Assembly: GCF_001606025.1 (NCBI RefSeq)
Contig: NZ_CP014945.1
Location: 310,001 to 374,000 of the forward strand
DNA: 64,000 nt
Direction of reading: 5' to 3'
Origin: Psychrobacter alimentarius
Lineage (GTDB): Bacteria; Pseudomonadota; Gammaproteobacteria; Pseudomonadales; Moraxellaceae
This document shows, in pieces, positions 1 to 64,000 of this stretch. The translations under genes were made by a program, and so were the position numbers. Each line of letters opens with the position of its first letter. Within the stretch, counting starts at the first letter, position 1. The notes under the pieces were generated by a model, which was not told the DNA's origin, ran no database searches, and was given only the letters and a program-made list of their open reading frames with translations.

Positions 1-573
1 GCTACGAAGGTTAAAGAACAGTTTGCGATGCGCTTTGGTCGTCGCAACTTTAACAATGCGCCAGTTACGAATGACGAATTCATGAATTTCAGCTTTGATC
101 CAATGGACAGCAAAAGAAACCAGACGCACGCCTTTATTTGGGTCAAAGCGCTTGACCGCCTTCATGAGTCCCAAATTGCCTTCTTGAATCAAATCTGCTT
201 GCGGCAAGCCATATCCTGAATAGCTACGGGCAATATGAATCACAAAACGCAAATGCGACATAACTAGCAGTCGCGCAGCTTCCACATCACCTTCATCGTA
301 ATAGCGATGCGCCAATTCCTGTTCTTGTAACGGGGTCAAAATTGGGATTTGATGCACAGTATTGATATAAGCACCCAAGTTGACGCCAGGCGCTGACAAA
401 TGAGTCGGCATAGCCGGTACTAAATCACGAGTACTGGTATCGCCAAGCGCGCTCGCATCATAAGGGGGTCGCTGGGCAGCGGCTTTTAACGCGGCGTCAC
501 GTGCGTCATTTTTTATGGGTGCTGCGCTGTCTTTTTTACTCGTTTTTGCAGCATCAGTAGTAGTATTAGCCAT
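1..573 (-). CDS. rpoH: RNA polymerase sigma-32 (heat shock) factor, N-terminal part
   Basis: Heat-shock sigma factor that directs RNA polymerase to chaperone and protease promoters. The reverse strand is open from ATG at 573 to the window edge and gives about 191 residues. After a low-complexity Ala/Thr/Lys leader it reads into sigma-70 region 1.2/2: an [15 protein letters not shown] stretch, then [19 protein letters not shown], then [24 protein letters not shown] and WIKAEIHEF. It ends in the RpoH-typical [13 protein letters not shown] segment. The C-terminal regions 3 and 4 lie outside the window. The leader of about 50 residues is longer than in E. coli RpoH. Assignment is firm; only the start could be a little further downstream. 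Confidence 0.93.
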
Positions 574-652
574 ATTCTTGACCTTGATTAGATAGTTACA
601 CAAATAGTCAGATAAAAATCTTTATAGTTCTAATTGTAAAGGATAGCAACGT

Positions 653-1111
653 TTAGTTGCTATCAGTTTTGGTAATGATGAAGTGATATATTGTATCGAA
701 ATGCTGGGTTAAAGAGCCATCAGTCGGCGGCTCATTAGTGTACTTATTCACAGTTAATAATAACGGGTTTTCTGTATTCGATTGCTGGCTTTGACGACAA
801 AAAGCGGTGATGTCTGCTTGTGAGTTGGCATCAGTGGCAACTACATATAAAGATTCGCCATTTACAACATCGCGCAGTCCCACCTTAGTCTTTAGTAATG
901 GCATCGGACAGGCAAATCCTCGGCCATCGACAAAGCGCTTGATAACGATAGTCTGTTGGCTTACGTCCGCGTCATGGCTTGGCGTATTAGTCGCTGCCTG
1001 TAACAATGCTAGTAGGCCATTGACCTTTTGCTCGTCAGCGTCAGACAAAGTGGCTGCCAAGCTGATAGAGGGTAGAGCGTTCGTGATGGATGACTGACTA
1101 TCAGTGGACAT
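653..1111 (-). CDS. TusA/SirA-family sulfurtransferase-like protein
   Basis: 152 residues. The C-terminal half carries the TusA-like fold signature: DGRGFACPMPLLKTKVGL around residues 62-79, with the CPxP motif whose Cys is the persulfide carrier in this family, followed by LYVVATDANSQADITAFCRQ. Family members pass sulfur for tRNA thiolation or cofactor synthesis. Unlike the usual protein of about 80 residues, this one has an N-terminal extension of roughly 55 residues with no recognisable domain and a C-terminal tail of about 25. It lies upstream of rpoH on the same strand, 79 bases away, so the two could be cotranscribed. The exact substrate is unknown. Confidence 0.75.
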   Translation of the reverse strand: MSTDSQSSITNALPSISLAATLSDADEQKVNGLLALLQAATNTPSHDADVSQQTIVIKRFVDGRGFACPMPLLKTKVGLRDVVNGESLYVVATDANSQADITAFCRQSQQSNTENPLLLTVNKYTNEPPTDGSLTQHFDTIYHFIITKTDSN

Positions 1112-1518
1112 AAACTAAACCTTATAAATATCAATCAGTTGGTATGTGTTACTATGATTATGAGCAGTATTTGGGGTTTAGGACGGTAATGTTTATAGTA
1201 ACCATATCACTGTCTGATACCAGTTGTTATAGCGCATTGAAGTATTAGCACTAATCAACCAGCAGTCTGACCCTATTGCTATTATACCAAAGAGCCGATG
1301 CGCAATTGCAGTTGAATATTATCAACACAATATTCGGTTCATTAGAATTACACAGTCATGTTTCACAATAGTGACGCGCCGCTAAGTGATTGGTAGTTAA
1401 ATGCATATGAGAATTGACCTAACATAGGCAAACTCGTATAGTCGAAAAACATCTTTCACTTGCATAGGATGCGTACTTGTCCCGAGCTGATAGACAGTCG
1501 ATATTTGGTGGAGCAACC
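1112..1518. other. Divergent intergenic region
   Basis: About 400 bases between the TusA-like gene (minus) and the M48 protease (plus). It should hold divergent promoters, but I see no convincing -35/-10 pair and no terminator, repeat or RNA gene. The stretch 1477-1518 is open in frame with the protease, but a better ribosome binding site places that start at 1519. Confidence 0.5.
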
Positions 1519-3213
1519 ATGAATTTTTTCAATACATATACGATTACCAAAGGCTTGCTAAAAACCACATCGCCTTTATACAATCGACAAAAAACCCGTC
1601 TGTCTATGGCAGTATCAAGCGCTATCAGGTTTGGTGTGTCCTCAGTATTGTTGGTAGCGACGAGCGCCAATAGTAGCGATATCAATAATGTCATTAGTAA
1701 TAATGATATGAGTAACAGCGGTAATAACCAAGCATCATCATTTGCTTATAATTCATGGAGCACCACTGACCCAAAAGAGTTAAGTTTACCGAGCTTACGC
1801 GGACAGGGCTTGAGCTTCGATGAGCAATATCAAAATAAATTGCTCGGTGAATGGTCACTACGAAAAGCCAATAGTCAAATCAAGATGGAGCACGATCCTT
1901 GGATTCAAGAGACGGTAAAAGACATGACGTGGCGTTTGAATGCGCAAGCGCGGCAGCAAGCACCAATGGCTGTGGTGATTATCGATAGTCCAAGTATCAA
2001 TGCGTTCGCAGCACCAGGCGGGGTCATTGGTCTCAACACAGGGACGATACTGTCCGCCAAAAGTATGGATGAGCTTGCCAGTGTGGTGGCTCATGAGGTC
2101 GCTCATATTAGCCAACATCATTATGAGAGTGGGGCAGATGAACGCAGAAAGGCCATACTCATGCAGCTGGGCGGTATGCTGGCTGCTATTGCAGCATCAG
2201 CGGTCGATGGTGATGCAGCTGCGGCAGTCATGATGGGCAGTCAAACGGCTACAATGAATAGCAGTATGGCGTTTAGTCGTAGCAATGAGCGTGAAGCCGA
2301 TCGCGTAGGCATGCAAATCATGACCCAAGCTGGCTATGACCCAAGAGCCATGCCACGGTTTTTTGCCACCATGAATCAACAAAGTCAGCTCAACCAAGTC
2401 GAAAATCGGTTTTTACCCAGTTTTGTTCAATCGCATCCGCTCAGTAATGAGCGTTTGAGTGAAGCACAGAGTCGCGCGCAGAATTATCCTTCTTTATCAT
2501 TGAAACAGCAGCAGCGCTATCAGACCTTGTTTGATTTGCTCTACTGGCGCGTAAAAAGTACGGGTAAGCATGCTTCTGAGACAGAATTAAGTACGGCTGC
2601 TAAAAATAGTGTGGGTGCGAAGTTGGCACTAATGCATTGGTATGGTGAACAACAACGCTTTCAAGATGCCAATGAGTTGTTGGCGAGCATCAATGCATTG
2701 CCAGCGGTGCAGCGTCAAGCCTTAGAGCCTTTGCTATCCATTACCCAGAGCCAAATTTTAAGTGAACAAGATAAATGGACACAGGCCGCTGACATTTTGG
2801 AGAGCCAGCAGCGTTTATATCCTGAGCGTCGTGATTTACGCCTGTATCTCGCAGAAGCGCTGACCAATAGTAATGAACCTATGAAGGCTCAAGCATTACT
2901 CAAACCATTGACGCAGCAGGAGCCAAGCGATCGTTTTGCTTGGCAAAGCCTACAGTTGGCCAATGAAAAACTTGCCAAAACCACAACCTCGCCAGAGCTT
3001 GCCAGTATCGCGACCATCAACGCGTTACGCTATCGCAGCCATGACCAACTATGGAGCGGTCGCTACGAGCGCGCCCTCACGTCGCTCACACAGGCCAAAC
3101 AACTGGCGGAGAACTTGCAAAATACGCCTCAAGCCAATAGCGCACGCCCGTTACTCGCCAATATAAATGCCGAGCTCAAAGCCATAAAAACCGCCAAAGA
3201 CTTTGAGCCTTAG
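1519..3213 (+). CDS. bepA: M48 family metalloprotease with TPR region, BepA-like
   Basis: Periplasmic zinc metalloprotease/chaperone of the BepA (YfgC) type; in E. coli it assists LptD and BAM assembly and degrades stalled outer-membrane proteins. 564 residues from ATG 1519, preceded by GGTGGAG seven bases upstream; an upstream in-frame start at 1477 is less likely. The N-terminus has a hydrophobic signal-like segment (about residues 30-45). The zinc site is HEVAH in SVVAHEVAHISQHHYE (about residues 195-210), with the third-ligand region SNEREADRVGMQIM further on. The C-terminal part is helical and repeat-like, ending with TPR-type segments. It is somewhat longer than the 487 residues of E. 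coli BepA. A generic M48 protease name would also fit. Confidence 0.85.
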   Translation: MNFFNTYTITKGLLKTTSPLYNRQKTRLSMAVSSAIRFGVSSVLLVATSANSSDINNVISNNDMSNSGNNQASSFAYNSWSTTDPKELSLPSLRGQGLSFDEQYQNKLLGEWSLRKANSQIKMEHDPWIQETVKDMTWRLNAQARQQAPMAVVIIDSPSINAFAAPGGVIGLNTGTILSAKSMDELASVVAHEVAHISQHHYESGADERRKAILMQLGGMLAAIAASAVDGDAAAAVMMGSQTATMNSSMAFSRSNEREADRVGMQIMTQAGYDPRAMPRFFATMNQQSQLNQVENRFLPSFVQSHPLSNERLSEAQSRAQNYPSLSLKQQQRYQTLFDLLYWRVKSTGKHASETELSTAAKNSVGAKLALMHWYGEQQRFQDANELLASINALPAVQRQALEPLLSITQSQILSEQDKWTQAADILESQQRLYPERRDLRLYLAEALTNSNEPMKAQALLKPLTQQEPSDRFAWQSLQLANEKLAKTTTSPELASIATINALRYRSHDQLWSGRYERALTSLTQAKQLAENLQNTPQANSARPLLANINAELKAIKTAKDFEP

Positions 3214-3323
3214 GCGGTCATTTTCATAGTGCTTTCTCTTTATGAATAGCACTATATTTATGAACCGTACTGTCTTTAGAGTAGGTTGTGAACGTCTTGG
3301 TTTATTGCAGACTGTCTATCGCT

Positions 3324-3773
3324 CTACCCTTGGAGTGCGTCTTTTACCAGTTTTGAGATCAAAGCTGGATCCGCACGACCAGCCGTTTTATTCTTCAATA
3401 CGCCCATGACGCTGCCCATATCACGCATTGATGTGGCACCTTGTTCAGCGATTTCGGCATTGACTAAAGCACTGATCTCGTCATCACTCATTTGTTTTGG
3501 CATAAACTCATTGATGATATCAATCTCAAACTGCTCTTTGGCTGCCAAATCATCACGGCTGTTTTCTGTAAAAATAGTCAGCGACTCTTGACGTTGCTTG
3601 AGCTGTTTTTGTAGCACTTCTAATACTTGCGCATCGTCAAGCTCTGTTTGACGGTCAATCTCAATTTGCTTGATGACGGCTTGCACATTGCGCAAAACTT
3701 TAACACGCTCAAGCTCACGAGCTTTCATAGAAATTTTGATGGTGTCTGATAACGTCTGTTTAAGTTGGCTCAC
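3324..3773 (-). CDS. yqeY: GatB/YqeY domain-containing protein
   Basis: 149 residues of the YqeY family, related to the tail domain of the GatB amidotransferase subunit. Its precise role is not settled; a link to tRNA-dependent amidation is proposed from homology only. Family hallmarks are visible: MKARELERVKVLRNVQAVIKQ near the start, VLQKQLKQRQESLTIF in the middle, IINEFMPKQMSDDEI, and the C-terminal MRDMGSVMGVLKNKTAGRAD. It lies downstream of rpsU on the same strand, matching the common rpsU-yqeY neighbourhood upstream of dnaG/rpoD. The rpsU terminator lies between the two genes. Confidence 0.9.
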   Translation of the reverse strand: MSQLKQTLSDTIKISMKARELERVKVLRNVQAVIKQIEIDRQTELDDAQVLEVLQKQLKQRQESLTIFTENSRDDLAAKEQFEIDIINEFMPKQMSDDEISALVNAEIAEQGATSMRDMGSVMGVLKNKTAGRADPALISKLVKDALQG

Positions 3774-3896
3774 TGTTATTATCCTTGTACGTTAAATTTT
3801 ATTTGATACATGCTATTTGTGAATATTTGGCTAAACGCCTGCTGATGCAGTTTTTGAGCAAAATGATATAAGCAATAATAACAAAAATTGTAGCAT

Positions 3897-3934
3897 AAAA
3901 AACGCCACTGATATCGATGGATAACAGTGGCGTT
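3897..3934 (-). terminator. Rho-independent terminator of rpsU
   Basis: On the minus strand, a 10-bp perfect stem (AACGCCACTG pairing with CAGTGGCGTT) closes a 14-base loop and is followed directly by a run of T. It lies 37 bases after the rpsU stop codon. Because yqeY follows, it may act as an attenuator between the two genes. Confidence 0.85.
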
Positions 3935-3970
3935 AGTGTAGCGCTTGTACTTAACTAATCAGAGTATTGA

Positions 3971-4186
3971 TTAGTACATACGAGTGGTACGAATAGTTTC
4001 GCGTTGTAACTTTTTCTTATAACGCTTTACAGCAGCTGCTTTTTTACGCTTACGTACTTGCGTTGGTTTTTCATAAAACTCACGCTTACGTACGTCTGAT
4101 AATACGCCAGCTTTTTCACAAGCACGCTTGAAACGACGGATAGCAATATCAACTGGTTCGTTTTCTTTAACCTTAACTGCAGGCAT
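3971..4186 (-). CDS. rpsU: 30S ribosomal protein S21
   Basis: Small basic protein of the 30S subunit that helps initiation on mRNA. 71 residues, the normal length, starting [20 protein letters not shown] and running through [20 protein letters not shown] to a Lys/Arg-rich C-terminus. The whole sequence matches the family pattern. On the minus strand GAGGAGTC precedes the ATG at 4186. A good sigma-70 promoter lies about 130 bases upstream (4318-4346) and a terminator follows the gene. Confidence 0.97.
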
Positions 4187-4611
4187 GAAGACTCCTCGAT
4201 TAGGATGAGATATAAGGGCATTAGTTTGGCTGTGTATTAGTATTTAGCCGTAATATCTCAAGATTACAGGCATCAGCTCAAACTAGGACAATCTTGCGCA
4301 TTGGTGCAAGGGCACGTATTTTAATCAAAAATACCAACAAAGTCAATGATTTTAATGGATTAATCCCTATTTATCATTAAGTTGCAGAAGAAGATTGCGA
4401 CAATCATAACGGTGTATGAAGGGTATGAAGATTATAGAATATGGCTTGCAAATGCACGAAAAATAACGGAAAAGGATGGTGAGTCGCCTTATAGAGCAAT
4501 AATAAAAAACCCTACTGTCTATAACGGTTTGTCTAGACTTTATGCTATGATATTTGCAAATAGTAGTCAGCATATCAACCGTTTTATATGCATTTTATTG
4601 AGGATGTTGGA
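4187..4611. other. Intergenic region between rpsU and lipoprotein gene
   Basis: 425 bases. It contains the minus-strand rpsU promoter (4318-4346) and probably a plus-strand promoter for the lipoprotein at 4612, though I could not fix its hexamers. A 77-codon open frame at 4382-4615 starts with TTG, has no ribosome binding site and no family resemblance, and overlaps the lipoprotein start, so I do not call it. Confidence 0.5.
4318..4346 (-). promoter_or_regulatory. Sigma-70 promoter for rpsU
   Basis: On the minus strand TTGACT (plus 4341-4346), a 17-base spacer, then TAAAAT (plus 4318-4323). It is close to consensus at both hexamers with ideal spacing, and lies about 130 bases upstream of the rpsU ATG. 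Confidence 0.75.
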
Positions 4612-5019
4612 ATGAGACAATCTGTACTGAATACGGCACTAAGCACCACCCTTATCGTCACGCTTGGTTTTGGTGTGAGTGCTTGTAGTAGTGACAAAGA
4701 AGGTGAACATGAGTCACATGAAGTATTAGCAATAGATCGCGTAGATGAAGCAGCTGAAATGGCTCGTGCAAAGGCGCCTGAAGCCGAAAAGATGGATTTT
4801 CCAGAAGCCGCAGCGCCAATGCCAGCAGCTGAAGGGGATGCGGCAGCAGGCACGGCAACTACAGATATGGCCACGACAGAAACAGGAACAGCTGATACCG
4901 CGACTGCTACTGACAGCACAGATGCAGCCATGACTAGTACGGACGCTGATGCTGCTACAGATAGTACCGATACCGCTGCTACTACTGAAACGGCAACAAC
5001 TGACGCGGCTCCTCAATAA
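4612..5019 (+). CDS. Putative lipoprotein with low-complexity Ala/Thr/Asp tail
   Basis: 135 residues from ATG 4612, chosen because GAGGATGTTGGA precedes it. The first 24 residues form a lipoprotein signal: a hydrophobic core STTLIVTLGFGVSAC with a lipobox ending at Cys (VSAC, about residue 22). After the Cys comes a charged stretch with Glu/His (GEHESHEVLAIDRVDEAAEM). The rest is a long, probably disordered run made almost only of Ala, Thr, Asp and Ser. No known domain is seen and I assign no function. The next gene, 89 bases downstream, encodes a similar Ala/Thr/Asp-rich lipoprotein leader fused to a cytochrome, so the two may be cotranscribed and may share ancestry in the leader. Confidence 0.65.
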   Translation: MRQSVLNTALSTTLIVTLGFGVSACSSDKEGEHESHEVLAIDRVDEAAEMARAKAPEAEKMDFPEAAAPMPAAEGDAAAGTATTDMATTETGTADTATATDSTDAAMTSTDADAATDSTDTAATTETATTDAAPQ

Positions 5020-5108
5020 GCGCTAGATGCGTATGTTAGATAAGCGTGGCATAAGCCAATATTATGATAAGCAGTAGCCAATATGAATGATCGAATAGAG
5101 ATGTCAGC

Positions 5109-5630
5109 ATGAGACAGAAATCGGGTACACACATACTTACTTTATCTGCTGTCGGTATAAGCGCGCTACTGCTACTTAGTGCCTGTAGCAGTGATAGTGG
5201 TAATGACGGTAGTAATCAGCCTGCTGAAGACTCGACCGCGGTGAGTGACTCTGTCGCTACCGCTGAGGTGACAGAAGCAGCACCGACCGATGAACCCGAC
5301 ACTGCAACACCTGCAGCAGAGTCTGCTGTCAAGCCTGTCGTTGAAGAAGCGGCAGGGCAAGCGGTGTCTGCTGGACCTGAAATGTTGGCTGCAGATGCAG
5401 GCAAGACTTTATATGAGTCCAACTGCAAAGTGTGTCATGACGCAGGACTGCTAAATGCACCCAAGTATGGTGACAAGATGGCGTGGTCGACGCGTCTGAC
5501 CAAGGATAAAGAAACCCTTTATATGCATTCTGCTAAAGGGTTTAATAAAATGCCTGCACAAGCGGTAAACGGTGTCACGGACGCGCAAGTAAAAGCGGCT
5601 GTTGATTATATGCTGGCATCGGTCAGCTGA
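5109..5630 (+). CDS. Lipoprotein-anchored cytochrome c5-type c-cytochrome
   Basis: 173 residues. An N-terminal lipoprotein signal with lipobox LSAC (Cys about residue 26) is followed by an acidic Ala/Thr/Glu linker of about 70 residues and then a class I cytochrome c domain with one heme site, CKVCH (about residues 107-111). The distal Met ligand is probably in GFNKMPAQA (about residue 147). The last part (VTDAQVKAAVDYMLASV) is the typical terminal helix. Cytochrome c5 family members carry electrons in the periplasm or at the membrane. The linker suggests tethering to a membrane with a flexible reach. A strong terminator follows. Confidence 0.85.
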   Translation: MRQKSGTHILTLSAVGISALLLLSACSSDSGNDGSNQPAEDSTAVSDSVATAEVTEAAPTDEPDTATPAAESAVKPVVEEAAGQAVSAGPEMLAADAGKTLYESNCKVCHDAGLLNAPKYGDKMAWSTRLTKDKETLYMHSAKGFNKMPAQAVNGVTDAQVKAAVDYMLASVS

Positions 5631-5675
5631 TACGGTATATATAGAGTATAGCAGCCATTGAAATTTGCTAAACTG

Positions 5676-5708
5676 ACCGTCATTGTGACTGACAATGACG
5701 GTTTTTTT
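5676..5708 (+). terminator. Rho-independent terminator after cytochrome c5 gene
   Basis: Perfect 11-bp stem ACCGTCATTGT / ACAATGACGGT with a 5-base loop, followed by seven T. It lies 45 bases after the cytochrome stop codon. Confidence 0.92.
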
Positions 5709-5868
5709 ATGCTCGTTTTTATCAATGCCTTGCTCACAAATGCCATCGGCGGTTTTAAACGCATTTGGTGTAATAACTGTGATGATGACACTCATTTTTT
5801 TACTACTGAGATGTTAGCAAATGGCATAAAATAAAAAACGCGGCACAAGACGATATAAAGGCAAAAGT

Positions 5869-6927
5869 ATGAAGGTATTGGGGTTAGAAACATCGTGTGA
5901 TGAGACGGGACTTGCGATTTTTGATAGTGAGCAAATGGATAGTGATAATCAAGGTTTGCTCGGTCAAGTGTTGTATTCGCAAATAGAGCTGCATGCGCTT
6001 TATGGTGGTGTGGTGCCTGAGCTTGCCAGTCGTGATCACATACGTAAGCTTGTGCCTTTATTAAATGAGTTGTTAGCACAATGCAACATTAGTAAAAATG
6101 AGATTGATGCGATTGCCTATACCAAAGGACCGGGACTGATTGGGGCTTTGATGACGGGTGCGTTATTTGGACGTAGCTTGGCGTATGGCTTAGATATTCC
6201 AGCGATTGGTATTCACCATATGGAGGGGCACTTGCTTGCACCGCTGATGGGCGCCAATCCGCCAGCATTTCCTTTTGTGTCGTTATTGGTGTCGGGCGGC
6301 CATACTTTGCTGATAGCTGCTCATGGTGTGGGTCGCTATGAGATATTAGGCGAATCGATAGATGATGCTGCAGGGGAGTGCTTTGATAAAGCCGCCAAGA
6401 TGCTTGGCTTGCCGTACCCAGGTGGCCCCAATATCGCCAAATTGGCCGAAACTGGCAATCCAAATGCCTACGACTTACCGCGTCCCATGTTACATCGCGG
6501 CTTGGATTTTTCTTTTAGTGGTATGAAAACAGCGGTACATAATCTGATTAAAGATACGCCACTCTCAGGCGGCTCAGGAAACGGCTCTGATAGCGACCCA
6601 CAAGTTCGTGCCGATATTGCTGCCAGCTTTCAATATGCCGTGGTCGATACCTTGGTAAAAAAATGCGTCAAAGCTCTTAAGCAAGCAGATATGAGCCGAT
6701 TGGTGATTGCCGGCGGTGTCAGTGCCAATACTCATTTGCGTGAGACGTTAGAAGCTGAGCTGACCAAGATACATGCAACGGTCCATTATGCGCCGCCTGC
6801 TTTATGTACTGATAATGGCGCGATGATTGCTTATGCTGGTTACGAGCGCCTACAAGCTGGGCAGTCAGATGATTTGGCGGTCAGCTGTGTGCCTCGTTGG
6901 CCAATGACCGAGCTACCGGCCGTATAG
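5869..6927 (+). CDS. tsaD: tRNA N6-adenosine threonylcarbamoyltransferase TsaD
   Basis: Catalytic subunit of the t6A37 tRNA modification complex (TsaB-TsaD-TsaE): transfers threonylcarbamoyl from TC-AMP to A37 of ANN-decoding tRNAs. 352 residues, close to the usual 340. Visible hallmarks: N-terminal [24 protein letters not shown], the metal-binding HxxxH at His117/His121 in [16 protein letters not shown], and the C-terminal ASKH-fold segment [12 protein letters not shown] plus [12 protein letters not shown]. The divergent neighbour rpsU is a common partner near dnaG/rpoD; here two lipoprotein genes sit between them. The start ATG 5869 is preceded by an AAAGG-like site. Confidence 0.97.
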
Positions 6928-6980
6928 TTGCTTTATTTGGCCGTACATTTATTAATGGTTATTTGATTTAGGAACCGTCT

Positions 6981-7352
6981 ATGCAGTGGCTCGCTATTGG
7001 TTTGGGAGCAGCATTTGGTGCTTGTTTGCGGGCGTGGTTGTCGCGCTTTAATGCGCTACACAATTGGATACCACTTGGCACTTTGAGCGCTAATATCTTG
7101 GGTGGACTGCTGATAGGACTGGCATTGGTGTGGTTTGAGCGTATGGGAAGTGGTCTGCCTCCCAACGTCAAACTGTTTATTGTCACCGGGTTTTTGGGTG
7201 GATTAACCACGTTTAGTACGTTTAGTGCTGAGACCTTTGCTTTGATAAATGATGGTCGTCTATTATCAGGTTTGATGTTAATAGGTCTGCACGTTGGACT
7301 GACGTTACTGGCAACCGCGCTTGGCTTTTATTTCTTTAAGTGCGTACTTTGA
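6981..7352 (+). CDS. crcB: Fluoride channel FluC/CrcB
   Basis: Small inner-membrane fluoride exporter that works as an antiparallel dimer and protects against F-. 123 residues with four hydrophobic segments. Family motifs are complete: [15 protein letters not shown], the NxxGG segment in [14 protein letters not shown], and [16 protein letters not shown], which forms the central Na+ site and the Phe box. It starts 53 bases after tsaD, so it is probably cotranscribed. That gap is too short for a fluoride riboswitch and none is seen. Confidence 0.95.
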
Positions 7353-7542
7353 GCTTTTATCGATATCACCTGCTTAATTAGTGATCTGATTTAAGTAGTT
7401 ACCGAAATATAGTCTGTTTTAAATGGTCTGTTAATAAGTTTGAGGGGTGAAATCACTGGTTCTGTTGGGGTATAGCTTAAAAAAAATATATCTTATCTCG
7501 TACTGAGGCAGATAATCTCATTAAAAAGCAAAGCAGAATATC

Positions 7543-8007
7543 ATGAAGCATTCATCTATTTTAATTTACCTAATTTTTACCTTAATACTAGGTTGGAACG
7601 TTATTGACTATATTCGTGAACCAGCTGATGATGTCGTTATCAGCTATAAGAAATTGAAAACAATGGAAGCAAAAGTTAGTACCCTAATGTCATCTGTCAC
7701 ACAAAGTTTAAATGAGCCAAAAGATACTTTTCAGCTGACTAAAAATTGGGGAAGTAGCCTAACTTACTACTATAATAACTATAGTACTAATATCGATATA
7801 GTTGAAAACAATATTCAATCACAGACTTATTGGAAAGAAATTTCTCCAAGAGTGCAAGATGATCCTGGCATTTTTAAGAGCTATTGTTATGGTGATACAA
7901 GCCTAAACTTAAGTCAGAATCGAATAGGAGTACCTGGCGATTTTACAGTTAGAATATCCTGGCAAAAAAACAGTTATTGCTGGAAGCAGGCAAACGGTAA
8001 AGCTTGA
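7543..8007 (+). CDS. Hypothetical protein with N-terminal membrane anchor
   Basis: 154 residues, no family recognised. It opens with MKHSSILIYLIFTLILGWNV, one hydrophobic helix with a short basic N-terminus, so it is either a signal anchor or an uncleaved signal peptide. The rest is hydrophilic and rich in Asn, Ser, Tyr and Trp, with two Cys near the C-terminal part (SYCYGD and SYCWKQ), which could pair if the protein is periplasmic. The gene is more AT-rich than its neighbours, as is the small gene after it, so both may be recent arrivals. The protein could be a small periplasmic effector or immunity-like protein, but nothing in the sequence proves that. Confidence 0.6.
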   Translation: MKHSSILIYLIFTLILGWNVIDYIREPADDVVISYKKLKTMEAKVSTLMSSVTQSLNEPKDTFQLTKNWGSSLTYYYNNYSTNIDIVENNIQSQTYWKEISPRVQDDPGIFKSYCYGDTSLNLSQNRIGVPGDFTVRISWQKNSYCWKQANGKA

Positions 8008-8098
8008 AAGAACGTAGTCTAGCCTTACTATTGAGATCTCTGAAAAAACAGTCCACTTTTCGCATAATTAGAGTTTATGACAAATAAGGATTAGCAGT

Positions 8099-8317
8099 AT
8101 GTTGAATATAAACGATGTTATTAAGGTATCAAAAGATATTCAAGAGAATATCAAAGAGGGTGATGTGGGAACTATAGTACATATCTTTGGTATGACTCCT
8201 CCCGTATATGAAATTGAATTTTCTGATGATCAGGGTCGTACAATTGAAACTGTACCTTTGAAAGAAGAAGACATGAGTCTTTATTGGGTTGCTAGCACTG
8301 AAACATATATCGAATAG
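8099..8317 (+). CDS. DUF4926-like small protein
   Basis: 72 residues. The pattern INDVIKVSKDI, then EGDVGTIVHIF, then YEIEFSDDQGRTIETVPL, then EEDMSLYW resembles the DUF4926 family of short SH3/KOW-like beta-barrel proteins, in which a GDxGTIV core is followed by an aromatic-rich EVEF strand. No biochemical role is known for the family. Several members lie in toxin/immunity or defence neighbourhoods, but here the only companion is the unknown AT-rich gene upstream. Start ATG 8099 has AAGGA 10 bases upstream. Confidence 0.7.
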   Translation: MLNINDVIKVSKDIQENIKEGDVGTIVHIFGMTPPVYEIEFSDDQGRTIETVPLKEEDMSLYWVASTETYIE

Positions 8318-8565
8318 TTAACGGTGAATTGTCCTGACTATCAATGACTACTTAATAACCTAGTTAAAAAACCATCAATCCAAGCTCATTAATTACGCTC
8401 AGATGTACATTGATTAAATATAAAAGTCTATATTCTTTGAAACTACTTGGGCTAAAGCCAAAGATTCAAGCCCTCACTAGGGAACCATCATCCCCCCAGC
8501 GCCTATCATAACGTAGGAAAGCGGACGATATATCATAATCAAAAAATGTAGTAAACAGTGAAATA

Positions 8566-9456
8566 TTAAACTGGTTTTACGATTCCTGCCAATAAACTGG
8601 CAAATCCTTGCATATAGGCAATATCCTGACTGGCGGTACGCGTGGCGGCATAAAGCTGGCAACGCACACCATCGCCCAGTTTTCGTGAGACCACCCAGCC
8701 TTTTTTCTCATATTCGGCCACCACCCAATCGGGCAGGGCAGCCACACCGCGTTCACTCGCAACCAATTGGATAAGCATGGCGGTCAATTCTGTTGTGCGG
8801 ATACTCTTAAAGCTTGCTTGCGCGGGTGTCATAAATTTGGCAATGATATCGAGACGCTTCGCTTCCACTGGATACGCAATCAATATCTCGTCCACCAAAT
8901 CTTCAGGGTTAATATGGTCTTGTGCTGCCAGATCATGGGTGGGTGAGAGTACCAAGCGACTTTCATACTCAAACAGGGGTTGATAGCTGATACCTTCTAT
9001 TGGCAAGTCACTGGTGGTAATCAGCAAATCAATATCCCCCTCCATCAATAAGTGATGCGGCTCAGGCTCAAAGCCAGTCGCAAAATCTAGCTCTACATCT
9101 GACCATTCGCGGCGATAATGATTGAGTACTGGCATGAGCCAGTCAAAACAACTGTGACACTCAGACGCGAGGCGCAATCTGCCTGCTTGACCATGCGCTA
9201 AGCGTTTCAGATTGGATTTGGTGCGGGTCACTTGCGGCATGATACTGTCTGCCAGTGCCAACACCATTTTGCCTGCGGGTGTAAAAGTGAGCGGGCGGGT
9301 ACGACGGTTGACTAGGCTGATGTCGTAATAATTCTCTAGCTCTTTTAGTTGGTGTGAGACAGCAGAAGCGGTCACGTGTAACTCATCGGCGGCCGCAGCA
9401 AGCGAGCCGTGTGCTCGTAGCGCTGTTAAAGTATTGAGATGGCGGAGCTCTAACAT
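8566..9456 (-). CDS. metR: LysR-type regulator MetR of methionine biosynthesis
   Basis: Homocysteine-responsive activator of metE/metH-type genes in other gammaproteobacteria. 296 residues. An N-terminal winged helix-turn-helix (LNTLTALRAHGSLAAAADELHVTASAVSHQLKELE) is followed by a periplasmic-binding-like effector domain. It is closer to MetR than to a generic LysR protein: ASECHSCFDWLMPVLNHY, DLLITTSDLP, AYPVEAKRLDI and IQLVASERGVAALPDWVV all have direct counterparts in E. coli MetR. It lies downstream of the polyamine transporter genes on the same strand but has its own likely -10 and a MetR-like palindrome upstream. No met gene is adjacent. Confidence 0.88.
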   Translation of the reverse strand: MLELRHLNTLTALRAHGSLAAAADELHVTASAVSHQLKELENYYDISLVNRRTRPLTFTPAGKMVLALADSIMPQVTRTKSNLKRLAHGQAGRLRLASECHSCFDWLMPVLNHYRREWSDVELDFATGFEPEPHHLLMEGDIDLLITTSDLPIEGISYQPLFEYESRLVLSPTHDLAAQDHINPEDLVDEILIAYPVEAKRLDIIAKFMTPAQASFKSIRTTELTAMLIQLVASERGVAALPDWVVAEYEKKGWVVSRKLGDGVRCQLYAATRTASQDIAYMQGFASLLAGIVKPV

Positions 9457-9477
9457 AAGATAACCTGACCACTAAGA

Positions 9478-9495
9478 TGAGAAGCATTCATTATA
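9478..9495 (-). promoter_or_regulatory. metR promoter -10 and possible MetR box
   Basis: On the minus strand TATAAT (plus 9490-9495) lies about 35 bases upstream of the metR ATG. Immediately downstream in transcription direction, plus 9478-9490 reads TGAG-N5-TTCA, one base off the MetR half-site pattern TGAA-N5-TTCA. A repressor site overlapping the start would fit metR autoregulation. The -35 is poor. Confidence 0.4.
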
Positions 9496-9553
9496 ATCCA
9501 TATAGCGCTGACTTTCACTCAAAGCTTATGGTTAATAGCCGTTACGTAATTGG

Positions 9554-10384
9554 TTAGCGTCGACGTAACAATAGCTGTGAGATAATGACCAGCACTAAAG
9601 AAGCAGCAAGCAGCAGCGTTCCGATAGCGTTGACTTCTGGTTTGAGACCCACGCGTACCATCGAGTAAATACGTAGGGGTAAAATCTCATAGCTAGGGCC
9701 TGTGACAAAGGTCGACACCACCACATCATCTAATGATAAAGTAAAGGCAAGCAACCAACCGGCCATGACGGCTGGTAGAATAACCGGAATCAGTACAGTA
9801 CGTACCATCGTTGACTCACTAGCGCCCAAATCGCGTGCTGCTTCCATCAGACGCTCATCCAAACTGCTTAAACGAGCAAAGACTGTGATAACCACGAAAG
9901 GCAAGCAAAACGTGATGTGCGCCAGCAGTAGTGAGACAAAGCCCAACTGCATACCAATTAATAAAAATAGTGCCAATAAGGAGATGGCAAGGACAATCTC
10001 AGGCGACATCATTAACACAAACAGCAGGCCATTAAGTAAGCCTTTACCACGAAATTTGTACCGATGCAGAGCAAGCGCGGTTAAGGTTCCAATCAAGGTT
10101 GAAACAGTGGCAGCAACCAATCCGAGCACAATAGAGTGCCAAAAAGCGTCAAGCATGGCTTGATTGTTAAAGAGCGACTCATACCACTTTAAGCTAAACC
10201 CGCCCCAGTTATAGCCAATTTTTGACTTATTGAATGACATCACCACTAAGACAATGATGGGTAAATACAATAACGCGTAAATCAGTCCTAGATAGCCTTT
10301 TGCCGCCATACTACCGATCTTGAACGAGCGTTTGTGTTTGATAGATGTGTGACTAGGCGAGTGGTGTAATGAGTTATTCGACAT
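9554..10384 (-). CDS. potI: Polyamine-type ABC transporter permease (PotI/PotC-like)
   Basis: Inner-membrane permease, 276 residues with about six hydrophobic segments. The binding-protein-dependent transport signature is in EAARDLGASESTMVRTVLIPVILPAVMAG (the EAA loop that docks on the ATPase). It begins with a cytoplasmic tail of about 25 residues rich in Ser/His/Lys, and then ALLYLPIIVLVVMSFN as in PotC/PotI. It is the third gene of the set; its ATG overlaps the end of the second permease gene by one base. By family it should move spermidine or putrescine inward together with the other permease and the ATPase. Substrate is inferred from homology only. Confidence 0.87.
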   Translation of the reverse strand: MSNNSLHHSPSHTSIKHKRSFKIGSMAAKGYLGLIYALLYLPIIVLVVMSFNKSKIGYNWGGFSLKWYESLFNNQAMLDAFWHSIVLGLVAATVSTLIGTLTALALHRYKFRGKGLLNGLLFVLMMSPEIVLAISLLALFLLIGMQLGFVSLLLAHITFCLPFVVITVFARLSSLDERLMEAARDLGASESTMVRTVLIPVILPAVMAGWLLAFTLSLDDVVVSTFVTGPSYEILPLRIYSMVRVGLKPEVNAIGTLLLAASLVLVIISQLLLRRR

Positions 10385-11262
10385 CAGGCCACCTCATTAA
10401 AGTCAGTTTTACCAATACGGCGACTGCTGGCACGATAAGCCAGTAGTAGCACCGCCATCGCCACTGTCAGTAGCACGCTAGCCGCTGCCCCAAACGGCCA
10501 ATCGCGCGCATCCAAAAACTGGTTTTTGATGATATTACCAACCAGTAGGTTGCGTGAACCGCCCAAAATATCGGCCACATAGAACATGCCCATCGCCGGT
10601 AACAATACCAAAAGCACGCCTGAGATAATCCCAGGCGTGGTCAAAGGCAGTACCACATGCCAAAAGGTCTGCGCTTTTGACGCCCCCAAGTCTTGTGAGG
10701 CGAGCAGCATATCGTTGCGCAAATCCGTAAACACCGCATACAAGGGCAGTACCATAAAAGGAAATAGTAAATAGGTGAGGCCCGCAATCACGGCCCCTTG
10801 CGTATATAGGATATCAATAGGTGCATCGATTACACCGATGGACAATAAGGATTTATTAATCAAACCATTATTGGCAAATAGCAATTTGAGGGCATAAGTC
10901 CGTACCAAAGAGTTGGTCCAAAACGGCAGGATTAATAGCATCATGAGCAGAGGCTGCCAGCGAACTTTTGCCTTGGATACCAGCCATGCAAAGGGATAAC
11001 CCAGCAATAAACAAATAACGGTTGTGATACTTGCCATCCATAATGAGTGGACAAACACTTCAAAATACAGCGGATCCATCATACGGATATAGCTATCGAT
11101 GCTGACCGGCAAGCTGATAAATGCACTGCTGTCACGCGTCAAAAAACTGACCGCGATGACCAATATGTTGGGTAATAATGCAAAAATCAGCAACCAACCC
11201 CAAATCAGCCACAGGGTCGCCGTACGAAAAGGACTTTTATTGCCTAAGCTAGTACGTGCCAT
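10384..11262 (-). CDS. potH: Polyamine-type ABC transporter permease (PotH/PotB-like)
   Basis: 292 residues, the first permease of the transporter. About six membrane segments. The EAA-type loop is LASQDLGASKAQTFWHVVLPLTTPGIISG, and VADILGGSRNLLVGNIIKNQF after it is typical of PotB/PotH. Start and stop codons overlap those of the flanking ABC genes, so translation of the three is probably coupled. The product should pair with PotI across the inner membrane. Confidence 0.88.
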   Translation of the reverse strand: MARTSLGNKSPFRTATLWLIWGWLLIFALLPNILVIAVSFLTRDSSAFISLPVSIDSYIRMMDPLYFEVFVHSLWMASITTVICLLLGYPFAWLVSKAKVRWQPLLMMLLILPFWTNSLVRTYALKLLFANNGLINKSLLSIGVIDAPIDILYTQGAVIAGLTYLLFPFMVLPLYAVFTDLRNDMLLASQDLGASKAQTFWHVVLPLTTPGIISGVLLVLLPAMGMFYVADILGGSRNLLVGNIIKNQFLDARDWPFGAAASVLLTVAMAVLLLAYRASSRRIGKTDFNEVA

Positions 11263-12518
11263 TAGCTGCCATCCTTTTGTACGGTTGAGTTTTGTCCATC
11301 ACCTATTTGCTCAGCATTAGGATCGTCTGGCAATACCCATTCCCAGCCGTCAACCCACGAGACTTTGACTGGTTCATTCAACTTATAATCAAAGCTTGGA
11401 TCGTCTTCATCAAAAAACTCAGACGCTTTGATAACATGACCATTTGCCAGCTCAATAATCGAATCTAAGGTGCTGCCTTTATAATTACTTTCGATGACGT
11501 GACCCAGCAAGCCCGTATGCGTCAGATCTTTAGGATCATAAATCCGTAAATCTTCAGGGCGCAGTAGCAAGTTCACGATATCGCCCACTTGCACCCCATT
11601 CGCAAAATCAGGAAGACGTAAGTTGCGTAAGGTGGTTGGACCTTCTTGCGCTTGTGCCTCGCAGACCTCGACCTCGATACGTCCATTGGTCACTTTACCA
11701 TCACGGTCAGGCTGGTCTGGATACACGCCTTTGACCTCTGCTTTAAAGAGATTGGTCTCACCAATGAATTTGGCAGTAAATAAATTGGACGGTGTTTCAT
11801 AAATCTCAATTGGTGTGCCAATTTGTTGAAACTTACCGTCTTTCATCACAGCAATGCGATCTGACATAGAAAGCGCTTCTTCTTGGTCATGAGTCACAAA
11901 AACAAAAGTAATGCCAAGCTCGCGTTGCAAACGCTTTAGCTCTGATTGCATTTGTAGGCGTAGCTTATGATCGAGTGCGGACAAAGGCTCATCTAACAAT
12001 AAAAGTTTGGGGCGATTGATGACGGCACGTGCAATGGCAACTCGTTGTTGCTGACCACCTGATAAATCTTGTGGCTTACGATTGGCCAAGTGCTCTAGCT
12101 GCACCATGGCCAGCATCTCACGTACGCGAGTTTGAATCTCATCTTTGGGTACTTTTTTGAGCTTAAGACCATAGGCCACGTTTTGAGCGACGGTCATATG
12201 TGGAAACAGAGCATACTGTTGAAACACCGTATTAACGGGTCGTTTATCCGCTGGCAACCCTGCCATCTGCGCACCATCCAAATATATCGCTCCAGCATTT
12301 GGTTGCTCAAACCCTGCAATCAAGCGGAGCAAGGTGGTTTTCCCGCAGCCTGATGGACCAAGCAAGGTCAAAAATTCACCATGCCTAATATCAAGGTTGA
12401 TATCGGTCAAGACCTCAGTTTGGTCATAGATTTTTTTGAGACCAGTTAGTTGCAATAGCACAGGACTTTCGTCTGCGCGCGCAGTGGCTTTGTGTGGGTT
12501 CAAAGATGAATTGGTCAT
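11262..12518 (-). CDS. potG: Polyamine ABC transporter ATP-binding protein (PotG/PotA-like)
   Basis: 418 residues from the ATG at 12518; an upstream in-frame ATG at 12554 is less likely because family proteins start near this Met. ABC ATPase core: Walker [18 protein letters not shown]-loop [12 protein letters not shown], signature [14 protein letters not shown], Walker [13 protein letters not shown], and the switch His in [12 protein letters not shown]. The C-terminal third is a TOBE-type regulatory domain with [12 protein letters not shown]. It energises import through PotH/PotI. The usual substrate-binding protein gene (potF/potD) is absent on both sides, so the binding protein must be encoded elsewhere if the system works. 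Confidence 0.9.
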
Positions 12519-12841
12519 AGTATCTGTTCCTAAGCCGCCAATATGCCAGTGCAATATTTAAAATAGACTGCTGTAATACCGATAAGTGATATGAGCATAA
12601 GCGCGGTCGTCTGATTGCTGCGTATTATAACAAACCCGTGATATAAATCAGTGCAAGTTCGTTAAAGTCGTACGATTGACGATGAGAGGGCGCTTTTAGT
12701 TTATGACGTTGTTGACACGTATTGATAGGTTAAAGCGCGTTATGGTATTTGTATCTCTTGCACGATTGGCGATTATTGTCAGCATATAGCCAGTCCGAAA
12801 GACAGTTCTGAATACAATAAATGCAAATATGATAACGGTCC

Positions 12842-12911
12842 ACTGGTATCAATTTTCCTTGCTTGCTGTGCGCTTCGCATTCAAGAGGCTCCGCAAAAGT
12901 GATACCAGTGA
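12842..12911. repeat. Palindromic intergenic repeat, copy A
   Basis: Outer arms CACTGGTATCA and TGATACCAGTG are perfect inverted repeats of 11 bases. They enclose about 48 bases that include CTTGCTGTGCGC, a small TGCG-CTT-CGCA hairpin, and AAGAGGCTCCGCAAAAG. The inner part resembles stretches at about 24970-25030 and 28075-28115. No open frame lies inside. A MITE-like or REP-like element of this genus is the likely identity. Confidence 0.6.
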
Positions 12912-12966
12912 CGCTGTATTTACTGCATAGTAGATCGATTATATAACGACATTAAAACAAAATTTT

Positions 12967-12996
12967 TTGTCATTTTTTGGCTTTTGATGCTATACA
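12967..12996 (+). promoter_or_regulatory. Probable sigma-70 promoter of carbonic anhydrase
   Basis: TTGTCA, an 18-base spacer, then TATACA, in a T-rich stretch 135 bases upstream of the carbonic anhydrase start. Both hexamers are one or two bases off consensus. Confidence 0.5.
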
Positions 12997-13130
12997 ATTA
13001 CTTGGTGGCTAAGCCATATAGTAAGCCTTTACGCTTTATTAAGTCGTATCGATAAGATATTGAGAGATAAACCTTAAAGCAAAGTTAGAACCATACATTA
13101 TTTTAATTGTCTGATAACAAAGGATTTCCC

Positions 13131-13769
13131 ATGCCTAATGATAAACGCCCAAACACAGGTCAAGAAGCACTTGAGCTTTTAAAAGAAGGTAATGCACGTT
13201 ACGTTGATAGCCTTAGCAGCACAGACGTTTTGATGCAGCGACGTCCAGAATTGGTCAAAGACCAAGACCCATTGGCTATTATTTTGGGTTGTTCGGATGC
13301 AAGAGTGCCAGTTGAGATTGTATTTGACCAAGGTTTGGGTGATTTGTTTGTCATTCGGGTTGCGGGTAATATCGTAGCACCTTCACAGATCGGCTCGATT
13401 GAATTTGCCGCCGAAAAATTCGGTACAAAGCTGGTTGTTGTATTGGGGCATTCACATTGCGGTGCAGTCACGGCTTGCGTAGATGCGCTTATCAACCCAG
13501 AACAAAACTACTCTCCTAACTTACAATCCATCGTCGATCGTATTCGCCCAAGCGTTTACAACTTGCACGAACTGGCGACTGCCAATGGTCAAGATGTCGA
13601 TGCCGATGAGTTGGTTGATCGCTCTATTCGCGCCAATGTCCGCATGTCAGTCAGTCAGCTCAAGCATGGTTCGCGAGCGCTAGAGGATTTAACCAACAGT
13701 GGTCAATTGCTTGTCGTTGGTGCAGAGTATGACTTAGAGACAGGAAAAGTGCGGTTCTTAGACAGCTAA
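13131..13769 (+). CDS. can: Beta-class carbonic anhydrase
   Basis: Zinc enzyme interconverting CO2 and bicarbonate in the cytoplasm. 212 residues from ATG 13131, which is preceded by AAAGGA; an upstream in-frame TTG at 13107 is rejected. The zinc and catalytic residues are present: Cys-Ser-Asp-Ala-Arg (GCSDARVP) and HSHCGAV give the two Cys, one His and the Asp-Arg dyad. VFDQGLGDLFVIRVAGN is the family core. It is monocistronic, with its own promoter and a likely terminator. Confidence 0.94.
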   Translation: MPNDKRPNTGQEALELLKEGNARYVDSLSSTDVLMQRRPELVKDQDPLAIILGCSDARVPVEIVFDQGLGDLFVIRVAGNIVAPSQIGSIEFAAEKFGTKLVVVLGHSHCGAVTACVDALINPEQNYSPNLQSIVDRIRPSVYNLHELATANGQDVDADELVDRSIRANVRMSVSQLKHGSRALEDLTNSGQLLVVGAEYDLETGKVRFLDS

Positions 13770-13857
13770 TGTCGCTGTTATATTAGTGCTATCAAATGTA
13801 TTTTCTTACAAAACCCCCTCAATCTTTTGTCTATTTTTTATTATGATGACAGGGTCA

Positions 13858-13891
13858 AGCGAGTCGTGACGTACATGGCTCGCTCGTTTTT
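13858..13891 (+). terminator. Probable terminator after carbonic anhydrase
   Basis: Stem AGCGAG / CTCGCT around a 15-base loop, followed by CG and five T. It is weaker than the other terminators of the window because the stem is short and the loop long. Confidence 0.5.
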
Positions 13892-13929
13892 CACCTTTAT
13901 ATTCTGTAAAAACTAGGATAATGACCATT

Positions 13930-14499
13930 ATGTCTACTTCAGTGACCGACAATAATAATCAAACAAACATCGCCCAGCCTGAGAGCAGTATCAAGGCCGA
14001 AGGCGTCCAAGCTATCTCTGCTCAAACCACGGGCTTTACGTTCAATCACACCATGCTACGAGTCAAAGACCCTGCAAAATCCTTAGCGTTTTATACGGGT
14101 ATGCTCGGTATGACGTTGCTTGCCCTAAAAAAATTCCCTGAGATGGGATTTGATTTATATTTTTTGGCCAAGCTTACGGAGAGTGAACGAGAAAACTTAC
14201 CGACAGGTGATAATTTAGAAATTTTTGCCTTCCGTCAGCGTGGTATTTTAGAATTGACCCATAATTATGGTACCGAAACCCAAGCGGACTTTAGCTATCA
14301 TGATGGCAATCAAGACCCACAAGGTTTTGGTCATATCTGCTTTAGCGTGCCCAATCTAGAAGAAGCGGTGGCTTGGTTTGACAAAAATGACGTTGAGTTT
14401 AAAAAGCGTCCAGAAGATGGCAAGATGAAAGGCATTGCCTTTATCAAAGACGTTGATGGCTACTGGATTGAGATCGTACAAGCCGAATTGATGCGTTAA
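13930..14499 (+). CDS. gloA: Lactoylglutathione lyase (glyoxalase I)
   Basis: Converts the hemithioacetal of methylglyoxal and glutathione to S-lactoylglutathione in the cytoplasm. 189 residues from ATG 13930; ATG 13921 is in the same frame, but the AGGA at 13915 suits 13930 better by spacing. An N-terminal extension of about 35 residues precedes the glyoxalase fold: FNHTMLRVKDPAKSLAFYTGMLGM, LELTHNYGTE, GFGHICFSVPNLEEAVAWF and the C-terminal DVDGYWIEIVQ. These carry the expected metal ligands (His in FNHTML, Glu in LELTH, His in GHICF, Glu in WIEIV). The length resembles the longer, eukaryote-type and pseudomonad glyoxalases rather than the 135-residue E. coli form. Confidence 0.93.
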   Translation: MSTSVTDNNNQTNIAQPESSIKAEGVQAISAQTTGFTFNHTMLRVKDPAKSLAFYTGMLGMTLLALKKFPEMGFDLYFLAKLTESERENLPTGDNLEIFAFRQRGILELTHNYGTETQADFSYHDGNQDPQGFGHICFSVPNLEEAVAWFDKNDVEFKKRPEDGKMKGIAFIKDVDGYWIEIVQAELMR

Positions 14500-14595
14500 A
14501 ATAAAAACAGACTGAGTCATGCTGTTGATGGCAATTCTATATAGCCAGTAAGTACAAAGTAAACGAACCAAGCAAATCGAGGGAGTAACGTTGAT

Positions 14596-15600
14596 ATGCC
14601 TACCTCTGAGGCAGAAACAGCAGCCAATGTTTCGACAGCGGTCGAAACCGTACCACCTGAGGCGCTGACCTATCACAGCATCATCAATTCAGCAAATGAG
14701 ATAGTGGTTGGCTTTCTTGAACGTATTCCTTATTTTGTAGCATCAATCGTCGTTATCCTGATTTTTTGGTTCTTATCGATTATCTTTAAAAAAGTGGTGC
14801 AAAAAGTCTTAGGCAGTCGCATTCACCATCAAAACTTGGTGAAGGTATTTCAGCGCGTAGGCGGCGCCTTGATTATCTTTGTAGGTGTGATGATTGCTAT
14901 GGTAATTGCGGTGCCAGGATTCACTCCTGCCAAGTTGATTGGCGCACTTGGTATTGGCTCTGTGGCGATTGGTTTTGCTTTTAAAGATATTTTTCAGAAC
15001 TTATTGTCAGGTATCCTGCTACTCATCTCAGAGCCGTTTCGTATCGGCGATCAGATCGTGTCGGGAGAATACGAAGGGACCGTTGAGGACATCAAAATTC
15101 GCGCTACAACCATCCGGACTTATGATGGGCGACAAGTGGTGATTCCCAATTCTGATTTGTACACGTCAGCATTGACCGTCAATACCGCGTATAAGCAGCG
15201 CCGTTTACAAGTCGCGGTTGGCATTGGCTACGAAGATGATATCGAGGCGGCAAAAGCGGAGATCATACAAGCACTTAATAAGGCTGATAGTGTCTCTAAA
15301 AAAGCAGAGCCGAGTGTAATAGCAACTGGTTTTGGTGATTCCACGATCGATTTGATGGTGCGCTGGTTTATCGAAGATGGTACGCAAGCCAACAAAGTGG
15401 CCTCCATTCACGAAGTTATTGTTGAGATTAAGACAGCCCTAGATACCGCAGGGGTGAACATACCATTCCCTATTAGGACGATTGATTTGAGTGATCCATC
15501 AGTGACAGCCATTGTCAAAAAACTCAATGACGAACGTGCTATCAATCATGAGCAAAATGCGAAGAGTCATAAAGGTGCGAATGAATCTGCACTAGAGTAA
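14596..15600 (+). CDS. MscS-family mechanosensitive ion channel
   Basis: 334 residues. After a short polar N-terminus come about three membrane segments (IPYFVASIVVILIFWFLSII; IIFVGVMIAMVIAVPG; the pore helix LIGALGIGSVAIGFAFKDI with its Gly/Ala pattern). Then come the beta domain (EPFRIGDQIVSGEYEGTVEDIKIRATTIRT, YDGRQVVIPNSDLYT) and the alpha/beta cytoplasmic cage. Channels of this family open under membrane tension to release solutes on osmotic downshock. Size and layout match E. coli MscS plus a longer C-terminal tail. GAGGGAG precedes the ATG. A strong terminator follows. Confidence 0.93.
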   Translation: MPTSEAETAANVSTAVETVPPEALTYHSIINSANEIVVGFLERIPYFVASIVVILIFWFLSIIFKKVVQKVLGSRIHHQNLVKVFQRVGGALIIFVGVMIAMVIAVPGFTPAKLIGALGIGSVAIGFAFKDIFQNLLSGILLLISEPFRIGDQIVSGEYEGTVEDIKIRATTIRTYDGRQVVIPNSDLYTSALTVNTAYKQRRLQVAVGIGYEDDIEAAKAEIIQALNKADSVSKKAEPSVIATGFGDSTIDLMVRWFIEDGTQANKVASIHEVIVEIKTALDTAGVNIPFPIRTIDLSDPSVTAIVKKLNDERAINHEQNAKSHKGANESALE

Positions 15601-15625
15601 ATTGTTTGGTACAAAATAGAATGAC

Positions 15626-15660
15626 AAAAACCGCTGCATCACATGATGGAGCGGTTTTTT
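15626..15660 (+). terminator. Terminator between mscS gene and cytochrome c' gene
   Basis: Stem AAAAACCGCT / AGCGGTTTTT with an inner helper stem CATCA / TGATG. It ends in T on the plus strand and has an A run on the other side, so it can serve both converging genes. Confidence 0.88.
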
Positions 15661-15679
15661 AATGATCGTAGAGGAGCAT

Positions 15680-16150
15680 TTAGTTGGCTTTGGCTCGAAA
15701 CTCTGTATGACAAGATTTACAGCTTGCACCCACTTCACTGAAGGCAGGGGCGACATCATCAACACTGGTCGCTGTCTGTGCAGCAGCGCTTAGCTCCGCC
15801 GTGACCTTTTGAAAGTTGTCAGACTCAGCACTAAAGCCATCGGCATTAGACCAGACTGCTTCAGTCGCGTTACCCGCAGCGTCTTGGTTTTCAAAGTGAC
15901 TCCAAGGTGTTGAGGAATCCTCTGCCAAAAAAGCGGCTTGTTCTTTGAATACAGCAGCGTCAAATGTATCAGGTGCTTTCACCATATCACCCATGACACC
16001 CATTGCATCACCCCAGCTTTTCATACTGTCTTGACGGGTTTTTACGTCAGTATCGGTTGGGCTGCTACAAGCGGTGAGACCTAGGGCAGCTGTCATCAAT
16101 GTAATACTAATAACAGACTTCAATGATTTGTTGGTATAAACCTGTGTCAT
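15680..16150 (-). CDS. Cytochrome c' (class II c-type cytochrome)
   Basis: 156 residues from ATG at 16150, preceded by GGAG with seven-base spacing; an upstream in-frame Met at 16171 is rejected. The N-terminus has an export signal with a lipobox-like LTAC (about residue 28), so this may be a lipoprotein. The heme site is CKSCH close to the C-terminus (SCKSCHTEFRAKAN), as in four-helix cytochrome c'. QDSMKSWGDAMGVMGDM is the usual first helix. Proteins of this family bind NO or CO in the periplasm and help resist nitrosative stress. The region upstream carries an unusual 18-base tandem repeat. Confidence 0.87.
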   Translation of the reverse strand: MTQVYTNKSLKSVISITLMTAALGLTACSSPTDTDVKTRQDSMKSWGDAMGVMGDMVKAPDTFDAAVFKEQAAFLAEDSSTPWSHFENQDAAGNATEAVWSNADGFSAESDNFQKVTAELSAAAQTATSVDDVAPAFSEVGASCKSCHTEFRAKAN

Positions 16151-16405
16151 ATAAATTACTCCTTTAAACATGACTGATAATAGGCGGGCTATAAAGTGCT
16201 GGCCTCATGTCAAAATATTATTATAAAAATGCTATTTAAACCTAATCTAGAAGCGCCGTCACTCCTACATCATTTTTCGAGAAAATATAGGCCATTGTAA
16301 CCACTATTGACGCAACAATAGTTAAGATAGTTGTTATATCCTCGTAAAATTTACACCAGTGATAGGGTCATTAGGGTTAATTTAAGTTGACTATATTCGA
16401 GGTTG

Positions 16406-16459
16406 TTGAAGCGACTATCATTATTGAAGCGACTATAATTATTGAAACGATGATAAAAA
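16406..16459. repeat. 18-base tandem repeat, three copies
   Basis: Two copies of TTGAAGCGACTATMATTA (differing at one base) and a third, degenerate copy (TTGAAACGATGATAAAAA) follow each other without gaps. It lies about 255 bases upstream of the cytochrome c' start and just beyond the hemF terminator. Confidence 0.8.
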
Positions 16460-16468
16460 GACCCGCTA

Positions 16469-16498
16469 TAAAAAAGGCCAGCAATAATAGCTGACCTT
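16469..16498 (-). terminator. Rho-independent terminator of hemF
   Basis: On the minus strand a 9-bp stem AAGGTCAGC / GCTGGCCTT (one T-G pair) with a 7-base loop, followed by six T. It lies about 70 bases after the hemF stop. Confidence 0.85.
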
Positions 16499-16570
16499 AT
16501 ATATTTTAAAAATACTGATGTTGATGATGGTTATGCAAAATAACTTTTATTTTTCAGAGAGCGATGCTAA

Positions 16571-18252
<1,682 letters not shown>

Positions 18253-18833
18253 TAATGTCCTACATAATCCGATAATCGTGTCGGTAAAGGGTATGTTATC
18301 ACCACATTAAAATAGCCATGTGATCCGAGACATCTTATTTCCAAGACACATTATTATAGTTATTAAGGTATATAGTATAACCTGTTCGTAGAGACAGCGT
18401 GCTGATTGTCTTTGGGATGAAAACACACAAAGTTCACAAACGACGCACGATGATTAAAGCGACAATTAAAAAAAAATGCTATTATGCCATACTATTTTGA
18501 CGGATACAGTGACAAGTCTTTGTCCTTACATTACTATGTCGTCACTTACATCCGATATTGATGCCGATGAATTCAGGCATAATATCAACCATCGGCGTTG
18601 AAGTATCATAGCTATGATTCATTACTGTCCACTATGACAGTGTATTTATGTTAAAAAAGCACAGATAGCACCCTAGTATTTGTAGGCACGTTGAAAGAGG
18701 CACGTTCCACGTTGTCCAAATAATTATATAGTCAATTACATCAATAATGATGTAGATATTATTGACGTCGCTTAGTCCGCATTATGCACTAAGACAGCGT
18801 CTTATCAGCAGATTGGTAGGTATCGTACGGTTT
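18253..18833. other. Divergent intergenic region ribA/dxs
   Basis: About 580 bases. Divergent promoters are expected, but I could not identify a convincing pair. The segment 18762-18833 is open in frame with dxs and could encode 24 extra residues if the TTG at 18762 is used. No riboswitch pattern, repeat or RNA gene is seen. Confidence 0.5.
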
Positions 18834-20909
18834 ATGCAGCAGTCACCTTCTTCCCCACAGTCTCATTCCGTATCTGCGTCAGCGTTTGATTCTGCTGCCC
18901 AGCTGTCGAATTTACAGCAAACTTATACTGTTATTCCGCGCGTGCGTCCTGAAACGCCTCTGCTTGATGGTATTGCTACACCCTCTGATCTCAATGATTT
19001 TACAACGGCTCAATTGATCACGTTGGCTGATGAGCTGCGTCTGTTTTTGTTGTATTCAGCAGGACAAAGCGGCGGGCACTTTGGTGCCAATTTAGGGGTG
19101 GTTGAGCTGACCATTGCCTTGCACTATTTATTAGACGCACCAAAAGACCAGATCGTTTGGGATGTGGGACATCAAGCTTATGCGCATAAAGTATTAACGG
19201 GACGCCGTGAGCAGATTGGTACTATTCGCTCAAAAGATGGCTTGACTGCCTTTCCTGAGCGAGCAGAATCCGCTTATGATACTTTTGGGGTTGGACATTC
19301 ATCGACATCCATATCAGCGGGTTTGGGCATGAGTCTGGCGCTGCGTTATCAAGGCCTGACGCAGACCGTTGCTTGTATTATTGGTGATGGTGCAATGACG
19401 GGCGGGATGGCGTTTGAGGCCATGAACGACGCGGTACAGCAAGACGCTGATCTCTTAGTTATCTTGAATGACAACGATATGTCGATATCGTGTTCTATTG
19501 GCGGTTTTTCACGGCATTTAGCGATGCTTTGGGAGTCGGGTTATCAGGTAGATATCTCTGACGCAGGCGAGCCTATTTTATGTCGTCGCCCTGATATGCA
19601 AACGTTCGATCGTCGCAAACGTCATAAAGAGATGCGCGATGTGCCGCAGCTAGAAGACAACTTATTCAAAGCAATTGGTTTTACGTATTTCGGCCCTTTT
19701 GATGGTCATGATATCCCTGAATTGCTGCGCGTATTATCGATTGCCAAGCAGCTAAAAGGTCCCGTTTTAATCCATATCTATACGACTAAAGGCAAAGGTT
19801 TTGCGCCTGCTGAGCTGGATCCAGTCGGTTATCATGCGATCAGTAAGTTGCCTGTGGAAACTGAGAACGACGCACAGAGCAAGGCCACAGAAGCTTCAGA
19901 CATAACAGCCGCTTCAACAGTAACAACGAAACCTGCTTTGAAATACTCGCAAGTATTTGGGCAGTTTTTATGTGATAAAGCAGTTACAGATGATAAATTG
20001 CTAGCCATCACGCCTGCTATGGAAGAAGGCTCTGGCATGATCGACTTTGCGCGTCGTTTTCCAGAGCGCTTTTTTGATGTGGCGATTGCTGAGCAGCATG
20101 CTGTCACGTTGGCAGCTGGCATGGCAACGCAAGGTGTCAAGCCTATCGTAGCGATTTACTCGACGTTTTTGCAGCGTGGTTATGATCAGCTGATTCATGA
20201 CGTAGCATTACAAGATTTAGATGTGATGTTTGCTATCGATCGTGCAGGCTTGGTTGGCGAAGATGGGGCAACCCATGCTGGGGTATTTGACTTAGCGTTT
20301 TTACGCTGTGTGCCTAACATGCTGATTGCAGCGCCAAAAGATGAAAATGAATGCTACCATTTGCTCAACACCTGCTATGAATACCAAGGCTGTACGGCCG
20401 TACGTTATCCACGCGGTACGGGTACAGGAGCCGTTATTACTCAGCCGGCACAAACGTACAACATCGGTGAGGCCGTAGTAGAGTCGATTCTTGGTAATGA
20501 TACTGCGCCCAAAAAGCTGGCGTTATTAGCGTTTGGTACGACCGTGGCAACCGCTCAGCAAGCCGCCCAAAACCTTATCAGCGAGGATGCATCAGCAGAT
20601 TGTCAGGTGCAGGTCGTTAATATGCGCTGGGTAAAGCCTCTGGATTCGGCATTGCTAGAGTCCTTATTGGCGCAAAGGGTGACTCATATTGCGACGTTGG
20701 AAGAACATGTGATTATGGGCGGCGCGGGCAGTGCGGTGAATGAGTATTTGCTCAATGAGTCGCCTGCTTTTAAACGCCATCATCCGATTATTTGCAATAT
20801 TGGTATTCCTGATCGCTTCATTGCCCATGGTTCGCCAGCAGAGCAGCTTGCTGACTGCGGTTTGGATATTGATGGTGTGGTTAAACAACTCAAGCAGCTA
20901 TTGTCGTAA
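18834..20909 (+). CDS. dxs: 1-deoxy-D-xylulose-5-phosphate synthase
   Basis: Thiamine-diphosphate enzyme joining pyruvate and glyceraldehyde 3-phosphate, the entry step of the MEP isoprenoid pathway and a source of thiazole and pyridoxol precursors. 691 residues from ATG 18834 (E. coli 620); an upstream TTG is possible. Features: [36 protein letters not shown], the TPP/Mg motif [18 protein letters not shown]...[23 protein letters not shown], catalytic-region [19 protein letters not shown], and [19 protein letters not shown] linker near residues 340-375 rich in Ala/Thr/Glu explains part of the extra length. A leader of about 45 residues explains the rest. Confidence 0.96.
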
Positions 20910-20972
20910 GCAATATTTTTAAGACATGTTTTTAAGATTTGCCATGCGTATTAAAAGCGTGGGTTTTAATAG

Positions 20973-21023
20973 AAAAAAGCTCGATAGAGCGAACGCCTAC
21001 TAGCCGTAGGTGCTGACTTTTTT
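20973..21023 (+). terminator. Structured terminator-like element after dxs
   Basis: AAAAAAG at the left pairs with CTTTTTT at the right. Between them are two hairpins, GCTC-GATA-GAGC and CCTAC-TAGCC-GTAGG. It resembles a branched terminator ending in six T, 64 bases after the dxs stop. Confidence 0.5.
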
Positions 21024-21110
21024 ACAACTTGGGCAGTATGTGATGACCATCGAATTATCGATTGGTTTGATGCGTATGGTGGTTTTTTCGTTTTTGTCGG
21101 ACAATTTTAG

Positions 21111-21159
21111 TATAATGCGATGATTCTTTTAAGAAGAGCGTTTTAAAAGGCTCTTTTTT
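21111..21159 (+). promoter_or_regulatory. Probable suhB promoter -10 with leader hairpin
   Basis: TATAAT at 21111-21116 is a perfect -10, but the -35 at the expected place is poor. About 18 bases further, AAGAGC / GCTCTT with a 10-base loop and a T run (21134-21159) forms a terminator-like hairpin inside the leader, 118 bases before the suhB ATG. It may attenuate transcription of suhB. Confidence 0.4.
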
Positions 21160-21277
21160 CATCGCATGAATACAGTGTGTGTTAGGTACGATGTGATGCA
21201 ACGGCTCATTGGCATGTTGTGGACACAGATTTGGTCTTATCGTTTTTATATTCATTCATCAAGCAAATAGGTTATTT

Positions 21278-22105
21278 ATGGAACCCATGGTCGTCATCGC
21301 AGCACGTACTGCTGAAAAAGTTGGTAAAGAAATTTTATATGCGCATCAAAACCGTCATAAAATTGAATTGGACATTGAGTCTAAAGGACTTGATGGTCTA
21401 GTGACGCGCATCGATCGCTTCAGCGAAGAGCTGACGATTGAAACACTAAAAGCCAGCTACCCAAATCATTCATTTTTGGGTGAAGAGTTCGGTATGCAAG
21501 AAGGTCGCGGCGAAGATGCGGACTGGTGCTGGATTATCGATCCATTAGATGGCACCAAAAACTTCGTCCATGGTGTGCCGCAGTTTTGTGTGTCTATCGC
21601 AGTACAGCATAAAGGTGTCACGCAACATGGTGTTGTCTATGACCCAGTTCGTGATGAGATGTTCTCTGCGAGCCGTGGTAAAGGCGCTCGTCTGAACCAG
21701 CGCCGCATCAGTGTGAGCGAACGCAAAACCATCGACGGTGGCTTATTTACGACTGGTCACCCTCTTGAACGTAAGCGCAATGGTGAAGTAATCTCTTATG
21801 CAAAACAGCATTTTGAGAGCCTACAAAAAGTCTCTGAAGCGGGTGGTCAAATTCGTCGTCTAGGTTCAGCGGCATTGGATCTATGCTATGTGGCTGCTGG
21901 TCGCTTCGATGGTTATTTTGAGATGTCTATCAAGCCTTGGGATATCGCAGCGGGCGAGCTTATCGTAACAGAAGCACGCGGTGTGGTGGTCGATCATACT
22001 GGCGCACACAACTCTATGACCTCAGGCTCTATCTTTGCTTGTAATGTCAAATTGTTGAAACCATTGATGCAGACGGTCGTTCCTTCGTGGGGCGATGCAT
22101 TATAA
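21278..22105 (+). CDS. suhB: Inositol-1-monophosphatase family protein SuhB
   Basis: Mg-dependent phosphatase; in E. coli SuhB also joins the rRNA antitermination complex. 275 residues from ATG 21278 (an upstream frame from 21209 lacks a good site). Motifs: the metal ligands in FLGEEFG and WIIDPLDGTKNFVHGVPQFCVSIAV, then ISVSERKTIDGGLF, RRLGSAALDLCYVAAGRFDGYFE and the final site KPWDIAAGELIVTEARG. The SuhB-type RRLGSAAL segment and the neighbourhood support this name over CysQ-like relatives. The gene ends in a strong shared terminator. Confidence 0.95.
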   Translation: MEPMVVIAARTAEKVGKEILYAHQNRHKIELDIESKGLDGLVTRIDRFSEELTIETLKASYPNHSFLGEEFGMQEGRGEDADWCWIIDPLDGTKNFVHGVPQFCVSIAVQHKGVTQHGVVYDPVRDEMFSASRGKGARLNQRRISVSERKTIDGGLFTTGHPLERKRNGEVISYAKQHFESLQKVSEAGGQIRRLGSAALDLCYVAAGRFDGYFEMSIKPWDIAAGELIVTEARGVVVDHTGAHNSMTSGSIFACNVKLLKPLMQTVVPSWGDAL

Positions 22106-22152
22106 GTACGAGTGTTTAAGAACGCTGGTATGTGAGTAAAAGCACAACCCCT

Positions 22153-22187
22153 AAAAAGCTGGTTCCATTATGGAGCCAGCTTTTTTG
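22153..22187. terminator. Bidirectional terminator between suhB and wax ester synthase gene
   Basis: AAAAGCTGGTTCC / GGAGCCAGCTTTT, a 13-bp stem with one G-T pair, a 4-5 base loop, and T runs on both strands. Its right arm overlaps the last codons of the converging acyltransferase gene. Confidence 0.92.
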
Positions 22188-23595
22188 TTTTTCTGGTGCA
22201 TTTATCTTCAACCGTGATCCCTTGAAACTCAAGCTCTTTACTCATCGTCTCTAACAGCGTCAACTCGTTTTCTATAAGCGCCAGCATATCTTGTACGTGT
22301 GGCAAAGCTTTACTGCAAGCGGTAATGCAAAACTCAATCTTATCCAAATAACTGGCTAAGGTAATGTTCATTGCTTGACCATTGAAGACGATAGAAGCGG
22401 GGTATAGGGACTGTAGGCGCGCCCCATTCCAGTACAGAGGTTTTTCAGAACCGGGCACGTTGGAGATGATAAGGTTGAAGGCTTGCTTTTTAGGGAACAG
22501 CCCTGTTGCCACGTTAATCCCTTCCCAAGCATAAGCAATCACACTGTAGTTGATGACTTGCGCCTGATTCATACGGCGAAACCGGCGTTTGCCATTATTC
22601 ATACTGCGATGAATAAGCTCGATCCTACGGAGTGGGTTATCCAAATGGGTGCCTAAGTTTGCCAATACAAACGACAACTGATTGCCTGCAATACTGTTGT
22701 CAGTACGCAGCGACATGGGCACAAAGGCAATTAAAGGTTTGCTTGGCAGCGCATCCATGGCTATCAAATACTGACGAATGGCACCAGCACAAACGGCCAG
22801 TACGACATCGTTTTTACTGATTTTTAATCTCTCAGCAATAGCGTTGAAGCGCTGTATGTCATAAGACTGCGCAGCAATTCGCCGTGAGGCTGAAATTCGC
22901 GTATTCAAAACGCTCATTGGGGCATCAAAAGTGCCGACATAACCATCGTCGCCATAATTTTTAAAATTGTCGAGCAATTCGGTAAAGACAGGTTTGATGG
23001 TAGAGATTTGCTCTTTGATGATGCGCCGTACAGATCGCTTGGCAGGCAGCATAGCATTGACCTGATTGCGATGGCGCGTCATCAATGACCACACGGGCAG
23101 CGTAACTGGCTCATCTGGCGATTGCGAGAGAGATCGTTGCACCAACCGCATGGCTGCTATGCCATCGACCAGCGAGTGATGAATCTTAAAATATAATGCA
23201 AACCGCTCAGGGCTGTGCTCGTTTTCTGGTTGAATGCCTTCGATGATGTGACATTCCCATAGCGGCATCGCACGATCTAGCAGACGACCATGCTCTCTTG
23301 AAATGTACATCAGCAGCTCGCGAATACGACCAGGACTTGGCAGAGCAACATGATGAAAATGATGCTCGACATCAAAGTTTTTGTCTTTTTTCCAAAAAAT
23401 CAGATGCTCTAAAACCTGATTAAAAGGAAAGCTTGGCGGTACATCGGATTCTTGCATTTGTTTGACTAACTGATAAACAAAATCGCTGTCCGCCGCTTCT
23501 GGTTTTTCAAATAAGAACAAACCACCGACATGCATGGGCTGTTTACGCGACTCAATAAGTAAAAATAACTGATCAACTGCGGTGAGAAGTCGCAT
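22168..23595 (-). CDS. Wax ester synthase/diacylglycerol acyltransferase (WS/DGAT)
   Basis: Bifunctional acyl-CoA:alcohol/diacylglycerol acyltransferase that makes storage wax esters and triacylglycerol at the membrane. 475 residues, the usual size for the AtfA family. The catalytic HHxxxDG motif is HHSLVDG at residues 139-145, in FALYFKIHHSLVDGIAAMRL. The N-terminus MRLLTAVDQLFLLIESRKQPMHVGG is typical of the family, and the C-terminal NVPGSEKPLYWNGARLQSLYPASIVFNGQAMNITLASY is the second conserved block. Such enzymes are common in Acinetobacter and Psychrobacter. The gene stands alone, convergent with suhB. Confidence 0.94.
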   Translation of the reverse strand: MRLLTAVDQLFLLIESRKQPMHVGGLFLFEKPEAADSDFVYQLVKQMQESDVPPSFPFNQVLEHLIFWKKDKNFDVEHHFHHVALPSPGRIRELLMYISREHGRLLDRAMPLWECHIIEGIQPENEHSPERFALYFKIHHSLVDGIAAMRLVQRSLSQSPDEPVTLPVWSLMTRHRNQVNAMLPAKRSVRRIIKEQISTIKPVFTELLDNFKNYGDDGYVGTFDAPMSVLNTRISASRRIAAQSYDIQRFNAIAERLKISKNDVVLAVCAGAIRQYLIAMDALPSKPLIAFVPMSLRTDNSIAGNQLSFVLANLGTHLDNPLRRIELIHRSMNNGKRRFRRMNQAQVINYSVIAYAWEGINVATGLFPKKQAFNLIISNVPGSEKPLYWNGARLQSLYPASIVFNGQAMNITLASYLDKIEFCITACSKALPHVQDMLALIENELTLLETMSKELEFQGITVEDKCTRKTKKLAP

Positions 23596-23767
23596 AATAA
23601 ATCCTTTTATGATGATAAGTTGAATAAGAAGTCATCATTGATAAATCTCCATTAATCAATTCTCAAATGGTTATTAAAAAGAGCGTCTTGATATAAATAA
23701 GTCTTATACCGTTTATTTATTATTATTTTATAATTGCTCTTTTCTCTAGAGAAATAGAGGTATCAAT

Positions 23768-24589
23768 CTATTGAAAAAAGTAGCCAGTCTGCGGTGAGCT
23801 GGCTGTTGCCATCTTGCGCATAGGCATACGACCGGCCAAAAAGGCGGCACGCCCTGCCCATATGGCGTGTTTCATAGCATGAGCCATCATCACTGGATTT
23901 TGCGCATTGGCAATGGCCGAATTCATCAATACGCCATCACAACCCAGCTCCATGGCCAGCGCTGCATCAGACGCAGTACCCACGCCTGCATCAACCAATA
24001 CGGGTACTTTGGCATTTTCAATAATTAAGCTGAGCGTGTGACGATTGAGCAGACCCAAACCTGAGCCAATCAAGCTACCAAGCGGCATAATAGCAACGCA
24101 GCCCATGCTCTCTAATTCTTGGGCAACGATAGGGTCATCTGAGGTATACACCATGACTTCAAAACCATCATCAATCAATACTTTGGCAGCTTTTAAGGTT
24201 TCGGTCACATTGGGATAGAGGGTTTTTTCATCACCCAACACTTCAAGCTTGACCAAATTGTGTCCGCCCAATAGCTCGCGCGCAAGCTTACAAGTACGAA
24301 TCGCTGTCTCTGCATCAAAGCAGCCAGCCGTATTGGGTAAAATGGTGTATTTGTCAGGCGAAATCACATCAAGCAAATTAGGCTCATTGCTATTTTGTCC
24401 AATATTGGTACGACGAATCGCGACTGTCACAATCTCTGCTCCTGAGGCAGCAATAGCGTCACCCGTTTCAGTCATGTCTTTATATTTGCCCGTACCTACC
24501 AACAGCCTAGAAGAGAAGGTGCGACTGCCTACGGTAAAAGTATCTTGTAAAAGGGGTGTCGGTTGGATAATGCTAGCGTTCTCTGACAT
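23768..24589 (-). CDS. thiG: Thiazole synthase ThiG
   Basis: TIM-barrel enzyme that forms the thiazole phosphate moiety of thiamine from DXP, dehydroglycine or iminoacetate, and ThiS thiocarboxylate. 273 residues from the ATG at 24589, preceded by TTAGGA; an in-frame Met at 24634 is upstream but has no site. Motifs: [12 protein letters not shown] (near the N-terminus), [45 protein letters not shown] with the Schiff-base Lys, and [31 protein letters not shown]. No thiS, thiF or thiH is adjacent, so the rest of the pathway lies elsewhere. Confidence 0.95.
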
Positions 24590-25115
24590 AACGAAAAATC
24601 CTAATAGCGGGCGGGCAAGGTAAAAGGCAAACAATATGCCATCTAAATGTGATAAAAATACGTGCTGTGGCTAATCATAACGTACTGTTAGGAAAAGGAC
24701 TACCTGTACCTATGCACGCCACTTCTTTGTATCAAATTCAAATGGCATTGACGGTAATTTTTTTGTGAATATGCTAAAAATAAACGGAAAACGATGGGTC
24801 TATAGCGCCTTCTATATAAAGTCATACTCATTTAAAACAAAATGCTATTATAACAAACTCGTGCAATCTTACTTACACTCTTTTTGGGTCAGCCAGCCAA
24901 GCACAATGCGTTTGCGCTACTTATATAGTTGGGTCGAAATAAAATAGATACGTGAATAGTCGCGTGTTACTGGTATAAATGTTCCGTGCGTGCTTCTAAA
25001 AACAGGCTGCGCAACATTCATCTCAGTAGCAGGGTATCGGTTTTAGAGTACATCGACTATACGATGCTTGGGCACGATTTTTTCTGAAATCATTTTCCTT
25101 TATCAGGCCGTCTTT
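24590..25115. other. Divergent intergenic region thiG/gspE
   Basis: About 525 bases. The only structure I see is a diverged copy of the palindromic repeat near 24969-25033. A 60-codon open frame at 24765-24947 has no ribosome binding site or family resemblance. No TPP riboswitch consensus is present upstream of thiG. Confidence 0.5.
24969..25033. repeat. Palindromic intergenic repeat, copy B (diverged)
   Basis: ACTGGTAT followed by AA and TTCC, GTGCGTGCTTC, then AACAGGCTGCGCAACATT. The order of motifs matches copy A at 12842-12911, but the right arm is poorly preserved. Confidence 0.4.
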
Positions 25116-26651
25116 ATGCTGCAATTACCATACAGTTTCGCAAAACGTCATCAAATTTTGGTCATGCTGGCAATCGATCCTGAGCTGCCGCCGACATTGC
25201 TACTGACCAAAGCCACTCCTTTATCCGCCATCAATGAGGCGGTACGCTTTTTACAGCAGCAAGGCGTGCGCGCTGTACCAACTTACGAAAGTGTCAACGC
25301 GGACGACTTTGAAAGGCGTATGAACGCCGCCTACGCCGGTAATACGGGAGAATCACAGCACATTGCTGCTGGGCTAGAAGATCATCCCGATCTTGATAGT
25401 TTGGCAGACAGTGTCCCAGAGACGGAAGATTTGATGGATCAGCAAGACGATGCCCCTATTATTCGTCTGATTAATGCACTGTTGTCTGAAGCCATACGTT
25501 TGAATGCCTCGGACATTCACATCGAAACCTTTGAGAAGCGATTAGTGGTACGTTTTCGTGTCGATGGGGAATTGAAGGAGATCATCACCCCAAAACGACA
25601 GTTGGCACCATTACTGGTCTCACGTATTAAAGTCATGGCTCGACTGGATATCGCTGAAAAGCGTGTGCCGCAAGATGGGCGTATCAGTCTAAGATTGGCA
25701 GGTCGTGAGGTGGATGTGCGAGTATCGACATTGCCTTCAAGCTTTGGTGAGCGAGTGGTGATGCGTTTGTTAGACAAGCAAGCAGGGCGTCTCAATATGA
25801 CGTATTTGGGGTTGTCTGATAATGACTATAGCGAGCTTAAACGTTTGATTCATCGCCCACATGGCATTATTTTGGTGACAGGGCCGACAGGCTCAGGCAA
25901 AACCACGACGCTGTATTCGGCATTGACAGACTTAAATGATCAAACCCGTAATATCTTGACCGCTGAAGATCCCATTGAGTTTCAGCTCGATGGTATCGGG
26001 CAAACGCAGGTCAATAATAAAGTCGATATGACCTTTGCCAAAAGTTTGCGAGCGATGTTGCGTCAAGATCCAGACGTAGTGATGGTGGGTGAGATTCGTG
26101 ATCTTGAGACAGCAGAGATTGCCGTACAAGCGTCTTTAACAGGACATTTGGTATTATCAACGCTGCACACCAATACGGCCATTGGCGCAGTCACACGACT
26201 GCAAGACATGGGCGTTGAGCCGTTTTTATTATCGTCGTCGCTCATCGGCGTGGTAGCGCAGCGTTTGGTGCGTACTTTGTGCTCACACTGTCATGGCTGG
26301 CAAGCAGCCGACACAGAGCAAGCCAAGTTGTTTACTGAGATTGGTGTGGAGATTGAGAAGGGAGTCGATAGCGCTATCCAATTGCCCAAACCCATTGGCT
26401 GTGATAAATGTAATCAATCAGGTTTTAAAGGGCGTACGGCGATATATGAAGTCGTGCCCATTGATGACACGTTACGTCGCATGATTCATAGTAATACCGC
26501 TGAGTACGAGCTAGAAGAGTACGCGCGTTTGCAGACGCCCTCGATTCGTGCCGATGGTCTGCGCAAGGTCATAGAAGGGCGTACCACGTTAGAAGAGGTA
26601 CTGCGAGTGACCAAAGAAAGCGCGCTCATTGACGAGGCGATTATTAGCTAA
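25116..26651 (+). CDS. gspE: Type II secretion system ATPase GspE
   Basis: Hexameric cytoplasmic ATPase that powers the type II secretion pseudopilus. 511 residues from ATG 25116; the frame is open further up to 25068 but family proteins start near this Met. Order of features: N-terminal GspE domain, then ALLSEAIRLNASDIHIETFEKR and RFRVDGELKEI (N2 domain), Walker A GPTGSGKTTTLYSAL near residue 256, ILTAEDPIEFQLDGIGQTQVN (Asp box), Walker B DPDVVMVGEIRDLETAEIA, the His box HLVLSTLHTN, and the tetra-Cys zinc site CSHCHG...CDKCNQ near residues 390-430 that separates GspE from PilB only partly. FKGRTAIYEVVPID follows. The gene is far from gspF and gspG (10-11 kb away). Confidence 0.92.
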   Translation: MLQLPYSFAKRHQILVMLAIDPELPPTLLLTKATPLSAINEAVRFLQQQGVRAVPTYESVNADDFERRMNAAYAGNTGESQHIAAGLEDHPDLDSLADSVPETEDLMDQQDDAPIIRLINALLSEAIRLNASDIHIETFEKRLVVRFRVDGELKEIITPKRQLAPLLVSRIKVMARLDIAEKRVPQDGRISLRLAGREVDVRVSTLPSSFGERVVMRLLDKQAGRLNMTYLGLSDNDYSELKRLIHRPHGIILVTGPTGSGKTTTLYSALTDLNDQTRNILTAEDPIEFQLDGIGQTQVNNKVDMTFAKSLRAMLRQDPDVVMVGEIRDLETAEIAVQASLTGHLVLSTLHTNTAIGAVTRLQDMGVEPFLLSSSLIGVVAQRLVRTLCSHCHGWQAADTEQAKLFTEIGVEIEKGVDSAIQLPKPIGCDKCNQSGFKGRTAIYEVVPIDDTLRRMIHSNTAEYELEEYARLQTPSIRADGLRKVIEGRTTLEEVLRVTKESALIDEAIIS

Positions 26652-26672
26652 TCGTACTTTTCTATGGCGATA

Positions 26673-27164
26673 TTATTTTACTGCCATACACTCAATCTCG
26701 ACACTAGCACCAGCTGCCAATTCTGACACGCCAAAAGCAGAACGTGTAGGATAAGGTCTGGTCATTTCAGTTCTATAGACGTCGTTGAAGTCGTCAAAGT
26801 CATCCATATCAACAAGCATTGCCATACACTTGACGATATCTGATTTTTGATAGCCGTATGTTAATAAAGTGGCATTGATATTGTCTAAGGTTTGTTTGGT
26901 TTCAGATTTGATACCGCCTTTGACCAGCCTACCTTCTCTCATACCAATCTGACCAGATAGGTATAAGGTATTGCCGACACGTACCGCTTCTGAAAAAGGA
27001 TAATCTCCACCTTCGCCAAGAAATACAGGGCCAGATTTTGTGGTAGTGGCGGTGGTTGCTCCTACTGGCGCTGCATGGGTCGCCATCGTAAATCCTAAGG
27101 CGCAGGCAGTAACGAGCACCGTCTGAGACAATGTTTTAAACAATACTTGAGCTTTTTTGGACAT
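26673..27164 (-). CDS. Exported RidA/YjgF-family protein
   Basis: 163 residues from the ATG at 27164, chosen because AAGGAG lies six bases upstream. The first 30 residues form a clear Sec signal (MSKKAQVLFKTLSQTVLVTACALGF...THAAP), so the mature protein should be periplasmic. The RidA fold follows: YPFSEAVRVGNTLYLSGQIG, ETKQTLDNINATLLTYGYQKSDIVKCMAMLVDMDDF, and the C-terminal PTRSAFGVSELAAGASVEIECMAV. It keeps the Arg and Glu that bind and hydrolyse imines in RidA enzymes. RidA normally works in the cytosol on enamine/imine intermediates, so the role of an exported form is unclear. Converges with gspE; 21 bases separate the stops. Confidence 0.85.
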   Translation of the reverse strand: MSKKAQVLFKTLSQTVLVTACALGFTMATHAAPVGATTATTTKSGPVFLGEGGDYPFSEAVRVGNTLYLSGQIGMREGRLVKGGIKSETKQTLDNINATLLTYGYQKSDIVKCMAMLVDMDDFDDFNDVYRTEMTRPYPTRSAFGVSELAAGASVEIECMAVK

Positions 27165-27326
27165 CACTGTCTCCTTCATTATTATTATTTTTGATTATCG
27201 ATACACCAAGTACACGCTATCGAGCTATTGAGGCATGGCTTTTATGGGTATGAAGCGAAAGCCTGCTACTTATGAGCAGCAGGCTTGGTCGAATGATTGA
27301 GTCACTTTTAGAATCAGTAACGGTTT

Positions 27327-27974
27327 TTAAGACGGTTCATTGTTTTTGCCTTGGCGCCGCGCTTCTAATTCTGCTTTGGGTATCCATGCCCATGTCATCT
27401 CAACCACAATAGGATCGCGCTCACTATCAGACTCGCGATCATGAATCACGCAAGGAATCACCATCTCACCCTTTGGAGTGTTTAAAATATCTAGACGCTG
27501 CTCATCCGATAAACTGGCGATGGCGGCTATTTGTCCTTTTTTGATTGGACGATAAAAATTGACCGAATACGACTTAATCAGTAGCACACGATCAGACGGC
27601 AGATTTAAACCCAAAATAAAACCTGTGGCGGTCTCTGCCAGTAACGTGATGGCCACGGCATGAATAGAGCCGATATGGTTTTGAACCGTTTTGGTATTGT
27701 TTAAGCTGACCACGACGCGATTGGGCTCGACGATTTCGTAATAAACCCCCGTCGTTCCTACGTAGGGCACTACTTTACCAAAGGCTTTAGACAAGATGCT
27801 AGAACGCGCGCTGTTAGGCAAATATTTGGTGACAGATAAGAGCTTGGTGAATTGGTTACTGATTGGCTTAAGCGTACTGTTTGGTTGTTCGACTGGCAGT
27901 CCTGCATTGTCAGAAACTTTGGTTGACGATTTTTTTGCCAGTTTGATAGGCAGTTTTTTTAATAGTCCTGACAT
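27327..27974 (-). CDS. DUF4442-like hot-dog fold protein (thioesterase-like)
   Basis: 215 residues from the ATG at 27974, preceded by AAGGA with seven-base spacing. The C-terminal two thirds match the DUF4442/YiiD_C type of hot-dog fold: GVYYEIVEPNRVVVSL, NHIGSIHAVAITLLAETATGFILGLNLPSDRVLLIKSYSVNFYRPIKKGQ, and VIPCVIHDRESDSERDPIVVEMTWAW. HIGSIHAVA corresponds to the active-site helix region of hot-dog thioesterases. The N-terminal 60 residues are basic and unassigned. The substrate is unknown. A stem-loop follows (27269-27296), but with too few T for a sure terminator. Confidence 0.75.
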   Translation of the reverse strand: MSGLLKKLPIKLAKKSSTKVSDNAGLPVEQPNSTLKPISNQFTKLLSVTKYLPNSARSSILSKAFGKVVPYVGTTGVYYEIVEPNRVVVSLNNTKTVQNHIGSIHAVAITLLAETATGFILGLNLPSDRVLLIKSYSVNFYRPIKKGQIAAIASLSDEQRLDILNTPKGEMVIPCVIHDRESDSERDPIVVEMTWAWIPKAELEARRQGKNNEPS

Positions 27975-28074
27975 ACAAAATTCCTTAAGGTGAAGTGGTT
28001 TCAACATGTTAGTGACAGAGTATAGTCAGTTCGACATAAAAGAGCGTTGCGTGCGACTAGGATTTATTTCCATA

Positions 28075-28117
28075 GCTTGCTGCTAACACAGAGGCTACGA
28101 AAAGCTCGTTCCAGCTC
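28075..28117. repeat. Palindromic intergenic repeat, copy C (diverged)
   Basis: AGCTTGCTG, then CAGAGGCTACGAAAAGCTCG, in the same order and spacing as the core of copy A. The outer arms are not preserved. Confidence 0.35.
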
Positions 28118-28317
28118 GCCCTGTCTCGTTTTTAAAGTCAATCGGCTATCGTTCAGGTAAGCTGCGCTCATGAAAAGTTGTACTCAAAACGATTAAAAAG
28201 CGTAACCTTACAAGCTTTATCCTAACAGCTATTTGGACTATGTTACATTAACGCAGGTATCTCGACCATTATTACCTTGAACTGCTGCGCTCATAAAACT
28301 GCAGTCATGCAATGCGA

Positions 28318-28391
28318 TGGCTGAGCCATACTCTCTAGACAAATGAATAACATACAACCAAACCAAGTAGGTACAAAAAATGGCTCAGTCA
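28318..28391. repeat. Inverted repeat pair upstream of mcrB
   Basis: TGGCTGAGCCAT (28318-28329) and ATGGCTCAGTCA (28380-28391) are inverted copies of each other with one mismatch, 50 bases apart. Each is also nearly palindromic in itself. They lie 50-125 bases before the TATAAT at 28443, so they may be a two-site operator. Confidence 0.45.
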
Positions 28392-28442
28392 CACCAGTTG
28401 CTCACGTATCGGCACTACTAGATGCTAGGTGGCGAGCCGCGC

Positions 28443-28448
28443 TATAAT
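28443..28448 (+). promoter_or_regulatory. Possible -10 element of the mcrBC promoter
   Basis: Perfect TATAAT 60 bases upstream of the mcrB start. No good -35 is found 16-18 bases upstream, so activation or a weak promoter is possible. Confidence 0.35.
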
Positions 28449-28508
28449 AGTGAGATTTTAGCGTGCTGTATTTGTTTCTCACGCGATTGTTGACTGCTGG
28501 ATAATGCC

Positions 28509-29987
28509 ATGCCTGATATGTTTCCTCATAAGCCCATCAATATCATTTATACAGGCGTCGCTGGTACGGGTAAAACCTACCGACTGCTACAAATCGCTAA
28601 AGAATATACCGATTATCTGCCTAAAACCAATTATGAGGATTTGCTGGTACAACTCTTACAAGAATTGAGCTGGCGCGAAGTAGTATGTTTGATATTTTTG
28701 GAGTTTCAATCCAGAAAGCAAGACTTGGTAAAAGTGCCTGAACTTGTCAATCATGAGTTTTATATTGCAAAAGCCTCACTAAATGCCCGTGACAATCACT
28801 TGAGAAACACGGCATGGGCGGTACTACAAACACACAGTCCTACTGACTCAAAAACAGTCGTTTCTAAAAATCGAGCCAGCCAAGCTTACTTTGATAAAGA
28901 TCATAGCGGCGCGTGGTATTTGTTGCCCGACAGCCTCACACTATTAGAGGATTTATCACAGCAGTTAGCCGAATTTCAGCAGGCGCAGCGTGACTGTCAT
29001 AAAAGTCAAGATCATCACTTTAGTCAGCAGCGGTTTAGTATGGTTAGCTTTCATCAAGCCTATGGTTATGAAGAGTTCGTGGAAGGGATTCGCCCCGTTA
29101 TGACAACCTCTCATTCCCATAAAGACAGTCATATACAGGCCAATAATATGCCTGCCCAAATGAGTTATGCTATCCAAGAAGGTGCATTTTTAAAGCTCTG
29201 TCAGCGCGCGGCTAACGACCCTGAGCAGCGTTATGCGGTGCTGATTGATGAGATCAATCGTGCCAATGTCTCACGAGTGTTTGGGGAGTTACTTAGTCTG
29301 ATTGAGCCAGATAAACGGGCCGGTATGCAAAATGCGATGACGGTCAATCTTGCCTATTCTGGACGTCCCTTTAGTTTGCCTGCTAACGTCGATATTTATG
29401 CCACGATGAATACGCAAGACCATTCGTTGGCACCGCTCGATATGGCGCTGCGTCGTCGTTTTCGTTTTGTAGATTGTCCACCGCAGCCTGAATTGTTGCC
29501 TATCATCAGTCTTAGCACAGAGGCACAAACTGATGATGCTGTAGAAACCATTGATTTGTCCAAATTATTGATGGGTTTAAACACTCGTATTACGCAAGTC
29601 TTAGGGTCAGAGGCTCAGCTCGGACATGCTTTTTTATGGTCGGTGAGCACCCTTGAACAGCTACAAATAGCGCTGTGTGAACAAGTTATTCCACAATTGG
29701 CACAAGCGGCAGGTGGACAAGTGGTCGTCTTACAGTATATTTTTAAAGATGAGCCGCAGCCGCTGAGTGCGCAGTTTATTCAAGACCATCAAGCGCTGAT
29801 AGACCATGGTGCAAGTCATCATATGGATAGCCAAAATAATAACGCTGCTCAGCATCCAATGTTTTCAGGACATAACGCTTTTCTGACGCAGTCGATGACT
29901 ACAGGTAATTATAGAATCAATACGGATCTCATCACCAAGACAGGCGAATTTGCCAAGCCTTTTGTCTATCAGCGTTTGTATGACTAA
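28509..29987 (+). CDS. mcrB: McrB-type AAA+ GTPase of a McrBC restriction system, with internal insertion
   Basis: Motor subunit of a modification-dependent (type IV) restriction system that translocates DNA and activates the McrC nuclease. 492 residues. Walker A GVAGTGKT lies at residues 16-23, so the N-terminal DNA-reading domain of E. coli McrB (about 160 residues) is absent. MVSFHQAYGYEEFVEGIRPV follows at about 178-197, Walker B VLIDEINRANVSRVFGELLS at about 241-260, and sensor/Arg-finger NTQDHSLAPLDMALRRRFRF at about 300-320. Between Walker A and FHQAYGYEEF there are about 155 residues against about 45 in E. coli. The extra part (LSWREVVCLIFLEF ... NTAWAVLQTHSPTDS ... YFDKDHSGAWYLLPD) reads like a winged helix and may be the substituted DNA reader. 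Confidence 0.85.
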   Translation: MPDMFPHKPINIIYTGVAGTGKTYRLLQIAKEYTDYLPKTNYEDLLVQLLQELSWREVVCLIFLEFQSRKQDLVKVPELVNHEFYIAKASLNARDNHLRNTAWAVLQTHSPTDSKTVVSKNRASQAYFDKDHSGAWYLLPDSLTLLEDLSQQLAEFQQAQRDCHKSQDHHFSQQRFSMVSFHQAYGYEEFVEGIRPVMTTSHSHKDSHIQANNMPAQMSYAIQEGAFLKLCQRAANDPEQRYAVLIDEINRANVSRVFGELLSLIEPDKRAGMQNAMTVNLAYSGRPFSLPANVDIYATMNTQDHSLAPLDMALRRRFRFVDCPPQPELLPIISLSTEAQTDDAVETIDLSKLLMGLNTRITQVLGSEAQLGHAFLWSVSTLEQLQIALCEQVIPQLAQAAGGQVVVLQYIFKDEPQPLSAQFIQDHQALIDHGASHHMDSQNNNAAQHPMFSGHNAFLTQSMTTGNYRINTDLITKTGEFAKPFVYQRLYD

Positions 29988-29999
29988 GGGTGTGTCGTA

Positions 30000-31547
30000 G
30001 TGATAAATAGCCAAGCGTCCTATCAGAATCCTACGTTGAGGCAAGCGAGTCGCACCCATATTGACGCGCTTACTATTAACAATCATGGCAATCGTGTCAT
30101 TACGGTGTTTGAGCATCAACGTCTGATAGCACAGGACTTTATACACAGCGCTGATTTTTATTGGCTGATGGCACAAGAGTTTGCAGTATTTACTATCAAG
30201 CGTAAGCAAGGGGCGTGGCAGTTAAAGGTTGGGCATTATATCGGTATCGTCTTACTACCGAGTGGCATGATGCTTGAGATATTGCCAAAGCTGGCGGCTG
30301 ATAATGAAAACCCTCGTAGGCAGCTACAACCTGGTCATACCGCCTCGCATCAAACCCAGATAGGAAAAACCCGTCAATGGGTGCAAAATATGTTGTCTGA
30401 TCTGACTCATGGTAGCGATCATCCTTACTCTAAGTTACCCAATACAAAAAATCTGGGTCAACTGAGTCATCATTTGACGGCTTTGCCCATAGCGACATTG
30501 CCACTGCCTGATTGGCTGATTGAGCAGTTCTTGCAGCGATTGATGCATTATCAACCCATCAAACATTATCAGTCACAGACGCATAATCAAGCTTCATTAC
30601 AAGGCCGTTTGCTCATCAAGGAGCAGCTGCGTCATAATAGTATGCAGCCACATAAATTTATGTGTGAGAGCAGCGTGTTAAATCAAGACATGCTAGGCAA
30701 TCGCTTGATTAAAAGTGCCTTGGTTTTATTGGCACCTATGTTTTCTAAATCTATGTCACTCAAATGCCTACAAGCGTGGCAAAAAGTGCCTATGCTGACC
30801 CAGCATGAGAGGCAGCAGCTAACATCGATTTACCAGCGAGCAAAGCGGCAGATCGAGATACAGCCACTACAAGCGAAGCAATTACAAGCGGCGCAGCAAT
30901 TATTAGACTTGGCATATTGGTTATTACAGCAGTCAGATATGGCAGCGGGTAATGGTATTGACCCAAAAAAAACCTCTAAGAATAATCTGTCACAACTGCG
31001 CTTGTGCCTGTTGATTGATATGAATCAAGCGTTTGAACAATGGGCAAGTCAGCGCATTGCATCGACATTTATGCAGGCAAGTAGCCAATATCGACCGTTG
31101 TACCAAACGCAGCGGGTTTGGCTCAGTGACGAAGAAGGGCAGGCATGCTTGTCCATTCGTCCAGATTTACTAATGTATGAGGCAGCCACTAGCCATGAGC
31201 ATTACCACAGTCAGAACCATAAAAACGATGTACCTAATGCGAAAGCGTTAAGGCGTTATAGTCATGTCATCGATATTAAATGGAAACCGCTATCCCATGC
31301 AGCTGCGATTAGCGCAAGTGATGCTTATCAATTGACAAGTTATGCGCAGGCGTATCAAGCACAGCAAGTGTGGCTGGTTTATCCTGTTCAAGATGATGAG
31401 CGGCACCCCATTGCACTCAAACAAGTACGGTATGAGAACGAAAGCGCCGATAATGAACCCTGTATTGCTCAGTTATGGCTTATGCCTTTCAATGTCCTGA
31501 CAGGGTCGATAAACAGCGACTTGCTTCCCGCATTAGATGTAGTATAA
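30000..31547 (+). CDS. mcrC: McrC-type PD-(D/E)xK nuclease subunit
   Basis: Nuclease partner of McrB. 515 residues from a GTG at 30000, 12 bases after the mcrB stop with AAGGG upstream. The N-terminal part (AVFTIKRKQGAWQLKVGHYIGIVLLPSGMMLEILPKL) is the beta-rich McrC N-terminal domain that stimulates McrB GTPase. The middle part (SLQGRLLIKEQLRHNSMQPHKFMCESSVLNQDMLGNRLIKSALVLL) is the helical family core. The catalytic site is RPDLLMY (Asp about 389) and VIDIKWKPL (Asp about 424, Lys about 426), followed by DAYQLTSYAQAY. All nuclease residues are present. Longer than E. coli McrC (348) owing to an extended middle. Confidence 0.88.
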   Translation: MINSQASYQNPTLRQASRTHIDALTINNHGNRVITVFEHQRLIAQDFIHSADFYWLMAQEFAVFTIKRKQGAWQLKVGHYIGIVLLPSGMMLEILPKLAADNENPRRQLQPGHTASHQTQIGKTRQWVQNMLSDLTHGSDHPYSKLPNTKNLGQLSHHLTALPIATLPLPDWLIEQFLQRLMHYQPIKHYQSQTHNQASLQGRLLIKEQLRHNSMQPHKFMCESSVLNQDMLGNRLIKSALVLLAPMFSKSMSLKCLQAWQKVPMLTQHERQQLTSIYQRAKRQIEIQPLQAKQLQAAQQLLDLAYWLLQQSDMAAGNGIDPKKTSKNNLSQLRLCLLIDMNQAFEQWASQRIASTFMQASSQYRPLYQTQRVWLSDEEGQACLSIRPDLLMYEAATSHEHYHSQNHKNDVPNAKALRRYSHVIDIKWKPLSHAAAISASDAYQLTSYAQAYQAQQVWLVYPVQDDERHPIALKQVRYENESADNEPCIAQLWLMPFNVLTGSINSDLLPALDVV

Positions 31548-31666
31548 TCACGCTACGGGCGATGGCATATCATGGCTGGTAAGGTTTTTTGGTTTCACGT
31601 ATTTTGATAAATGATGCGTATTTTTCAAATAATTGCGAATTATTTTAAATTAATTAAAAATAGGTG

Positions 31667-31695
31667 TTGACACAATCGGCTTTACCCCTTAATAT
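31667..31695 (+). promoter_or_regulatory. Sigma-70 promoter of the tRNA cluster
   Basis: Consensus TTGACA (31667-31672), 17-base spacer, TAATAT (31690-31695), 89 bases upstream of tRNA-Pro. This is the best sigma-70 promoter of the window. Confidence 0.85.
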
Positions 31696-31783
31696 GTGCA
31701 CCTCGATAGCGAGGAACATTAACAAGTTAGCGGCATTGCCAATAACCAGTTAGTCAACAAACTATCGTGATAATAGAGAATTT

Positions 31784-31860
<77 letters not shown>

Positions 31861-31871
31861 TCTATTTTAAG

Positions 31872-31891
31872 AGCCTTACAGGCTTTTTTTT
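31872..31891 (+). terminator. Terminator between tRNA-Pro and tRNA-Arg
   Basis: Short stem AGCCT-TAC-AGGCT followed by seven T, 11 bases after tRNA-Pro. The two tRNAs that follow must be expressed by read-through or from another promoter. Confidence 0.7.
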
Positions 31892-31954
31892 ATGTATAAT
31901 GATTTAGTTTAGAGTATTCCTTAAACTGATGTAATATATAAAAAGCCCCTAAGA

Positions 31955-32031
31955 GCGCCTGTAGCTCAGTTGGATAGAGCACCTGCCTTCTAAGTAGGTG
32001 GTCGCAGGTTCGAGCCCTGCCAGGCGCACCA
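31955..32031 (+). tRNA. tRNA-Arg(UCU)
   Basis: 77 bases including CCA. Acceptor stem GCGCCTG / CAGGCGC, anticodon loop CTTCTAA with anticodon TCT, T arm GCAGGTTCGAGCCCTGC. All arms pair. Confidence 0.97.
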
Positions 32032-32070
32032 TTTAGCCTGCATATTTTGCCAGTCCTTGGCAACAGTTAT

Positions 32071-32147
32071 GGCGGTTGTAGCTCAGTTGGTAGAGCCCCG
32101 GGTTGTGATCTCGGTTGTCGTGGGTTCGAGTCCCATCAGTCGCCCCA
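32071..32147 (+). tRNA. tRNA-His(GUG)
   Basis: 77 bases including the extra 5' G (-1) that pairs with C73, and CCA. Anticodon loop TTGTGAT with anticodon GTG, T arm GTGGGTTCGAGTCCCAT. The acceptor stem has two G-T pairs and the anticodon stem one. Confidence 0.95.
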
Positions 32148-32641
32148 TTTTTATTCTGCAAAAACTCCCCTTTATTTCTATCTTATTACATAATGTGCTA
32201 TTGTTATCAGCCTTTGCCATTTTTGGCATTTTCGCGTGTCTGATTGGTTTTACATTAAATTCAATATATTCGTATTTATGAATATAATAAGTATTTGCTT
32301 ATTTTCAATTTACTAATCTCCTTATGATTCGCTTTTATCATAGGTTCATAACGAGTGTTGCTGCATTTTTTTCTCATTATTTGACAATCACTTTCACACA
32401 AAGCAACAAACGGTCAAGTGTTGTATTAGAATAGAACGGTAACTCAATTGAATACCCATACTTTGTTAATTGATATAAGATTCAACCGCTACCATACGAG
32501 TCTTATCGAACTGGTGCAAAAATATAATGAAACATCATGTATTTAACATTGAGCGAGTTTAGGGCGGTAGCAATTAGTAGGTAGGTGTTTGCTTATTTTT
32601 TACAAGCTACTACTGACCTTGTACAACTAAGGAAGTGATTG
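32148..32641. other. Intergenic region tRNA-His/araC
   Basis: About 490 AT-rich bases. A TTGACA is present near 32382 but has no matching -10. No repeat, RNA gene or plausible open frame is recognised; an open frame at 32057-32281 merely runs through tRNA-His. Confidence 0.5.
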
Positions 32642-33574
32642 ATGGACGCATTAAGTGTATTGTTGCAAAACGTGCATTTGTTTGAAACCAAGTATTATCG
32701 TTTGAATGGTAATGGAAATTGGTCTTATTCTATTACCAGAAAGGATACCCTTTTATTTTACCTAGTCATGTCTGGAAGCTTTTGTATTGATGTTGGTAAT
32801 GGCCTAAGACAGGCACATGCTGGCGATATCATTATGATTCCCAATGCCTATCAGCATGTCAGTTACGCACTCAATCACAATGGCAATGATGCTAAACCGT
32901 TAGATGAGATGCTGACGCATTGTAAAGAGCACACGCTTGAAATCGATGGCGATGGTGAGCCCAATTCGTCTTTGATATTGATAGAATGCAAATATGATAA
33001 AGAGATGATTCGTCCTTTATTGTCTATGTTGCCGTCTATTTTGCCTGAGATTAATGATAAATCAGGCAGATTTGAAGTCATTGATGTTGAAATCAAGCTT
33101 CTGACGTTGGAGGCAGAGAGCGAGCGCATGGGCAAAACAGCCATTATCAATCATTGGGCAAGCATTATGATGATTGAATGTTTGCGTGTGTATATTGAAA
33201 AATTACCAGAGGCGACAGAGAATTGGCTAAAAGCCATGAAGGATCCTTTTTTGACCAAAGCGCTGGCAGCGATGCATGAAGCGCCGAGTCAAAACTGGAC
33301 CATCCATAGACTTGCTGAAACGGCAGGCATGTCACGCTCAAGCTTCGCGCAACGTTTTAAAGATACGGTTGGTGTGCCACCGCTGACGTATCTTATCGAT
33401 TACCGTTTACGGCTGGCAGCGCGGTATCTGCGCTTGCAACAAAACAGTATCAGTCGTATCAGTGAGCTTGTCGGGTATGCTTCTGACTCTACATTCAGCC
33501 AAGCATTTAAGCGTGTTTATGGCGTATCGCCAAAAGCGTACCGTCAGCAATATCGTCAACAAAACATCGCTTAG
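32642..33574 (+). CDS. AraC-family transcriptional regulator with cupin domain
   Basis: 310 residues from ATG 32642, with AAGGA eight bases upstream. The N-terminal half is a cupin (cupin_6 type: DTLLFYLVMSGSFCIDVG, HAGDIIMIPNAYQHVSYAL). The C-terminal part is a double helix-turn-helix: WTIHRLAETAGMSRSSFAQRFKDTVGVPPLTYLIDYRLRLAARYL, then ISRISELVGYASDSTFSQAFKRVYGVSPKAYRQ. Regulators of this type sense a small molecule in the cupin. Which genes it controls is not shown: the tRNA cluster lies on one side and an unknown gene plus gspF on the other. A strong terminator isolates it. Confidence 0.92.
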   Translation: MDALSVLLQNVHLFETKYYRLNGNGNWSYSITRKDTLLFYLVMSGSFCIDVGNGLRQAHAGDIIMIPNAYQHVSYALNHNGNDAKPLDEMLTHCKEHTLEIDGDGEPNSSLILIECKYDKEMIRPLLSMLPSILPEINDKSGRFEVIDVEIKLLTLEAESERMGKTAIINHWASIMMIECLRVYIEKLPEATENWLKAMKDPFLTKALAAMHEAPSQNWTIHRLAETAGMSRSSFAQRFKDTVGVPPLTYLIDYRLRLAARYLRLQQNSISRISELVGYASDSTFSQAFKRVYGVSPKAYRQQYRQQNIA

Positions 33575-33604
33575 CTAAGCACAATCAGATATCTTCCACT
33601 ATAG

Positions 33605-33646
33605 ACAGGCATTAAGGCAGTTACTGCGCCCTTAATGCCTGTTTTT
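33605..33646 (+). terminator. Rho-independent terminator after araC-type gene
   Basis: 13-bp perfect stem ACAGGCATTAAGG / CCTTAATGCCTGT with a 12-base loop and a run of five T. Confidence 0.93.
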
Positions 33647-33855
33647 GCATATACGCATGACTTTTTGATAAGGTTAGCAATCTGATTCTGACACGTGGTA
33701 TTTTGATGATGCACAGCTGACAATGTGTGTGTGTTCAGGTACTATGGAGGGATGAGTCATCTAGACAAAAATGTTTGTGAGCGCGCCATATTACTGATAG
33801 CGCTGTCTGATAGCATGATCTAGACGATGTTTATTTTTGCTGCTGATGGTACGTT

Positions 33856-34932
33856 ATGACTGAACCGACCGCAAAGCCAAACGCACACCCGAATAACCAA
33901 CAGGGCAATGCTGCGTCTGCCAAAGAACCAAGCAAGACGAGTGACAATCATACTGAGATAGAAAATAAGGACAATCAAGATTTGGTAGAGCCTTCGCCAA
34001 AGGGTCACATGACTGAAACACTCGATAAAGCGGCGTTATTGGCGCTATTTATATTACCAGATACTGAAGAACACATTACTGGACAAACCAGTGCTGAAAA
34101 TACCAAAGTTCGAGAAAGTGCAGAGTCATCTACTGCGCTGACTGAAAGTAGTATTGCTGAGCAACGAGTGGCGCTTTATCACACTCAACATGAGCGTACA
34201 CGGTTACTGTACCTCGCATCAGCTGCAATACGTCCCACTTATTTGGTCCAAACACTCAAATCGCAATTTGCAGAGTATCATCAATATCTACTCGCCCAGC
34301 AACTTGATAAGCGTGGTCTGATGGATACGGATGGATTGGATCGTTTGTGGCAGCAGCTGCACGTGGTCGATGATATCATCGCTGACATTGTACGCCATAT
34401 GCCAGCGCAGCAGCCAGCAGGGTGGCAACTCACTACTCAAGATGGACACAATCCACTGTGTTTTGCGACTGTCGGTAAGCTCAAACATGGCAAACCGATT
34501 CGAGATCAAGGCAGTTTAAATAGCTACGTACTCGGTCATTTTGGTGTGAGTAGCTTTACCTATGATCGCGGCTACTATATAGGGCATGTGGTTGGGTATT
34601 TATTCAGTTGCTATTTTTGCGCCCATCTGTCGATCAGTTATGGTGTCTCAGCGCTTGGTCAGCAAGTGATAGCAGATTATGACTATGCCAGTCTGGAAAC
34701 CCCGCATATGGTGAGACTGCTACAGGGGTTGGATGGTTATTGCAAAAAACGCATTTATCAACTGGCGGTTATTTGTGCACGTTTGAGTGTGTTTGCCAGT
34801 GATAAGCGTATCGAGAGAATGCTGATTGCAGAAGTCAATGATTTTGATAAGAAGTTGCAACAGCAGCATTTAGACGTCTTGTTATTACAAGGGTTAATGC
34901 CAGACAGTAATGATTCTACCCCACTTTTTTGA
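33856..34932 (+). CDS. Hypothetical protein upstream of gspF
   Basis: 358 residues, no family recognised. The first 110 are polar, Asn/Ser/Thr/Glu-rich and probably disordered (starting MTEPTAKPNAHPNNQQGNAA). The rest is a folded, largely helical region: LLYLASAAIRPTYLVQTLKSQF, LDRLWQQLHVVDDIIADIVRHMP, then a Tyr/Gly/Cys-rich segment SSFTYDRGYYIGHVVGYLFSCYFCAHLSISYGVSALGQQ, then helical VRLLQGLDGYCKKRIYQLAVICARLSVFASDK. There is no signal peptide, and the Gly/Tyr-rich segment is only weakly hydrophobic, so a cytoplasmic protein is most likely. It precedes gspF by 85 bases on the same strand and could be cotranscribed, but no link to secretion is shown by its sequence. Confidence 0.7.
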   Translation: MTEPTAKPNAHPNNQQGNAASAKEPSKTSDNHTEIENKDNQDLVEPSPKGHMTETLDKAALLALFILPDTEEHITGQTSAENTKVRESAESSTALTESSIAEQRVALYHTQHERTRLLYLASAAIRPTYLVQTLKSQFAEYHQYLLAQQLDKRGLMDTDGLDRLWQQLHVVDDIIADIVRHMPAQQPAGWQLTTQDGHNPLCFATVGKLKHGKPIRDQGSLNSYVLGHFGVSSFTYDRGYYIGHVVGYLFSCYFCAHLSISYGVSALGQQVIADYDYASLETPHMVRLLQGLDGYCKKRIYQLAVICARLSVFASDKRIERMLIAEVNDFDKKLQQQHLDVLLLQGLMPDSNDSTPLF

Positions 34933-35017
34933 ACATGCCATACGCTAGGTAAAGACTCTCTTAAAGCAGGCGCTTAAACCTGTACCTTTGTTTGTTGACC
35001 TTAGGATATTTGCTGCT

Positions 35018-36220
35018 ATGCCCGCTTATCATTTTAAAGCGCTTGACGATCGCGGCGGTGTCCAAAAAGGCTTGCTCGAGGGCGACTCTGCGCGGCAAGT
35101 GCGTCAGCAATTGCGTGACAAGCAGTGGACGCCTGTTGAAATCAGTGCAGTCAATGATCGACAAAGTAAACATAAAAGCCGCTACAAAAAACCCTCCGCT
35201 TATGAGTTGGCGTTACTCACACGCCAATTGTCTGTCTTATTGGCAGCTGGTATTCCGCTTGAAGAAACTTTAGCAGCGGTCGCCAAACAGTCTCCAAAAA
35301 CCCATATCAAATCGTTAATGCTGGCGGTACGCTCCCATGTGTTAGAAGGGCTTAGTTTGGCGCGGGCATTACAACAAGCGGCGAGCTTTCCACCTTTATA
35401 CATTGCCACTATTGCTGCTGGTGAAAAATCAGGACACTTGGACCTAATTCTCAACCAGTTGGCAGATTACACCGAAAATCGTTTTGCCTTGCAAAAAAAG
35501 ATTCAAGGCGCGATGGTTTATCCCATTGTACTGATGGTGATGGCCGTTGGGGTGATTATGGGTTTGATGAGCTTTGTGGTGCCCAAAATTGTCAAAGTGT
35601 TTGAGCAGTCTGAGCAAGCGTTGCCGCTGATTACTCAGGTGGTTTTGACGCTTTCAAACATTATCACCCAGTGGTGGTGGTTGATGCTCTTGGTATTGGG
35701 AAGTATGGCGTTTTTGTTTTATCGGTTTGCTCAGACCAATGCAGGCAAATTGACCATCGATAGTGTCGTGCTGAGATTGCCCATATTGGCACGATTGTCT
35801 AAAGGCCTCAATGCCGCACGCTTTGCCAGTACACTTGCCATATTGGTACGTTCAGGTGTGCCACTAATTGAAGCGCTACATATAGGCGCTGCCGTAACGA
35901 CCAATTTGCATATCAAGCAGACCATTATTGTGGCTGCTGATAGAGTGACTGAAGGCTCAAGCCTATCGAGTCAACTTGAAAAATCACCATATTTTCCACC
36001 AATGATGGTACAAATGATCAAAAGTGGTGAAAACTCAGGCGAGCTTGAAAACATGCTTAGTCGCGCAGCCAACATGCAGGAGGCTGAAGCCACTAACTTT
36101 ATCAGCACGCTACTGTCATTACTCGAGCCTTTAATGCTGGTACTGATGGGGGTTGTGGTAATGATTATTGTGATGGCGGTCATGCTACCGATCGTCAATA
36201 TGAACGATCTGGCAGGTTAG
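35018..36220 (+). CDS. gspF: Type II secretion inner-membrane protein GspF
   Basis: Platform protein of the type II secretion pseudopilus assembly. 400 residues from ATG 35018, with TTAGGA upstream. The N-terminal MPAYHFKALDDRGGVQKGLLEGDSARQVR is GspF-typical. Two T2SSF domains follow: LALLTRQLSVLLAAGIPLEETLAAVA ... AGEKSGHLDLILNQLADYTE, and FASTLAILVRSGVPLIEALHIGA ... MIKSGENSGELENMLSRAA. There are three membrane segments (about residues 165-195, 220-240, 370-395). The best guess is GspF rather than PilC because of the N-terminus and because gspG lies downstream. gspE is 8 kb away. Confidence 0.93.
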   Translation: MPAYHFKALDDRGGVQKGLLEGDSARQVRQQLRDKQWTPVEISAVNDRQSKHKSRYKKPSAYELALLTRQLSVLLAAGIPLEETLAAVAKQSPKTHIKSLMLAVRSHVLEGLSLARALQQAASFPPLYIATIAAGEKSGHLDLILNQLADYTENRFALQKKIQGAMVYPIVLMVMAVGVIMGLMSFVVPKIVKVFEQSEQALPLITQVVLTLSNIITQWWWLMLLVLGSMAFLFYRFAQTNAGKLTIDSVVLRLPILARLSKGLNAARFASTLAILVRSGVPLIEALHIGAAVTTNLHIKQTIIVAADRVTEGSSLSSQLEKSPYFPPMMVQMIKSGENSGELENMLSRAANMQEAEATNFISTLLSLLEPLMLVLMGVVVMIIVMAVMLPIVNMNDLAG

Positions 36221-36629
36221 CAAATGGCCAATATCACATCTGATTTATTGCCGCTCTGCCTCTATTAGAAAATAGATTCATTGCTTATCTGATTTTCTAC
36301 CTATCTTTTATTACCTCTATCTTGCTAAATCTTGTGTTAGCTTTCTTAAGATTTGCTTACTGTAGTATATTTTTGATTCACACACTTTTTTGCTACTTTA
36401 ACTACCGCTATAAAGCTATAGTAAACGCGAACGCAAACTTGCTTTTAGTGGGCGTGTTTTATTGTGACGGTTGTTCATAGTAGACGCTACTAACAATCCA
36501 CTGGCAGCGCTGGATAAAACCAAAATCATGGTTTATAGTGATAATTGTTTCAATCCTCATTATGATGATGCTAATGAGTGCGACTTGGACGCTACTTTTA
36601 CTATGTATACAACCGTGATGACAAAAGTT
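36221..36629. other. Intergenic or leader region gspF/gspG
   Basis: About 400 bases, AT-rich, with no clear promoter, repeat or RNA. It is open in the gspG frame from 36471 onward, so the gspG protein might start earlier than annotated, but there is no good ribosome binding site for any candidate. Confidence 0.45.
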
Positions 36630-37163
36630 ATGACTGACACAAACCATGTAAATACGATGCCAAAGCCCACCGTTAATACTGCCAAAATTCAGGTAAACGA
36701 TGTGAGCGATAATAAAACCGTTTTTAAGCAACGCCGTTTAGTAAGCCGATCCAATCAGTCAGGGTTTACCCTTATTGAGATTATGGTGGTCATTGTTATT
36801 TTGGCCATTCTTGCGGGTTTAGTGGTACCAAAGGTAGTTGGGCAGAGTGATAAAGCGCGCGTTAAAACGACTGAGACTGCGCTGGCTACTGTTTCAAATG
36901 CGCTCGATATGTATAAGGTGGATAATTCACGTTATCCGACCACAGCACAAGGGCTTGAAGCGCTGACTACGCCACCCGCCGAGGCCAAAAACTATCCGGA
37001 TGGTGGCTATATCAAAGGCGGTTATCCAACCGATGGCTGGGAAAACGAACTGCAATATGTAGCACCAGGCGGTGAAGGTCGACCTTACGATTTATTTTCA
37101 TTGGGGGCAGATGGTCAGCAGGGCGGTGAAGGTCAAGATGCTGATATTTATGCCACGTTATAA
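36630..37163 (+). CDS. gspG: Type II secretion major pseudopilin GspG
   Basis: Main subunit of the type II secretion pseudopilus. The mature part begins after the prepilin peptidase site [28 protein letters not shown], followed by GspG-typical DKARVKTTETALATVSNALDMYKVDNSRYPTTAQGLEALTTPP, DGWENELQYVAPG and the Ca-site end DLFSLGADGQQGGEGQDADIYA. The leader is abnormal: about 44 residues even from the Met at 36630, against about 6-10 in most GspG. Other in-frame starts are 36471 (TTG), 36528, 36603, 36618 and 36657, none with a good ribosome binding site. Start is therefore uncertain. Confidence 0.88.
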   Translation: MTDTNHVNTMPKPTVNTAKIQVNDVSDNKTVFKQRRLVSRSNQSGFTLIEIMVVIVILAILAGLVVPKVVGQSDKARVKTTETALATVSNALDMYKVDNSRYPTTAQGLEALTTPPAEAKNYPDGGYIKGGYPTDGWENELQYVAPGGEGRPYDLFSLGADGQQGGEGQDADIYATL

Positions 37164-37255
37164 ATTTTAGACTCGTCAATGCTAAAAAGGTTTGCAGCAA
37201 AGGCTTTCTGATATGTGGCTTGTTTGCTGACTCAGTCATTTCTGACAATCGCTAT

Positions 37256-37291
37256 ACATCAACCAATCATACGTTATTGGTTGATGTTTTT
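37256..37291 (+). terminator. Rho-independent terminator after gspG
   Basis: 12-bp perfect stem ACATCAACCAAT / ATTGGTTGATGT, 8-base loop, then five T. It lies about 90 bases after gspG and about 160 bases before the next gene. Confidence 0.93.
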
Positions 37292-37449
37292 ATCGGTAGA
37301 TAAAATAAGCGCCATTTCATATATTCTTGCGTATTAGGACAGTCCCATTCCTATCAGCTTTTAGGCGTTGATGCCAACTACCTCGCTATTGCCAGAGTAG
37401 TTAGGCCTTAACCAACCGTCATTGTAAGTAGACATTAAGGTAGTTACTC

Positions 37450-38013
37450 ATGTTAATTCAAATGCCCACAACGAAACCAATCCCTACAGGTAAATGTCAT
37501 TCTAAACAGTCTGGTACGTTTGCCATTGTGAGTGCCGCGTTAATAACGGCCTTATCGATGGTATCTATCAACACTCAGGCAGCAGGGTTAAATGATCTGT
37601 TTGGTAACAACAATGCGGCACAGTCCAAGTTTTTGCCAGTAGAACAAGCGTTTCAAGTGAGTACCATGACCAAAGCGACTTCTAAAGGTACGCAATTATC
37701 CATTAATTTTGATATCACGCCTGGTCATTATGTGTATAAAAATCAGCTGACTTTAAAATTCCCTAAAGGAGTGAGTGCAGCGCCTTTTACTTTTAGCCAA
37801 TCGCCTGTTTCTATTGATGATCCTACGTTTGGTAAAGTGCCCGTATTTACGCAAAAAAACATGGTAGCGACTACCATACTAACCACCAATAACGGTAAAG
37901 CTGCGAAAAATGTACCTGTTATGATTGGTTGGCAAGGCTGCGCTAAAGCGGGATTGTGTTATCCACCAGAAAAAATCAAAACCACAGTCAATATTGCTGT
38001 GACACGCAAATAA
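37450..38013 (+). CDS. Stand-alone DsbD N-terminal (alpha) domain protein
   Basis: 187 residues: signal peptide (to about residue 43, ending TQA), then only the periplasmic immunoglobulin-like alpha domain of DsbD. In DsbD this domain takes electrons from the membrane part and reduces DsbC, CcmG and similar proteins. The two redox Cys are in WQGCAKAGLCYPPEKIK (C-x5-C), with ITPGHYVYKNQL and the cap-loop region SPVSIDDPTFGKVPVF. It is very close to the N-terminal domain of the dsbD gene that follows, so it looks like a tandem partial duplication. It lacks the eight-helix membrane domain and the thioredoxin domain and must get electrons from another protein, most simply from DsbD next door. Confidence 0.87.
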   Translation: MLIQMPTTKPIPTGKCHSKQSGTFAIVSAALITALSMVSINTQAAGLNDLFGNNNAAQSKFLPVEQAFQVSTMTKATSKGTQLSINFDITPGHYVYKNQLTLKFPKGVSAAPFTFSQSPVSIDDPTFGKVPVFTQKNMVATTILTTNNGKAAKNVPVMIGWQGCAKAGLCYPPEKIKTTVNIAVTRK

Positions 38014-38079
38014 ACATTGTGTAATTCGGCTCAAATATTAGTAGGAAATCGCATGTTAGCAACAAAAAGGGAGCCTGCC

Positions 38080-40215
38080 ATGTCTACCAAATCAATAGAA
38101 CAAACCTCATCGCTAACGGCAAATCGTCCCTCAAAAAAATCTTATCTACTGGCATTTGCTGTAAGCAGTAGCTCACTACTTACTGGGCTGTTACCAACTG
38201 CGTTTGTCGCTACAGGGTTGACTGCGACCTCGACCATGACGCAAGCAGCGGGATTAGGCGATTTATTTGGCAAAGATCAAAGTGGCGCAAAGTCAGAGTT
38301 TTTACCAGTAGCGCAAGCGTTTCAGGTCAGTAGCAGTAGTAACGCTGTTAAGTCTGGTACGCGCTTGGCTATCAACTTTGACATTACCCCAGGTCATTAC
38401 GTTTATAAAGACCAAATCAAGCTGACTTTGCCTGCCGGTGTGACCGCAGCGCCTTTTAGTTTTAGTCAGTCCCCCATTTCAATTGATGATCCAACCTTTG
38501 GCCAAGTACCAGTATTTGACCAAGCCAACATGGTTGCCACCACGCTTTTGACCAATAATAGTGGCAAAAGCTTAAACAATGCGGCCGTGGTGATTGGGTG
38601 GCAGGGCTGTGCCAAAGCGGGGCTTTGTTATCCACCAGAAAAAATCAAAACCACGGTCAATATTGCTGCGACTGGCGAGATTCGTGCGGACAATACAGCA
38701 GTAGATACTGCAACGCCCAATTTGGCCGATGCCAGTAGTCTAGAGTCTGAAGCAGACAACGCTGAAGTAGGTAGTGTGGCAGATGACGACGTTGTTGATT
38801 ATGCGTTAATGGATGACGTGGCGTTAGAGGGCGAGCTTGCAGCAACCAGTACGATCTCTGGTGCTGATAGTGAGGTAACCAGTAGCAGTACGACAAACAA
38901 CGCTGCGACAAACAATGCCACCCTTGCTTCTCAAAACGCTGTTGATGGCGATCCTTTTGGTTTGGCGTCTCATCCTTGGTTGGCTTTGGTATTATTGTTT
39001 TTAGCAGGTCTGGGTTTGGCTTTGACGCCATGCGTGCTACCAATGTTGCCTATCGTTGCCAATATTGTTGCCCGTGAAGAGAACCCAACGGTAAAACGCG
39101 GTGTTATTTTAACCACCAGCTACGCCATCGGGGTGGCTATTGCTTACGGTATTTTGGGTGCGCTGATTGCCGTGTTTGGTGAGTCATTGGGCATCATTGG
39201 TTGGTTACAAAACCCCGTTATTCTTATTAGCTTTGCCGTTATCTTCGTTCTATTGGCCTTATATATGCTGGGCGTATTTAGCATTCGCTTACCACGTGCT
39301 CTTAGTAATAAGATGCAAGGCTTGAGTCAAGCGGGCGATAGTAAGCTTGGTAGTGCAGGCGGCAGTTTACTCGCTGGATTCTTGTCAGCCTTAGTGGTGT
39401 CACCTTGTGTGTCCGCACCGCTGTTTGGCGCGCTTTTGGCGGTGTCTACGATTGGTAATCCCTTGCTTGGTTTTGCGGCTTTATTCATGCTTGGTTTTGG
39501 CTTATCAGCACCGCTTATCTTAATTGGCGCGACTCAAGGCAAGATCATGCCAAAAGCTGGCGAGTGGATGAACTGGGTCAAGATCGGTTTTGCTCTATTA
39601 CTCTTTGCCGTTGCACTATTACTGATTGAACGGGTCTTTATTTCGCCTGTCATGCTGATGGTGTGGGCATTATGGTTTATGGTCGTCGCGACATGGGCGT
39701 GGAGTTGGTTGGGTAAAGGTCGTCTGCTTACTCAAGCACTGGGCTTGGTTGTCGGTATTTGGGCGGTTTGTTTGATAGTGGGCGCGGCATTGGGCAATGA
39801 TGATAGCTTACATCCTTTGGCTTCATTAAGTGCAGCACCTATGATGCAATCGACAAGTGGTCAGCCCTCAATCAACAATGGTGCTGCGGACAAAAACATT
39901 ACCACGCTTGCCGAGCTTGATTCGATCATCGCCGAAAATCCCAAGGTAATCGTTGATCTGACAGCAGACTGGTGCGTTGAATGCCGCATCATGGACAAGA
40001 ATTTATTTCACAATCGTCCAGCACAAATGCAAGATTGGCAATTGGTCAAACTTGATATCACAGAAACAACTGAAGATTCTAAAGCGGTGCTCGCTCGTTA
40101 CAAGTTGTTTGGGCCACCTGCTTTATTGTATTACCGAGATGGTCAGTTTGTTCAGCAGCAAGTAGGTGAGATTGCTCGTGCTGATTTTGAGCAAACGCTG
40201 ACGAATCTGAACTAA
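38080..40215 (+). CDS. dsbD: Thiol:disulfide interchange protein DsbD
   Basis: Inner-membrane reductant conduit carrying electrons from cytoplasmic thioredoxin to periplasmic DsbC/CcmG. 711 residues from ATG 38080 (AAGGGAG seven bases upstream); ATG 38053 is also possible. Order: signal peptide, alpha domain with WQGCAKAGLCYPPEKIK, then a Ser/Thr/Asp/Asn-rich linker of about 90 residues not present in E. coli DsbD. Next is the membrane domain with its two Cys in LALTPCVLPMLPIV and LVVSPCVSAPLFGALL, and last a thioredoxin-like gamma domain with WCVEC (DLTADWCVECRIMD). The gamma CxxC reads CVEC rather than the usual CVAC. A strong terminator follows. Confidence 0.95.
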   Translation: MSTKSIEQTSSLTANRPSKKSYLLAFAVSSSSLLTGLLPTAFVATGLTATSTMTQAAGLGDLFGKDQSGAKSEFLPVAQAFQVSSSSNAVKSGTRLAINFDITPGHYVYKDQIKLTLPAGVTAAPFSFSQSPISIDDPTFGQVPVFDQANMVATTLLTNNSGKSLNNAAVVIGWQGCAKAGLCYPPEKIKTTVNIAATGEIRADNTAVDTATPNLADASSLESEADNAEVGSVADDDVVDYALMDDVALEGELAATSTISGADSEVTSSSTTNNAATNNATLASQNAVDGDPFGLASHPWLALVLLFLAGLGLALTPCVLPMLPIVANIVAREENPTVKRGVILTTSYAIGVAIAYGILGALIAVFGESLGIIGWLQNPVILISFAVIFVLLALYMLGVFSIRLPRALSNKMQGLSQAGDSKLGSAGGSLLAGFLSALVVSPCVSAPLFGALLAVSTIGNPLLGFAALFMLGFGLSAPLILIGATQGKIMPKAGEWMNWVKIGFALLLFAVALLLIERVFISPVMLMVWALWFMVVATWAWSWLGKGRLLTQALGLVVGIWAVCLIVGAALGNDDSLHPLASLSAAPMMQSTSGQPSINNGAADKNITTLAELDSIIAENPKVIVDLTADWCVECRIMDKNLFHNRPAQMQDWQLVKLDITETTEDSKAVLARYKLFGPPALLYYRDGQFVQQQVGEIARADFEQTLTNLN

Positions 40216-40565
40216 TACTTAACAAGACTCGTTAAGTTGTATATAAATCTAAAGAATATAAGAGAGCCAACACACCATCAAGACCGTGTGTTGGCTTTTT
40301 TATTTTACCTAAAAATTTATATTCAAACATATGGTTTAGAAGCCATTTTATCTATTTACCTCTATATTATGTAGCAATAATGCTAGTATAGTGTCTATCT
40401 TTTCACTACAATAAAGCAACAATACTGAAGGAGCATTACACATTGTAATGACCACCTTTGATGTCCATATATCATTGATTTTTAGCTCTAGCAATGCTAT
40501 CGATGGCCATATTCATTATCTTATATACTCTGCTGGCGATACGGTCAGTTAGATAAAGGACACTT
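40216..40565. other. Intergenic region dsbD/pldA
   Basis: 350 bases. It contains the dsbD terminator (40265-40301). The rest is AT-rich upstream DNA of pldA, with no clear promoter or repeat. Confidence 0.5.
40265..40301 (+). terminator. Rho-independent terminator after dsbD
   Basis: 11-bp perfect stem AGCCAACACAC / GTGTGTTGGCT, 10-base loop, then six T. Confidence 0.93.
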
Positions 40566-41996
40566 ATGTTTTCCCATATTATTCCGCAGCGTCCGTCTAT
40601 GGATATTATCAAAACACGCAAAAATAGCTCACCTCAGATGAATAAACATCATTTGAGCATCGCCGTTGGGATCGCGCTCAGTTGTTTTGCCGTACAAGCA
40701 CAAGCTGCTCAGACTTATAATGAGTTGCCAATACCAGAAACGGCACCTAAATATGATAATGACGGTTTGGTACAAGGCGCTACTCAGCCATCAATGACTG
40801 CTAAGCCCGTAACAACCACTCAGAATCGCCAAATGCTTGTTGATCAGCAAGCTAAGTTGTTTTTTGATTGCACTCAAGTTCAGACCAGTGCTGCGCGCTT
40901 GGCTTGCTTTGACAAAGTAGCAGCAGAAGGTGCCACGCCAAGTTATGTCAATAACAAACAAGCAGTCGATTTGGCAAAAACCTTTAAAACGACGATTTCA
41001 GGTAATCCGCAATTTGTTTTTAGTGAAGAAAATACGACAATCACTAGCGCGAATAATGACGCTTCTGATGTGGTTGCCAATGGGGCGGCTACTGATGGTC
41101 TAGATACGGTTGGATTGACGCAAAGAGAAGCAGAAGTATTAGAAGATGTGGGCGTAAGCCAGACGGATATAGAAAAATATACACCGCTTAGTCTATCCTA
41201 TGATCTTGATAAAAACAGTGAGCGCGGCACTTGGACAGTTCGACCATATCGCCCGACTTATATATTGCCATTGTTTTATACCTTTGATCCGAACTTAGGG
41301 CCGAGTACGCCATCGCAGCCTGAAGAGCCTTACACCTCTAACGATGTACGCAATACTGAGCTAAAATTCCAGTTGTCTTTGAAGAGCAAAGTGGCTGAAG
41401 ACTTATTCGATACCAATGCAGATTTGTGGTTTGGTTATACGCAAGAGTCGCATTGGCAGGTCTATAATGAAGACAACTCTCGACCTTTTCGTGCTACGGA
41501 CTATCAGCCTGAGATATTTTTGACACAACCAGTGACGGCTGATTTACCATTTGGCGGGCGTTTACGTATGTTAGGCGCGGGTGCAGTTCACCATTCGAAT
41601 GGTCAAGACGATCCATTATCACGCTCATGGAACCGTGCTTATTTGATGGCAGGTGCTGAGTGGGGCAAGTTGTCAGTAATACCGCGTCTATGGACTCGAA
41701 TCAGCAATGAAAGAGCCAATGAAGATGACAATCCAGATATCGAAGATTTCATGGGTTATGGTGATGTTAAATTCCTATATGATTTAGCGAATCAGCAGAG
41801 CATCAGCGGTACTTTACGCTACAATCCAAGTACCAGTAAAGGGGCCGCACAAATTGATTATGTGTATCCATTGACCAAAAACGTCAATGGTTTTGTGCAG
41901 GTATTCCAAGGTTATGGCGAATCTCTCATAGATTACAATCATGAAAACACGTCTATTGGCTTTGGTATCGTACTCAATGATTGGAAAGGTTTTTAA
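40566..41996 (+). CDS. pldA: Outer membrane phospholipase A1
   Basis: Ca-dependent outer-membrane beta-barrel phospholipase that removes misplaced phospholipids from the outer leaflet. 476 residues; AAAGGA lies before ATG 40566. After a Lys-rich start and a signal peptide (SIAVGIALSCFAVQAQA) comes an extension of about 150 residues holding a Cys pair (FFDCTQVQTSAARLACFDKVA). Then comes the barrel: WFGYTQESHWQVYNEDNSRPFRATDYQPE, the catalytic block HHSNGQDDPLSRSWNRAY (His and Ser near residues 342-344, Asn further on), DNPDIEDFMGYGDVKF and VFQGYGESLIDYNHENTSIGFG. All parts match PldA. The extension is not found in E. coli PldA (289 residues). Confidence 0.94.
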   Translation: MFSHIIPQRPSMDIIKTRKNSSPQMNKHHLSIAVGIALSCFAVQAQAAQTYNELPIPETAPKYDNDGLVQGATQPSMTAKPVTTTQNRQMLVDQQAKLFFDCTQVQTSAARLACFDKVAAEGATPSYVNNKQAVDLAKTFKTTISGNPQFVFSEENTTITSANNDASDVVANGAATDGLDTVGLTQREAEVLEDVGVSQTDIEKYTPLSLSYDLDKNSERGTWTVRPYRPTYILPLFYTFDPNLGPSTPSQPEEPYTSNDVRNTELKFQLSLKSKVAEDLFDTNADLWFGYTQESHWQVYNEDNSRPFRATDYQPEIFLTQPVTADLPFGGRLRMLGAGAVHHSNGQDDPLSRSWNRAYLMAGAEWGKLSVIPRLWTRISNERANEDDNPDIEDFMGYGDVKFLYDLANQQSISGTLRYNPSTSKGAAQIDYVYPLTKNVNGFVQVFQGYGESLIDYNHENTSIGFGIVLNDWKGF

Positions 41997-42017
41997 TCGC
42001 ATCAACGTGTAGAGTGA

Positions 42018-42845
42018 ATGATGCGTTATTTGGCTCCTTATCAAACAGGATTGTGGCTGGCAGAGTATTTCGACATACGCTGCCAGCTTTGTCGTACCTA
42101 TCGTAGCGTACCGCAACCTCAGCTTGCACACGCTTATTCATCACAGGATGTAGAAAGTAGGGGTGATGCGGCTACCCAATTTTTACCAAGCCGTCCTTCT
42201 TCGATGGCCAAATATCGCCAACGCTTTAATAGTGGTCTGCTTTGTAAACACTGTCATCATAGTATCACTTGGTTACCTACGCCTTTTACGGTAGATATCG
42301 CTGCAGGCACTATCTTACCGATTCAAGCCGCAACCTATTACGACTATCCAATGCGGCAAGCGATTAGAGCGTTCAAATACCGTGAGAATATGACCAAGCT
42401 GCCATTGTTGCTACATACTTTACGTCAGCTGCCACGTCCTCACGGCTGTCACAAAAACAATAGTGTGATTGTTGCGATGCCAACGACTGAGCAACGATTG
42501 ATCAAGCGCGGCTTTGACCCTGTGCTTGTTTTGGCCACCCAATTGTCTAAACACTGGCAAATACCACTATGGCAAGGCGTCGCACGTATTGACAATACGG
42601 TCAGTCAGCAAGGATTGACACGAGCGGAGCGCTTAAGCAATTTGGACAATGCTTTTGCTTTGATTGAAAAGCCCCCTGTTAAGCGTCTCTTATTGTTCGA
42701 TGATGTAGCAACGACAGGTGCCAGTTTGCAGGCGTTGGGGCAAGCCATATGCAGTCAAACAATGCCTTTAACCAGCGATGAATCACATACTACAGACTAC
42801 TATCATATTCGTGCCTATGCGTTAGCTCATGGTAGCCAATCCTAA
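42018..42845 (+). CDS. comF: ComF-family protein
   Basis: 275 residues. N-terminal zinc-finger-like Cys pairs: IRCQLCRTY and LLCKHCHHS. The C-terminal half is a phosphoribosyltransferase fold: YDYPMRQAIRAFKYRENM, VIVAMPTTEQRLIKRGFDPVLVLATQL, QQGLTRAERLSNLDNAF and the PRPP loop LLLFDDVATTGASLQALG. ComF is needed for DNA uptake (natural transformation) in several bacteria, probably on the cytoplasmic side. The type IV pilus genes that begin 340 bases downstream are the uptake machinery in competent relatives. It starts 21 bases after pldA and is probably cotranscribed. Confidence 0.9.
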   Translation: MMRYLAPYQTGLWLAEYFDIRCQLCRTYRSVPQPQLAHAYSSQDVESRGDAATQFLPSRPSSMAKYRQRFNSGLLCKHCHHSITWLPTPFTVDIAAGTILPIQAATYYDYPMRQAIRAFKYRENMTKLPLLLHTLRQLPRPHGCHKNNSVIVAMPTTEQRLIKRGFDPVLVLATQLSKHWQIPLWQGVARIDNTVSQQGLTRAERLSNLDNAFALIEKPPVKRLLLFDDVATTGASLQALGQAICSQTMPLTSDESHTTDYYHIRAYALAHGSQS

Positions 42846-43187
42846 TATCGACCTATCCTTCTCATACCTACTATTGTATTGCTAAAGCATACCCTAAACG
42901 CTATATTATAAAAGTTAAATATATCAATCTGTTATCTATTAGCGTCAAGTTTTTTGTGCTTACTGAACAACATTCGCATATAAACGGTAAAGTTTAAACT
43001 TTCTAAAATATTTATTTTATTCCTTAAATTTATATAAAGTATTTTCTGAATATTATGGAATAAATATTGCATGGTATATGTTAGATATATAGAAGTAATG
43101 GACCTACAAGAAGTAGCATTACTACCATCTTTCTCAAAAAGATATTGACAATAAAAAGCCCGTGTCAGCTACCAATAGGAATACGAT
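42846..43187. other. Regulatory region upstream of the minor pilin operon
   Basis: 342 very AT-rich bases. The only clear motif is a sigma-54-type site at 43056-43071. The AT-rich DNA upstream would suit binding of an activator such as PilR or of IHF, but no specific site is recognised. Confidence 0.5.
43056..43071 (+). promoter_or_regulatory. Candidate sigma-54 promoter of the minor pilin operon
   Basis: TGGAATAAATATTGCA: GG and GC are exactly 10 bases apart, and the -12 half TTGCA is perfect. The predicted start is near 43082, giving a leader of about 105 bases before the GTG of fimT. Confidence 0.55.
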
Positions 43188-43694
43188 GTGAACGCATCTG
43201 CGAACAACTTACCATTGAAGCAAAAAATGACCAGCTCAGGATTCACCCTGATTGAGCTGATGGTAACAATCGCTGTGCTTGCCATTATTGTCAGTATTGC
43301 TGCGCCCAATATAAGTACTCAATTGGCCAATCAACGCGTGAAGTCGACAGCTGCCATATTTGAAAATGCGCTGAAAGAAGCGAAAGTTGAGAGTGTCATT
43401 CGTCGTCAGAATGTAACAATTATATATAATGCCGCTGCTACACCTAAGACACTAACGCTGCGAGCTAATAATAACGATATAGCACGCTATAATATCAATA
43501 ATAGAAGTAGTGTTGATCAGAGAATCACTCCAGCTGGCGTCAACAGTATTATATTTCGACCTGATAAAACAATAGCTAATGGTGCCACAGTCATCTATAC
43601 CATCTGCGATAGTGGTTCTAATAGCGAGACACCTAGACAAGTGAATCTTAGCCGTATTGGCAATGTGGATACTAAGAACGCTGGGAGATGTTGA
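43188..43694 (+). CDS. fimT: Minor type IV pilin FimT/FimU (GspH-like)
   Basis: 168 residues from GTG 43188 (TAGGA seven bases upstream; the overlapping ATG at 43186 runs straight into TGA). Prepilin peptidase site [28 protein letters not shown] with Glu at +5. The GspH/FimT-type globular domain follows: VKSTAAIFENALKEAKVESVIRRQNVTI. C-terminal part has two Cys (YTICDSG and AGRC). In Pseudomonas, FimU joins PilV, PilW and PilX in a tip complex that starts pilus assembly and connects PilY1. It is the first gene of an uninterrupted set ending with two pilE genes. Confidence 0.9.
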   Translation: MNASANNLPLKQKMTSSGFTLIELMVTIAVLAIIVSIAAPNISTQLANQRVKSTAAIFENALKEAKVESVIRRQNVTIIYNAAATPKTLTLRANNNDIARYNINNRSSVDQRITPAGVNSIIFRPDKTIANGATVIYTICDSGSNSETPRQVNLSRIGNVDTKNAGRC

Positions 43695-44260
43695 TGAAGA
43701 TTGAAGCCACACAAGCTGGTGTAGGATTGATCGAGGTAATGGTTGCATTATTGTTACTCGGGGTAGCTGTATTAGGGTTTAGCGCCATGCAAATGTCAGC
43801 AATTAAAGCGACAGACGAAAGTCTGATGCGTACTCGTTCTTTAACTATTATGCGAGGCGGTGCAGAGACGATGCGTACGAATCCTAGCGGGATTGCTGCT
43901 TTTAAAGCAGCGATAAACGGTACTTCAGACACTCTAAGTATCGATGAAAAAAATATAACCAAAGATAGTTGTGTGACAAGTGCTAATACCGCTCCTACGG
44001 CTGGAGACAGTTGTAATATCAATCAATTGGCGACACGTGATGGATTATTATTAAAGTCATATGCACGCGCTAATGATATTAATATAGGAATGGTGCCAAA
44101 CGGTTGTCCCGGCACATCTGGAAAACAAGAACTTCAGTGTTTTGTGGCAAGTTGGGGCGATACGACCGTTGAATTAAGTGATACTGAGTCTAAGGCCTGC
44201 GCCAAGGCGAATGGCAGTTATAAGAATGGTGCCGAATGCTTTATTATGGAGGCCTACTAA
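43694..44260 (+). CDS. pilV: Minor type IV pilin PilV
   Basis: 188 residues from ATG 43694, which overlaps the fimT stop (TGATG) and has GGGAG six bases upstream. Prepilin site QAG|VGLIEVMVALLLLGVAVLGFSAMQ; the first mature residue is Val, as in other PilV proteins, and Glu is at +5. Four Cys in the C-terminal part (KDSCVTS, GDSCNIN, CPGTSGK, ECFIMEAY) suggest disulfides. Part of the pilus tip complex. Confidence 0.88.
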   Translation: MKIEATQAGVGLIEVMVALLLLGVAVLGFSAMQMSAIKATDESLMRTRSLTIMRGGAETMRTNPSGIAAFKAAINGTSDTLSIDEKNITKDSCVTSANTAPTAGDSCNINQLATRDGLLLKSYARANDINIGMVPNGCPGTSGKQELQCFVASWGDTTVELSDTESKACAKANGSYKNGAECFIMEAY

Positions 44261-45258
44261 TGTCGTCTCATTACCTACGTAAATATAGCACTGTCCATCA
44301 AGCGGGTTTTACGCTAATAGAGCTAATGATTTCATTGGTACTTGGTTTAATCGTATCTGCAGCCGTCATTCAAGTATATCTAATCAATGCGAAGACAAGC
44401 AGTATTCAAGCCAGTGGAAGCGAGTTACAGGATGCCAGTGTGTTCGGACTACAGCAACTAGAAAAAAGCATTCGTTTAACGAATCTTGGTAATCCAACCA
44501 CTAGAATTGATGGCGCCACTCGCAATGGTGGAATTGTTTTAACAGCTCTGAATATAGGCGTTCCAGCTACATCAACCCCTTATCCTAATACAGGTTATCT
44601 GACCAGACGAGCAGGCGATACTCCTGCCGGTACAAACGGGTGGACAGGTATATCTAACACCAATACTAATAGTGATCAGCTGACAATTCAATATATTAAT
44701 ATAACAGGCGCTTCAATGATAGATTGTGAAGGAGCAACTGCTGCTGTCAATGATATCGTTATCGAGCGTTACTTTGTTCGTCAAGCAACAGATGATACCA
44801 GTGCCGGTGCTATAAAGAACCTAGTCTTGGCTTGTGACGCAGGACGTGTCAATAAAGCTGGTGGTATAGCTACTTTCACCTCTTCATCTGATTCCAAAAA
44901 TTTTGGTCAAGCAGGGCAAGAGTTTATTGTCAATGTCGATCAATTTAAAGTGCTATTAGGTGCCCAGTACACAACTGGCGATAATGCAGGACAACTCATC
45001 TATCTCCCAAGCAGCGCCTTTTTATCTATAAAGACTGGCAAACCAGTAGTTACCTCAGTCAAAATAGGCTTAATTGTCCATGGTAGCACGCCTATTATAG
45101 GAAGTACTGAACAGTCAGAGTTTGCTTTGTTGGGTCAGTTGCCAGCAGATAATAAGTTAAAGACGGATACTAGTAGCAAAAAGAAGGTCCGTAGTACATA
45201 TGAGACCACAACTTTGCTACGTAACGCTCGTGTCGTCAATATAAATACTAGCCTATAG
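44260..45258 (+). CDS. pilW: Minor type IV pilin PilW
   Basis: 332 residues from ATG 44260, overlapping the pilV stop (TAATG), with GGAGG upstream. Prepilin site [28 protein letters not shown], then SSIQASGSELQDASVFGLQQLEKSIRLTNLGNP, which is the PilW signature. C-terminal stretch VTSVKIGLIVHGSTPI. The size is normal for PilW, the largest of the minor pilins after PilX. Confidence 0.9.
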   Translation: MSSHYLRKYSTVHQAGFTLIELMISLVLGLIVSAAVIQVYLINAKTSSIQASGSELQDASVFGLQQLEKSIRLTNLGNPTTRIDGATRNGGIVLTALNIGVPATSTPYPNTGYLTRRAGDTPAGTNGWTGISNTNTNSDQLTIQYINITGASMIDCEGATAAVNDIVIERYFVRQATDDTSAGAIKNLVLACDAGRVNKAGGIATFTSSSDSKNFGQAGQEFIVNVDQFKVLLGAQYTTGDNAGQLIYLPSSAFLSIKTGKPVVTSVKIGLIVHGSTPIIGSTEQSEFALLGQLPADNKLKTDTSSKKKVRSTYETTTLLRNARVVNINTSL

Positions 45259-45280
45259 CCTATTGGTAAGGAGACTAAAA

Positions 45281-46138
45281 GTGATTCGACATCAGGATTT
45301 ATCAAGTTCGACACAAAAGCGTATCAATGTTGGCTTGGCATATCGGGGTTCCGAGCAAGGAGCGACACTGATAGTAGTCTTATTGTTTTTAGTGCTCATT
45401 ATGTTAGCAGGCGCTATTGCAGTGAGACAAAGTACGACCGATCTTAAAGTTGCGACCAGCGATCAGATCAATACGGTGTTATTGCAATCAGCAGATAGCG
45501 CCAACCAAAAGTTAGAAACGATGGTAAATGGTAGTCCAGCATCTGAAGGATATAAAGATGTCACAAGTGCAACGGGCGCGCTCGGTCACTTTATATTATT
45601 TGAAGATAATAAAATTAACGAGTTTATCTATTGTTTTAATCCGCGTACCCAAAGATATTTAACCAACAATGCCACAGTTAGAGCGCCTGCTGGTGGGTAT
45701 GTAGATAGTCTCAATAACGGTGTATGTAATTATGCAAATGCATCGGATTATACAAGTGAGAGGCAAGCAGTGATGACTCAGGTAAGTATTGCGCTTACCC
45801 CTCCTAGTGCTGATGAAACTCCCTTTAAACATGTTGTGATTGGTAAAGAGATTGAGGACAGAACCAGTAAAAAGTACCAGTTCGATATTCGAGCTACCTC
45901 TGCATTGCCAGCTTACAGTGAGCCTAAGGTCGGGGATGATAAGTGTTTTGAACAGACCAGTATCAATGCCAATGTAGCATCTGGCAAAAAATCATTAAAT
46001 GGATGCTTACTGGCAGCTAGTACACCCAGCAAAATGCTATATGAACAGGCAGATGTGGAAAACGTTTCTTCTTCTACTAAGTGTTATCCCTTTGGTAGGG
46101 GTTCTATGAATTCTAAATGTGTGCTTTCTACACCTTAA
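45281..46138 (+). CDS. pilX: Minor type IV pilin PilX
   Basis: 285 residues from a GTG at 45281, which has AAGGAG seven bases upstream. Hydrophobic prepilin helix EQG|ATLIVVLLFLVLIMLAGAIAVRQSTTDLKVA. The mature protein begins with Ala and lacks the Glu at +5 that other pilins have, as is common for PilX and GspK type tip proteins, which are thought to sit at the very top. ATSDQINTVLLQSADSANQKLE is the PilX N-terminal domain. Confidence 0.88.
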   Translation: MIRHQDLSSSTQKRINVGLAYRGSEQGATLIVVLLFLVLIMLAGAIAVRQSTTDLKVATSDQINTVLLQSADSANQKLETMVNGSPASEGYKDVTSATGALGHFILFEDNKINEFIYCFNPRTQRYLTNNATVRAPAGGYVDSLNNGVCNYANASDYTSERQAVMTQVSIALTPPSADETPFKHVVIGKEIEDRTSKKYQFDIRATSALPAYSEPKVGDDKCFEQTSINANVASGKKSLNGCLLAASTPSKMLYEQADVENVSSSTKCYPFGRGSMNSKCVLSTP

Positions 46139-46180
46139 CTCGCTTATTCATTGCTCTGAAATATTATAAGGATAGATGTC

Positions 46181-49100
46181 ATGAAACGATTTAACAACGT
46201 ACCGACCACGTCTAACACTATTGCGGCGCCATTAAAGTATCTGGTCGTTGTTTTGGCATCAATGATGACAATGCCTACCTCACAAGCAGATGTGGCAGGG
46301 AAAAAGATCGGTGATTTAGAGATTTATAAAGCCGCTGAGGCAGGTAAGACGACTATCACTATGATGTTAGATACCTCAGGAAGTATGACCATAAATCAGG
46401 TAAAGGATGCTTGTGATCTTCCTGGAGGAGCAGACTATAAAAATAAAGGTTCTGAACCCTCGACGACATCGCCTAGTTATACAAGAGATTATTGCGTTAC
46501 TAATGCCAGATTTTTCTATCGCCTATCTCCTCAAGGGCAATGGTATCGTTGCGGGAGTAGTAATGGTTCTGGATCTAGTGATTATAGTTTTGATGATTGT
46601 GACAGTAAACTTAATAAAGCACCATCAGTTATAGGGTATGACTATGTCACTTCTGGTAGTAGCAATCAGTACTATTTTACGGGTGGAAAAGTATATGACC
46701 GTCTTACTCGTCTTAAAGACGCCATTTTTACATTAATGGATAGTACCCAACTGGATCCCAAAAAAGTTGCCATTGGTATTGGACAGTTCTCTTCACAAAG
46801 TGAGTCTAATAATGTGGTATCTTTCAATTCAAATGGGACAGCTGCCAATACAGATGGTAGTACTGGTAAGATACTAGTACCTGCTGCATTATTAGATGAG
46901 GCACAACGTCAAAAAATTAGAAAAGTGGTGGCTGCCGCAGGTGGCGGTAACGGTACGCCGACTGCCAATGCCTATGCAGAGGTTGGTGCTTATATGCTAG
47001 GCACAAAAACTACTGGTACAGGCAGTGGCTTTAGCAAATCCACAACGGACTCTAAATTTGGAAGCAATTATATAAGTCCACTGTTAAAACCGTCTAGCTG
47101 TGATGGGCGTGGGATTTATTTCTTAACTGATGGCGCACCAAATGGCTCGAGTAACTCTACAGCTTTAGCACTAATGAAAACTGCTCTAAATCGTAATGCT
47201 TTTGGCTTACCAACTTCAACATTACCTCATGGCAGTGCTACTGCTGGGGCTATGCCTGCAGTCGGTGCATTTGCCAAAGCCTTACGGGATTCTACAATTA
47301 CTCCACTAGGCACCGATCAAGAAATCTATACCGCCGTTGTTGGTTTTGGTGCAGACTTTGATATTGATAGAGTAGAAGATGCAAGGAAGAAAGAAAAAGA
47401 TCGAGTGATTCGTAACTTACCTTATACCAATCCAAAAACAGGCGTTACTAAAAATAGAGATTTTTATAACTGCGAGAACATAGTTGGTAAAGATAATAAC
47501 GCTACTAAAGATGCAATAAACGCTTGTAATTGGGGCGAAAAAGCCCATGACGATTTACCTGGGGTTGGCGGTTTTGGAGAAGGTGGATTCTACTCAGCGC
47601 AGTCTACAGATGATATTGTCAATAGTATTATCTCATTTGTAACTGATTTGGATAATACCTTACCTTCAATACCTTCAGGTACGATCATTATACCCGATGA
47701 TCCATATCGTGCTGATAGCCAATTAGCAGTTGCATACTACCCAACTCTACAGCCTAAAGTTGGTGATAATGCAGTGATTTGGGAAGGTAATTTGAAGAAG
47801 TATAAATTGAATGAGGGCACACTATTTGGGAAAGGGAATGTTAAGCTGTTCAAGAATATAGCAGGTGAGTTAAATCCAGCGGCACCAGATTTTTGGTCAG
47901 ATAAAAACTATGCTGGTGCTAATGATAAGGTAGAAAGTGGTGGTTTTTATGCGCAATTAAATACACCAGCGGCTGGATTAGGTTCAGTTAGAACGCTTTA
48001 TGTTGAAGATGTGACAAGTGCAGCTGATATAAAGCCCGTGTTAAGAAAATTTGGAGTGAATGATGCTGGTAAAGTAATAGTAGATGGAGCAGCATTGACA
48101 GATAATACATTTAAAGATACTGCTACCTATAATGAAACAACGTTGAGAAAGCTACTGAATTTTCTAGGTTTTAAGAATCTTCCGAGTACATCTGTAGCAG
48201 TAAAAGATATGACGCTTAGCAGCGCAAATGTACCAGACTCTATTAAGGTCTTAGGGGCAACGATTCATTCTACACCAGCATCTGTTTCTTATTCTGCTAC
48301 TCTTGATGCGGAAACAGGTAGAGTCACTGAAGCACGCGACGATTATGTATTATTCGGTTCATCTGAAGGCGGCTTGCATTTAGTCGATGCAGGCGATCAA
48401 GGTAGTGGGAATGGTGGTAAAGAAAAATTCGTTATCATACCGAGAAAGATGTTAAGTGATCCAAGCAAATCTGAAGCGCTTATTAAAGGGGCAACCAGAA
48501 ATGAGATAGGATCACCGAATTTTGGGATAGATGCTCCGTGGTTGGTCACTGCGGATTATCAATACAATTTATCCAGTAATAGAGTAAATGTTAATACCAC
48601 AGGTGGTAAAGGCGTATTTGCTTATGGTGGACTGCGTATGGGCGGTGAGGCTTTTTATGGTTTAAACCTAAACGATAACGACAATCCTAGTATGATGTTT
48701 TCTATCACACCAGCGACCTCCGGCTTTAGCCGTATGGGACAGATCTGGGAAAAACCAACCAAAGCTAGAATAAAAACAAGTACTACTGATACAGGTACCG
48801 ATGTTTTGGTATTTGGTGGCGGTTATGATATGTGTTATGAAAATGAAGGTTTCCAAGTTGGAGTTAATGATCCACTACTAGGCTTATGTTCAAACAAAGC
48901 TTCAGTCCAAGGTAATGCAGTATATATTATTAATGCTAAAACAGGTGAGTTAATATGGTCAGCATCTGCTGAAGGCTCACCGACTAAGACGGTTACTAGT
49001 ATGACTAATAGTATTGTCGCCGGTGTTACTACCTTAGACCGTAACAACGATGGTTTTATGGATCATATCTATTTTGCAGATTTGGGTGGTCAGATATTCC

Positions 49101-50134
49101 GTGCTGATTTTACCAATGCAGGTTTTACAAAACCAGTCGCCTCAGGCACACCATCACCAGAAACTTCTTTTAGCAATACTAGAGTGACGCGCATACTCCA
49201 AAGTGCTTATACAGGTAATGATAAAAAGTATAACTATCGCTTCTATGAGCGTCCTACGGTTAGTTTCTATCGCAACGATAGTACCAACTCCTTGTTTGCA
49301 TTGATAAATGCCATCTCAGGCGATCGCAGCTCACCATTATCAAAAATACGTGATAATACCAAGGCTGATAGACTCTATGGCATTATAGATAGTGATGTTA
49401 CTAAGCTAGATAATGTTTTTTATGCCAGCAACTTTACGACTGCAGGAACAGAAGGAGGTCAAGTTATCAACGATTTAGCAGATAGTAGTTTAGCTGCATT
49501 ACCCTCTGCAATCGGCACACTTACTGCTAACGGATATACGTTGGCACAAAAAAATGTAACTATTGATACTTTAAAAGACGGAACCAAAAAGGGTTGGTAT
49601 TATCCTCTGACACGCTTTGATGGCTACGGTAATGTTAGGTATAGCAAAGGTATTGGTAAGTCTGAAGTAGTAGATAGTTTTATCTATACGACCGTTTACA
49701 ATCCCGATATGAGCTATGGTGCTACAGATTCTTGCTCTGCTAAAGTGACGGGTGGTTCAGAAAGACAGCTCTATTGCTTACCTTATGGTATCTGTACCGA
49801 TAATGCTTCCAAAAATGGTACTGCTGGATATGTAAGGGCAGGTAAAGGTATTCAAGAGCTGACGCTTGGTCCACGCAGCTCGAGTCTCTCGAACCAACGC
49901 CTACTTATTGGAACACGTACATTGACCGAACGTGCCAATGACCGTGTGAATTTTGGCAGCGATGATGGGAAATTTACTTATGATACTCCTTTATTAGGGG
50001 GAGGTAAGAAGGAAGAAGGCCTACAACAAAACTTGACCACTACTGATCAGGTTATTGGTGATGGTACAGCGCCTGATATGATATTTAATGAACGTTATAC
50101 ACTACAGCCTAAAACTTGGTATGAAGTAGACTGA
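46181..50134 (+). CDS. pilY1: PilY1/PilC-type pilus tip adhesin with von Willebrand A domain
   Basis: 1317 residues, exported (signal to about residue 36, ending SQA). It sits at the pilus tip, in other species controls retraction and surface sensing, and mediates adhesion. The vWA domain starts near residue 57: TITMMLDTSGSM holds the MIDAS DxSxS at residues 64-68. IYFLTDGAPNG is the third MIDAS segment, near residue 310. The C-terminal half is the PilC beta-propeller: VLFGSSEGGLHLVDAGD, VFAYGGLRMGGEAFYGL and the Ca site LDRNNDGFMDHIYFADLGGQIFRAD near residues 951-975. A tail with several Cys follows. GGATAGATGTC precedes the ATG. Confidence 0.95.
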   Translation: MKRFNNVPTTSNTIAAPLKYLVVVLASMMTMPTSQADVAGKKIGDLEIYKAAEAGKTTITMMLDTSGSMTINQVKDACDLPGGADYKNKGSEPSTTSPSYTRDYCVTNARFFYRLSPQGQWYRCGSSNGSGSSDYSFDDCDSKLNKAPSVIGYDYVTSGSSNQYYFTGGKVYDRLTRLKDAIFTLMDSTQLDPKKVAIGIGQFSSQSESNNVVSFNSNGTAANTDGSTGKILVPAALLDEAQRQKIRKVVAAAGGGNGTPTANAYAEVGAYMLGTKTTGTGSGFSKSTTDSKFGSNYISPLLKPSSCDGRGIYFLTDGAPNGSSNSTALALMKTALNRNAFGLPTSTLPHGSATAGAMPAVGAFAKALRDSTITPLGTDQEIYTAVVGFGADFDIDRVEDARKKEKDRVIRNLPYTNPKTGVTKNRDFYNCENIVGKDNNATKDAINACNWGEKAHDDLPGVGGFGEGGFYSAQSTDDIVNSIISFVTDLDNTLPSIPSGTIIIPDDPYRADSQLAVAYYPTLQPKVGDNAVIWEGNLKKYKLNEGTLFGKGNVKLFKNIAGELNPAAPDFWSDKNYAGANDKVESGGFYAQLNTPAAGLGSVRTLYVEDVTSAADIKPVLRKFGVNDAGKVIVDGAALTDNTFKDTATYNETTLRKLLNFLGFKNLPSTSVAVKDMTLSSANVPDSIKVLGATIHSTPASVSYSATLDAETGRVTEARDDYVLFGSSEGGLHLVDAGDQGSGNGGKEKFVIIPRKMLSDPSKSEALIKGATRNEIGSPNFGIDAPWLVTADYQYNLSSNRVNVNTTGGKGVFAYGGLRMGGEAFYGLNLNDNDNPSMMFSITPATSGFSRMGQIWEKPTKARIKTSTTDTGTDVLVFGGGYDMCYENEGFQVGVNDPLLGLCSNKASVQGNAVYIINAKTGELIWSASAEGSPTKTVTSMTNSIVAGVTTLDRNNDGFMDHIYFADLGGQIFRADFTNAGFTKPVASGTPSPETSFSNTRVTRILQSAYTGNDKKYNYRFYERPTVSFYRNDSTNSLFALINAISGDRSSPLSKIRDNTKADRLYGIIDSDVTKLDNVFYASNFTTAGTEGGQVINDLADSSLAALPSAIGTLTANGYTLAQKNVTIDTLKDGTKKGWYYPLTRFDGYGNVRYSKGIGKSEVVDSFIYTTVYNPDMSYGATDSCSAKVTGGSERQLYCLPYGICTDNASKNGTAGYVRAGKGIQELTLGPRSSSLSNQRLLIGTRTLTERANDRVNFGSDDGKFTYDTPLLGGGKKEEGLQQNLTTTDQVIGDGTAPDMIFNERYTLQPKTWYEVD

Positions 50135-50146
50135 TAGGATAGTCGC

Positions 50147-50698
50147 ATGAATGTGAAAGCGTCAAAACGACAAGCAGGCTTTACGCTTATAGAGCTGATG
50201 ATAGTCATTATGATAGTGGCTATCTTAGCGGCAATTGCGATCCCATCTTATCGGCAGTTTGTGATACGTAATGCTGAGTCACAAGCACAAGCAAGAATGC
50301 AGGAGCTCGATATAGAACTCAATCGTTGGCGCGCTAGTGCATTGACTTACAAAGGCTTTATGCCTAAAAAGGTCGCTAGTAATGGCGATGTCAGCTATAC
50401 GTATGATGATCCGACTGATAATAAAACTATCTATGTCCCAAAAGGTAGCGATAGTACCAACTATAGCTATCTGATAAAATTAGTAGATGGCACCACAGGC
50501 AACACTTTGGCTCCTGCAAATACCGGCTACTCTACTGCGGGTAGCTCATGGCGTATGTTTGCTGAGCCCAGTAGCAACTATAGTACAGCCCATAAAATAC
50601 TACTCAGTAGTACTGGTCTACGATGTAAGACCAAGAATAATGATAGCAATATTACAGTGGCTTCTACTAACTGTGGCACTTATTCGGAGGAGTGGTAA
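50147..50698 (+). CDS. pilE: Minor type IV pilin PilE, first copy
   Basis: 183 residues; AGGA precedes the ATG, 12 bases after pilY1. Prepilin site [53 protein letters not shown], typical of PilE. The body is longer than usual. Two Cys at the C-terminus (LRCKTK and NCGTYSEEW) probably form the D-loop disulfide. Shares the tip-complex role with the second copy. Confidence 0.88.
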
Positions 50699-51162
50699 TG
50701 CGAATTCTAAGCGATAATGATAGAGGCTTTACTTTAATCGAAATAATGATTGTTGTCGCTATTATTGGTGTGCTAGCAGCAATTGCATATCCTAGCTATC
50801 AGCGATATGTCATCAAGACCAAACGCACGGACATGATGAGTGAGATGCAAAACATCGCCAGTCAAATTGAAAGCCGTAAACTGGCACAAGGTAGCTATAG
50901 CAATATTAGTGCACAAGTGAAAACAGACTTTGCTATTGCTTATCCAAGGCAGGGAACTCAGCTGTATGATGTAACTATTAATCCAATTACCTTAACCCCT
51001 CCTAACAATACATTAACTGCTAAATGGATAATCACTGCCACACCAAAACAAACTGCACAAATGAAAAGCGACGGAATAATAACCTTAAACTATCAGGGTA
51101 TTAAATGTCGAGGCAGCGCTCCGAATCAACAATGTGGTAGTGGCGATGAATGGAACAAGTGA
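50698..51162 (+). CDS. pilE: Minor type IV pilin PilE, second copy
   Basis: 154 residues from ATG 50698, which overlaps the previous stop (TAATG) and has GGAGGAG upstream. Prepilin site [60 protein letters not shown] is the standard PilE pattern. Two C-terminal Cys (IKCRGS, QQCGSG). This copy is the more PilE-like of the two; the first may have taken over another tip position. Last gene of the minor pilin operon. Confidence 0.9.
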
Positions 51163-51342
51163 CAAAAAATGTCATTATATATAGCAGTTAATACCAAAAT
51201 GTATGTTTACTGACAATTTTAAGTAAACAAAACGTAAACTGGGTAATTTAATGTAAGTAAAAAACTGATAAATAACGCATTTAAGCACTAATTATTAGAT
51301 TTTTTTAAGAATTTTTATAAAAAATAGACAGTCATCATAATT

Positions 51343-51358
51343 TGGCATAGTAACTGCA
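51343..51358 (+). promoter_or_regulatory. Candidate sigma-54 promoter of pilA
   Basis: TGGCATAGTAACTGCA: a good -24 half (TGGCA), GG-N10-GC spacing, and a -12 half CTGCA. The predicted start is near 51369, leaving a leader of about 73 bases. Pilin genes are RpoN/PilR-controlled in Pseudomonas and Moraxella, so the site is expected. Confidence 0.75.
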
Positions 51359-51442
51359 ATATCTATAATAAGAGAAACATTATATTTATAGCTGGCAACT
51401 AGACAATTATTCTACTGCCATATTATCCAAAAGGACATGTCT

Positions 51443-51883
51443 ATGAACGCTCAAAAAGGTTTTACCTTAATCGAACTAATGATCGTTGTTGCTATTATCG
51501 GTATTTTAGCTGCGATCGCTATTCCTGCTTATCAGAATTACATTGCTAAGTCACAAGCATCAGAAGCGTTTACTTTGATAGATGGAGCAAAAGCTGAGGT
51601 TAATACTAATTTAGAAGGCAATAGCTGTACTAATGCTACTGCTGCTAAAAATACAATTGCTGGTAAGTATGGTAGTTTAGTAATTGCTGGTACTGCTGCT
51701 AGTGATGCTTCGCCAACCGCATCAACGGGTTGTACACTTACTTATACATTTAAAGGAACTGGTGTATCAAGTCAGCTAGCGTCTAAAGTAATTGGTGCTA
51801 CATTACTTAACAACGGTACTTTGACTAAAAATGCTACCACTACTACAGTTGATGCTGATATCTTACCTAAATCATTCACTTAA
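51443..51883 (+). CDS. pilA: Type IV major pilin PilA
   Basis: 146 residues from ATG 51443 (AAAGGA seven bases upstream). A short leader MNAQKG is cut before [37 protein letters not shown], the classic pilin N-helix with Glu at +5. Two Cys in the middle (NSCTNAT and STGCTLT) can form a disulfide. Between them is an Ala/Ser/Thr/Pro-rich stretch ([13 protein letters not shown]) of the kind that PglL-type enzymes glycosylate. The C-terminus ends LPKSFT, with Ser three residues from the end. It is the main pilus fibre subunit, needed for twitching and DNA uptake. Own sigma-54 promoter and own terminator. Confidence 0.95.
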
Positions 51884-51932
51884 TAATTAGTTAACAATTA
51901 TAGACTAATTGATATGTGAAATAGATTAATAG

Positions 51933-51962
51933 AAAAGCCAAACGTCATGTTTGGCTTTTTTT
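51933..51962 (+). terminator. Rho-independent terminator after pilA
   Basis: Stem AAAGCCAAAC / GTTTGGCTTT, 5-base loop, then further T. It lies 50 bases after pilA and 26 bases before the start of the next gene, so that gene is read by leakage or from another promoter. Confidence 0.9.
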
Positions 51963-51987
51963 ATAAAAAAATTTGGCTTCATTATTT

Positions 51988-53307
51988 ATGTATAAAAAGC
52001 AATTATTAAATAATCAACAGATGACTGTCAGCATTATAAAAGCTTTAGCTAATAAAGAATCGTTTGTAGCTTTATACTCTTTAATATTTATAGTAGGTGT
52101 AACGGCAAATAGTGGCTATGGTATCTATAATGAGTCTAGGATTTTTGAGGTTGCTTTATTATTAGGATTAGGAGCACATGCTTGCTTTAATAAATATTAT
52201 ATAGTTACGAAAGTGGAGTACTTGTTTTTTGTCTTTATAATAATAGGTAGCTTTTTTTGGTCCAATTCTTTTTTTATCATAATCGATTTACTATTAGTTT
52301 ACTTGTTATATAAGAGCTTTTTCTTTTTAGAGTATCGGCCACTACTTACTAAAATTATAGTATTAGCTAGTTTCTTAATTTTCCTATTACTACCGGTAGC
52401 TATATGGGATTATATTACGTCAGGTATTTACACTAGCAATTGGTACTTATTACGTCTAAATATTCGTATTTATAATAGTTATTTTTTAATAATGTCTATT
52501 TTTGCAGTTTGGCTTTATCTTACTGAAAAAAATTATAAAAAATTGTACTTGTCTTTTATTTTCTTAGCTTTCTTATCCATCCTAATGGATGGAGGACGTT
52601 CGGCAACACTGGCCTATACAGCTTTTGTTATAATTATTTGTATATTTAGACGTCCAGTGTCATGGCAGTTGGGATTTGCGTATAGTATGTCATGGCTGAC
52701 TTATCTAACTATAAATCATCTAGCCAGTTTAAATGCTGTAGAGACACTAGATTTAGGGATAGCCAGAGCAACTACTAGCCAGCGTTATGATATTTGGATG
52801 AACGCGGTGCAGTGTTGGGTTCAAAATCCTATATGGGGTTGTGGTTTTTATCAACTAGATAGTACTCGGAATTTAGCAGCGCATCCTCATAACTTATTTT
52901 TGCAAGTATTAAGCGAGACAGGACTGATCGGTTTTTGGTTCTTGTTAGCTATTATATTTTTTATTCTTAAAAATATAAGTTGGAACTTAAATAAGGACTA
53001 CTTTGTTATCGCGTCCCTATTAGCGGTAGTCATTGAAACTTTACTTTCAGGCATTCATATATATCCGATTACACAAATTGCTTTATTGTGGCTGTTCGTT
53101 TTTTTGTTAAAAAGTTCCAATTTTTCACATGCAATATATTTTCACTCATCAATACCTAGTTTTGTAGTAAATAGATATTTCAGTGTTACTATGTTTTTAG
53201 TTCTAGTAATTCTCTTTATTTATTTTTTCATCAATACATCGGCGCTTTTGGATAATGAAATTATGACACGTCCACGCTTTTTAGAGAATGGATACAATAT
53301 TTTTTGA
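51988..53307 (+). CDS. O-antigen ligase/Wzy_C-family membrane protein, likely pilin O-glycan transferase
   Basis: 439 residues from ATG 51988 (an upstream TTG at 51973 has no better site). About ten to twelve hydrophobic segments. The Wzy_C family block includes LSILMDGGRSATLAYTAFVIII, RATTSQRYDIWMNAVQCW, NPIWGCGFYQL and AAHPHNLFLQVLSETGLIGFWFLL, with the His-containing loop (HPHNLFLQ) typical of PglL/TfpO/WaaL-type transferases. Such enzymes move a lipid-linked oligosaccharide to pilin in the periplasm (TfpO/PilO, PglL) or to lipid A core (WaaL). Position right behind pilA favours a pilin-specific transferase, as in Acinetobacter. Polymerase or ligase function cannot be excluded. Confidence 0.75.
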   Translation: MYKKQLLNNQQMTVSIIKALANKESFVALYSLIFIVGVTANSGYGIYNESRIFEVALLLGLGAHACFNKYYIVTKVEYLFFVFIIIGSFFWSNSFFIIIDLLLVYLLYKSFFFLEYRPLLTKIIVLASFLIFLLLPVAIWDYITSGIYTSNWYLLRLNIRIYNSYFLIMSIFAVWLYLTEKNYKKLYLSFIFLAFLSILMDGGRSATLAYTAFVIIICIFRRPVSWQLGFAYSMSWLTYLTINHLASLNAVETLDLGIARATTSQRYDIWMNAVQCWVQNPIWGCGFYQLDSTRNLAAHPHNLFLQVLSETGLIGFWFLLAIIFFILKNISWNLNKDYFVIASLLAVVIETLLSGIHIYPITQIALLWLFVFLLKSSNFSHAIYFHSSIPSFVVNRYFSVTMFLVLVILFIYFFINTSALLDNEIMTRPRFLENGYNIF

Positions 53308-53402
53308 TATATCCAAAATATTAAGTATATTTCTATTTCTTGTAAATGACTGAGCTTAGTACAAGAAAATTCATATTTTTCCGTTGTTCTTATAAAGAAT
53401 AA

Positions 53403-53418
53403 TGGCATGATGCATGCA
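53403..53418 (+). promoter_or_regulatory. Candidate sigma-54 promoter of the second pilin
   Basis: TGGCATGATGCATGCA: perfect TGGCA -24 half and correct GG-N10-GC spacing. It covers the start of the open frame at 53414, which shows that translation must begin further down, at 53453 or 53480. Confidence 0.6.
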
Positions 53419-53452
53419 TCATTATATTCTCACTAAGAAGCTGGTTGTTTAC

Positions 53453-53899
53453 ATGTTCAAGAATAATGACAATGCTTTTATGACACAATCTGGCTATACT
53501 TTGATAGAGCTAATGATTGCAGTAGCAATTATTGGCATACTAGCGACTATTGCTACAACTGGCTATTATTTTCAGATAAGAAAAACACAACTCATTACTA
53601 TTTATCAAGAGCTGAACAATTTTCGTATGCCTTACCAGATGCTGATAGACGAAAGTGCAACGTCAGCTAGTTTTAGTGTTACTGGATTAAATATGTCGGC
53701 ACATAGTAAATACTGTCGATTTAGCGTGTTACCGCCAATCGGGGACGGCCATGCTCCTAGTGCAATAACTTGTCACATCCAAAACCTAAATTATCTACAA
53801 AATGAATTGATCACTTTAAGCGTTACTGCTGATAGGAAATGGCAGTGTAAGGCATCTGATGGTATTCCTAAGATGTACCTTCCATCTGACTGCAAATGA
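53453..53899 (+). CDS. Second, divergent type IV pilin
   Basis: 148 residues from ATG 53453; a start at 53480 would give a shorter leader of six residues before the cleavage site. Prepilin site [36 protein letters not shown], so the mature protein would begin with Tyr instead of Phe, and the helix lacks the usual Pro at +22. The globular part has four Cys. The C-terminus (KWQCKASDGIPKMYLPSDCK) closely follows the pilin D-loop pattern Trp-x-Cys ... Leu-Pro-x-x-Cys. It could be a minor pilin, an alternative major pilin or a silent-type cassette. It sits behind the transferase gene with its own candidate promoter. Confidence 0.85.
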   Translation: MFKNNDNAFMTQSGYTLIELMIAVAIIGILATIATTGYYFQIRKTQLITIYQELNNFRMPYQMLIDESATSASFSVTGLNMSAHSKYCRFSVLPPIGDGHAPSAITCHIQNLNYLQNELITLSVTADRKWQCKASDGIPKMYLPSDCK

Positions 53900-54050
53900 T
53901 AACTCTCTTATAATTAAGTACATATACATAAAATTTTTGAAATGGATTATCTATAGCTATTAATATTATTCTTAATAAACTCTTTAATGTTTTTTATTAT
54001 AAAAAGTAAAAGTACGAAGTGTGTTAATAGTAGAGGTATATATCATTATT

Positions 54051-55319
54051 ATGCAACAAAACTTATGGCAATACTTAAGTATACGTATATTGATAGGCTG
54101 GCTGCTTGTTTCTATAATTCCAGCTTTACTATTATTCTGGAGCTTTATTGTCACTGATAATATTCTTATTACTCAAGTAAATAGTGTCATCGTAAGTAGC
54201 AGTGCTATTGTTTTTAGTCTTATTGGACTAGAGCGCTTGACTCAATTTCCTGGTCAAAAATCTATGGTAACTGTGCTACCAACATTATTGGCGAGTGGTT
54301 TATTAGCAGGATTAATCTTACTTATATTCCGACTACCTTACTCGGTTTATTACCTATTATTCAGTGCTGTGCTGGGTGTGGTATTTTGCTTTATCTCCCA
54401 AGTCGTTTTGCGGGCCGTAACCCAAGTGAAGATAGGTTATGTACCTATAGGTCGCTATCAAAGTTTACTAGATATCAAAAATGTTACTTGGGTAAAGCTA
54501 TCTAAAGATTTTCAATCCGTAAGCCATCAACACTTACCTTTCCATGCAATAGTTGCCGATCTTTCAGATCATAATTTGTGTTCAGGATGGGAGCAGGTAT
54601 TGGCCGAGTCTGCTTTGCAGGGCACGCCAGTATATAATATCTTACAAGTAAATGAGTCTCTGACAGGTCGCTTACCAATCAAGCATCTTTATGAGAATAA
54701 CCTTGGCTCCCTATTACCTTCTCCCAGTTATCTATTAATAAAACGACTGATGGACACAATCATCGTTTTGTTGAGTATGCCTGTGACCGTTCCTTTAGCT
54801 ATACTAGTAGGAATAGCTATTAAATGGGAAAGCCGTCATAGTAAAAGTACGGTACTATTCAAGCAGCATCGCATAGGACAAGGTAGTAAGCTGTTCACTA
54901 TGTACAAGTTTCGCAGTATGTTACCGGACTCTGAACAAAATGGTGCCCAAATGGCTACCAGTGTTGATGTGAGGGTGACAAAGTTTGGCAGCTTCATTAG
55001 GAAAACACGCTTAGATGAGCTACCACAGTTTATCAATGTATTAAAAGGTGAGATGAGTCTTATTGGGCCAAGGCCCGAACAATTAGACTTCGTCAGGCAA
55101 TTTAATGAAACGATTCCCTTTTATCGCTATCGACATATCGTCAAACCTGGTATTTCTGGATGGGCACAAGTTATGCAAGGTTATGCTAGTGATGAAGATG
55201 AGACTAAGTTGAAGCTCGAATATGATTTCTTTTATATTAAAAATTTCTCCTTGACTTTAGATTTGTTGATCGTGATTAAGACAATACAGACGATGGTAAC
55301 TGGGTTTGGGGCAAGATAG
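54051..55319 (+). CDS. Polyprenyl-phosphate sugar-1-phosphate transferase (WbaP/PglC-like)
   Basis: Starts glycan synthesis by moving a sugar-1-phosphate from a UDP-sugar to undecaprenyl phosphate at the inner membrane. 422 residues from ATG 54051; GTG 54021 is an alternative. Four to five N-terminal hydrophobic segments plus a CoA-binding-like middle domain as in WbaP. The catalytic domain then follows: LIKRLMDTIIVLLSMPV (membrane hairpin), FKQHRIGQGSKLFTMYKFRSM, RKTRLDELPQFINVLKGEMSLIGPRPEQ with the Asp-Glu pair, and VKPGISGWAQVMQGYASDEDETKLKLEYDFFYIKNFSL. First of the AT-rich glycan genes. Confidence 0.92.
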   Translation: MQQNLWQYLSIRILIGWLLVSIIPALLLFWSFIVTDNILITQVNSVIVSSSAIVFSLIGLERLTQFPGQKSMVTVLPTLLASGLLAGLILLIFRLPYSVYYLLFSAVLGVVFCFISQVVLRAVTQVKIGYVPIGRYQSLLDIKNVTWVKLSKDFQSVSHQHLPFHAIVADLSDHNLCSGWEQVLAESALQGTPVYNILQVNESLTGRLPIKHLYENNLGSLLPSPSYLLIKRLMDTIIVLLSMPVTVPLAILVGIAIKWESRHSKSTVLFKQHRIGQGSKLFTMYKFRSMLPDSEQNGAQMATSVDVRVTKFGSFIRKTRLDELPQFINVLKGEMSLIGPRPEQLDFVRQFNETIPFYRYRHIVKPGISGWAQVMQGYASDEDETKLKLEYDFFYIKNFSLTLDLLIVIKTIQTMVTGFGAR

Positions 55320-55393
55320 CTTGCGCTTAATAATAATTTGCTAAAAAAATATAACCTTCACTTTGTAAAGAGAATCTAAAGGAAGTATGTTTT

Positions 55394-56710
55394 TTGAATA
55401 AAAAAAACTTACATGAAAAGATAAAAAAAGCTTTAAATCATGAAGGTATTATGAGGTATGGAAAAAATATTTCATGGTTGATGTTAGAAAGATTAATAAG
55501 AACGTTTGTAGGGTTCTTTGTAAGTATTTGGATAGCTCGTTATCTTGAGCCTGTACAGTATGGTGTGCTAAGTTATGCACAAAGTTATGTTTATTTATTT
55601 GCTGTAATTGCTACGTTAGGATTAGATAATATTCTGGTTCGTGAGCTCGTAGAAAATCATCATTCAAAAAATAGAATTTTAGGAACTGCATTCTTTCTAA
55701 AACTAATTGCTTCCTTTATTATATTTCCTTTGATATACCTATCTGTTCATATTTTTAATAATGACAATAATGTTGATACTCTCATATATATTATTGCTTT
55801 AAGCATTATATTTCAAAGTTTTAATGTGATTGACGGCTATTATCAGTCTATTGTGCAATCCAAATATGTAGTCATTGCAAATTTGGTAACTATGACATTA
55901 TCAAGCCTTATAAAAATAATACTTATAACTAATAATGCTTCATTAATTGTTATTGCCATTGCTTACAGTATAGACGGTGCTTTTATAGCAATGATGCTAG
56001 TAATATTTTATATGAAAAAATCGCAACAGAAGTTATTTCATTGGTCAATAGATATTAGTACTATTAAATATTTGATGAGTGAATCTGCTCCTATGTGGCT
56101 ATCAGGTTTGATGATAGCAATATATGCCAAAACGGATCAGCTAATGATAATGAATATGGTGGGTAGTCAAGAATTAGGTTTTTATGCTGCTGCCGCAAAG
56201 TTGAATGATCTTTGGAGCTTTATACCCTTAATAATATGTTCTTCTGTTCTACCAGCTATTATAAATGCTAAGAGTATTTCGGAGAAAATATATCTTAAAC
56301 GAATTAACTACCTTTACTCTTTAATGATTTGGTTATCTATATTTATATTAATATTTGGAAGTATTTTATCAACTCAAATAATATCTCTAAGCTTTGGACA
56401 AGAATATTTGAAAGCTACTGCTACTTTCAAGTTGTTACTTTGGTCTAATATTTTTGTTTTTTTCTTTACAGCATGGGCTAGGTTTATAATTGTTGAAAGA
56501 CAGCAGAAATTGTTCTTTTATTTTGATTTATTATCTGTAATAACCAATATTATTCTTAATGTCATTTTAATACCTGAATATGGAATCAAGGGTGCTGCTC
56601 TGGCTACTGTTTTATCTGTGCCAATAGTCCATCTTCTTATATTCATTTTTTGGAAAAAACAGCGTTACATTCTTCAATCATTCTTCCGATCTTTACTACT
56701 AAGTTTTTGA
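55394..56710 (+). CDS. Wzx-type polysaccharide/oligosaccharide flippase
   Basis: 438 residues, about twelve to fourteen hydrophobic segments, MOP-family flippase. N-terminal ISWLMLERLIRTFVGFFVSIWIARYLEPVQYGVLSYAQSYVYLFAVIATLGLDNILVRELV is a strong family match. WSFIPLIICSSVLPAIINA and IPEYGIKGAALATVLSV further on are also typical. Moves the undecaprenyl-linked glycan from the cytoplasmic to the periplasmic face. The start is a TTG with AAGGA ten bases upstream; an ATG at 55451 (GAAGG close by) is also possible. Confidence 0.9.
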   Translation: MNKKNLHEKIKKALNHEGIMRYGKNISWLMLERLIRTFVGFFVSIWIARYLEPVQYGVLSYAQSYVYLFAVIATLGLDNILVRELVENHHSKNRILGTAFFLKLIASFIIFPLIYLSVHIFNNDNNVDTLIYIIALSIIFQSFNVIDGYYQSIVQSKYVVIANLVTMTLSSLIKIILITNNASLIVIAIAYSIDGAFIAMMLVIFYMKKSQQKLFHWSIDISTIKYLMSESAPMWLSGLMIAIYAKTDQLMIMNMVGSQELGFYAAAAKLNDLWSFIPLIICSSVLPAIINAKSISEKIYLKRINYLYSLMIWLSIFILIFGSILSTQIISLSFGQEYLKATATFKLLLWSNIFVFFFTAWARFIIVERQQKLFFYFDLLSVITNIILNVILIPEYGIKGAALATVLSVPIVHLLIFIFWKKQRYILQSFFRSLLLSF

Positions 56711-56730
56711 AAGTAAGAGGTTTTTTTAAT

Positions 56731-57429
56731 ATGAAAAGAGTTATAAAAGATATTTTTAGAATTTTTGGATATCATATTACAAAATTTGGTAATACTGAAA
56801 TTATGCTTGAGTCCTTTATTACTCGTTATAAAAAATATGATGATAAGTTTTTTTTTGTACAGATAGGCGCTAATAATGGTGTTAGATATGATCCAATATA
56901 TAGAATCGTTAACGAACTAAATTTGGAAGGATTAGTTATAGAACCTATAGAAGAATATTATAACGAGTTAGTAAAAAACTATTCAAATAATAAAAAAGTA
57001 AAAACAGTAAATAATGCTATATATTCCGAAAATAAAGAGTTGGTAATTTATAAAGTAAAGAAAGATGTGTGTTTACCAGATTGGGCAAATGGTATCGCAT
57101 CTTTAAACCCTAATCATCATAAAAAGACTAATATCCCTATAGATAGCATTATAGAAGAAAAAATTAAGGGGATTACCTTCGATACTCTAATACAGGATCA
57201 TCGATTAACCAGAATAGATTTTTTACAAATTGATACTGAAGGTTATGATTATAATCTTCTAAAAATGTTCCCTTTTGATAAATTTAAGCCTAAACTAATT
57301 AATTTTGAGCATTCTTTAAATAATGGAATTATGAGTTATGAACAGTATGATGAAATTCACTCGATGTTAATAAAAATGGGATATCGTACTATAATGAATA
57401 TTAACGATACAATTTGTTATTTAGAATAA
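56731..57429 (+). CDS. FkbM-family methyltransferase
   Basis: 232 residues from ATG 56731, with AGAGG upstream. SAM-dependent methyltransferase of the FkbM type: FFVQIGANNGVRYDP (motif I), LEGLVIEPIEEYYNELVKNY (acidic loop), and LTRIDFLQIDTEGYDYNLLKMF (motif IV, FkbM signature). Members methylate sugar hydroxyls or the end of glycans. In this cluster it probably caps or decorates the oligosaccharide. Base composition is far more AT-rich than in the flanking housekeeping genes. Confidence 0.88.
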   Translation: MKRVIKDIFRIFGYHITKFGNTEIMLESFITRYKKYDDKFFFVQIGANNGVRYDPIYRIVNELNLEGLVIEPIEEYYNELVKNYSNNKKVKTVNNAIYSENKELVIYKVKKDVCLPDWANGIASLNPNHHKKTNIPIDSIIEEKIKGITFDTLIQDHRLTRIDFLQIDTEGYDYNLLKMFPFDKFKPKLINFEHSLNNGIMSYEQYDEIHSMLIKMGYRTIMNINDTICYLE

Positions 57430-57478
57430 GAATAAAATTTATAAATTTTTTTATATCAATAAGCTAAAGAATACTCTA

Positions 57479-58228
57479 ATGATACCTAGAAAAATACATT
57501 ACTGCTGGTTTGGGACTAACAAGCTACCAGAGTCTACTAAAAAGTACATTCAAACTTGGAAAAAGTATTTACCTGATTTCGAAATAATATTATGGAATGA
57601 AGAGAATTTCGATATAAATTTATATTCTTATGCCAGAGATGCTTATGTAGATGGTAAGTTTGCATTTGTAGCAGATGTATGCAGAGCACATGTTTTGTAT
57701 CATGAAGGCGGAATCTATTTAGACACAGATGTAGAAGTACTAAAAAGTCTTGAACCATTATTAGAGCATACTGCTTTTGCGGGGTTTGAGGTTAGTACAT
57801 TGGATATTGTTGATGGTACTAAAGAAGTTAACTTACAAATGGGTGTGATAGGCTCCGAAAAAAAATCATTATGGATTGAAAAAATTCTTTCTCACTTCGA
57901 GTACCTAAAATATTATAAAGATAATGCTATTACTATAAACTCAATAGTAAATGAAATTGCTATTGAAGATGGATTCGAGATTAAGGATAAGTTTCAATAT
58001 ATTCAAGACTATCTTTATCTATACCCATCAGAATACTTTATTGCCAAAGATTATCAGACAGGTATTATAACTGCCTCAGTGACCACATTTTGTATTCATC
58101 ATTATGACGCTAGCTGGCTAAGTCCCCTTAACAAAACTAAATTTAAGCTTAAGCACATATTTATTCAGAAATTGAATGCGACCTTGCTCAAAAAGATTAT
58201 TATCATAAAAAGAAAGATAATTACTTAA
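57479..58228 (+). CDS. GT32-family glycosyltransferase
   Basis: 249 residues. Gly_transf_sug/GT32 pattern: IPRKIHYCWFGTNKLPESTKKYIQTWKKYLPDFEIILWNEENFD at the N-terminus, then FVADVCRAHVLYHEGGIYLDTDVEVLKSL with the metal-binding DxD. Retaining enzymes of this type act in capsule and O-antigen synthesis. Cytoplasmic, presumably adding one sugar to the lipid-linked glycan. Sugar donor unknown. The ribosome binding site is weak. Confidence 0.88.
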   Translation: MIPRKIHYCWFGTNKLPESTKKYIQTWKKYLPDFEIILWNEENFDINLYSYARDAYVDGKFAFVADVCRAHVLYHEGGIYLDTDVEVLKSLEPLLEHTAFAGFEVSTLDIVDGTKEVNLQMGVIGSEKKSLWIEKILSHFEYLKYYKDNAITINSIVNEIAIEDGFEIKDKFQYIQDYLYLYPSEYFIAKDYQTGIITASVTTFCIHHYDASWLSPLNKTKFKLKHIFIQKLNATLLKKIIIIKRKIIT

Positions 58229-58260
58229 ATATATATAGATATTTATGATGAGAGTACCAA

Positions 58261-59031
58261 ATGCAAGTTTATGTAATTAGCCTTAAGGATTCTGTCGATA
58301 GACAGAAAAGTATCAAGTCCCAATGTGAAAAATTTAACATAACGCCTGTCTTTATTGAAGCTGTTAATGGTAGCAGTCTTTCAACTTCTGAAATCAATAA
58401 ATATTGTAAGCAAGAAAAAGCAAAGCAACTATTCGGCAGAGAAATGTTGTTAGGTGAAATCGGCTGTGCCCTGAGTCATAAGAAGATATATAACAAAATA
58501 ATAAGTGAAAATCTGCCTTATGCAATGATATTTGAAGACGATGTAATTATTGAAAAAGGGTTTAATAAGGTTATAAAGTCTATATTACGTTCAGACTTGA
58601 ATTGGGAGCTAATATTGTTAGGGCATCATAAAGATATAAGCAAAGGGTTTTCTACTCCTCTAAGTATTTGGCATAGGTATAATATAACTACAGATTCATC
58701 TTTAAATCGCTTAGCAGATTTTGGGTTTGGTACTTATGGGTATATGATAACTATTGAAGGTGCGAAAAAGTTAATAGCAGCATTAGATGTTATTTATAAA
58801 CCAATTGATCATTATACTTCTAATAGTAATATTATTAATGTCTATGGGCTCTATCCTACAGTAGTCAATGTTGATAGTAATTTTGATACACTCATCGACT
58901 ATGATAAAGTACGGAAAAATACCAGTGATAAATCTTCCGTTTTGATATTAAGAAAAATAGGGATTATTAATACCATGGTTAAATTTAAAAGTATTTTTAA
59001 ATCATTAAAGCCTATTAAAAAATATAAGTAA
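58261..59031 (+). CDS. GT25-family glycosyltransferase
   Basis: 256 residues. The N-terminal MQVYVISLKDSVDRQKSIKSQCEKFNI, then EIGCALSHKKIYNKII and YAMIFEDDVII (acidic metal site), and FGFGTYGYMITIEGAKKLI match the GT25 family, whose members (LOS/LPS beta-galactosyltransferases of Neisseria, Haemophilus and Moraxella) usually transfer galactose. A Gal or related addition is therefore the best guess. GAGAG lies seven bases before the ATG. Confidence 0.9.
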   Translation: MQVYVISLKDSVDRQKSIKSQCEKFNITPVFIEAVNGSSLSTSEINKYCKQEKAKQLFGREMLLGEIGCALSHKKIYNKIISENLPYAMIFEDDVIIEKGFNKVIKSILRSDLNWELILLGHHKDISKGFSTPLSIWHRYNITTDSSLNRLADFGFGTYGYMITIEGAKKLIAALDVIYKPIDHYTSNSNIINVYGLYPTVVNVDSNFDTLIDYDKVRKNTSDKSSVLILRKIGIINTMVKFKSIFKSLKPIKKYK

Positions 59032-59042
59032 CTGGATTGTCT

Positions 59043-60077
59043 ATGTCTTTACTTATATCGGTTATCATTCCTACATTTAATTCAGAGAGATATCTACCAG
59101 CATGTCTTAATAGTATTATTGATCAGGTAGATAAAAATATCGAAGTTGTTGTAGTCAATGACGGATCAACTGATAGTTCAGGTGATATAGCTGATAATTA
59201 TGCTATTCAACATAATTTTATAAAGGTCATTCACCAGTCTAATCAAGGCGTTTCAGCTGCTAGAAATAGAGCTATACGAGAATGTATAGGAAGCTACTTA
59301 GTTTTCTTAGACTCAGATGATTTACTATATAAAGATTTTTTCAAGAAAATTTTAGAACTTATACAAAGTAACCCAGATATTTTAGAGATAAACGCTGACT
59401 TGATCGATAAAGTAGGGGAAGTATCATATGAGAAATTTTTCCTATTTGACAATGATATAGATATTATTAATAGCACTGATGCTGCTAAACTGAGACTTTC
59501 TAAGCAAGCTAAGTATTATTTATGGTCACGTATCATTAAAAAAGAGATGGTTAGCCATCTATATTTCGATGAAAAAATAAGTTTCTGTGAAGATGCCTTA
59601 TATCTAACAGAGTGTTACTGTAGAGCTGAAAAAATTATCAAAATTGATGAATCATTATACGGCTATAGACAGCATGATAATAATGTTACGAGAGTAAAAT
59701 CTATTTATAACATCAATCAGCTGACTGAGCTATGCTATATTGTGAAAAGACGCATAGATGATAGTCAAGATAAAAAATACAAAACGCTATTTTTATCATT
59801 ATGGATAAATATGGTTCATCTACGAAAAAGTATGTATGTACTTGAGTTTAAAGAAATAAGCACTGATGAAGTGACATTGCATCAGATTAGAGGTATTAAG
59901 AATGATTATAAATGGTCATTCTTTAAATTAAGAGACAGGATAAGTTGGCTGCGTCGATTTAGTATTGAATTACCAAAAACTTCTAATACGCTAATTTTAT
60001 TAAAATATTATACTAGAACACACTCATTACAGATACTTAATAAAATAAAATATTTGTATTCGCAAAGAATGAATTAA
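59043..60077 (+). CDS. GT2-family glycosyltransferase (first)
   Basis: 344 residues from ATG 59043. GT-A fold: LISVIIPTFNSERYLPACLNSIIDQ, VVVVNDGSTDSSGDIADNYA, NQGVSAARNRAIRECIGSYLVFLDSDD with the DxDD metal site, and FCEDALYLTECYCRA with the catalytic-base region. Inverting enzyme; donor unknown. The next gene begins right after its stop, so translation is probably coupled. Confidence 0.92.
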   Translation: MSLLISVIIPTFNSERYLPACLNSIIDQVDKNIEVVVVNDGSTDSSGDIADNYAIQHNFIKVIHQSNQGVSAARNRAIRECIGSYLVFLDSDDLLYKDFFKKILELIQSNPDILEINADLIDKVGEVSYEKFFLFDNDIDIINSTDAAKLRLSKQAKYYLWSRIIKKEMVSHLYFDEKISFCEDALYLTECYCRAEKIIKIDESLYGYRQHDNNVTRVKSIYNINQLTELCYIVKRRIDDSQDKKYKTLFLSLWINMVHLRKSMYVLEFKEISTDEVTLHQIRGIKNDYKWSFFKLRDRISWLRRFSIELPKTSNTLILLKYYTRTHSLQILNKIKYLYSQRMN

Positions 60078-61133
60078 ATGCATATTATTTTTATAATAAA
60101 TAGTCTAGAGAGTAGAGGAGGATCTGAAAGAGTAGCTTCTCTTTTAGCAAGTCATTTAAGTGTTCATTATAAGATAACTATTTTATCTAGATATTCTATT
60201 AATAAAAAGAATGTCTATTATCTAGATTTGAAGGTAAATGATATTAAATTTACTGGTAGTACTTTTGCTTTTTTAATGAAGTGTAAACAGTATATCGCAC
60301 AGAATAATTCAGCAATTGTCATTATCCACACTATGAGTAAGCTTACCCCCGTTTTACTAATAAGTGGTATCAAATCTAAAAATATTTGGAGTCTTGAACA
60401 TATTTCTTTTAGTTTTCATAATATTATATTTCGACTCTTGAGATACGTTTTATATAAGAAACTAGATAAAGTGATTACGTTAACTAAAGAGGATGCTAGA
60501 AGCTATGATTTCATCGCTGACAAGGTATCTACCATTGCAAATATTAATCCTTTAGAAATAAGAAGATCAAACTCTGTTTTAGCATCCAAGGTTATTGTTA
60601 GTATTGGCAGGCTGACCTACCAAAAAGGCTACGACCTTTTAATTGAAGCCTGGGCATTGGTCGAAAGTAAAAATCCTAATTGGATGCTACATATATATGG
60701 TGAGGGAGAGGATAGGAATAAAATTGAAAAATTGATTGCTGAAAAAGGTATTAAAAACATTTTTTTAAAAGGTCTTACTGACGATATCCAAAGTGTTTAC
60801 GATAGTGCTTCCTTTTACGTTATGAGCTCAAGGTACGAAGGGTTTGGAATGGTTCTTATTGAAGCTCAAAGTCGAGGATTACCGATAGTTAGTTTTGATT
60901 GTCCATCAGGCCCAGCAGAGATTCTGCAGGATGGTGTTAATGGCTATCTAGTTAAAAATGCAGATATAGAAATGCTTGCTTATAGGATTGGTCTTTTAAT
61001 AAAAGACGAGTCACTAAGGAGTGATTTTTCAAAAAATGCTTTGATATCAGCTATGCGTTTTGAGCCAGAAATTATTATCAAGCAATGGATTGATTTAATA
61101 GAAAATAACTATGATTACAGTGGCGAATCCTGA
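60078..61133 (+). CDS. GT4-family glycosyltransferase
   Basis: 351 residues, starting directly after the previous stop. GT-B fold: IFIINSLESRGGSERVASLLASHLS (acceptor-side loop), VIVSIGRLTYQKGYDLLIEAW, and the donor site SSRYEGFGMVLIEAQSRGLPIVSFDCPSGPAEIL with the E-x7-E pair typical of GT4. Similar proteins add GalNAc or glucose in pilin and capsule glycans (for example PglA/PglJ-like). Overlaps the following gene by 23 bases. Confidence 0.92.
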   Translation: MHIIFIINSLESRGGSERVASLLASHLSVHYKITILSRYSINKKNVYYLDLKVNDIKFTGSTFAFLMKCKQYIAQNNSAIVIIHTMSKLTPVLLISGIKSKNIWSLEHISFSFHNIIFRLLRYVLYKKLDKVITLTKEDARSYDFIADKVSTIANINPLEIRRSNSVLASKVIVSIGRLTYQKGYDLLIEAWALVESKNPNWMLHIYGEGEDRNKIEKLIAEKGIKNIFLKGLTDDIQSVYDSASFYVMSSRYEGFGMVLIEAQSRGLPIVSFDCPSGPAEILQDGVNGYLVKNADIEMLAYRIGLLIKDESLRSDFSKNALISAMRFEPEIIIKQWIDLIENNYDYSGES

Positions 61134-61866
61134 TTTAAAAGTTTCTATAATTATGCCTGTGTATAAGGCACGTGCAACTGTAGAACAAGCTATAAGAAGT
61201 GTTATCAGTCAAACCTACTCAAACTGGGAACTGATCATAGTCAATGATTGCTGCCCTGATAACAGCTGTCTTCAAGTCCAAGATATGATCATAAGTGATT
61301 TACGAATTTTCCGAATTGATAATATAACTAATCAAGGAGTGGCTATATCTAGAAATAAAGGTATCGCAAAGGCAGAAGGTAATATAATTGCATTTTTAGA
61401 TTCAGATGACTATTGGCATCCAGAAAAACTTAGCTTACAAGTTGACAAAATTAAGAAGGGTTACGATGTAGTATGCTCAAACTACATGAGAATAGAGCTG
61501 AATACTAAAATTAAGGAAGTTTTTAATAAGGTAGAGTTTGATTATTCTGATATGTTAAAGTCAAACCGTATAGGCAATTTGACCGGCATTTATCGTTCAG
61601 ATCGTATAGGAAAGATCTACCAAAAAAATGTAGGGCATGAAGACTATATAATGTGGCTAGAAACAGTCAAAATAGCTAAGAAAGGCTATTGTGTACAAAG
61701 CCCCCTCGCATACTATCGAGTAACGAATAACTCTCTTTCGTCCAATAAATTTCAGGCCGTACTTTGGCAATGGAAAGTATACAGGAAAGAAGTAAACCTA
61801 AGCCTTATAAAAAGTATATGGTTTTTTTTAAATTATTCCTGTACAGCTTACAAAAAACGGCAATGA
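61111..61866 (+). CDS. GT2-family glycosyltransferase (second)
   Basis: 251 residues. VSIIMPVYKARATVEQAIRSVISQTYSNWELIIVNDC, NQGVAISRNKGIAKAEGNIIAFLDSDDYWHPEKL and a shortened C-terminal part ending NYSCTAYKKRQ. The pattern LDSDDYWHPEKL resembles EpsE/WaaG-neighbour GT2 enzymes. It starts inside the preceding gene; the in-frame GTG at 61120 is an alternative start. Last gene of the glycan cluster; a strong terminator follows directly. Confidence 0.9.
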   Translation: MITVANPDLKVSIIMPVYKARATVEQAIRSVISQTYSNWELIIVNDCCPDNSCLQVQDMIISDLRIFRIDNITNQGVAISRNKGIAKAEGNIIAFLDSDDYWHPEKLSLQVDKIKKGYDVVCSNYMRIELNTKIKEVFNKVEFDYSDMLKSNRIGNLTGIYRSDRIGKIYQKNVGHEDYIMWLETVKIAKKGYCVQSPLAYYRVTNNSLSSNKFQAVLWQWKVYRKEVNLSLIKSIWFFLNYSCTAYKKRQ

Positions 61867-61871
61867 AAAAG

Positions 61872-61908
61872 AACCACCTAACCGCATATCGCCATTAGGT
61901 GGTTTTTT
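61872..61908. terminator. Bidirectional terminator between glycan cluster and fdxA
   Basis: 10-bp perfect stem AACCACCTAA / TTAGGTGGTT with a 13-base loop. It has six T on the plus side and, on the minus side, CTTTTT. It ends both the last glycosyltransferase gene and fdxA. Confidence 0.92.
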
Positions 61909-61949
61909 ATTATCTCAATATAAGTCTATTGATTTATTTAGAAAATTTA

Positions 61950-62273
61950 TTACTTCTCTAAATACTGAATCTTACCTTCTACTCCATCCCACTTTTCAGC
62001 TTCTGGCATTTGCCCTTTCATCTCTGTGATATTTGGCCATTTTTGTGCCAGCTCTTCATTGAGCTGAGTGAACATCTCTTGTCCTTTTGGTACTTCATCT
62101 TCTGAGAAAATAGCATTGGCCGGACATTCAGGCTCACATAATGCGCAGTCGATACACTCATCAGGATCGATGACAAGGAAGTTTGGGCCTTCATAAAAGC
62201 AGTCCACAGGACAGACTTCTACACAGTCGGTGTATTTGCAAAGAATGCAGTTATCTGTAACGACAAAGGTCAT
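61950..62273 (-). CDS. fdxA: 7-Fe ferredoxin FdxA
   Basis: Small electron carrier with one [3Fe-4S] and one [4Fe-4S] cluster. 107 residues, typical for the Azotobacter FdI type. Ligands are seen in [21 protein letters not shown] and in [20 protein letters not shown], with the long C-terminal tail [21 protein letters not shown] typical of this type. A common neighbour of mutS in gammaproteobacteria, as here. Confidence 0.97.
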
Positions 62274-62370
62274 AGTAATGTCTACCTGTTATTGATTTGG
62301 CTTTTGGCTAAATAGAATAGTCGAAAATAAAGCATATTTTAGCGCTTTTACCTCTATTTGACAATTCCCT

Positions 62371-64000
62371 TTAATGACTAATGATTTTTTTGAGATGATA
62401 TAGAAAATTATGCGCTTGCTTGGGTGTTAGGCTATCAGGATCAATCGCATTTAGCTCATCTTGTAAGTTAAATAGCTGATTTTGTTGTGGAATACCAATC
62501 CCCACTTGATTTTGCTCAATAGGCTTTAGATTTACTTTGTCTGCTTCATCATGATGTGCCTGTCCGCTTTTATCCGTTACTGACTTAACTAAGTCATTTT
62601 CGTCATCAAGCGGTTTTGTACTATCCGCCTTTAATGTACTCTGATTCAAGTGATCGATACTTAAATTGTCAGCCAAATAGCGTTTGGCATCCTCTAATAC
62701 CTGAGCTGGAATACCTGCCATTTTTGCCACATGTAAGCCAAAGCTAGAGCTGGCAGCGCCATCTTTGATTTGATGAAGCAGTAGCAATTGACCATCAATT
62801 TCACTAGCAGCGACATGCACATTGCGAATACCGGCAGGTTTGTTTTCAGTGGTATTTACCAATTGTGTCAGCTCAAAATAATGGGTGGCAAATAATGTCA
62901 GGCAACCAATTTCTACGAGGCGATTGACGCAAGCATGAGCGATGGCCAAGCCGTCAGTAGTGGCAGTACCGCGTCCGACTTCATCCATCAATACCAGCGA
63001 TTTATTGGTTGCTTGATTCAAGATATTGGCGGTTTCTATCATCTCTACCATAAAAGTAGATTTGCCGCCCGCCAAGTCATCTGCTGAGCCAATACGCGTA
63101 AAGATACGATCAATATCACCGATATGAGCTTGAGCAGCTGGGACAAAGCTACCGCAATGCGCAAGTAGGACAATCAATGCCGTTTGGCGCATATAGGTCG
63201 ATTTACCGCCCATATTGGGGCCTGTAATCATCAGCAGTCGTTCAGGATCTCTGTCATCAGCATTGGTGCTACCCAGCACACAGTCATTGGCGACAAACTG
63301 ACTGGTAGATTGAGCAGAGGTATGCTTATTACTTGCATTTGTAGGATTTAAGGCAGCTTCGACGACGACATGACGACCTTGGCGGATATCGATATGGGTT
63401 TGATTTTTGTTTATAGATTTGCTTTGGTTTCCTGAATCTCCTCCCATGATTGGACGCTGCCAACGATAAGTTGTCGCAAGCTGCGCCCAATTGCTTAGCA
63501 CATCGATTTGGGCAATAGCAGCACTCAGTTGTTGTAGCTCAGCCAAGTTCTCGTTTAGTTGGTTGAGCAGCGCTTGGTACAGCGCTTTCTCACGAGCCAA
63601 TGCCAGAGACTGGGCGCTTAAATACTCCGTCTCGACTTCTTTTAATTCATCAGTAATAAAACGCTCACTACTCTTGAGTGTTTGCCGACGAATAAAATGA
63701 GCAGGGGCATTTTTTGCTTGCATTTTTGGCAATTCGAAATAAAAGCCACTGACTTTATTAAAGCCGACTTTTAGACTAGGGAGTTGGTTGTCCTGACGGG
63801 CTCGCTCTACCATTTCGTCCAATGTTACTTGAATATTGTCATGGAGATGGGTAAGACGATCAAACTCTGCATCATAACCCGCTGCCAACATACCACCATC
63901 GCGAATATGTGCAGGTGGTTCAATGACAATAGCGCGCTCGATTAACTCGGCGGCAGACTGTACCGCTGGCAGCTTGGCAGGCAGTTGCTGCATGAGCATC
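62371..64000 (-). CDS. mutS: DNA mismatch repair protein MutS, C-terminal part
   Basis: Recognises mismatches and starts repair through MutL. The window holds about 543 C-terminal residues; the mismatch-binding domain lies beyond the right edge. Features in order: lever and clamp ([61 protein letters not shown]), then the ATPase with Walker [41 protein letters not shown], Walker [24 protein letters not shown] and [12 protein letters not shown]. It includes an insertion rich in Ser/Asn/Thr before Walker A and a longer polar stretch before the C-terminal end ([24 protein letters not shown]). Confidence 0.97.

Follow-up and report, generated by a model that had tools for sequence, protein, structure and literature searches.

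The interval between pilA and fdxA in a 64,000-nucleotide stretch of Psychrobacter alimentarius DNA (contig NZ_CP014945.1, hereafter the window) most probably encodes a self-contained type IV pilus O-glycosylation module, in which a dedicated lipid-linked oligosaccharide would be put en bloc on the C-terminal threonine of PilA; judged from the sequence, this reading has a probability of about 0.83. In the proposed pathway a starter transferase would load a sugar-1-phosphate onto undecaprenyl phosphate, followed by extension by up to five glycosyltransferases (GT32, GT25, GT2, GT4, and GT2), of which the order of action is putative, as is the structure of the glycan, and an FkbM enzyme may O-methylate the product. 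The finished oligosaccharide would be flipped by Wzx and transferred en bloc by TfpM to the PilA C-terminal threonine, and one glycan unit per pilin is expected because the cassette is devoid of Wzy. The features concerned are the following (window coordinates, strand, description).

46181..51162, + strand: PilY1 and minor pilins, flanking the module on the left and likewise much diverged from the nearest relative
51443..51883, + strand: pilA, type IV pilin of 146 aa from ATG 51443 (Pfam N_methyl, Pilin)
51934..51966, + strand: intrinsic terminator or attenuator between pilA and tfpM (AAGCCAAAC-loop-GTTTGGCTT, then a T-run)
51988..53307, + strand: tfpM, O-linking oligosaccharyltransferase, the Wzy_C protein of the initial annotation (NF058641, PF04932)
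53414..53899, + strand: second type IV pilin, recurring in this slot
54021..55319, + strand: starter sugar-1-phosphate transferase, Bac_transf (PF02397)
55394..56710, + strand: Wzx flippase (PF01943/PF13440)
56731..57429, + strand: FkbM-type methyltransferase, probable start at 56731 (PF05050)
57479..58228, + strand: GT32-type glycosyltransferase (PF04488)
58261..59031, + strand: GT25-type glycosyltransferase (PF01755)
59037..60077, + strand: GT2 glycosyltransferase (PF00535)
60078..61133, + strand: GT4 glycosyltransferase (PF00534)
61111..61866, + strand: last GT2 glycosyltransferase (PF00535 at G000:C1:371144-371521, which is window 61144-61521)
61868..61911, unstranded: bidirectional terminator between cassette and fdxA (A-run, CCACCTAA...TTAGGTGG, T-run)
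61950..62273, - strand: fdxA, conserved right-hand anchor (present in 103 of 105 genus genomes)

The gene order from pilA to the last GT2, followed by fdxA and mutS, had been proposed in the initial annotation and was borne out by the reading frames and their Pfam and NCBIfam matches, the 11 frames that begin with pilA and end with this GT2 all being open and matching their families; the last GT2 scored 190.7 bits against NF047683, under the cut-off of 400. A Shine-Dalgarno-like AAAGGA is located at a spacing that fits the pilA start at 51443, and for tfpM the ATG at 51988 is judged a more likely start than the TTG at 51973. With the pilA stop at 51883, the tfpM frame from 51973/51988 adjoins the gene of its pilin substrate. 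The right cassette edge coincides with the stop codon of the last GT2, and identity with loci L036, L041, L047, and L074 picks up again at 61866-61869, beyond which fdxA and then mutS are encoded on the opposite strand. The bidirectional terminator that had been claimed to precede this pair is readable in the sequence, and a consensus terminator scan reported its + strand side alone. The same scan missed the pilA/tfpM terminator, for which the 51884-51985 segment folds at -23.3 kcal/mol (z -4.05), and it found 5 terminator-like sites in the whole region against a shuffle mean of 4.2. Since these counts do not exceed those of shuffled sequences, both terminators are based on the sequence and one fold. 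The terminator 3' of pilA probably holds the enzymes scarce relative to the pilin. A promoter scan was uninformative (72 found versus a shuffle mean of 67).

The assignment of TfpM is based on the curated NF058641 model, which the protein passed with 665 bits over positions 1-421 (cut-off 600), and the protein is therefore not the polymerase that had been considered as one of two options; the other option, a single-unit glycan, stands as an expectation. A function as polymerase or WaaL ligase was rejected on the strength of this equivalog match together with the C-terminal Ser/Thr rule described below. PF04932 is the sole domain at E <= 0.01, with neither PglL_A nor Wzy_C_2, in agreement with known TfpM and TfpO proteins, which are described in the excerpted text of a review as being without these two domains (PMC12645811), and TfpM is the single PF04932 match in the whole genome at E <= 0.001. 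Moreover, Arg265, Arg271, His304, and His306 (numbered from TTG 51973) are invariant in all 12 aligned TfpMs, and a PDB search with TfpM gave no match. The target of TfpM, an enzyme of Moraxellaceae for which the review cites Knoot et al. 2023 as the discovery paper, is given there as a C-terminal Ser or Thr of the pilin (PMC12645811, in excerpt). PilA ends in ...ILPKSFT, and its C-terminal threonine is the predicted glycosylation site; the second pilin does not end in Ser or Thr.

This C-terminal rule holds in 15/15 TfpM partner pilins from three genera, comprising the 12 of the main count plus those of G092 and, outside the genus, of G265 and G298. Among other pilins in the intervals a Ser/Thr end occurs in 22/204 (Fisher 3.5e-11 on the 12, not corrected for kinship), and among partners of TfpZ alone in 1/13. 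Within the genus, tfpM is found immediately 3' of a pilin in 12 of 13 genomes and one gene away in the remaining one; for L074 the partner pilin is the one located one gene further upstream. G074 encodes a remote TfpM-like protein (106 bits), which was counted as non-TfpM, and the pilin preceding it ends in His. Pilins without a TfpM partner can have a Ser/Thr end as well, which is encountered in partners of a PglL-like transferase alone (2/7) and of a beta-lactamase-like protein with or without a sulfatase-like one (4/9).

The starter transferase scored best against EPS/WcaJ-type NCBIfam models but remained under every NCBIfam cut-off (TIGR03025, 287.7 bits; cut-off 295.55). At E <= 1e-130 the cassette-type starter gene was detected in 10 of 105 genus genomes, in one place each, which was the pilA-fdxA interval in 10/10, and none were found at other places within the genus; five of these loci contain TfpM and five a longer Wzy_C-domain transferase. 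Either of these transferases is present in 10/11 cassette loci versus 13/77 other loci (88 loci; Fisher 2.4e-6, kinship uncorrected). The cassette locus without an intact transferase, L043, displays many short broken frames in a genome that is 84% complete. The earlier claim that the module is dedicated to the pilus is thus supported computationally, on the basis of gene siting, by TfpM, the C-terminal threonine of PilA, and a starter sited only here.

There are Acinetobacter systems in which the capsule glycan is shared with pilin glycosylation, and a comparable arrangement in which TfpM decorates PilA with the repeat unit of a separate capsule-type locus, the cassette making another surface glycan, is the best of the alternatives, albeit an improbable one. 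What looks like such a capsule locus is present in this genome at C1 848-868 kb, where a second starter transferase (C1 867234) and a second Wzx accompany Wza- and Wzc-type genes. Furthermore, 7 of the 12 TfpM loci classed in the genus are cassette-free (the thirteenth, G092, runs into a contig edge and was left out), so TfpM evidently uses glycans made elsewhere and has no obligate partnership with a cassette. This explanation is disfavoured by the exclusive siting of the cassette starter with a Wzy_C-domain transferase, and by the lack of an own polymerase or export gene in the cassette: no Wzy was found (TfpM is the sole PF04932 protein and the other frames of at least 90 aa belong to other families), no Wza (PF02563, with genome matches at C1 848662 and 503622), and no Wzc or other export gene.

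Glycosyltransferase genes of the GT25, GT32, GT2, and GT4 types are frequent in LPS and capsule clusters, which lends some weight to the idea that the cassette makes LOS/O-antigen or capsule, with the Wzy_C protein being a WaaL ligase or Wzy that resides beside pilA by chance. The O-antigen-ligase domain is indeed common to WaaL (PMC12645811, in excerpt). Nevertheless, the above-cut-off TfpM equivalog match, the position of tfpM directly after or one gene from a pilin throughout the 13 genus genomes, and the Ser/Thr end of every partner pilin make this idea very unlikely. Finally, low GC content and patchy distribution could indicate a decaying or non-functional acquisition, which is the least probable explanation in view of the 11 open, family-matching frames and the TfpM residues that are invariant in the 12 aligned proteins, this one included.

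The module has been exchanged between relatives. Neither the cassette nor any of the modifiers is found in the nearest relative (G088), whose genes upstream share 86-98%, mostly 90-95%, DNA identity with this genome. The block that differs from this relative starts at about 43.4 kb, taking in PilY1 and the minor pilins, and is larger than the cassette named in the initial annotation. Disturbance extends to the right-hand flank too, since mutS, on the far side of fdxA, is only 83.5% identical to that of G088. A search for related loci with tfpM retrieved one locus, from P. piscatorii, at 88% identity. At the DNA level tfpM (92.5%), the starter (98.7%), GT2 (98.9%), GT4 (95.5%), and the last GT2 (95.9%) are shared with this species at far higher identity than 13 upstream genes (67-87%) and mutS (79.7%). 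By contrast, the identity of GT25 (80.8%) does not exceed that of core genes, and for GT32 (87.8%) and for the second pilin (84.5%) it barely does so; the cassette was hence not transferred as a single unit. Moreover, the P. piscatorii cassette has a PglK-type ABC flippase and a GT2 in place of Wzx and FkbM. A Wzx protein search yielded 1050 proteins at E <= 0.001 among 8000 candidates scored, and the best 120 of these included one 98% copy, the next best being 72%, which pointed to no particular donor of Wzx and FkbM. When closely related loci were compared pairwise (52 overlapping pairs with core DNA identity >= 93%), module content was found to differ in 38 pairs, a comparison that is a partial substitute for kinship correction. 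The proposal of a transferred, exchangeable cassette is supported by these data, and conservation of the same genes at normal GC in all relatives does not apply, with TfpM in 13/105 and the starter in 10/105 genus genomes. The exchange across species probably proceeds by homologous recombination via the shared pilA 5' end, the starter gene, and fdxA.

The AT-richness on which the transfer had partly been argued was confirmed by measurement, although the dip begins at pilA/tfpM and not at 54 kb. In 1 kb windows the GC content is 0.26-0.38 across approximately 51.0-62 kb, compared with values mainly of 0.40-0.49 outside this segment (a few single dips, the lowest being 0.342 at 7.5-8.5 kb). Within the dip tfpM has a GC content of 0.307, and the starter transferase is the least AT-rich gene (0.383). 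Four genes of the capsule-type locus of the same genome are equally AT-rich (GC 0.26-0.35); AT-richness taken by itself is therefore weak evidence of transfer, and low GC was dropped as proof of it.

Across 87 loci, TfpM, PglL-like proteins, TfpX/TfpZ, and other accessory genes alternate in the pilA-fdxA slot. The name PglL-like was chosen because Wzy_C_2 (10/11, 8 over cut-off) and PglL_A (6/11, 4 over cut-off) are incomplete across the 11 cluster members, all of which contain PF04932. A Psychrobacter relative (L115) has a UbiA/DprE1-like/DprE2-like set in the same slot. We lean towards regarding the interval from the minor pilins to fdxA-mutS as a genus-wide pilin-decoration slot, in which several kinds of module would replace one another: transferases of the TfpM or PglL-like type, some with a complete glycan assembly line of their own and some lacking one; proteins of the TfpX/TfpZ type; a set of D-arabinofuranose type; and uncharacterised enzymes with beta-lactamase-like and sulfatase-like domains that may be new pilin modifiers. 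In these assembly lines the flippase itself would change class in place (Wzx or PglK-type ABC), with retention of the starter and late glycosyltransferases. In PDB searches the beta-lactamase-like protein matched beta-lactamase-like serine peptidases, and no match was obtained for the sulfatase-like protein or a 637 aa protein of L115.

Compared with known systems, the locus resembles that of Moraxellaceae TfpM (NF058641) in passing the model, in tfpM adjoining the pilin gene, and in the pilin ending in Thr, but differs in that genes for assembling a lipid-linked glycan come after tfpM. Wzx/Wzy-dependent capsule clusters likewise contain a starter transferase, glycosyltransferases, and Wzx, whereas this cassette is without Wzy, Wzc, and Wza. 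In Neisseria the PglL gene is not known to be closely linked to pilin. The Neisseria pgl system shares a lipid-linked glycan and an O-transferase acting on pilin, but PglL is a general transferase and TfpM is pilin-linked here (PMC12645811, in excerpt). With the P. aeruginosa pilin-accessory cassettes (groups I-V; TfpO, TfpW, TfpX/Y/Z) the locus has in common pilA, an intrinsic terminator, an accessory gene, and exchangeability; the accessory genes there are described as encoding a transferase or a TfpX/Y/Z protein (excerpts of PMC11841053). The glycan in those cassettes is O-antigen or D-arabinofuranose, the latter derived from a separate P. paraeruginosa island (PMC12369383, in excerpt), whereas the glycan-making genes are here in the same slot. 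In P. paraeruginosa Pa5196/PA7 (TfpW, RGP80) a glycan is also made for the pilin, but it is D-arabinofuranose, made by other chemistry from a distant gene cluster (excerpts of PMC12369383); the L115 set is comparable to these genes, but is located in the slot. Among the literature matches listed for Psychrobacter, no title was about its pilin glycosylation.

Pili serve as phage receptors, and pilin glycosylation is reported to be protective against pilus-specific phages (excerpts of PMC11841053 and PMC12369383). A slot that links sugar genes, transferase, and pilin would permit the pilus coat to be changed by recombination at one site, leaving capsule and LPS untouched. The genus offers natural experiments, including TfpM that does or does not have glycan-making genes next to it, and Wzx versus an ABC flippase in cassettes that are otherwise similar, and TfpM enzymes with different native glycans would be useful for glycoengineering. 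New pilin chemistry may also be sought among the unnamed modifier families of the slot.

The reading frames, gene order and strand given in the initial annotation were borne out by a frame listing of the window. Pfam matches along the island ran from pilin, Wzy_C and a further pilin through Bac_transf, Polysacc_synt, FkbM methyltransferase, Gly_transf_sug (GT32) and Glyco_transf_25 to GT2 and GT4, and the last cassette protein is a GT2 by a PF00535 match and NCBIfam matches below cut-off. Measurement of GC content in 1 kb windows also confirmed the low stretch, at 0.26-0.38 from approximately 51.0 to 62 kb, compared with mostly 0.40-0.49 elsewhere in the window.

Genes of the island, with GC content
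51443-51883: pilA, 0.371
51988-53307: tfpM (Wzy_C protein), 0.307
53414-53899: second pilin, 0.372
54021-61866, plus strand: the cassette, in order
starter transferase, 0.383
Wzx flippase, 0.288
FkbM frame, 0.255
GT32, 0.312
GT25, 0.298
GT2 (first), 0.293
GT4, 0.319
GT2 (last), 0.344

AT-richness alone is not a mark of transfer, because another glycan cluster of this genome, a capsule-type locus, is also AT-rich (four genes with GC 0.26-0.35).

The Wzy_C protein belongs to a known transferase family: its single NCBIfam match, to TfpM (NF058641), covers the full model and scores 665 bits, where the cut-off is 600. According to excerpts and Table 1 of PMC12645811, TfpM enzymes modify a nearby-encoded pilin at its C-terminal serine or threonine and have neither a PglL_A nor a Wzy_C_2 domain; the reducing-end sugar of the glycans they accept can be glucose, galactose or an acetamido sugar. 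TfpM was found in 13 of 105 genus genomes (11 above cut-off and a further two scoring 593 and 562 bits; hits of 106 and 22 bits in two other genomes were left out of the count) and, at E <= 1e-60 among 348 family genomes, in two further genomes of other genera. The PilA of the window ends in ILPKSFT, and Ser/Thr is the last residue in all 15 TfpM partner pilins (including those of genomes G092, G265 and G298), in 10 of which it lies three or four places past the last cysteine (e.g., CVAS, CSAT, CRST); in locus L074 one other gene separates tfpM from its partner. Among the other complete pilins of the pilA-fdxA intervals, minor pilins included, 22/204 end in Ser/Thr (Fisher 3.5e-11, computed on 12 partners and overstating independence, because the pilin rows are mutually related). 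The proportion was 1/13 for pilins beside TfpZ alone, 2/7 beside a PglL-like transferase alone, and 4/9 beside a beta-lactamase-like protein with or without a sulfatase-like one, so that such an end is not exclusive to TfpM partners. The pilin ahead of the 106-bit TfpM-like protein (G074) ends in His. Pilins of L023 (G079) and L101 (G064) resemble the TfpM partner type at their ends, ILPKSLT and LPQSFS respectively; the search of the 105 genus genomes found no TfpM in either genome, and the transferase has possibly been lost there.

Within the genome of the window, TfpM was the only PF04932 match at E <= 0.001. PF02397 occurred in the cassette and at 867 kb of C1, the chromosome contig holding the window; PF13440 in the cassette and at C1 858 kb and C1 2757 kb; and PF02563 (Wza-type) at C1 848 kb and 503 kb. 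The C1 848-869 kb locus carries Wza-type, Wzc-type, sugar-modifying, Wzx, glycosyltransferase and starter genes, a 143 aa frame resembling Wzb, and a 405 aa frame that matched no Pfam family and may be its Wzy. The cassette-type starter transferase (E <= 1e-130) was detected in 10/105 genus genomes, 70-100% identical and at one place each, always inside the genome's own pilA-fdxA interval. These intervals hold either TfpM (the window, G040, G063, G061, G014) or a longer Wzy_C-domain transferase (G094, G028, G018, G074, G077; on the opposite strand in G028 and G074). In the longer, PglL-like cluster (n=11), PF04932 was matched in 11, Wzy_C_2 in 10 (not that of G074) and PglL_A in 6, some of the latter two below cut-off; its members are opposite in strand to the pilins in 4 of 11 loci (L018, L046, L094, L113). 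An eleventh cassette, L043, consists of short broken frames in an 84% complete genome, with no intact transferase seen. A TfpM or PglL-like transferase accompanied 10/11 cassette loci versus 13/77 others (88 loci; Fisher 2.4e-6, kinship ignored). Seven of the 12 classed TfpM loci have no cassette (L034, L035, L042, L048, L083, L087, L089), and must therefore draw on glycan made elsewhere.

The survey took in at most 20 kb of sequence ahead of fdxA from 99 genomes, and 87 loci (window included) showed both the minor pilin gene pilE and fdxA. Six modifier classes were named from scanned representatives, remaining members being assigned by clustering: TfpM, PglL-like, TfpX/TfpZ (representative in L019: NF041437, 267.5 bits, cut-off 200), a beta-lactamase-like protein of ~400 aa, sulfatase-like and ICMT-like. 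Neither modifier class nor starter gene was present in 38 loci (median interval 2.1 kb), one of which, L115, has a D-arabinofuranose-type set; 39 had a modifier without starter gene (4.0 kb) and 10 a starter cassette (14.2 kb). Cassettes carry a Wzx-type flippase in the window, L018, L043 (broken), L060, L074, L113 and L114, and a PglK-type ABC flippase, assigned by scanning the L036 member, in L025, L036, L041 and L047.

G088, the nearest relative, ranks first for the dxs-like protein at 18762 (96%), with P. piscatorii (G040) far lower (86%). The DNA of G088 is ~90-93% identical to the window as far as 43409. Between that point and 61867 the sole lengthy match is 0.8 kb at the pilin genes (69%), and the G088 interval holds three pilins with no modifier and no cassette. 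Therefore, everything from the minor pilins and PilY1 through pilA and tfpM to the cassette departs from the nearest relative, and mutS, too, shows just 83.5% identity. Although genes just upstream reach 90-98% identity with G088, PilY1 and the minor pilins (43409-51200) are strongly diverged from it; the genes of pilus tip and shaft, too, seem to have been exchanged. Across 13 upstream genes P. piscatorii has 67-87% DNA identity to the window, and in mutS 79.7%, but 92.5% in tfpM, 98.7% in the starter gene, and 98.9%, 95.5% and 95.9% in GT2, GT4 and GT2; the second pilin (84.5%), GT32 (87.8%) and GT25 (80.8%) stay at or close to the ordinary level, and in P. piscatorii PilY1 and pilE there is hardly any DNA-level match. 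fdxA (95.7%) differs little among the four genomes compared; it forms a tandem pair in G016, G029, G053 and G100. From 55335, just past the starter gene, to 57476, two bases ahead of GT32, the window has Wzx and FkbM; their place in P. piscatorii is taken by a PglK-type ABC transporter and a GT2. The right edge coincides with the last GT2's stop codon, and at 61866-61869 identity resumes with L036, L041, L047 and L074. Judged from these alignments, the cassette is a mosaic. Among the 31 loci containing the core piece, 52 pairs were at least 93% identical in core DNA, and 38 of these pairs differed in module content. Elsewhere in the window, a McrBC-like pair (28509-31547; AAA_5, PF10117) near a tRNA cluster shows 67-73% DNA identity to three relatives, more diverged than most neighbours.

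The starter transferase would likely begin a lipid-linked glycan, which as many as five glycosyltransferases would extend and which might be methylated once; Wzx would then likely flip it and TfpM place it on the C-terminal Thr of PilA, and since a Wzy is lacking, each pilin would receive a single unit. Of the NCBIfam models for known starter sugars, WcaJ (glucose) gave the starter a higher score than WbaP (galactose) (238.6 and 161.9 bits, both far below cut-off), a mere hint at a glucose-type first sugar, which would fit the tolerance of TfpM for glucose. pilA and tfpM are separated by an intrinsic terminator (51934-51966, z -4.05); excerpts of PMC11841053 propose that a terminator at the same site in P. 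aeruginosa pilin-accessory cassettes attenuates accessory gene expression.

Other slot residents include the beta-lactamase-like protein of 15 loci (PF00144 in the scanned member, L033:17666-18808; further in L029, L031, L032, L051, L073, L074, L075, L084, L087, L088, L093, L098, L110 and L111), in which Ser-x-x-Lys and Tyr-Ser-Asn are invariant (15/15) and an N-terminal hydrophobic stretch suggests membrane anchoring. The tails of its partner pilins past the last cysteine are often rich in Ala/Ser/Thr/Pro, and the protein is a candidate new pilin-modifying enzyme. A sulfatase-like protein (PF00884 in the scanned L051:16152-17486; also L032, L056, L084, L088, L096) co-occurs with it in 4/6 loci, gave no match in a sequence search of the PDB, and may, as a guess, transfer a phospho-group to pilin. 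In L115:12097-18600 (G078) the D-arabinofuranose-type set lies between two pilin genes and comprises DprE1-like (350 bits) and DprE2-like (158 bits) proteins, both below cut-off, UbiA, HAD and a 637 aa protein without family match; parts of it recur in L032 and L050.

Among the titles listed in literature searches, none dealt with pilin glycosylation in Psychrobacter. The arrangement of the locus is similar to that of the P. aeruginosa pilin-accessory cassettes, for which excerpts of PMC11841053 give O-antigen as the glycan; in P. paraeruginosa it is D-arabinofuranose made by a separate island (PMC12369383, excerpts), whereas the L115 set sits in the slot. Unlike both systems, the Psychrobacter window has its glycan-making genes in the same exchangeable slot as the pilin and its transferase.
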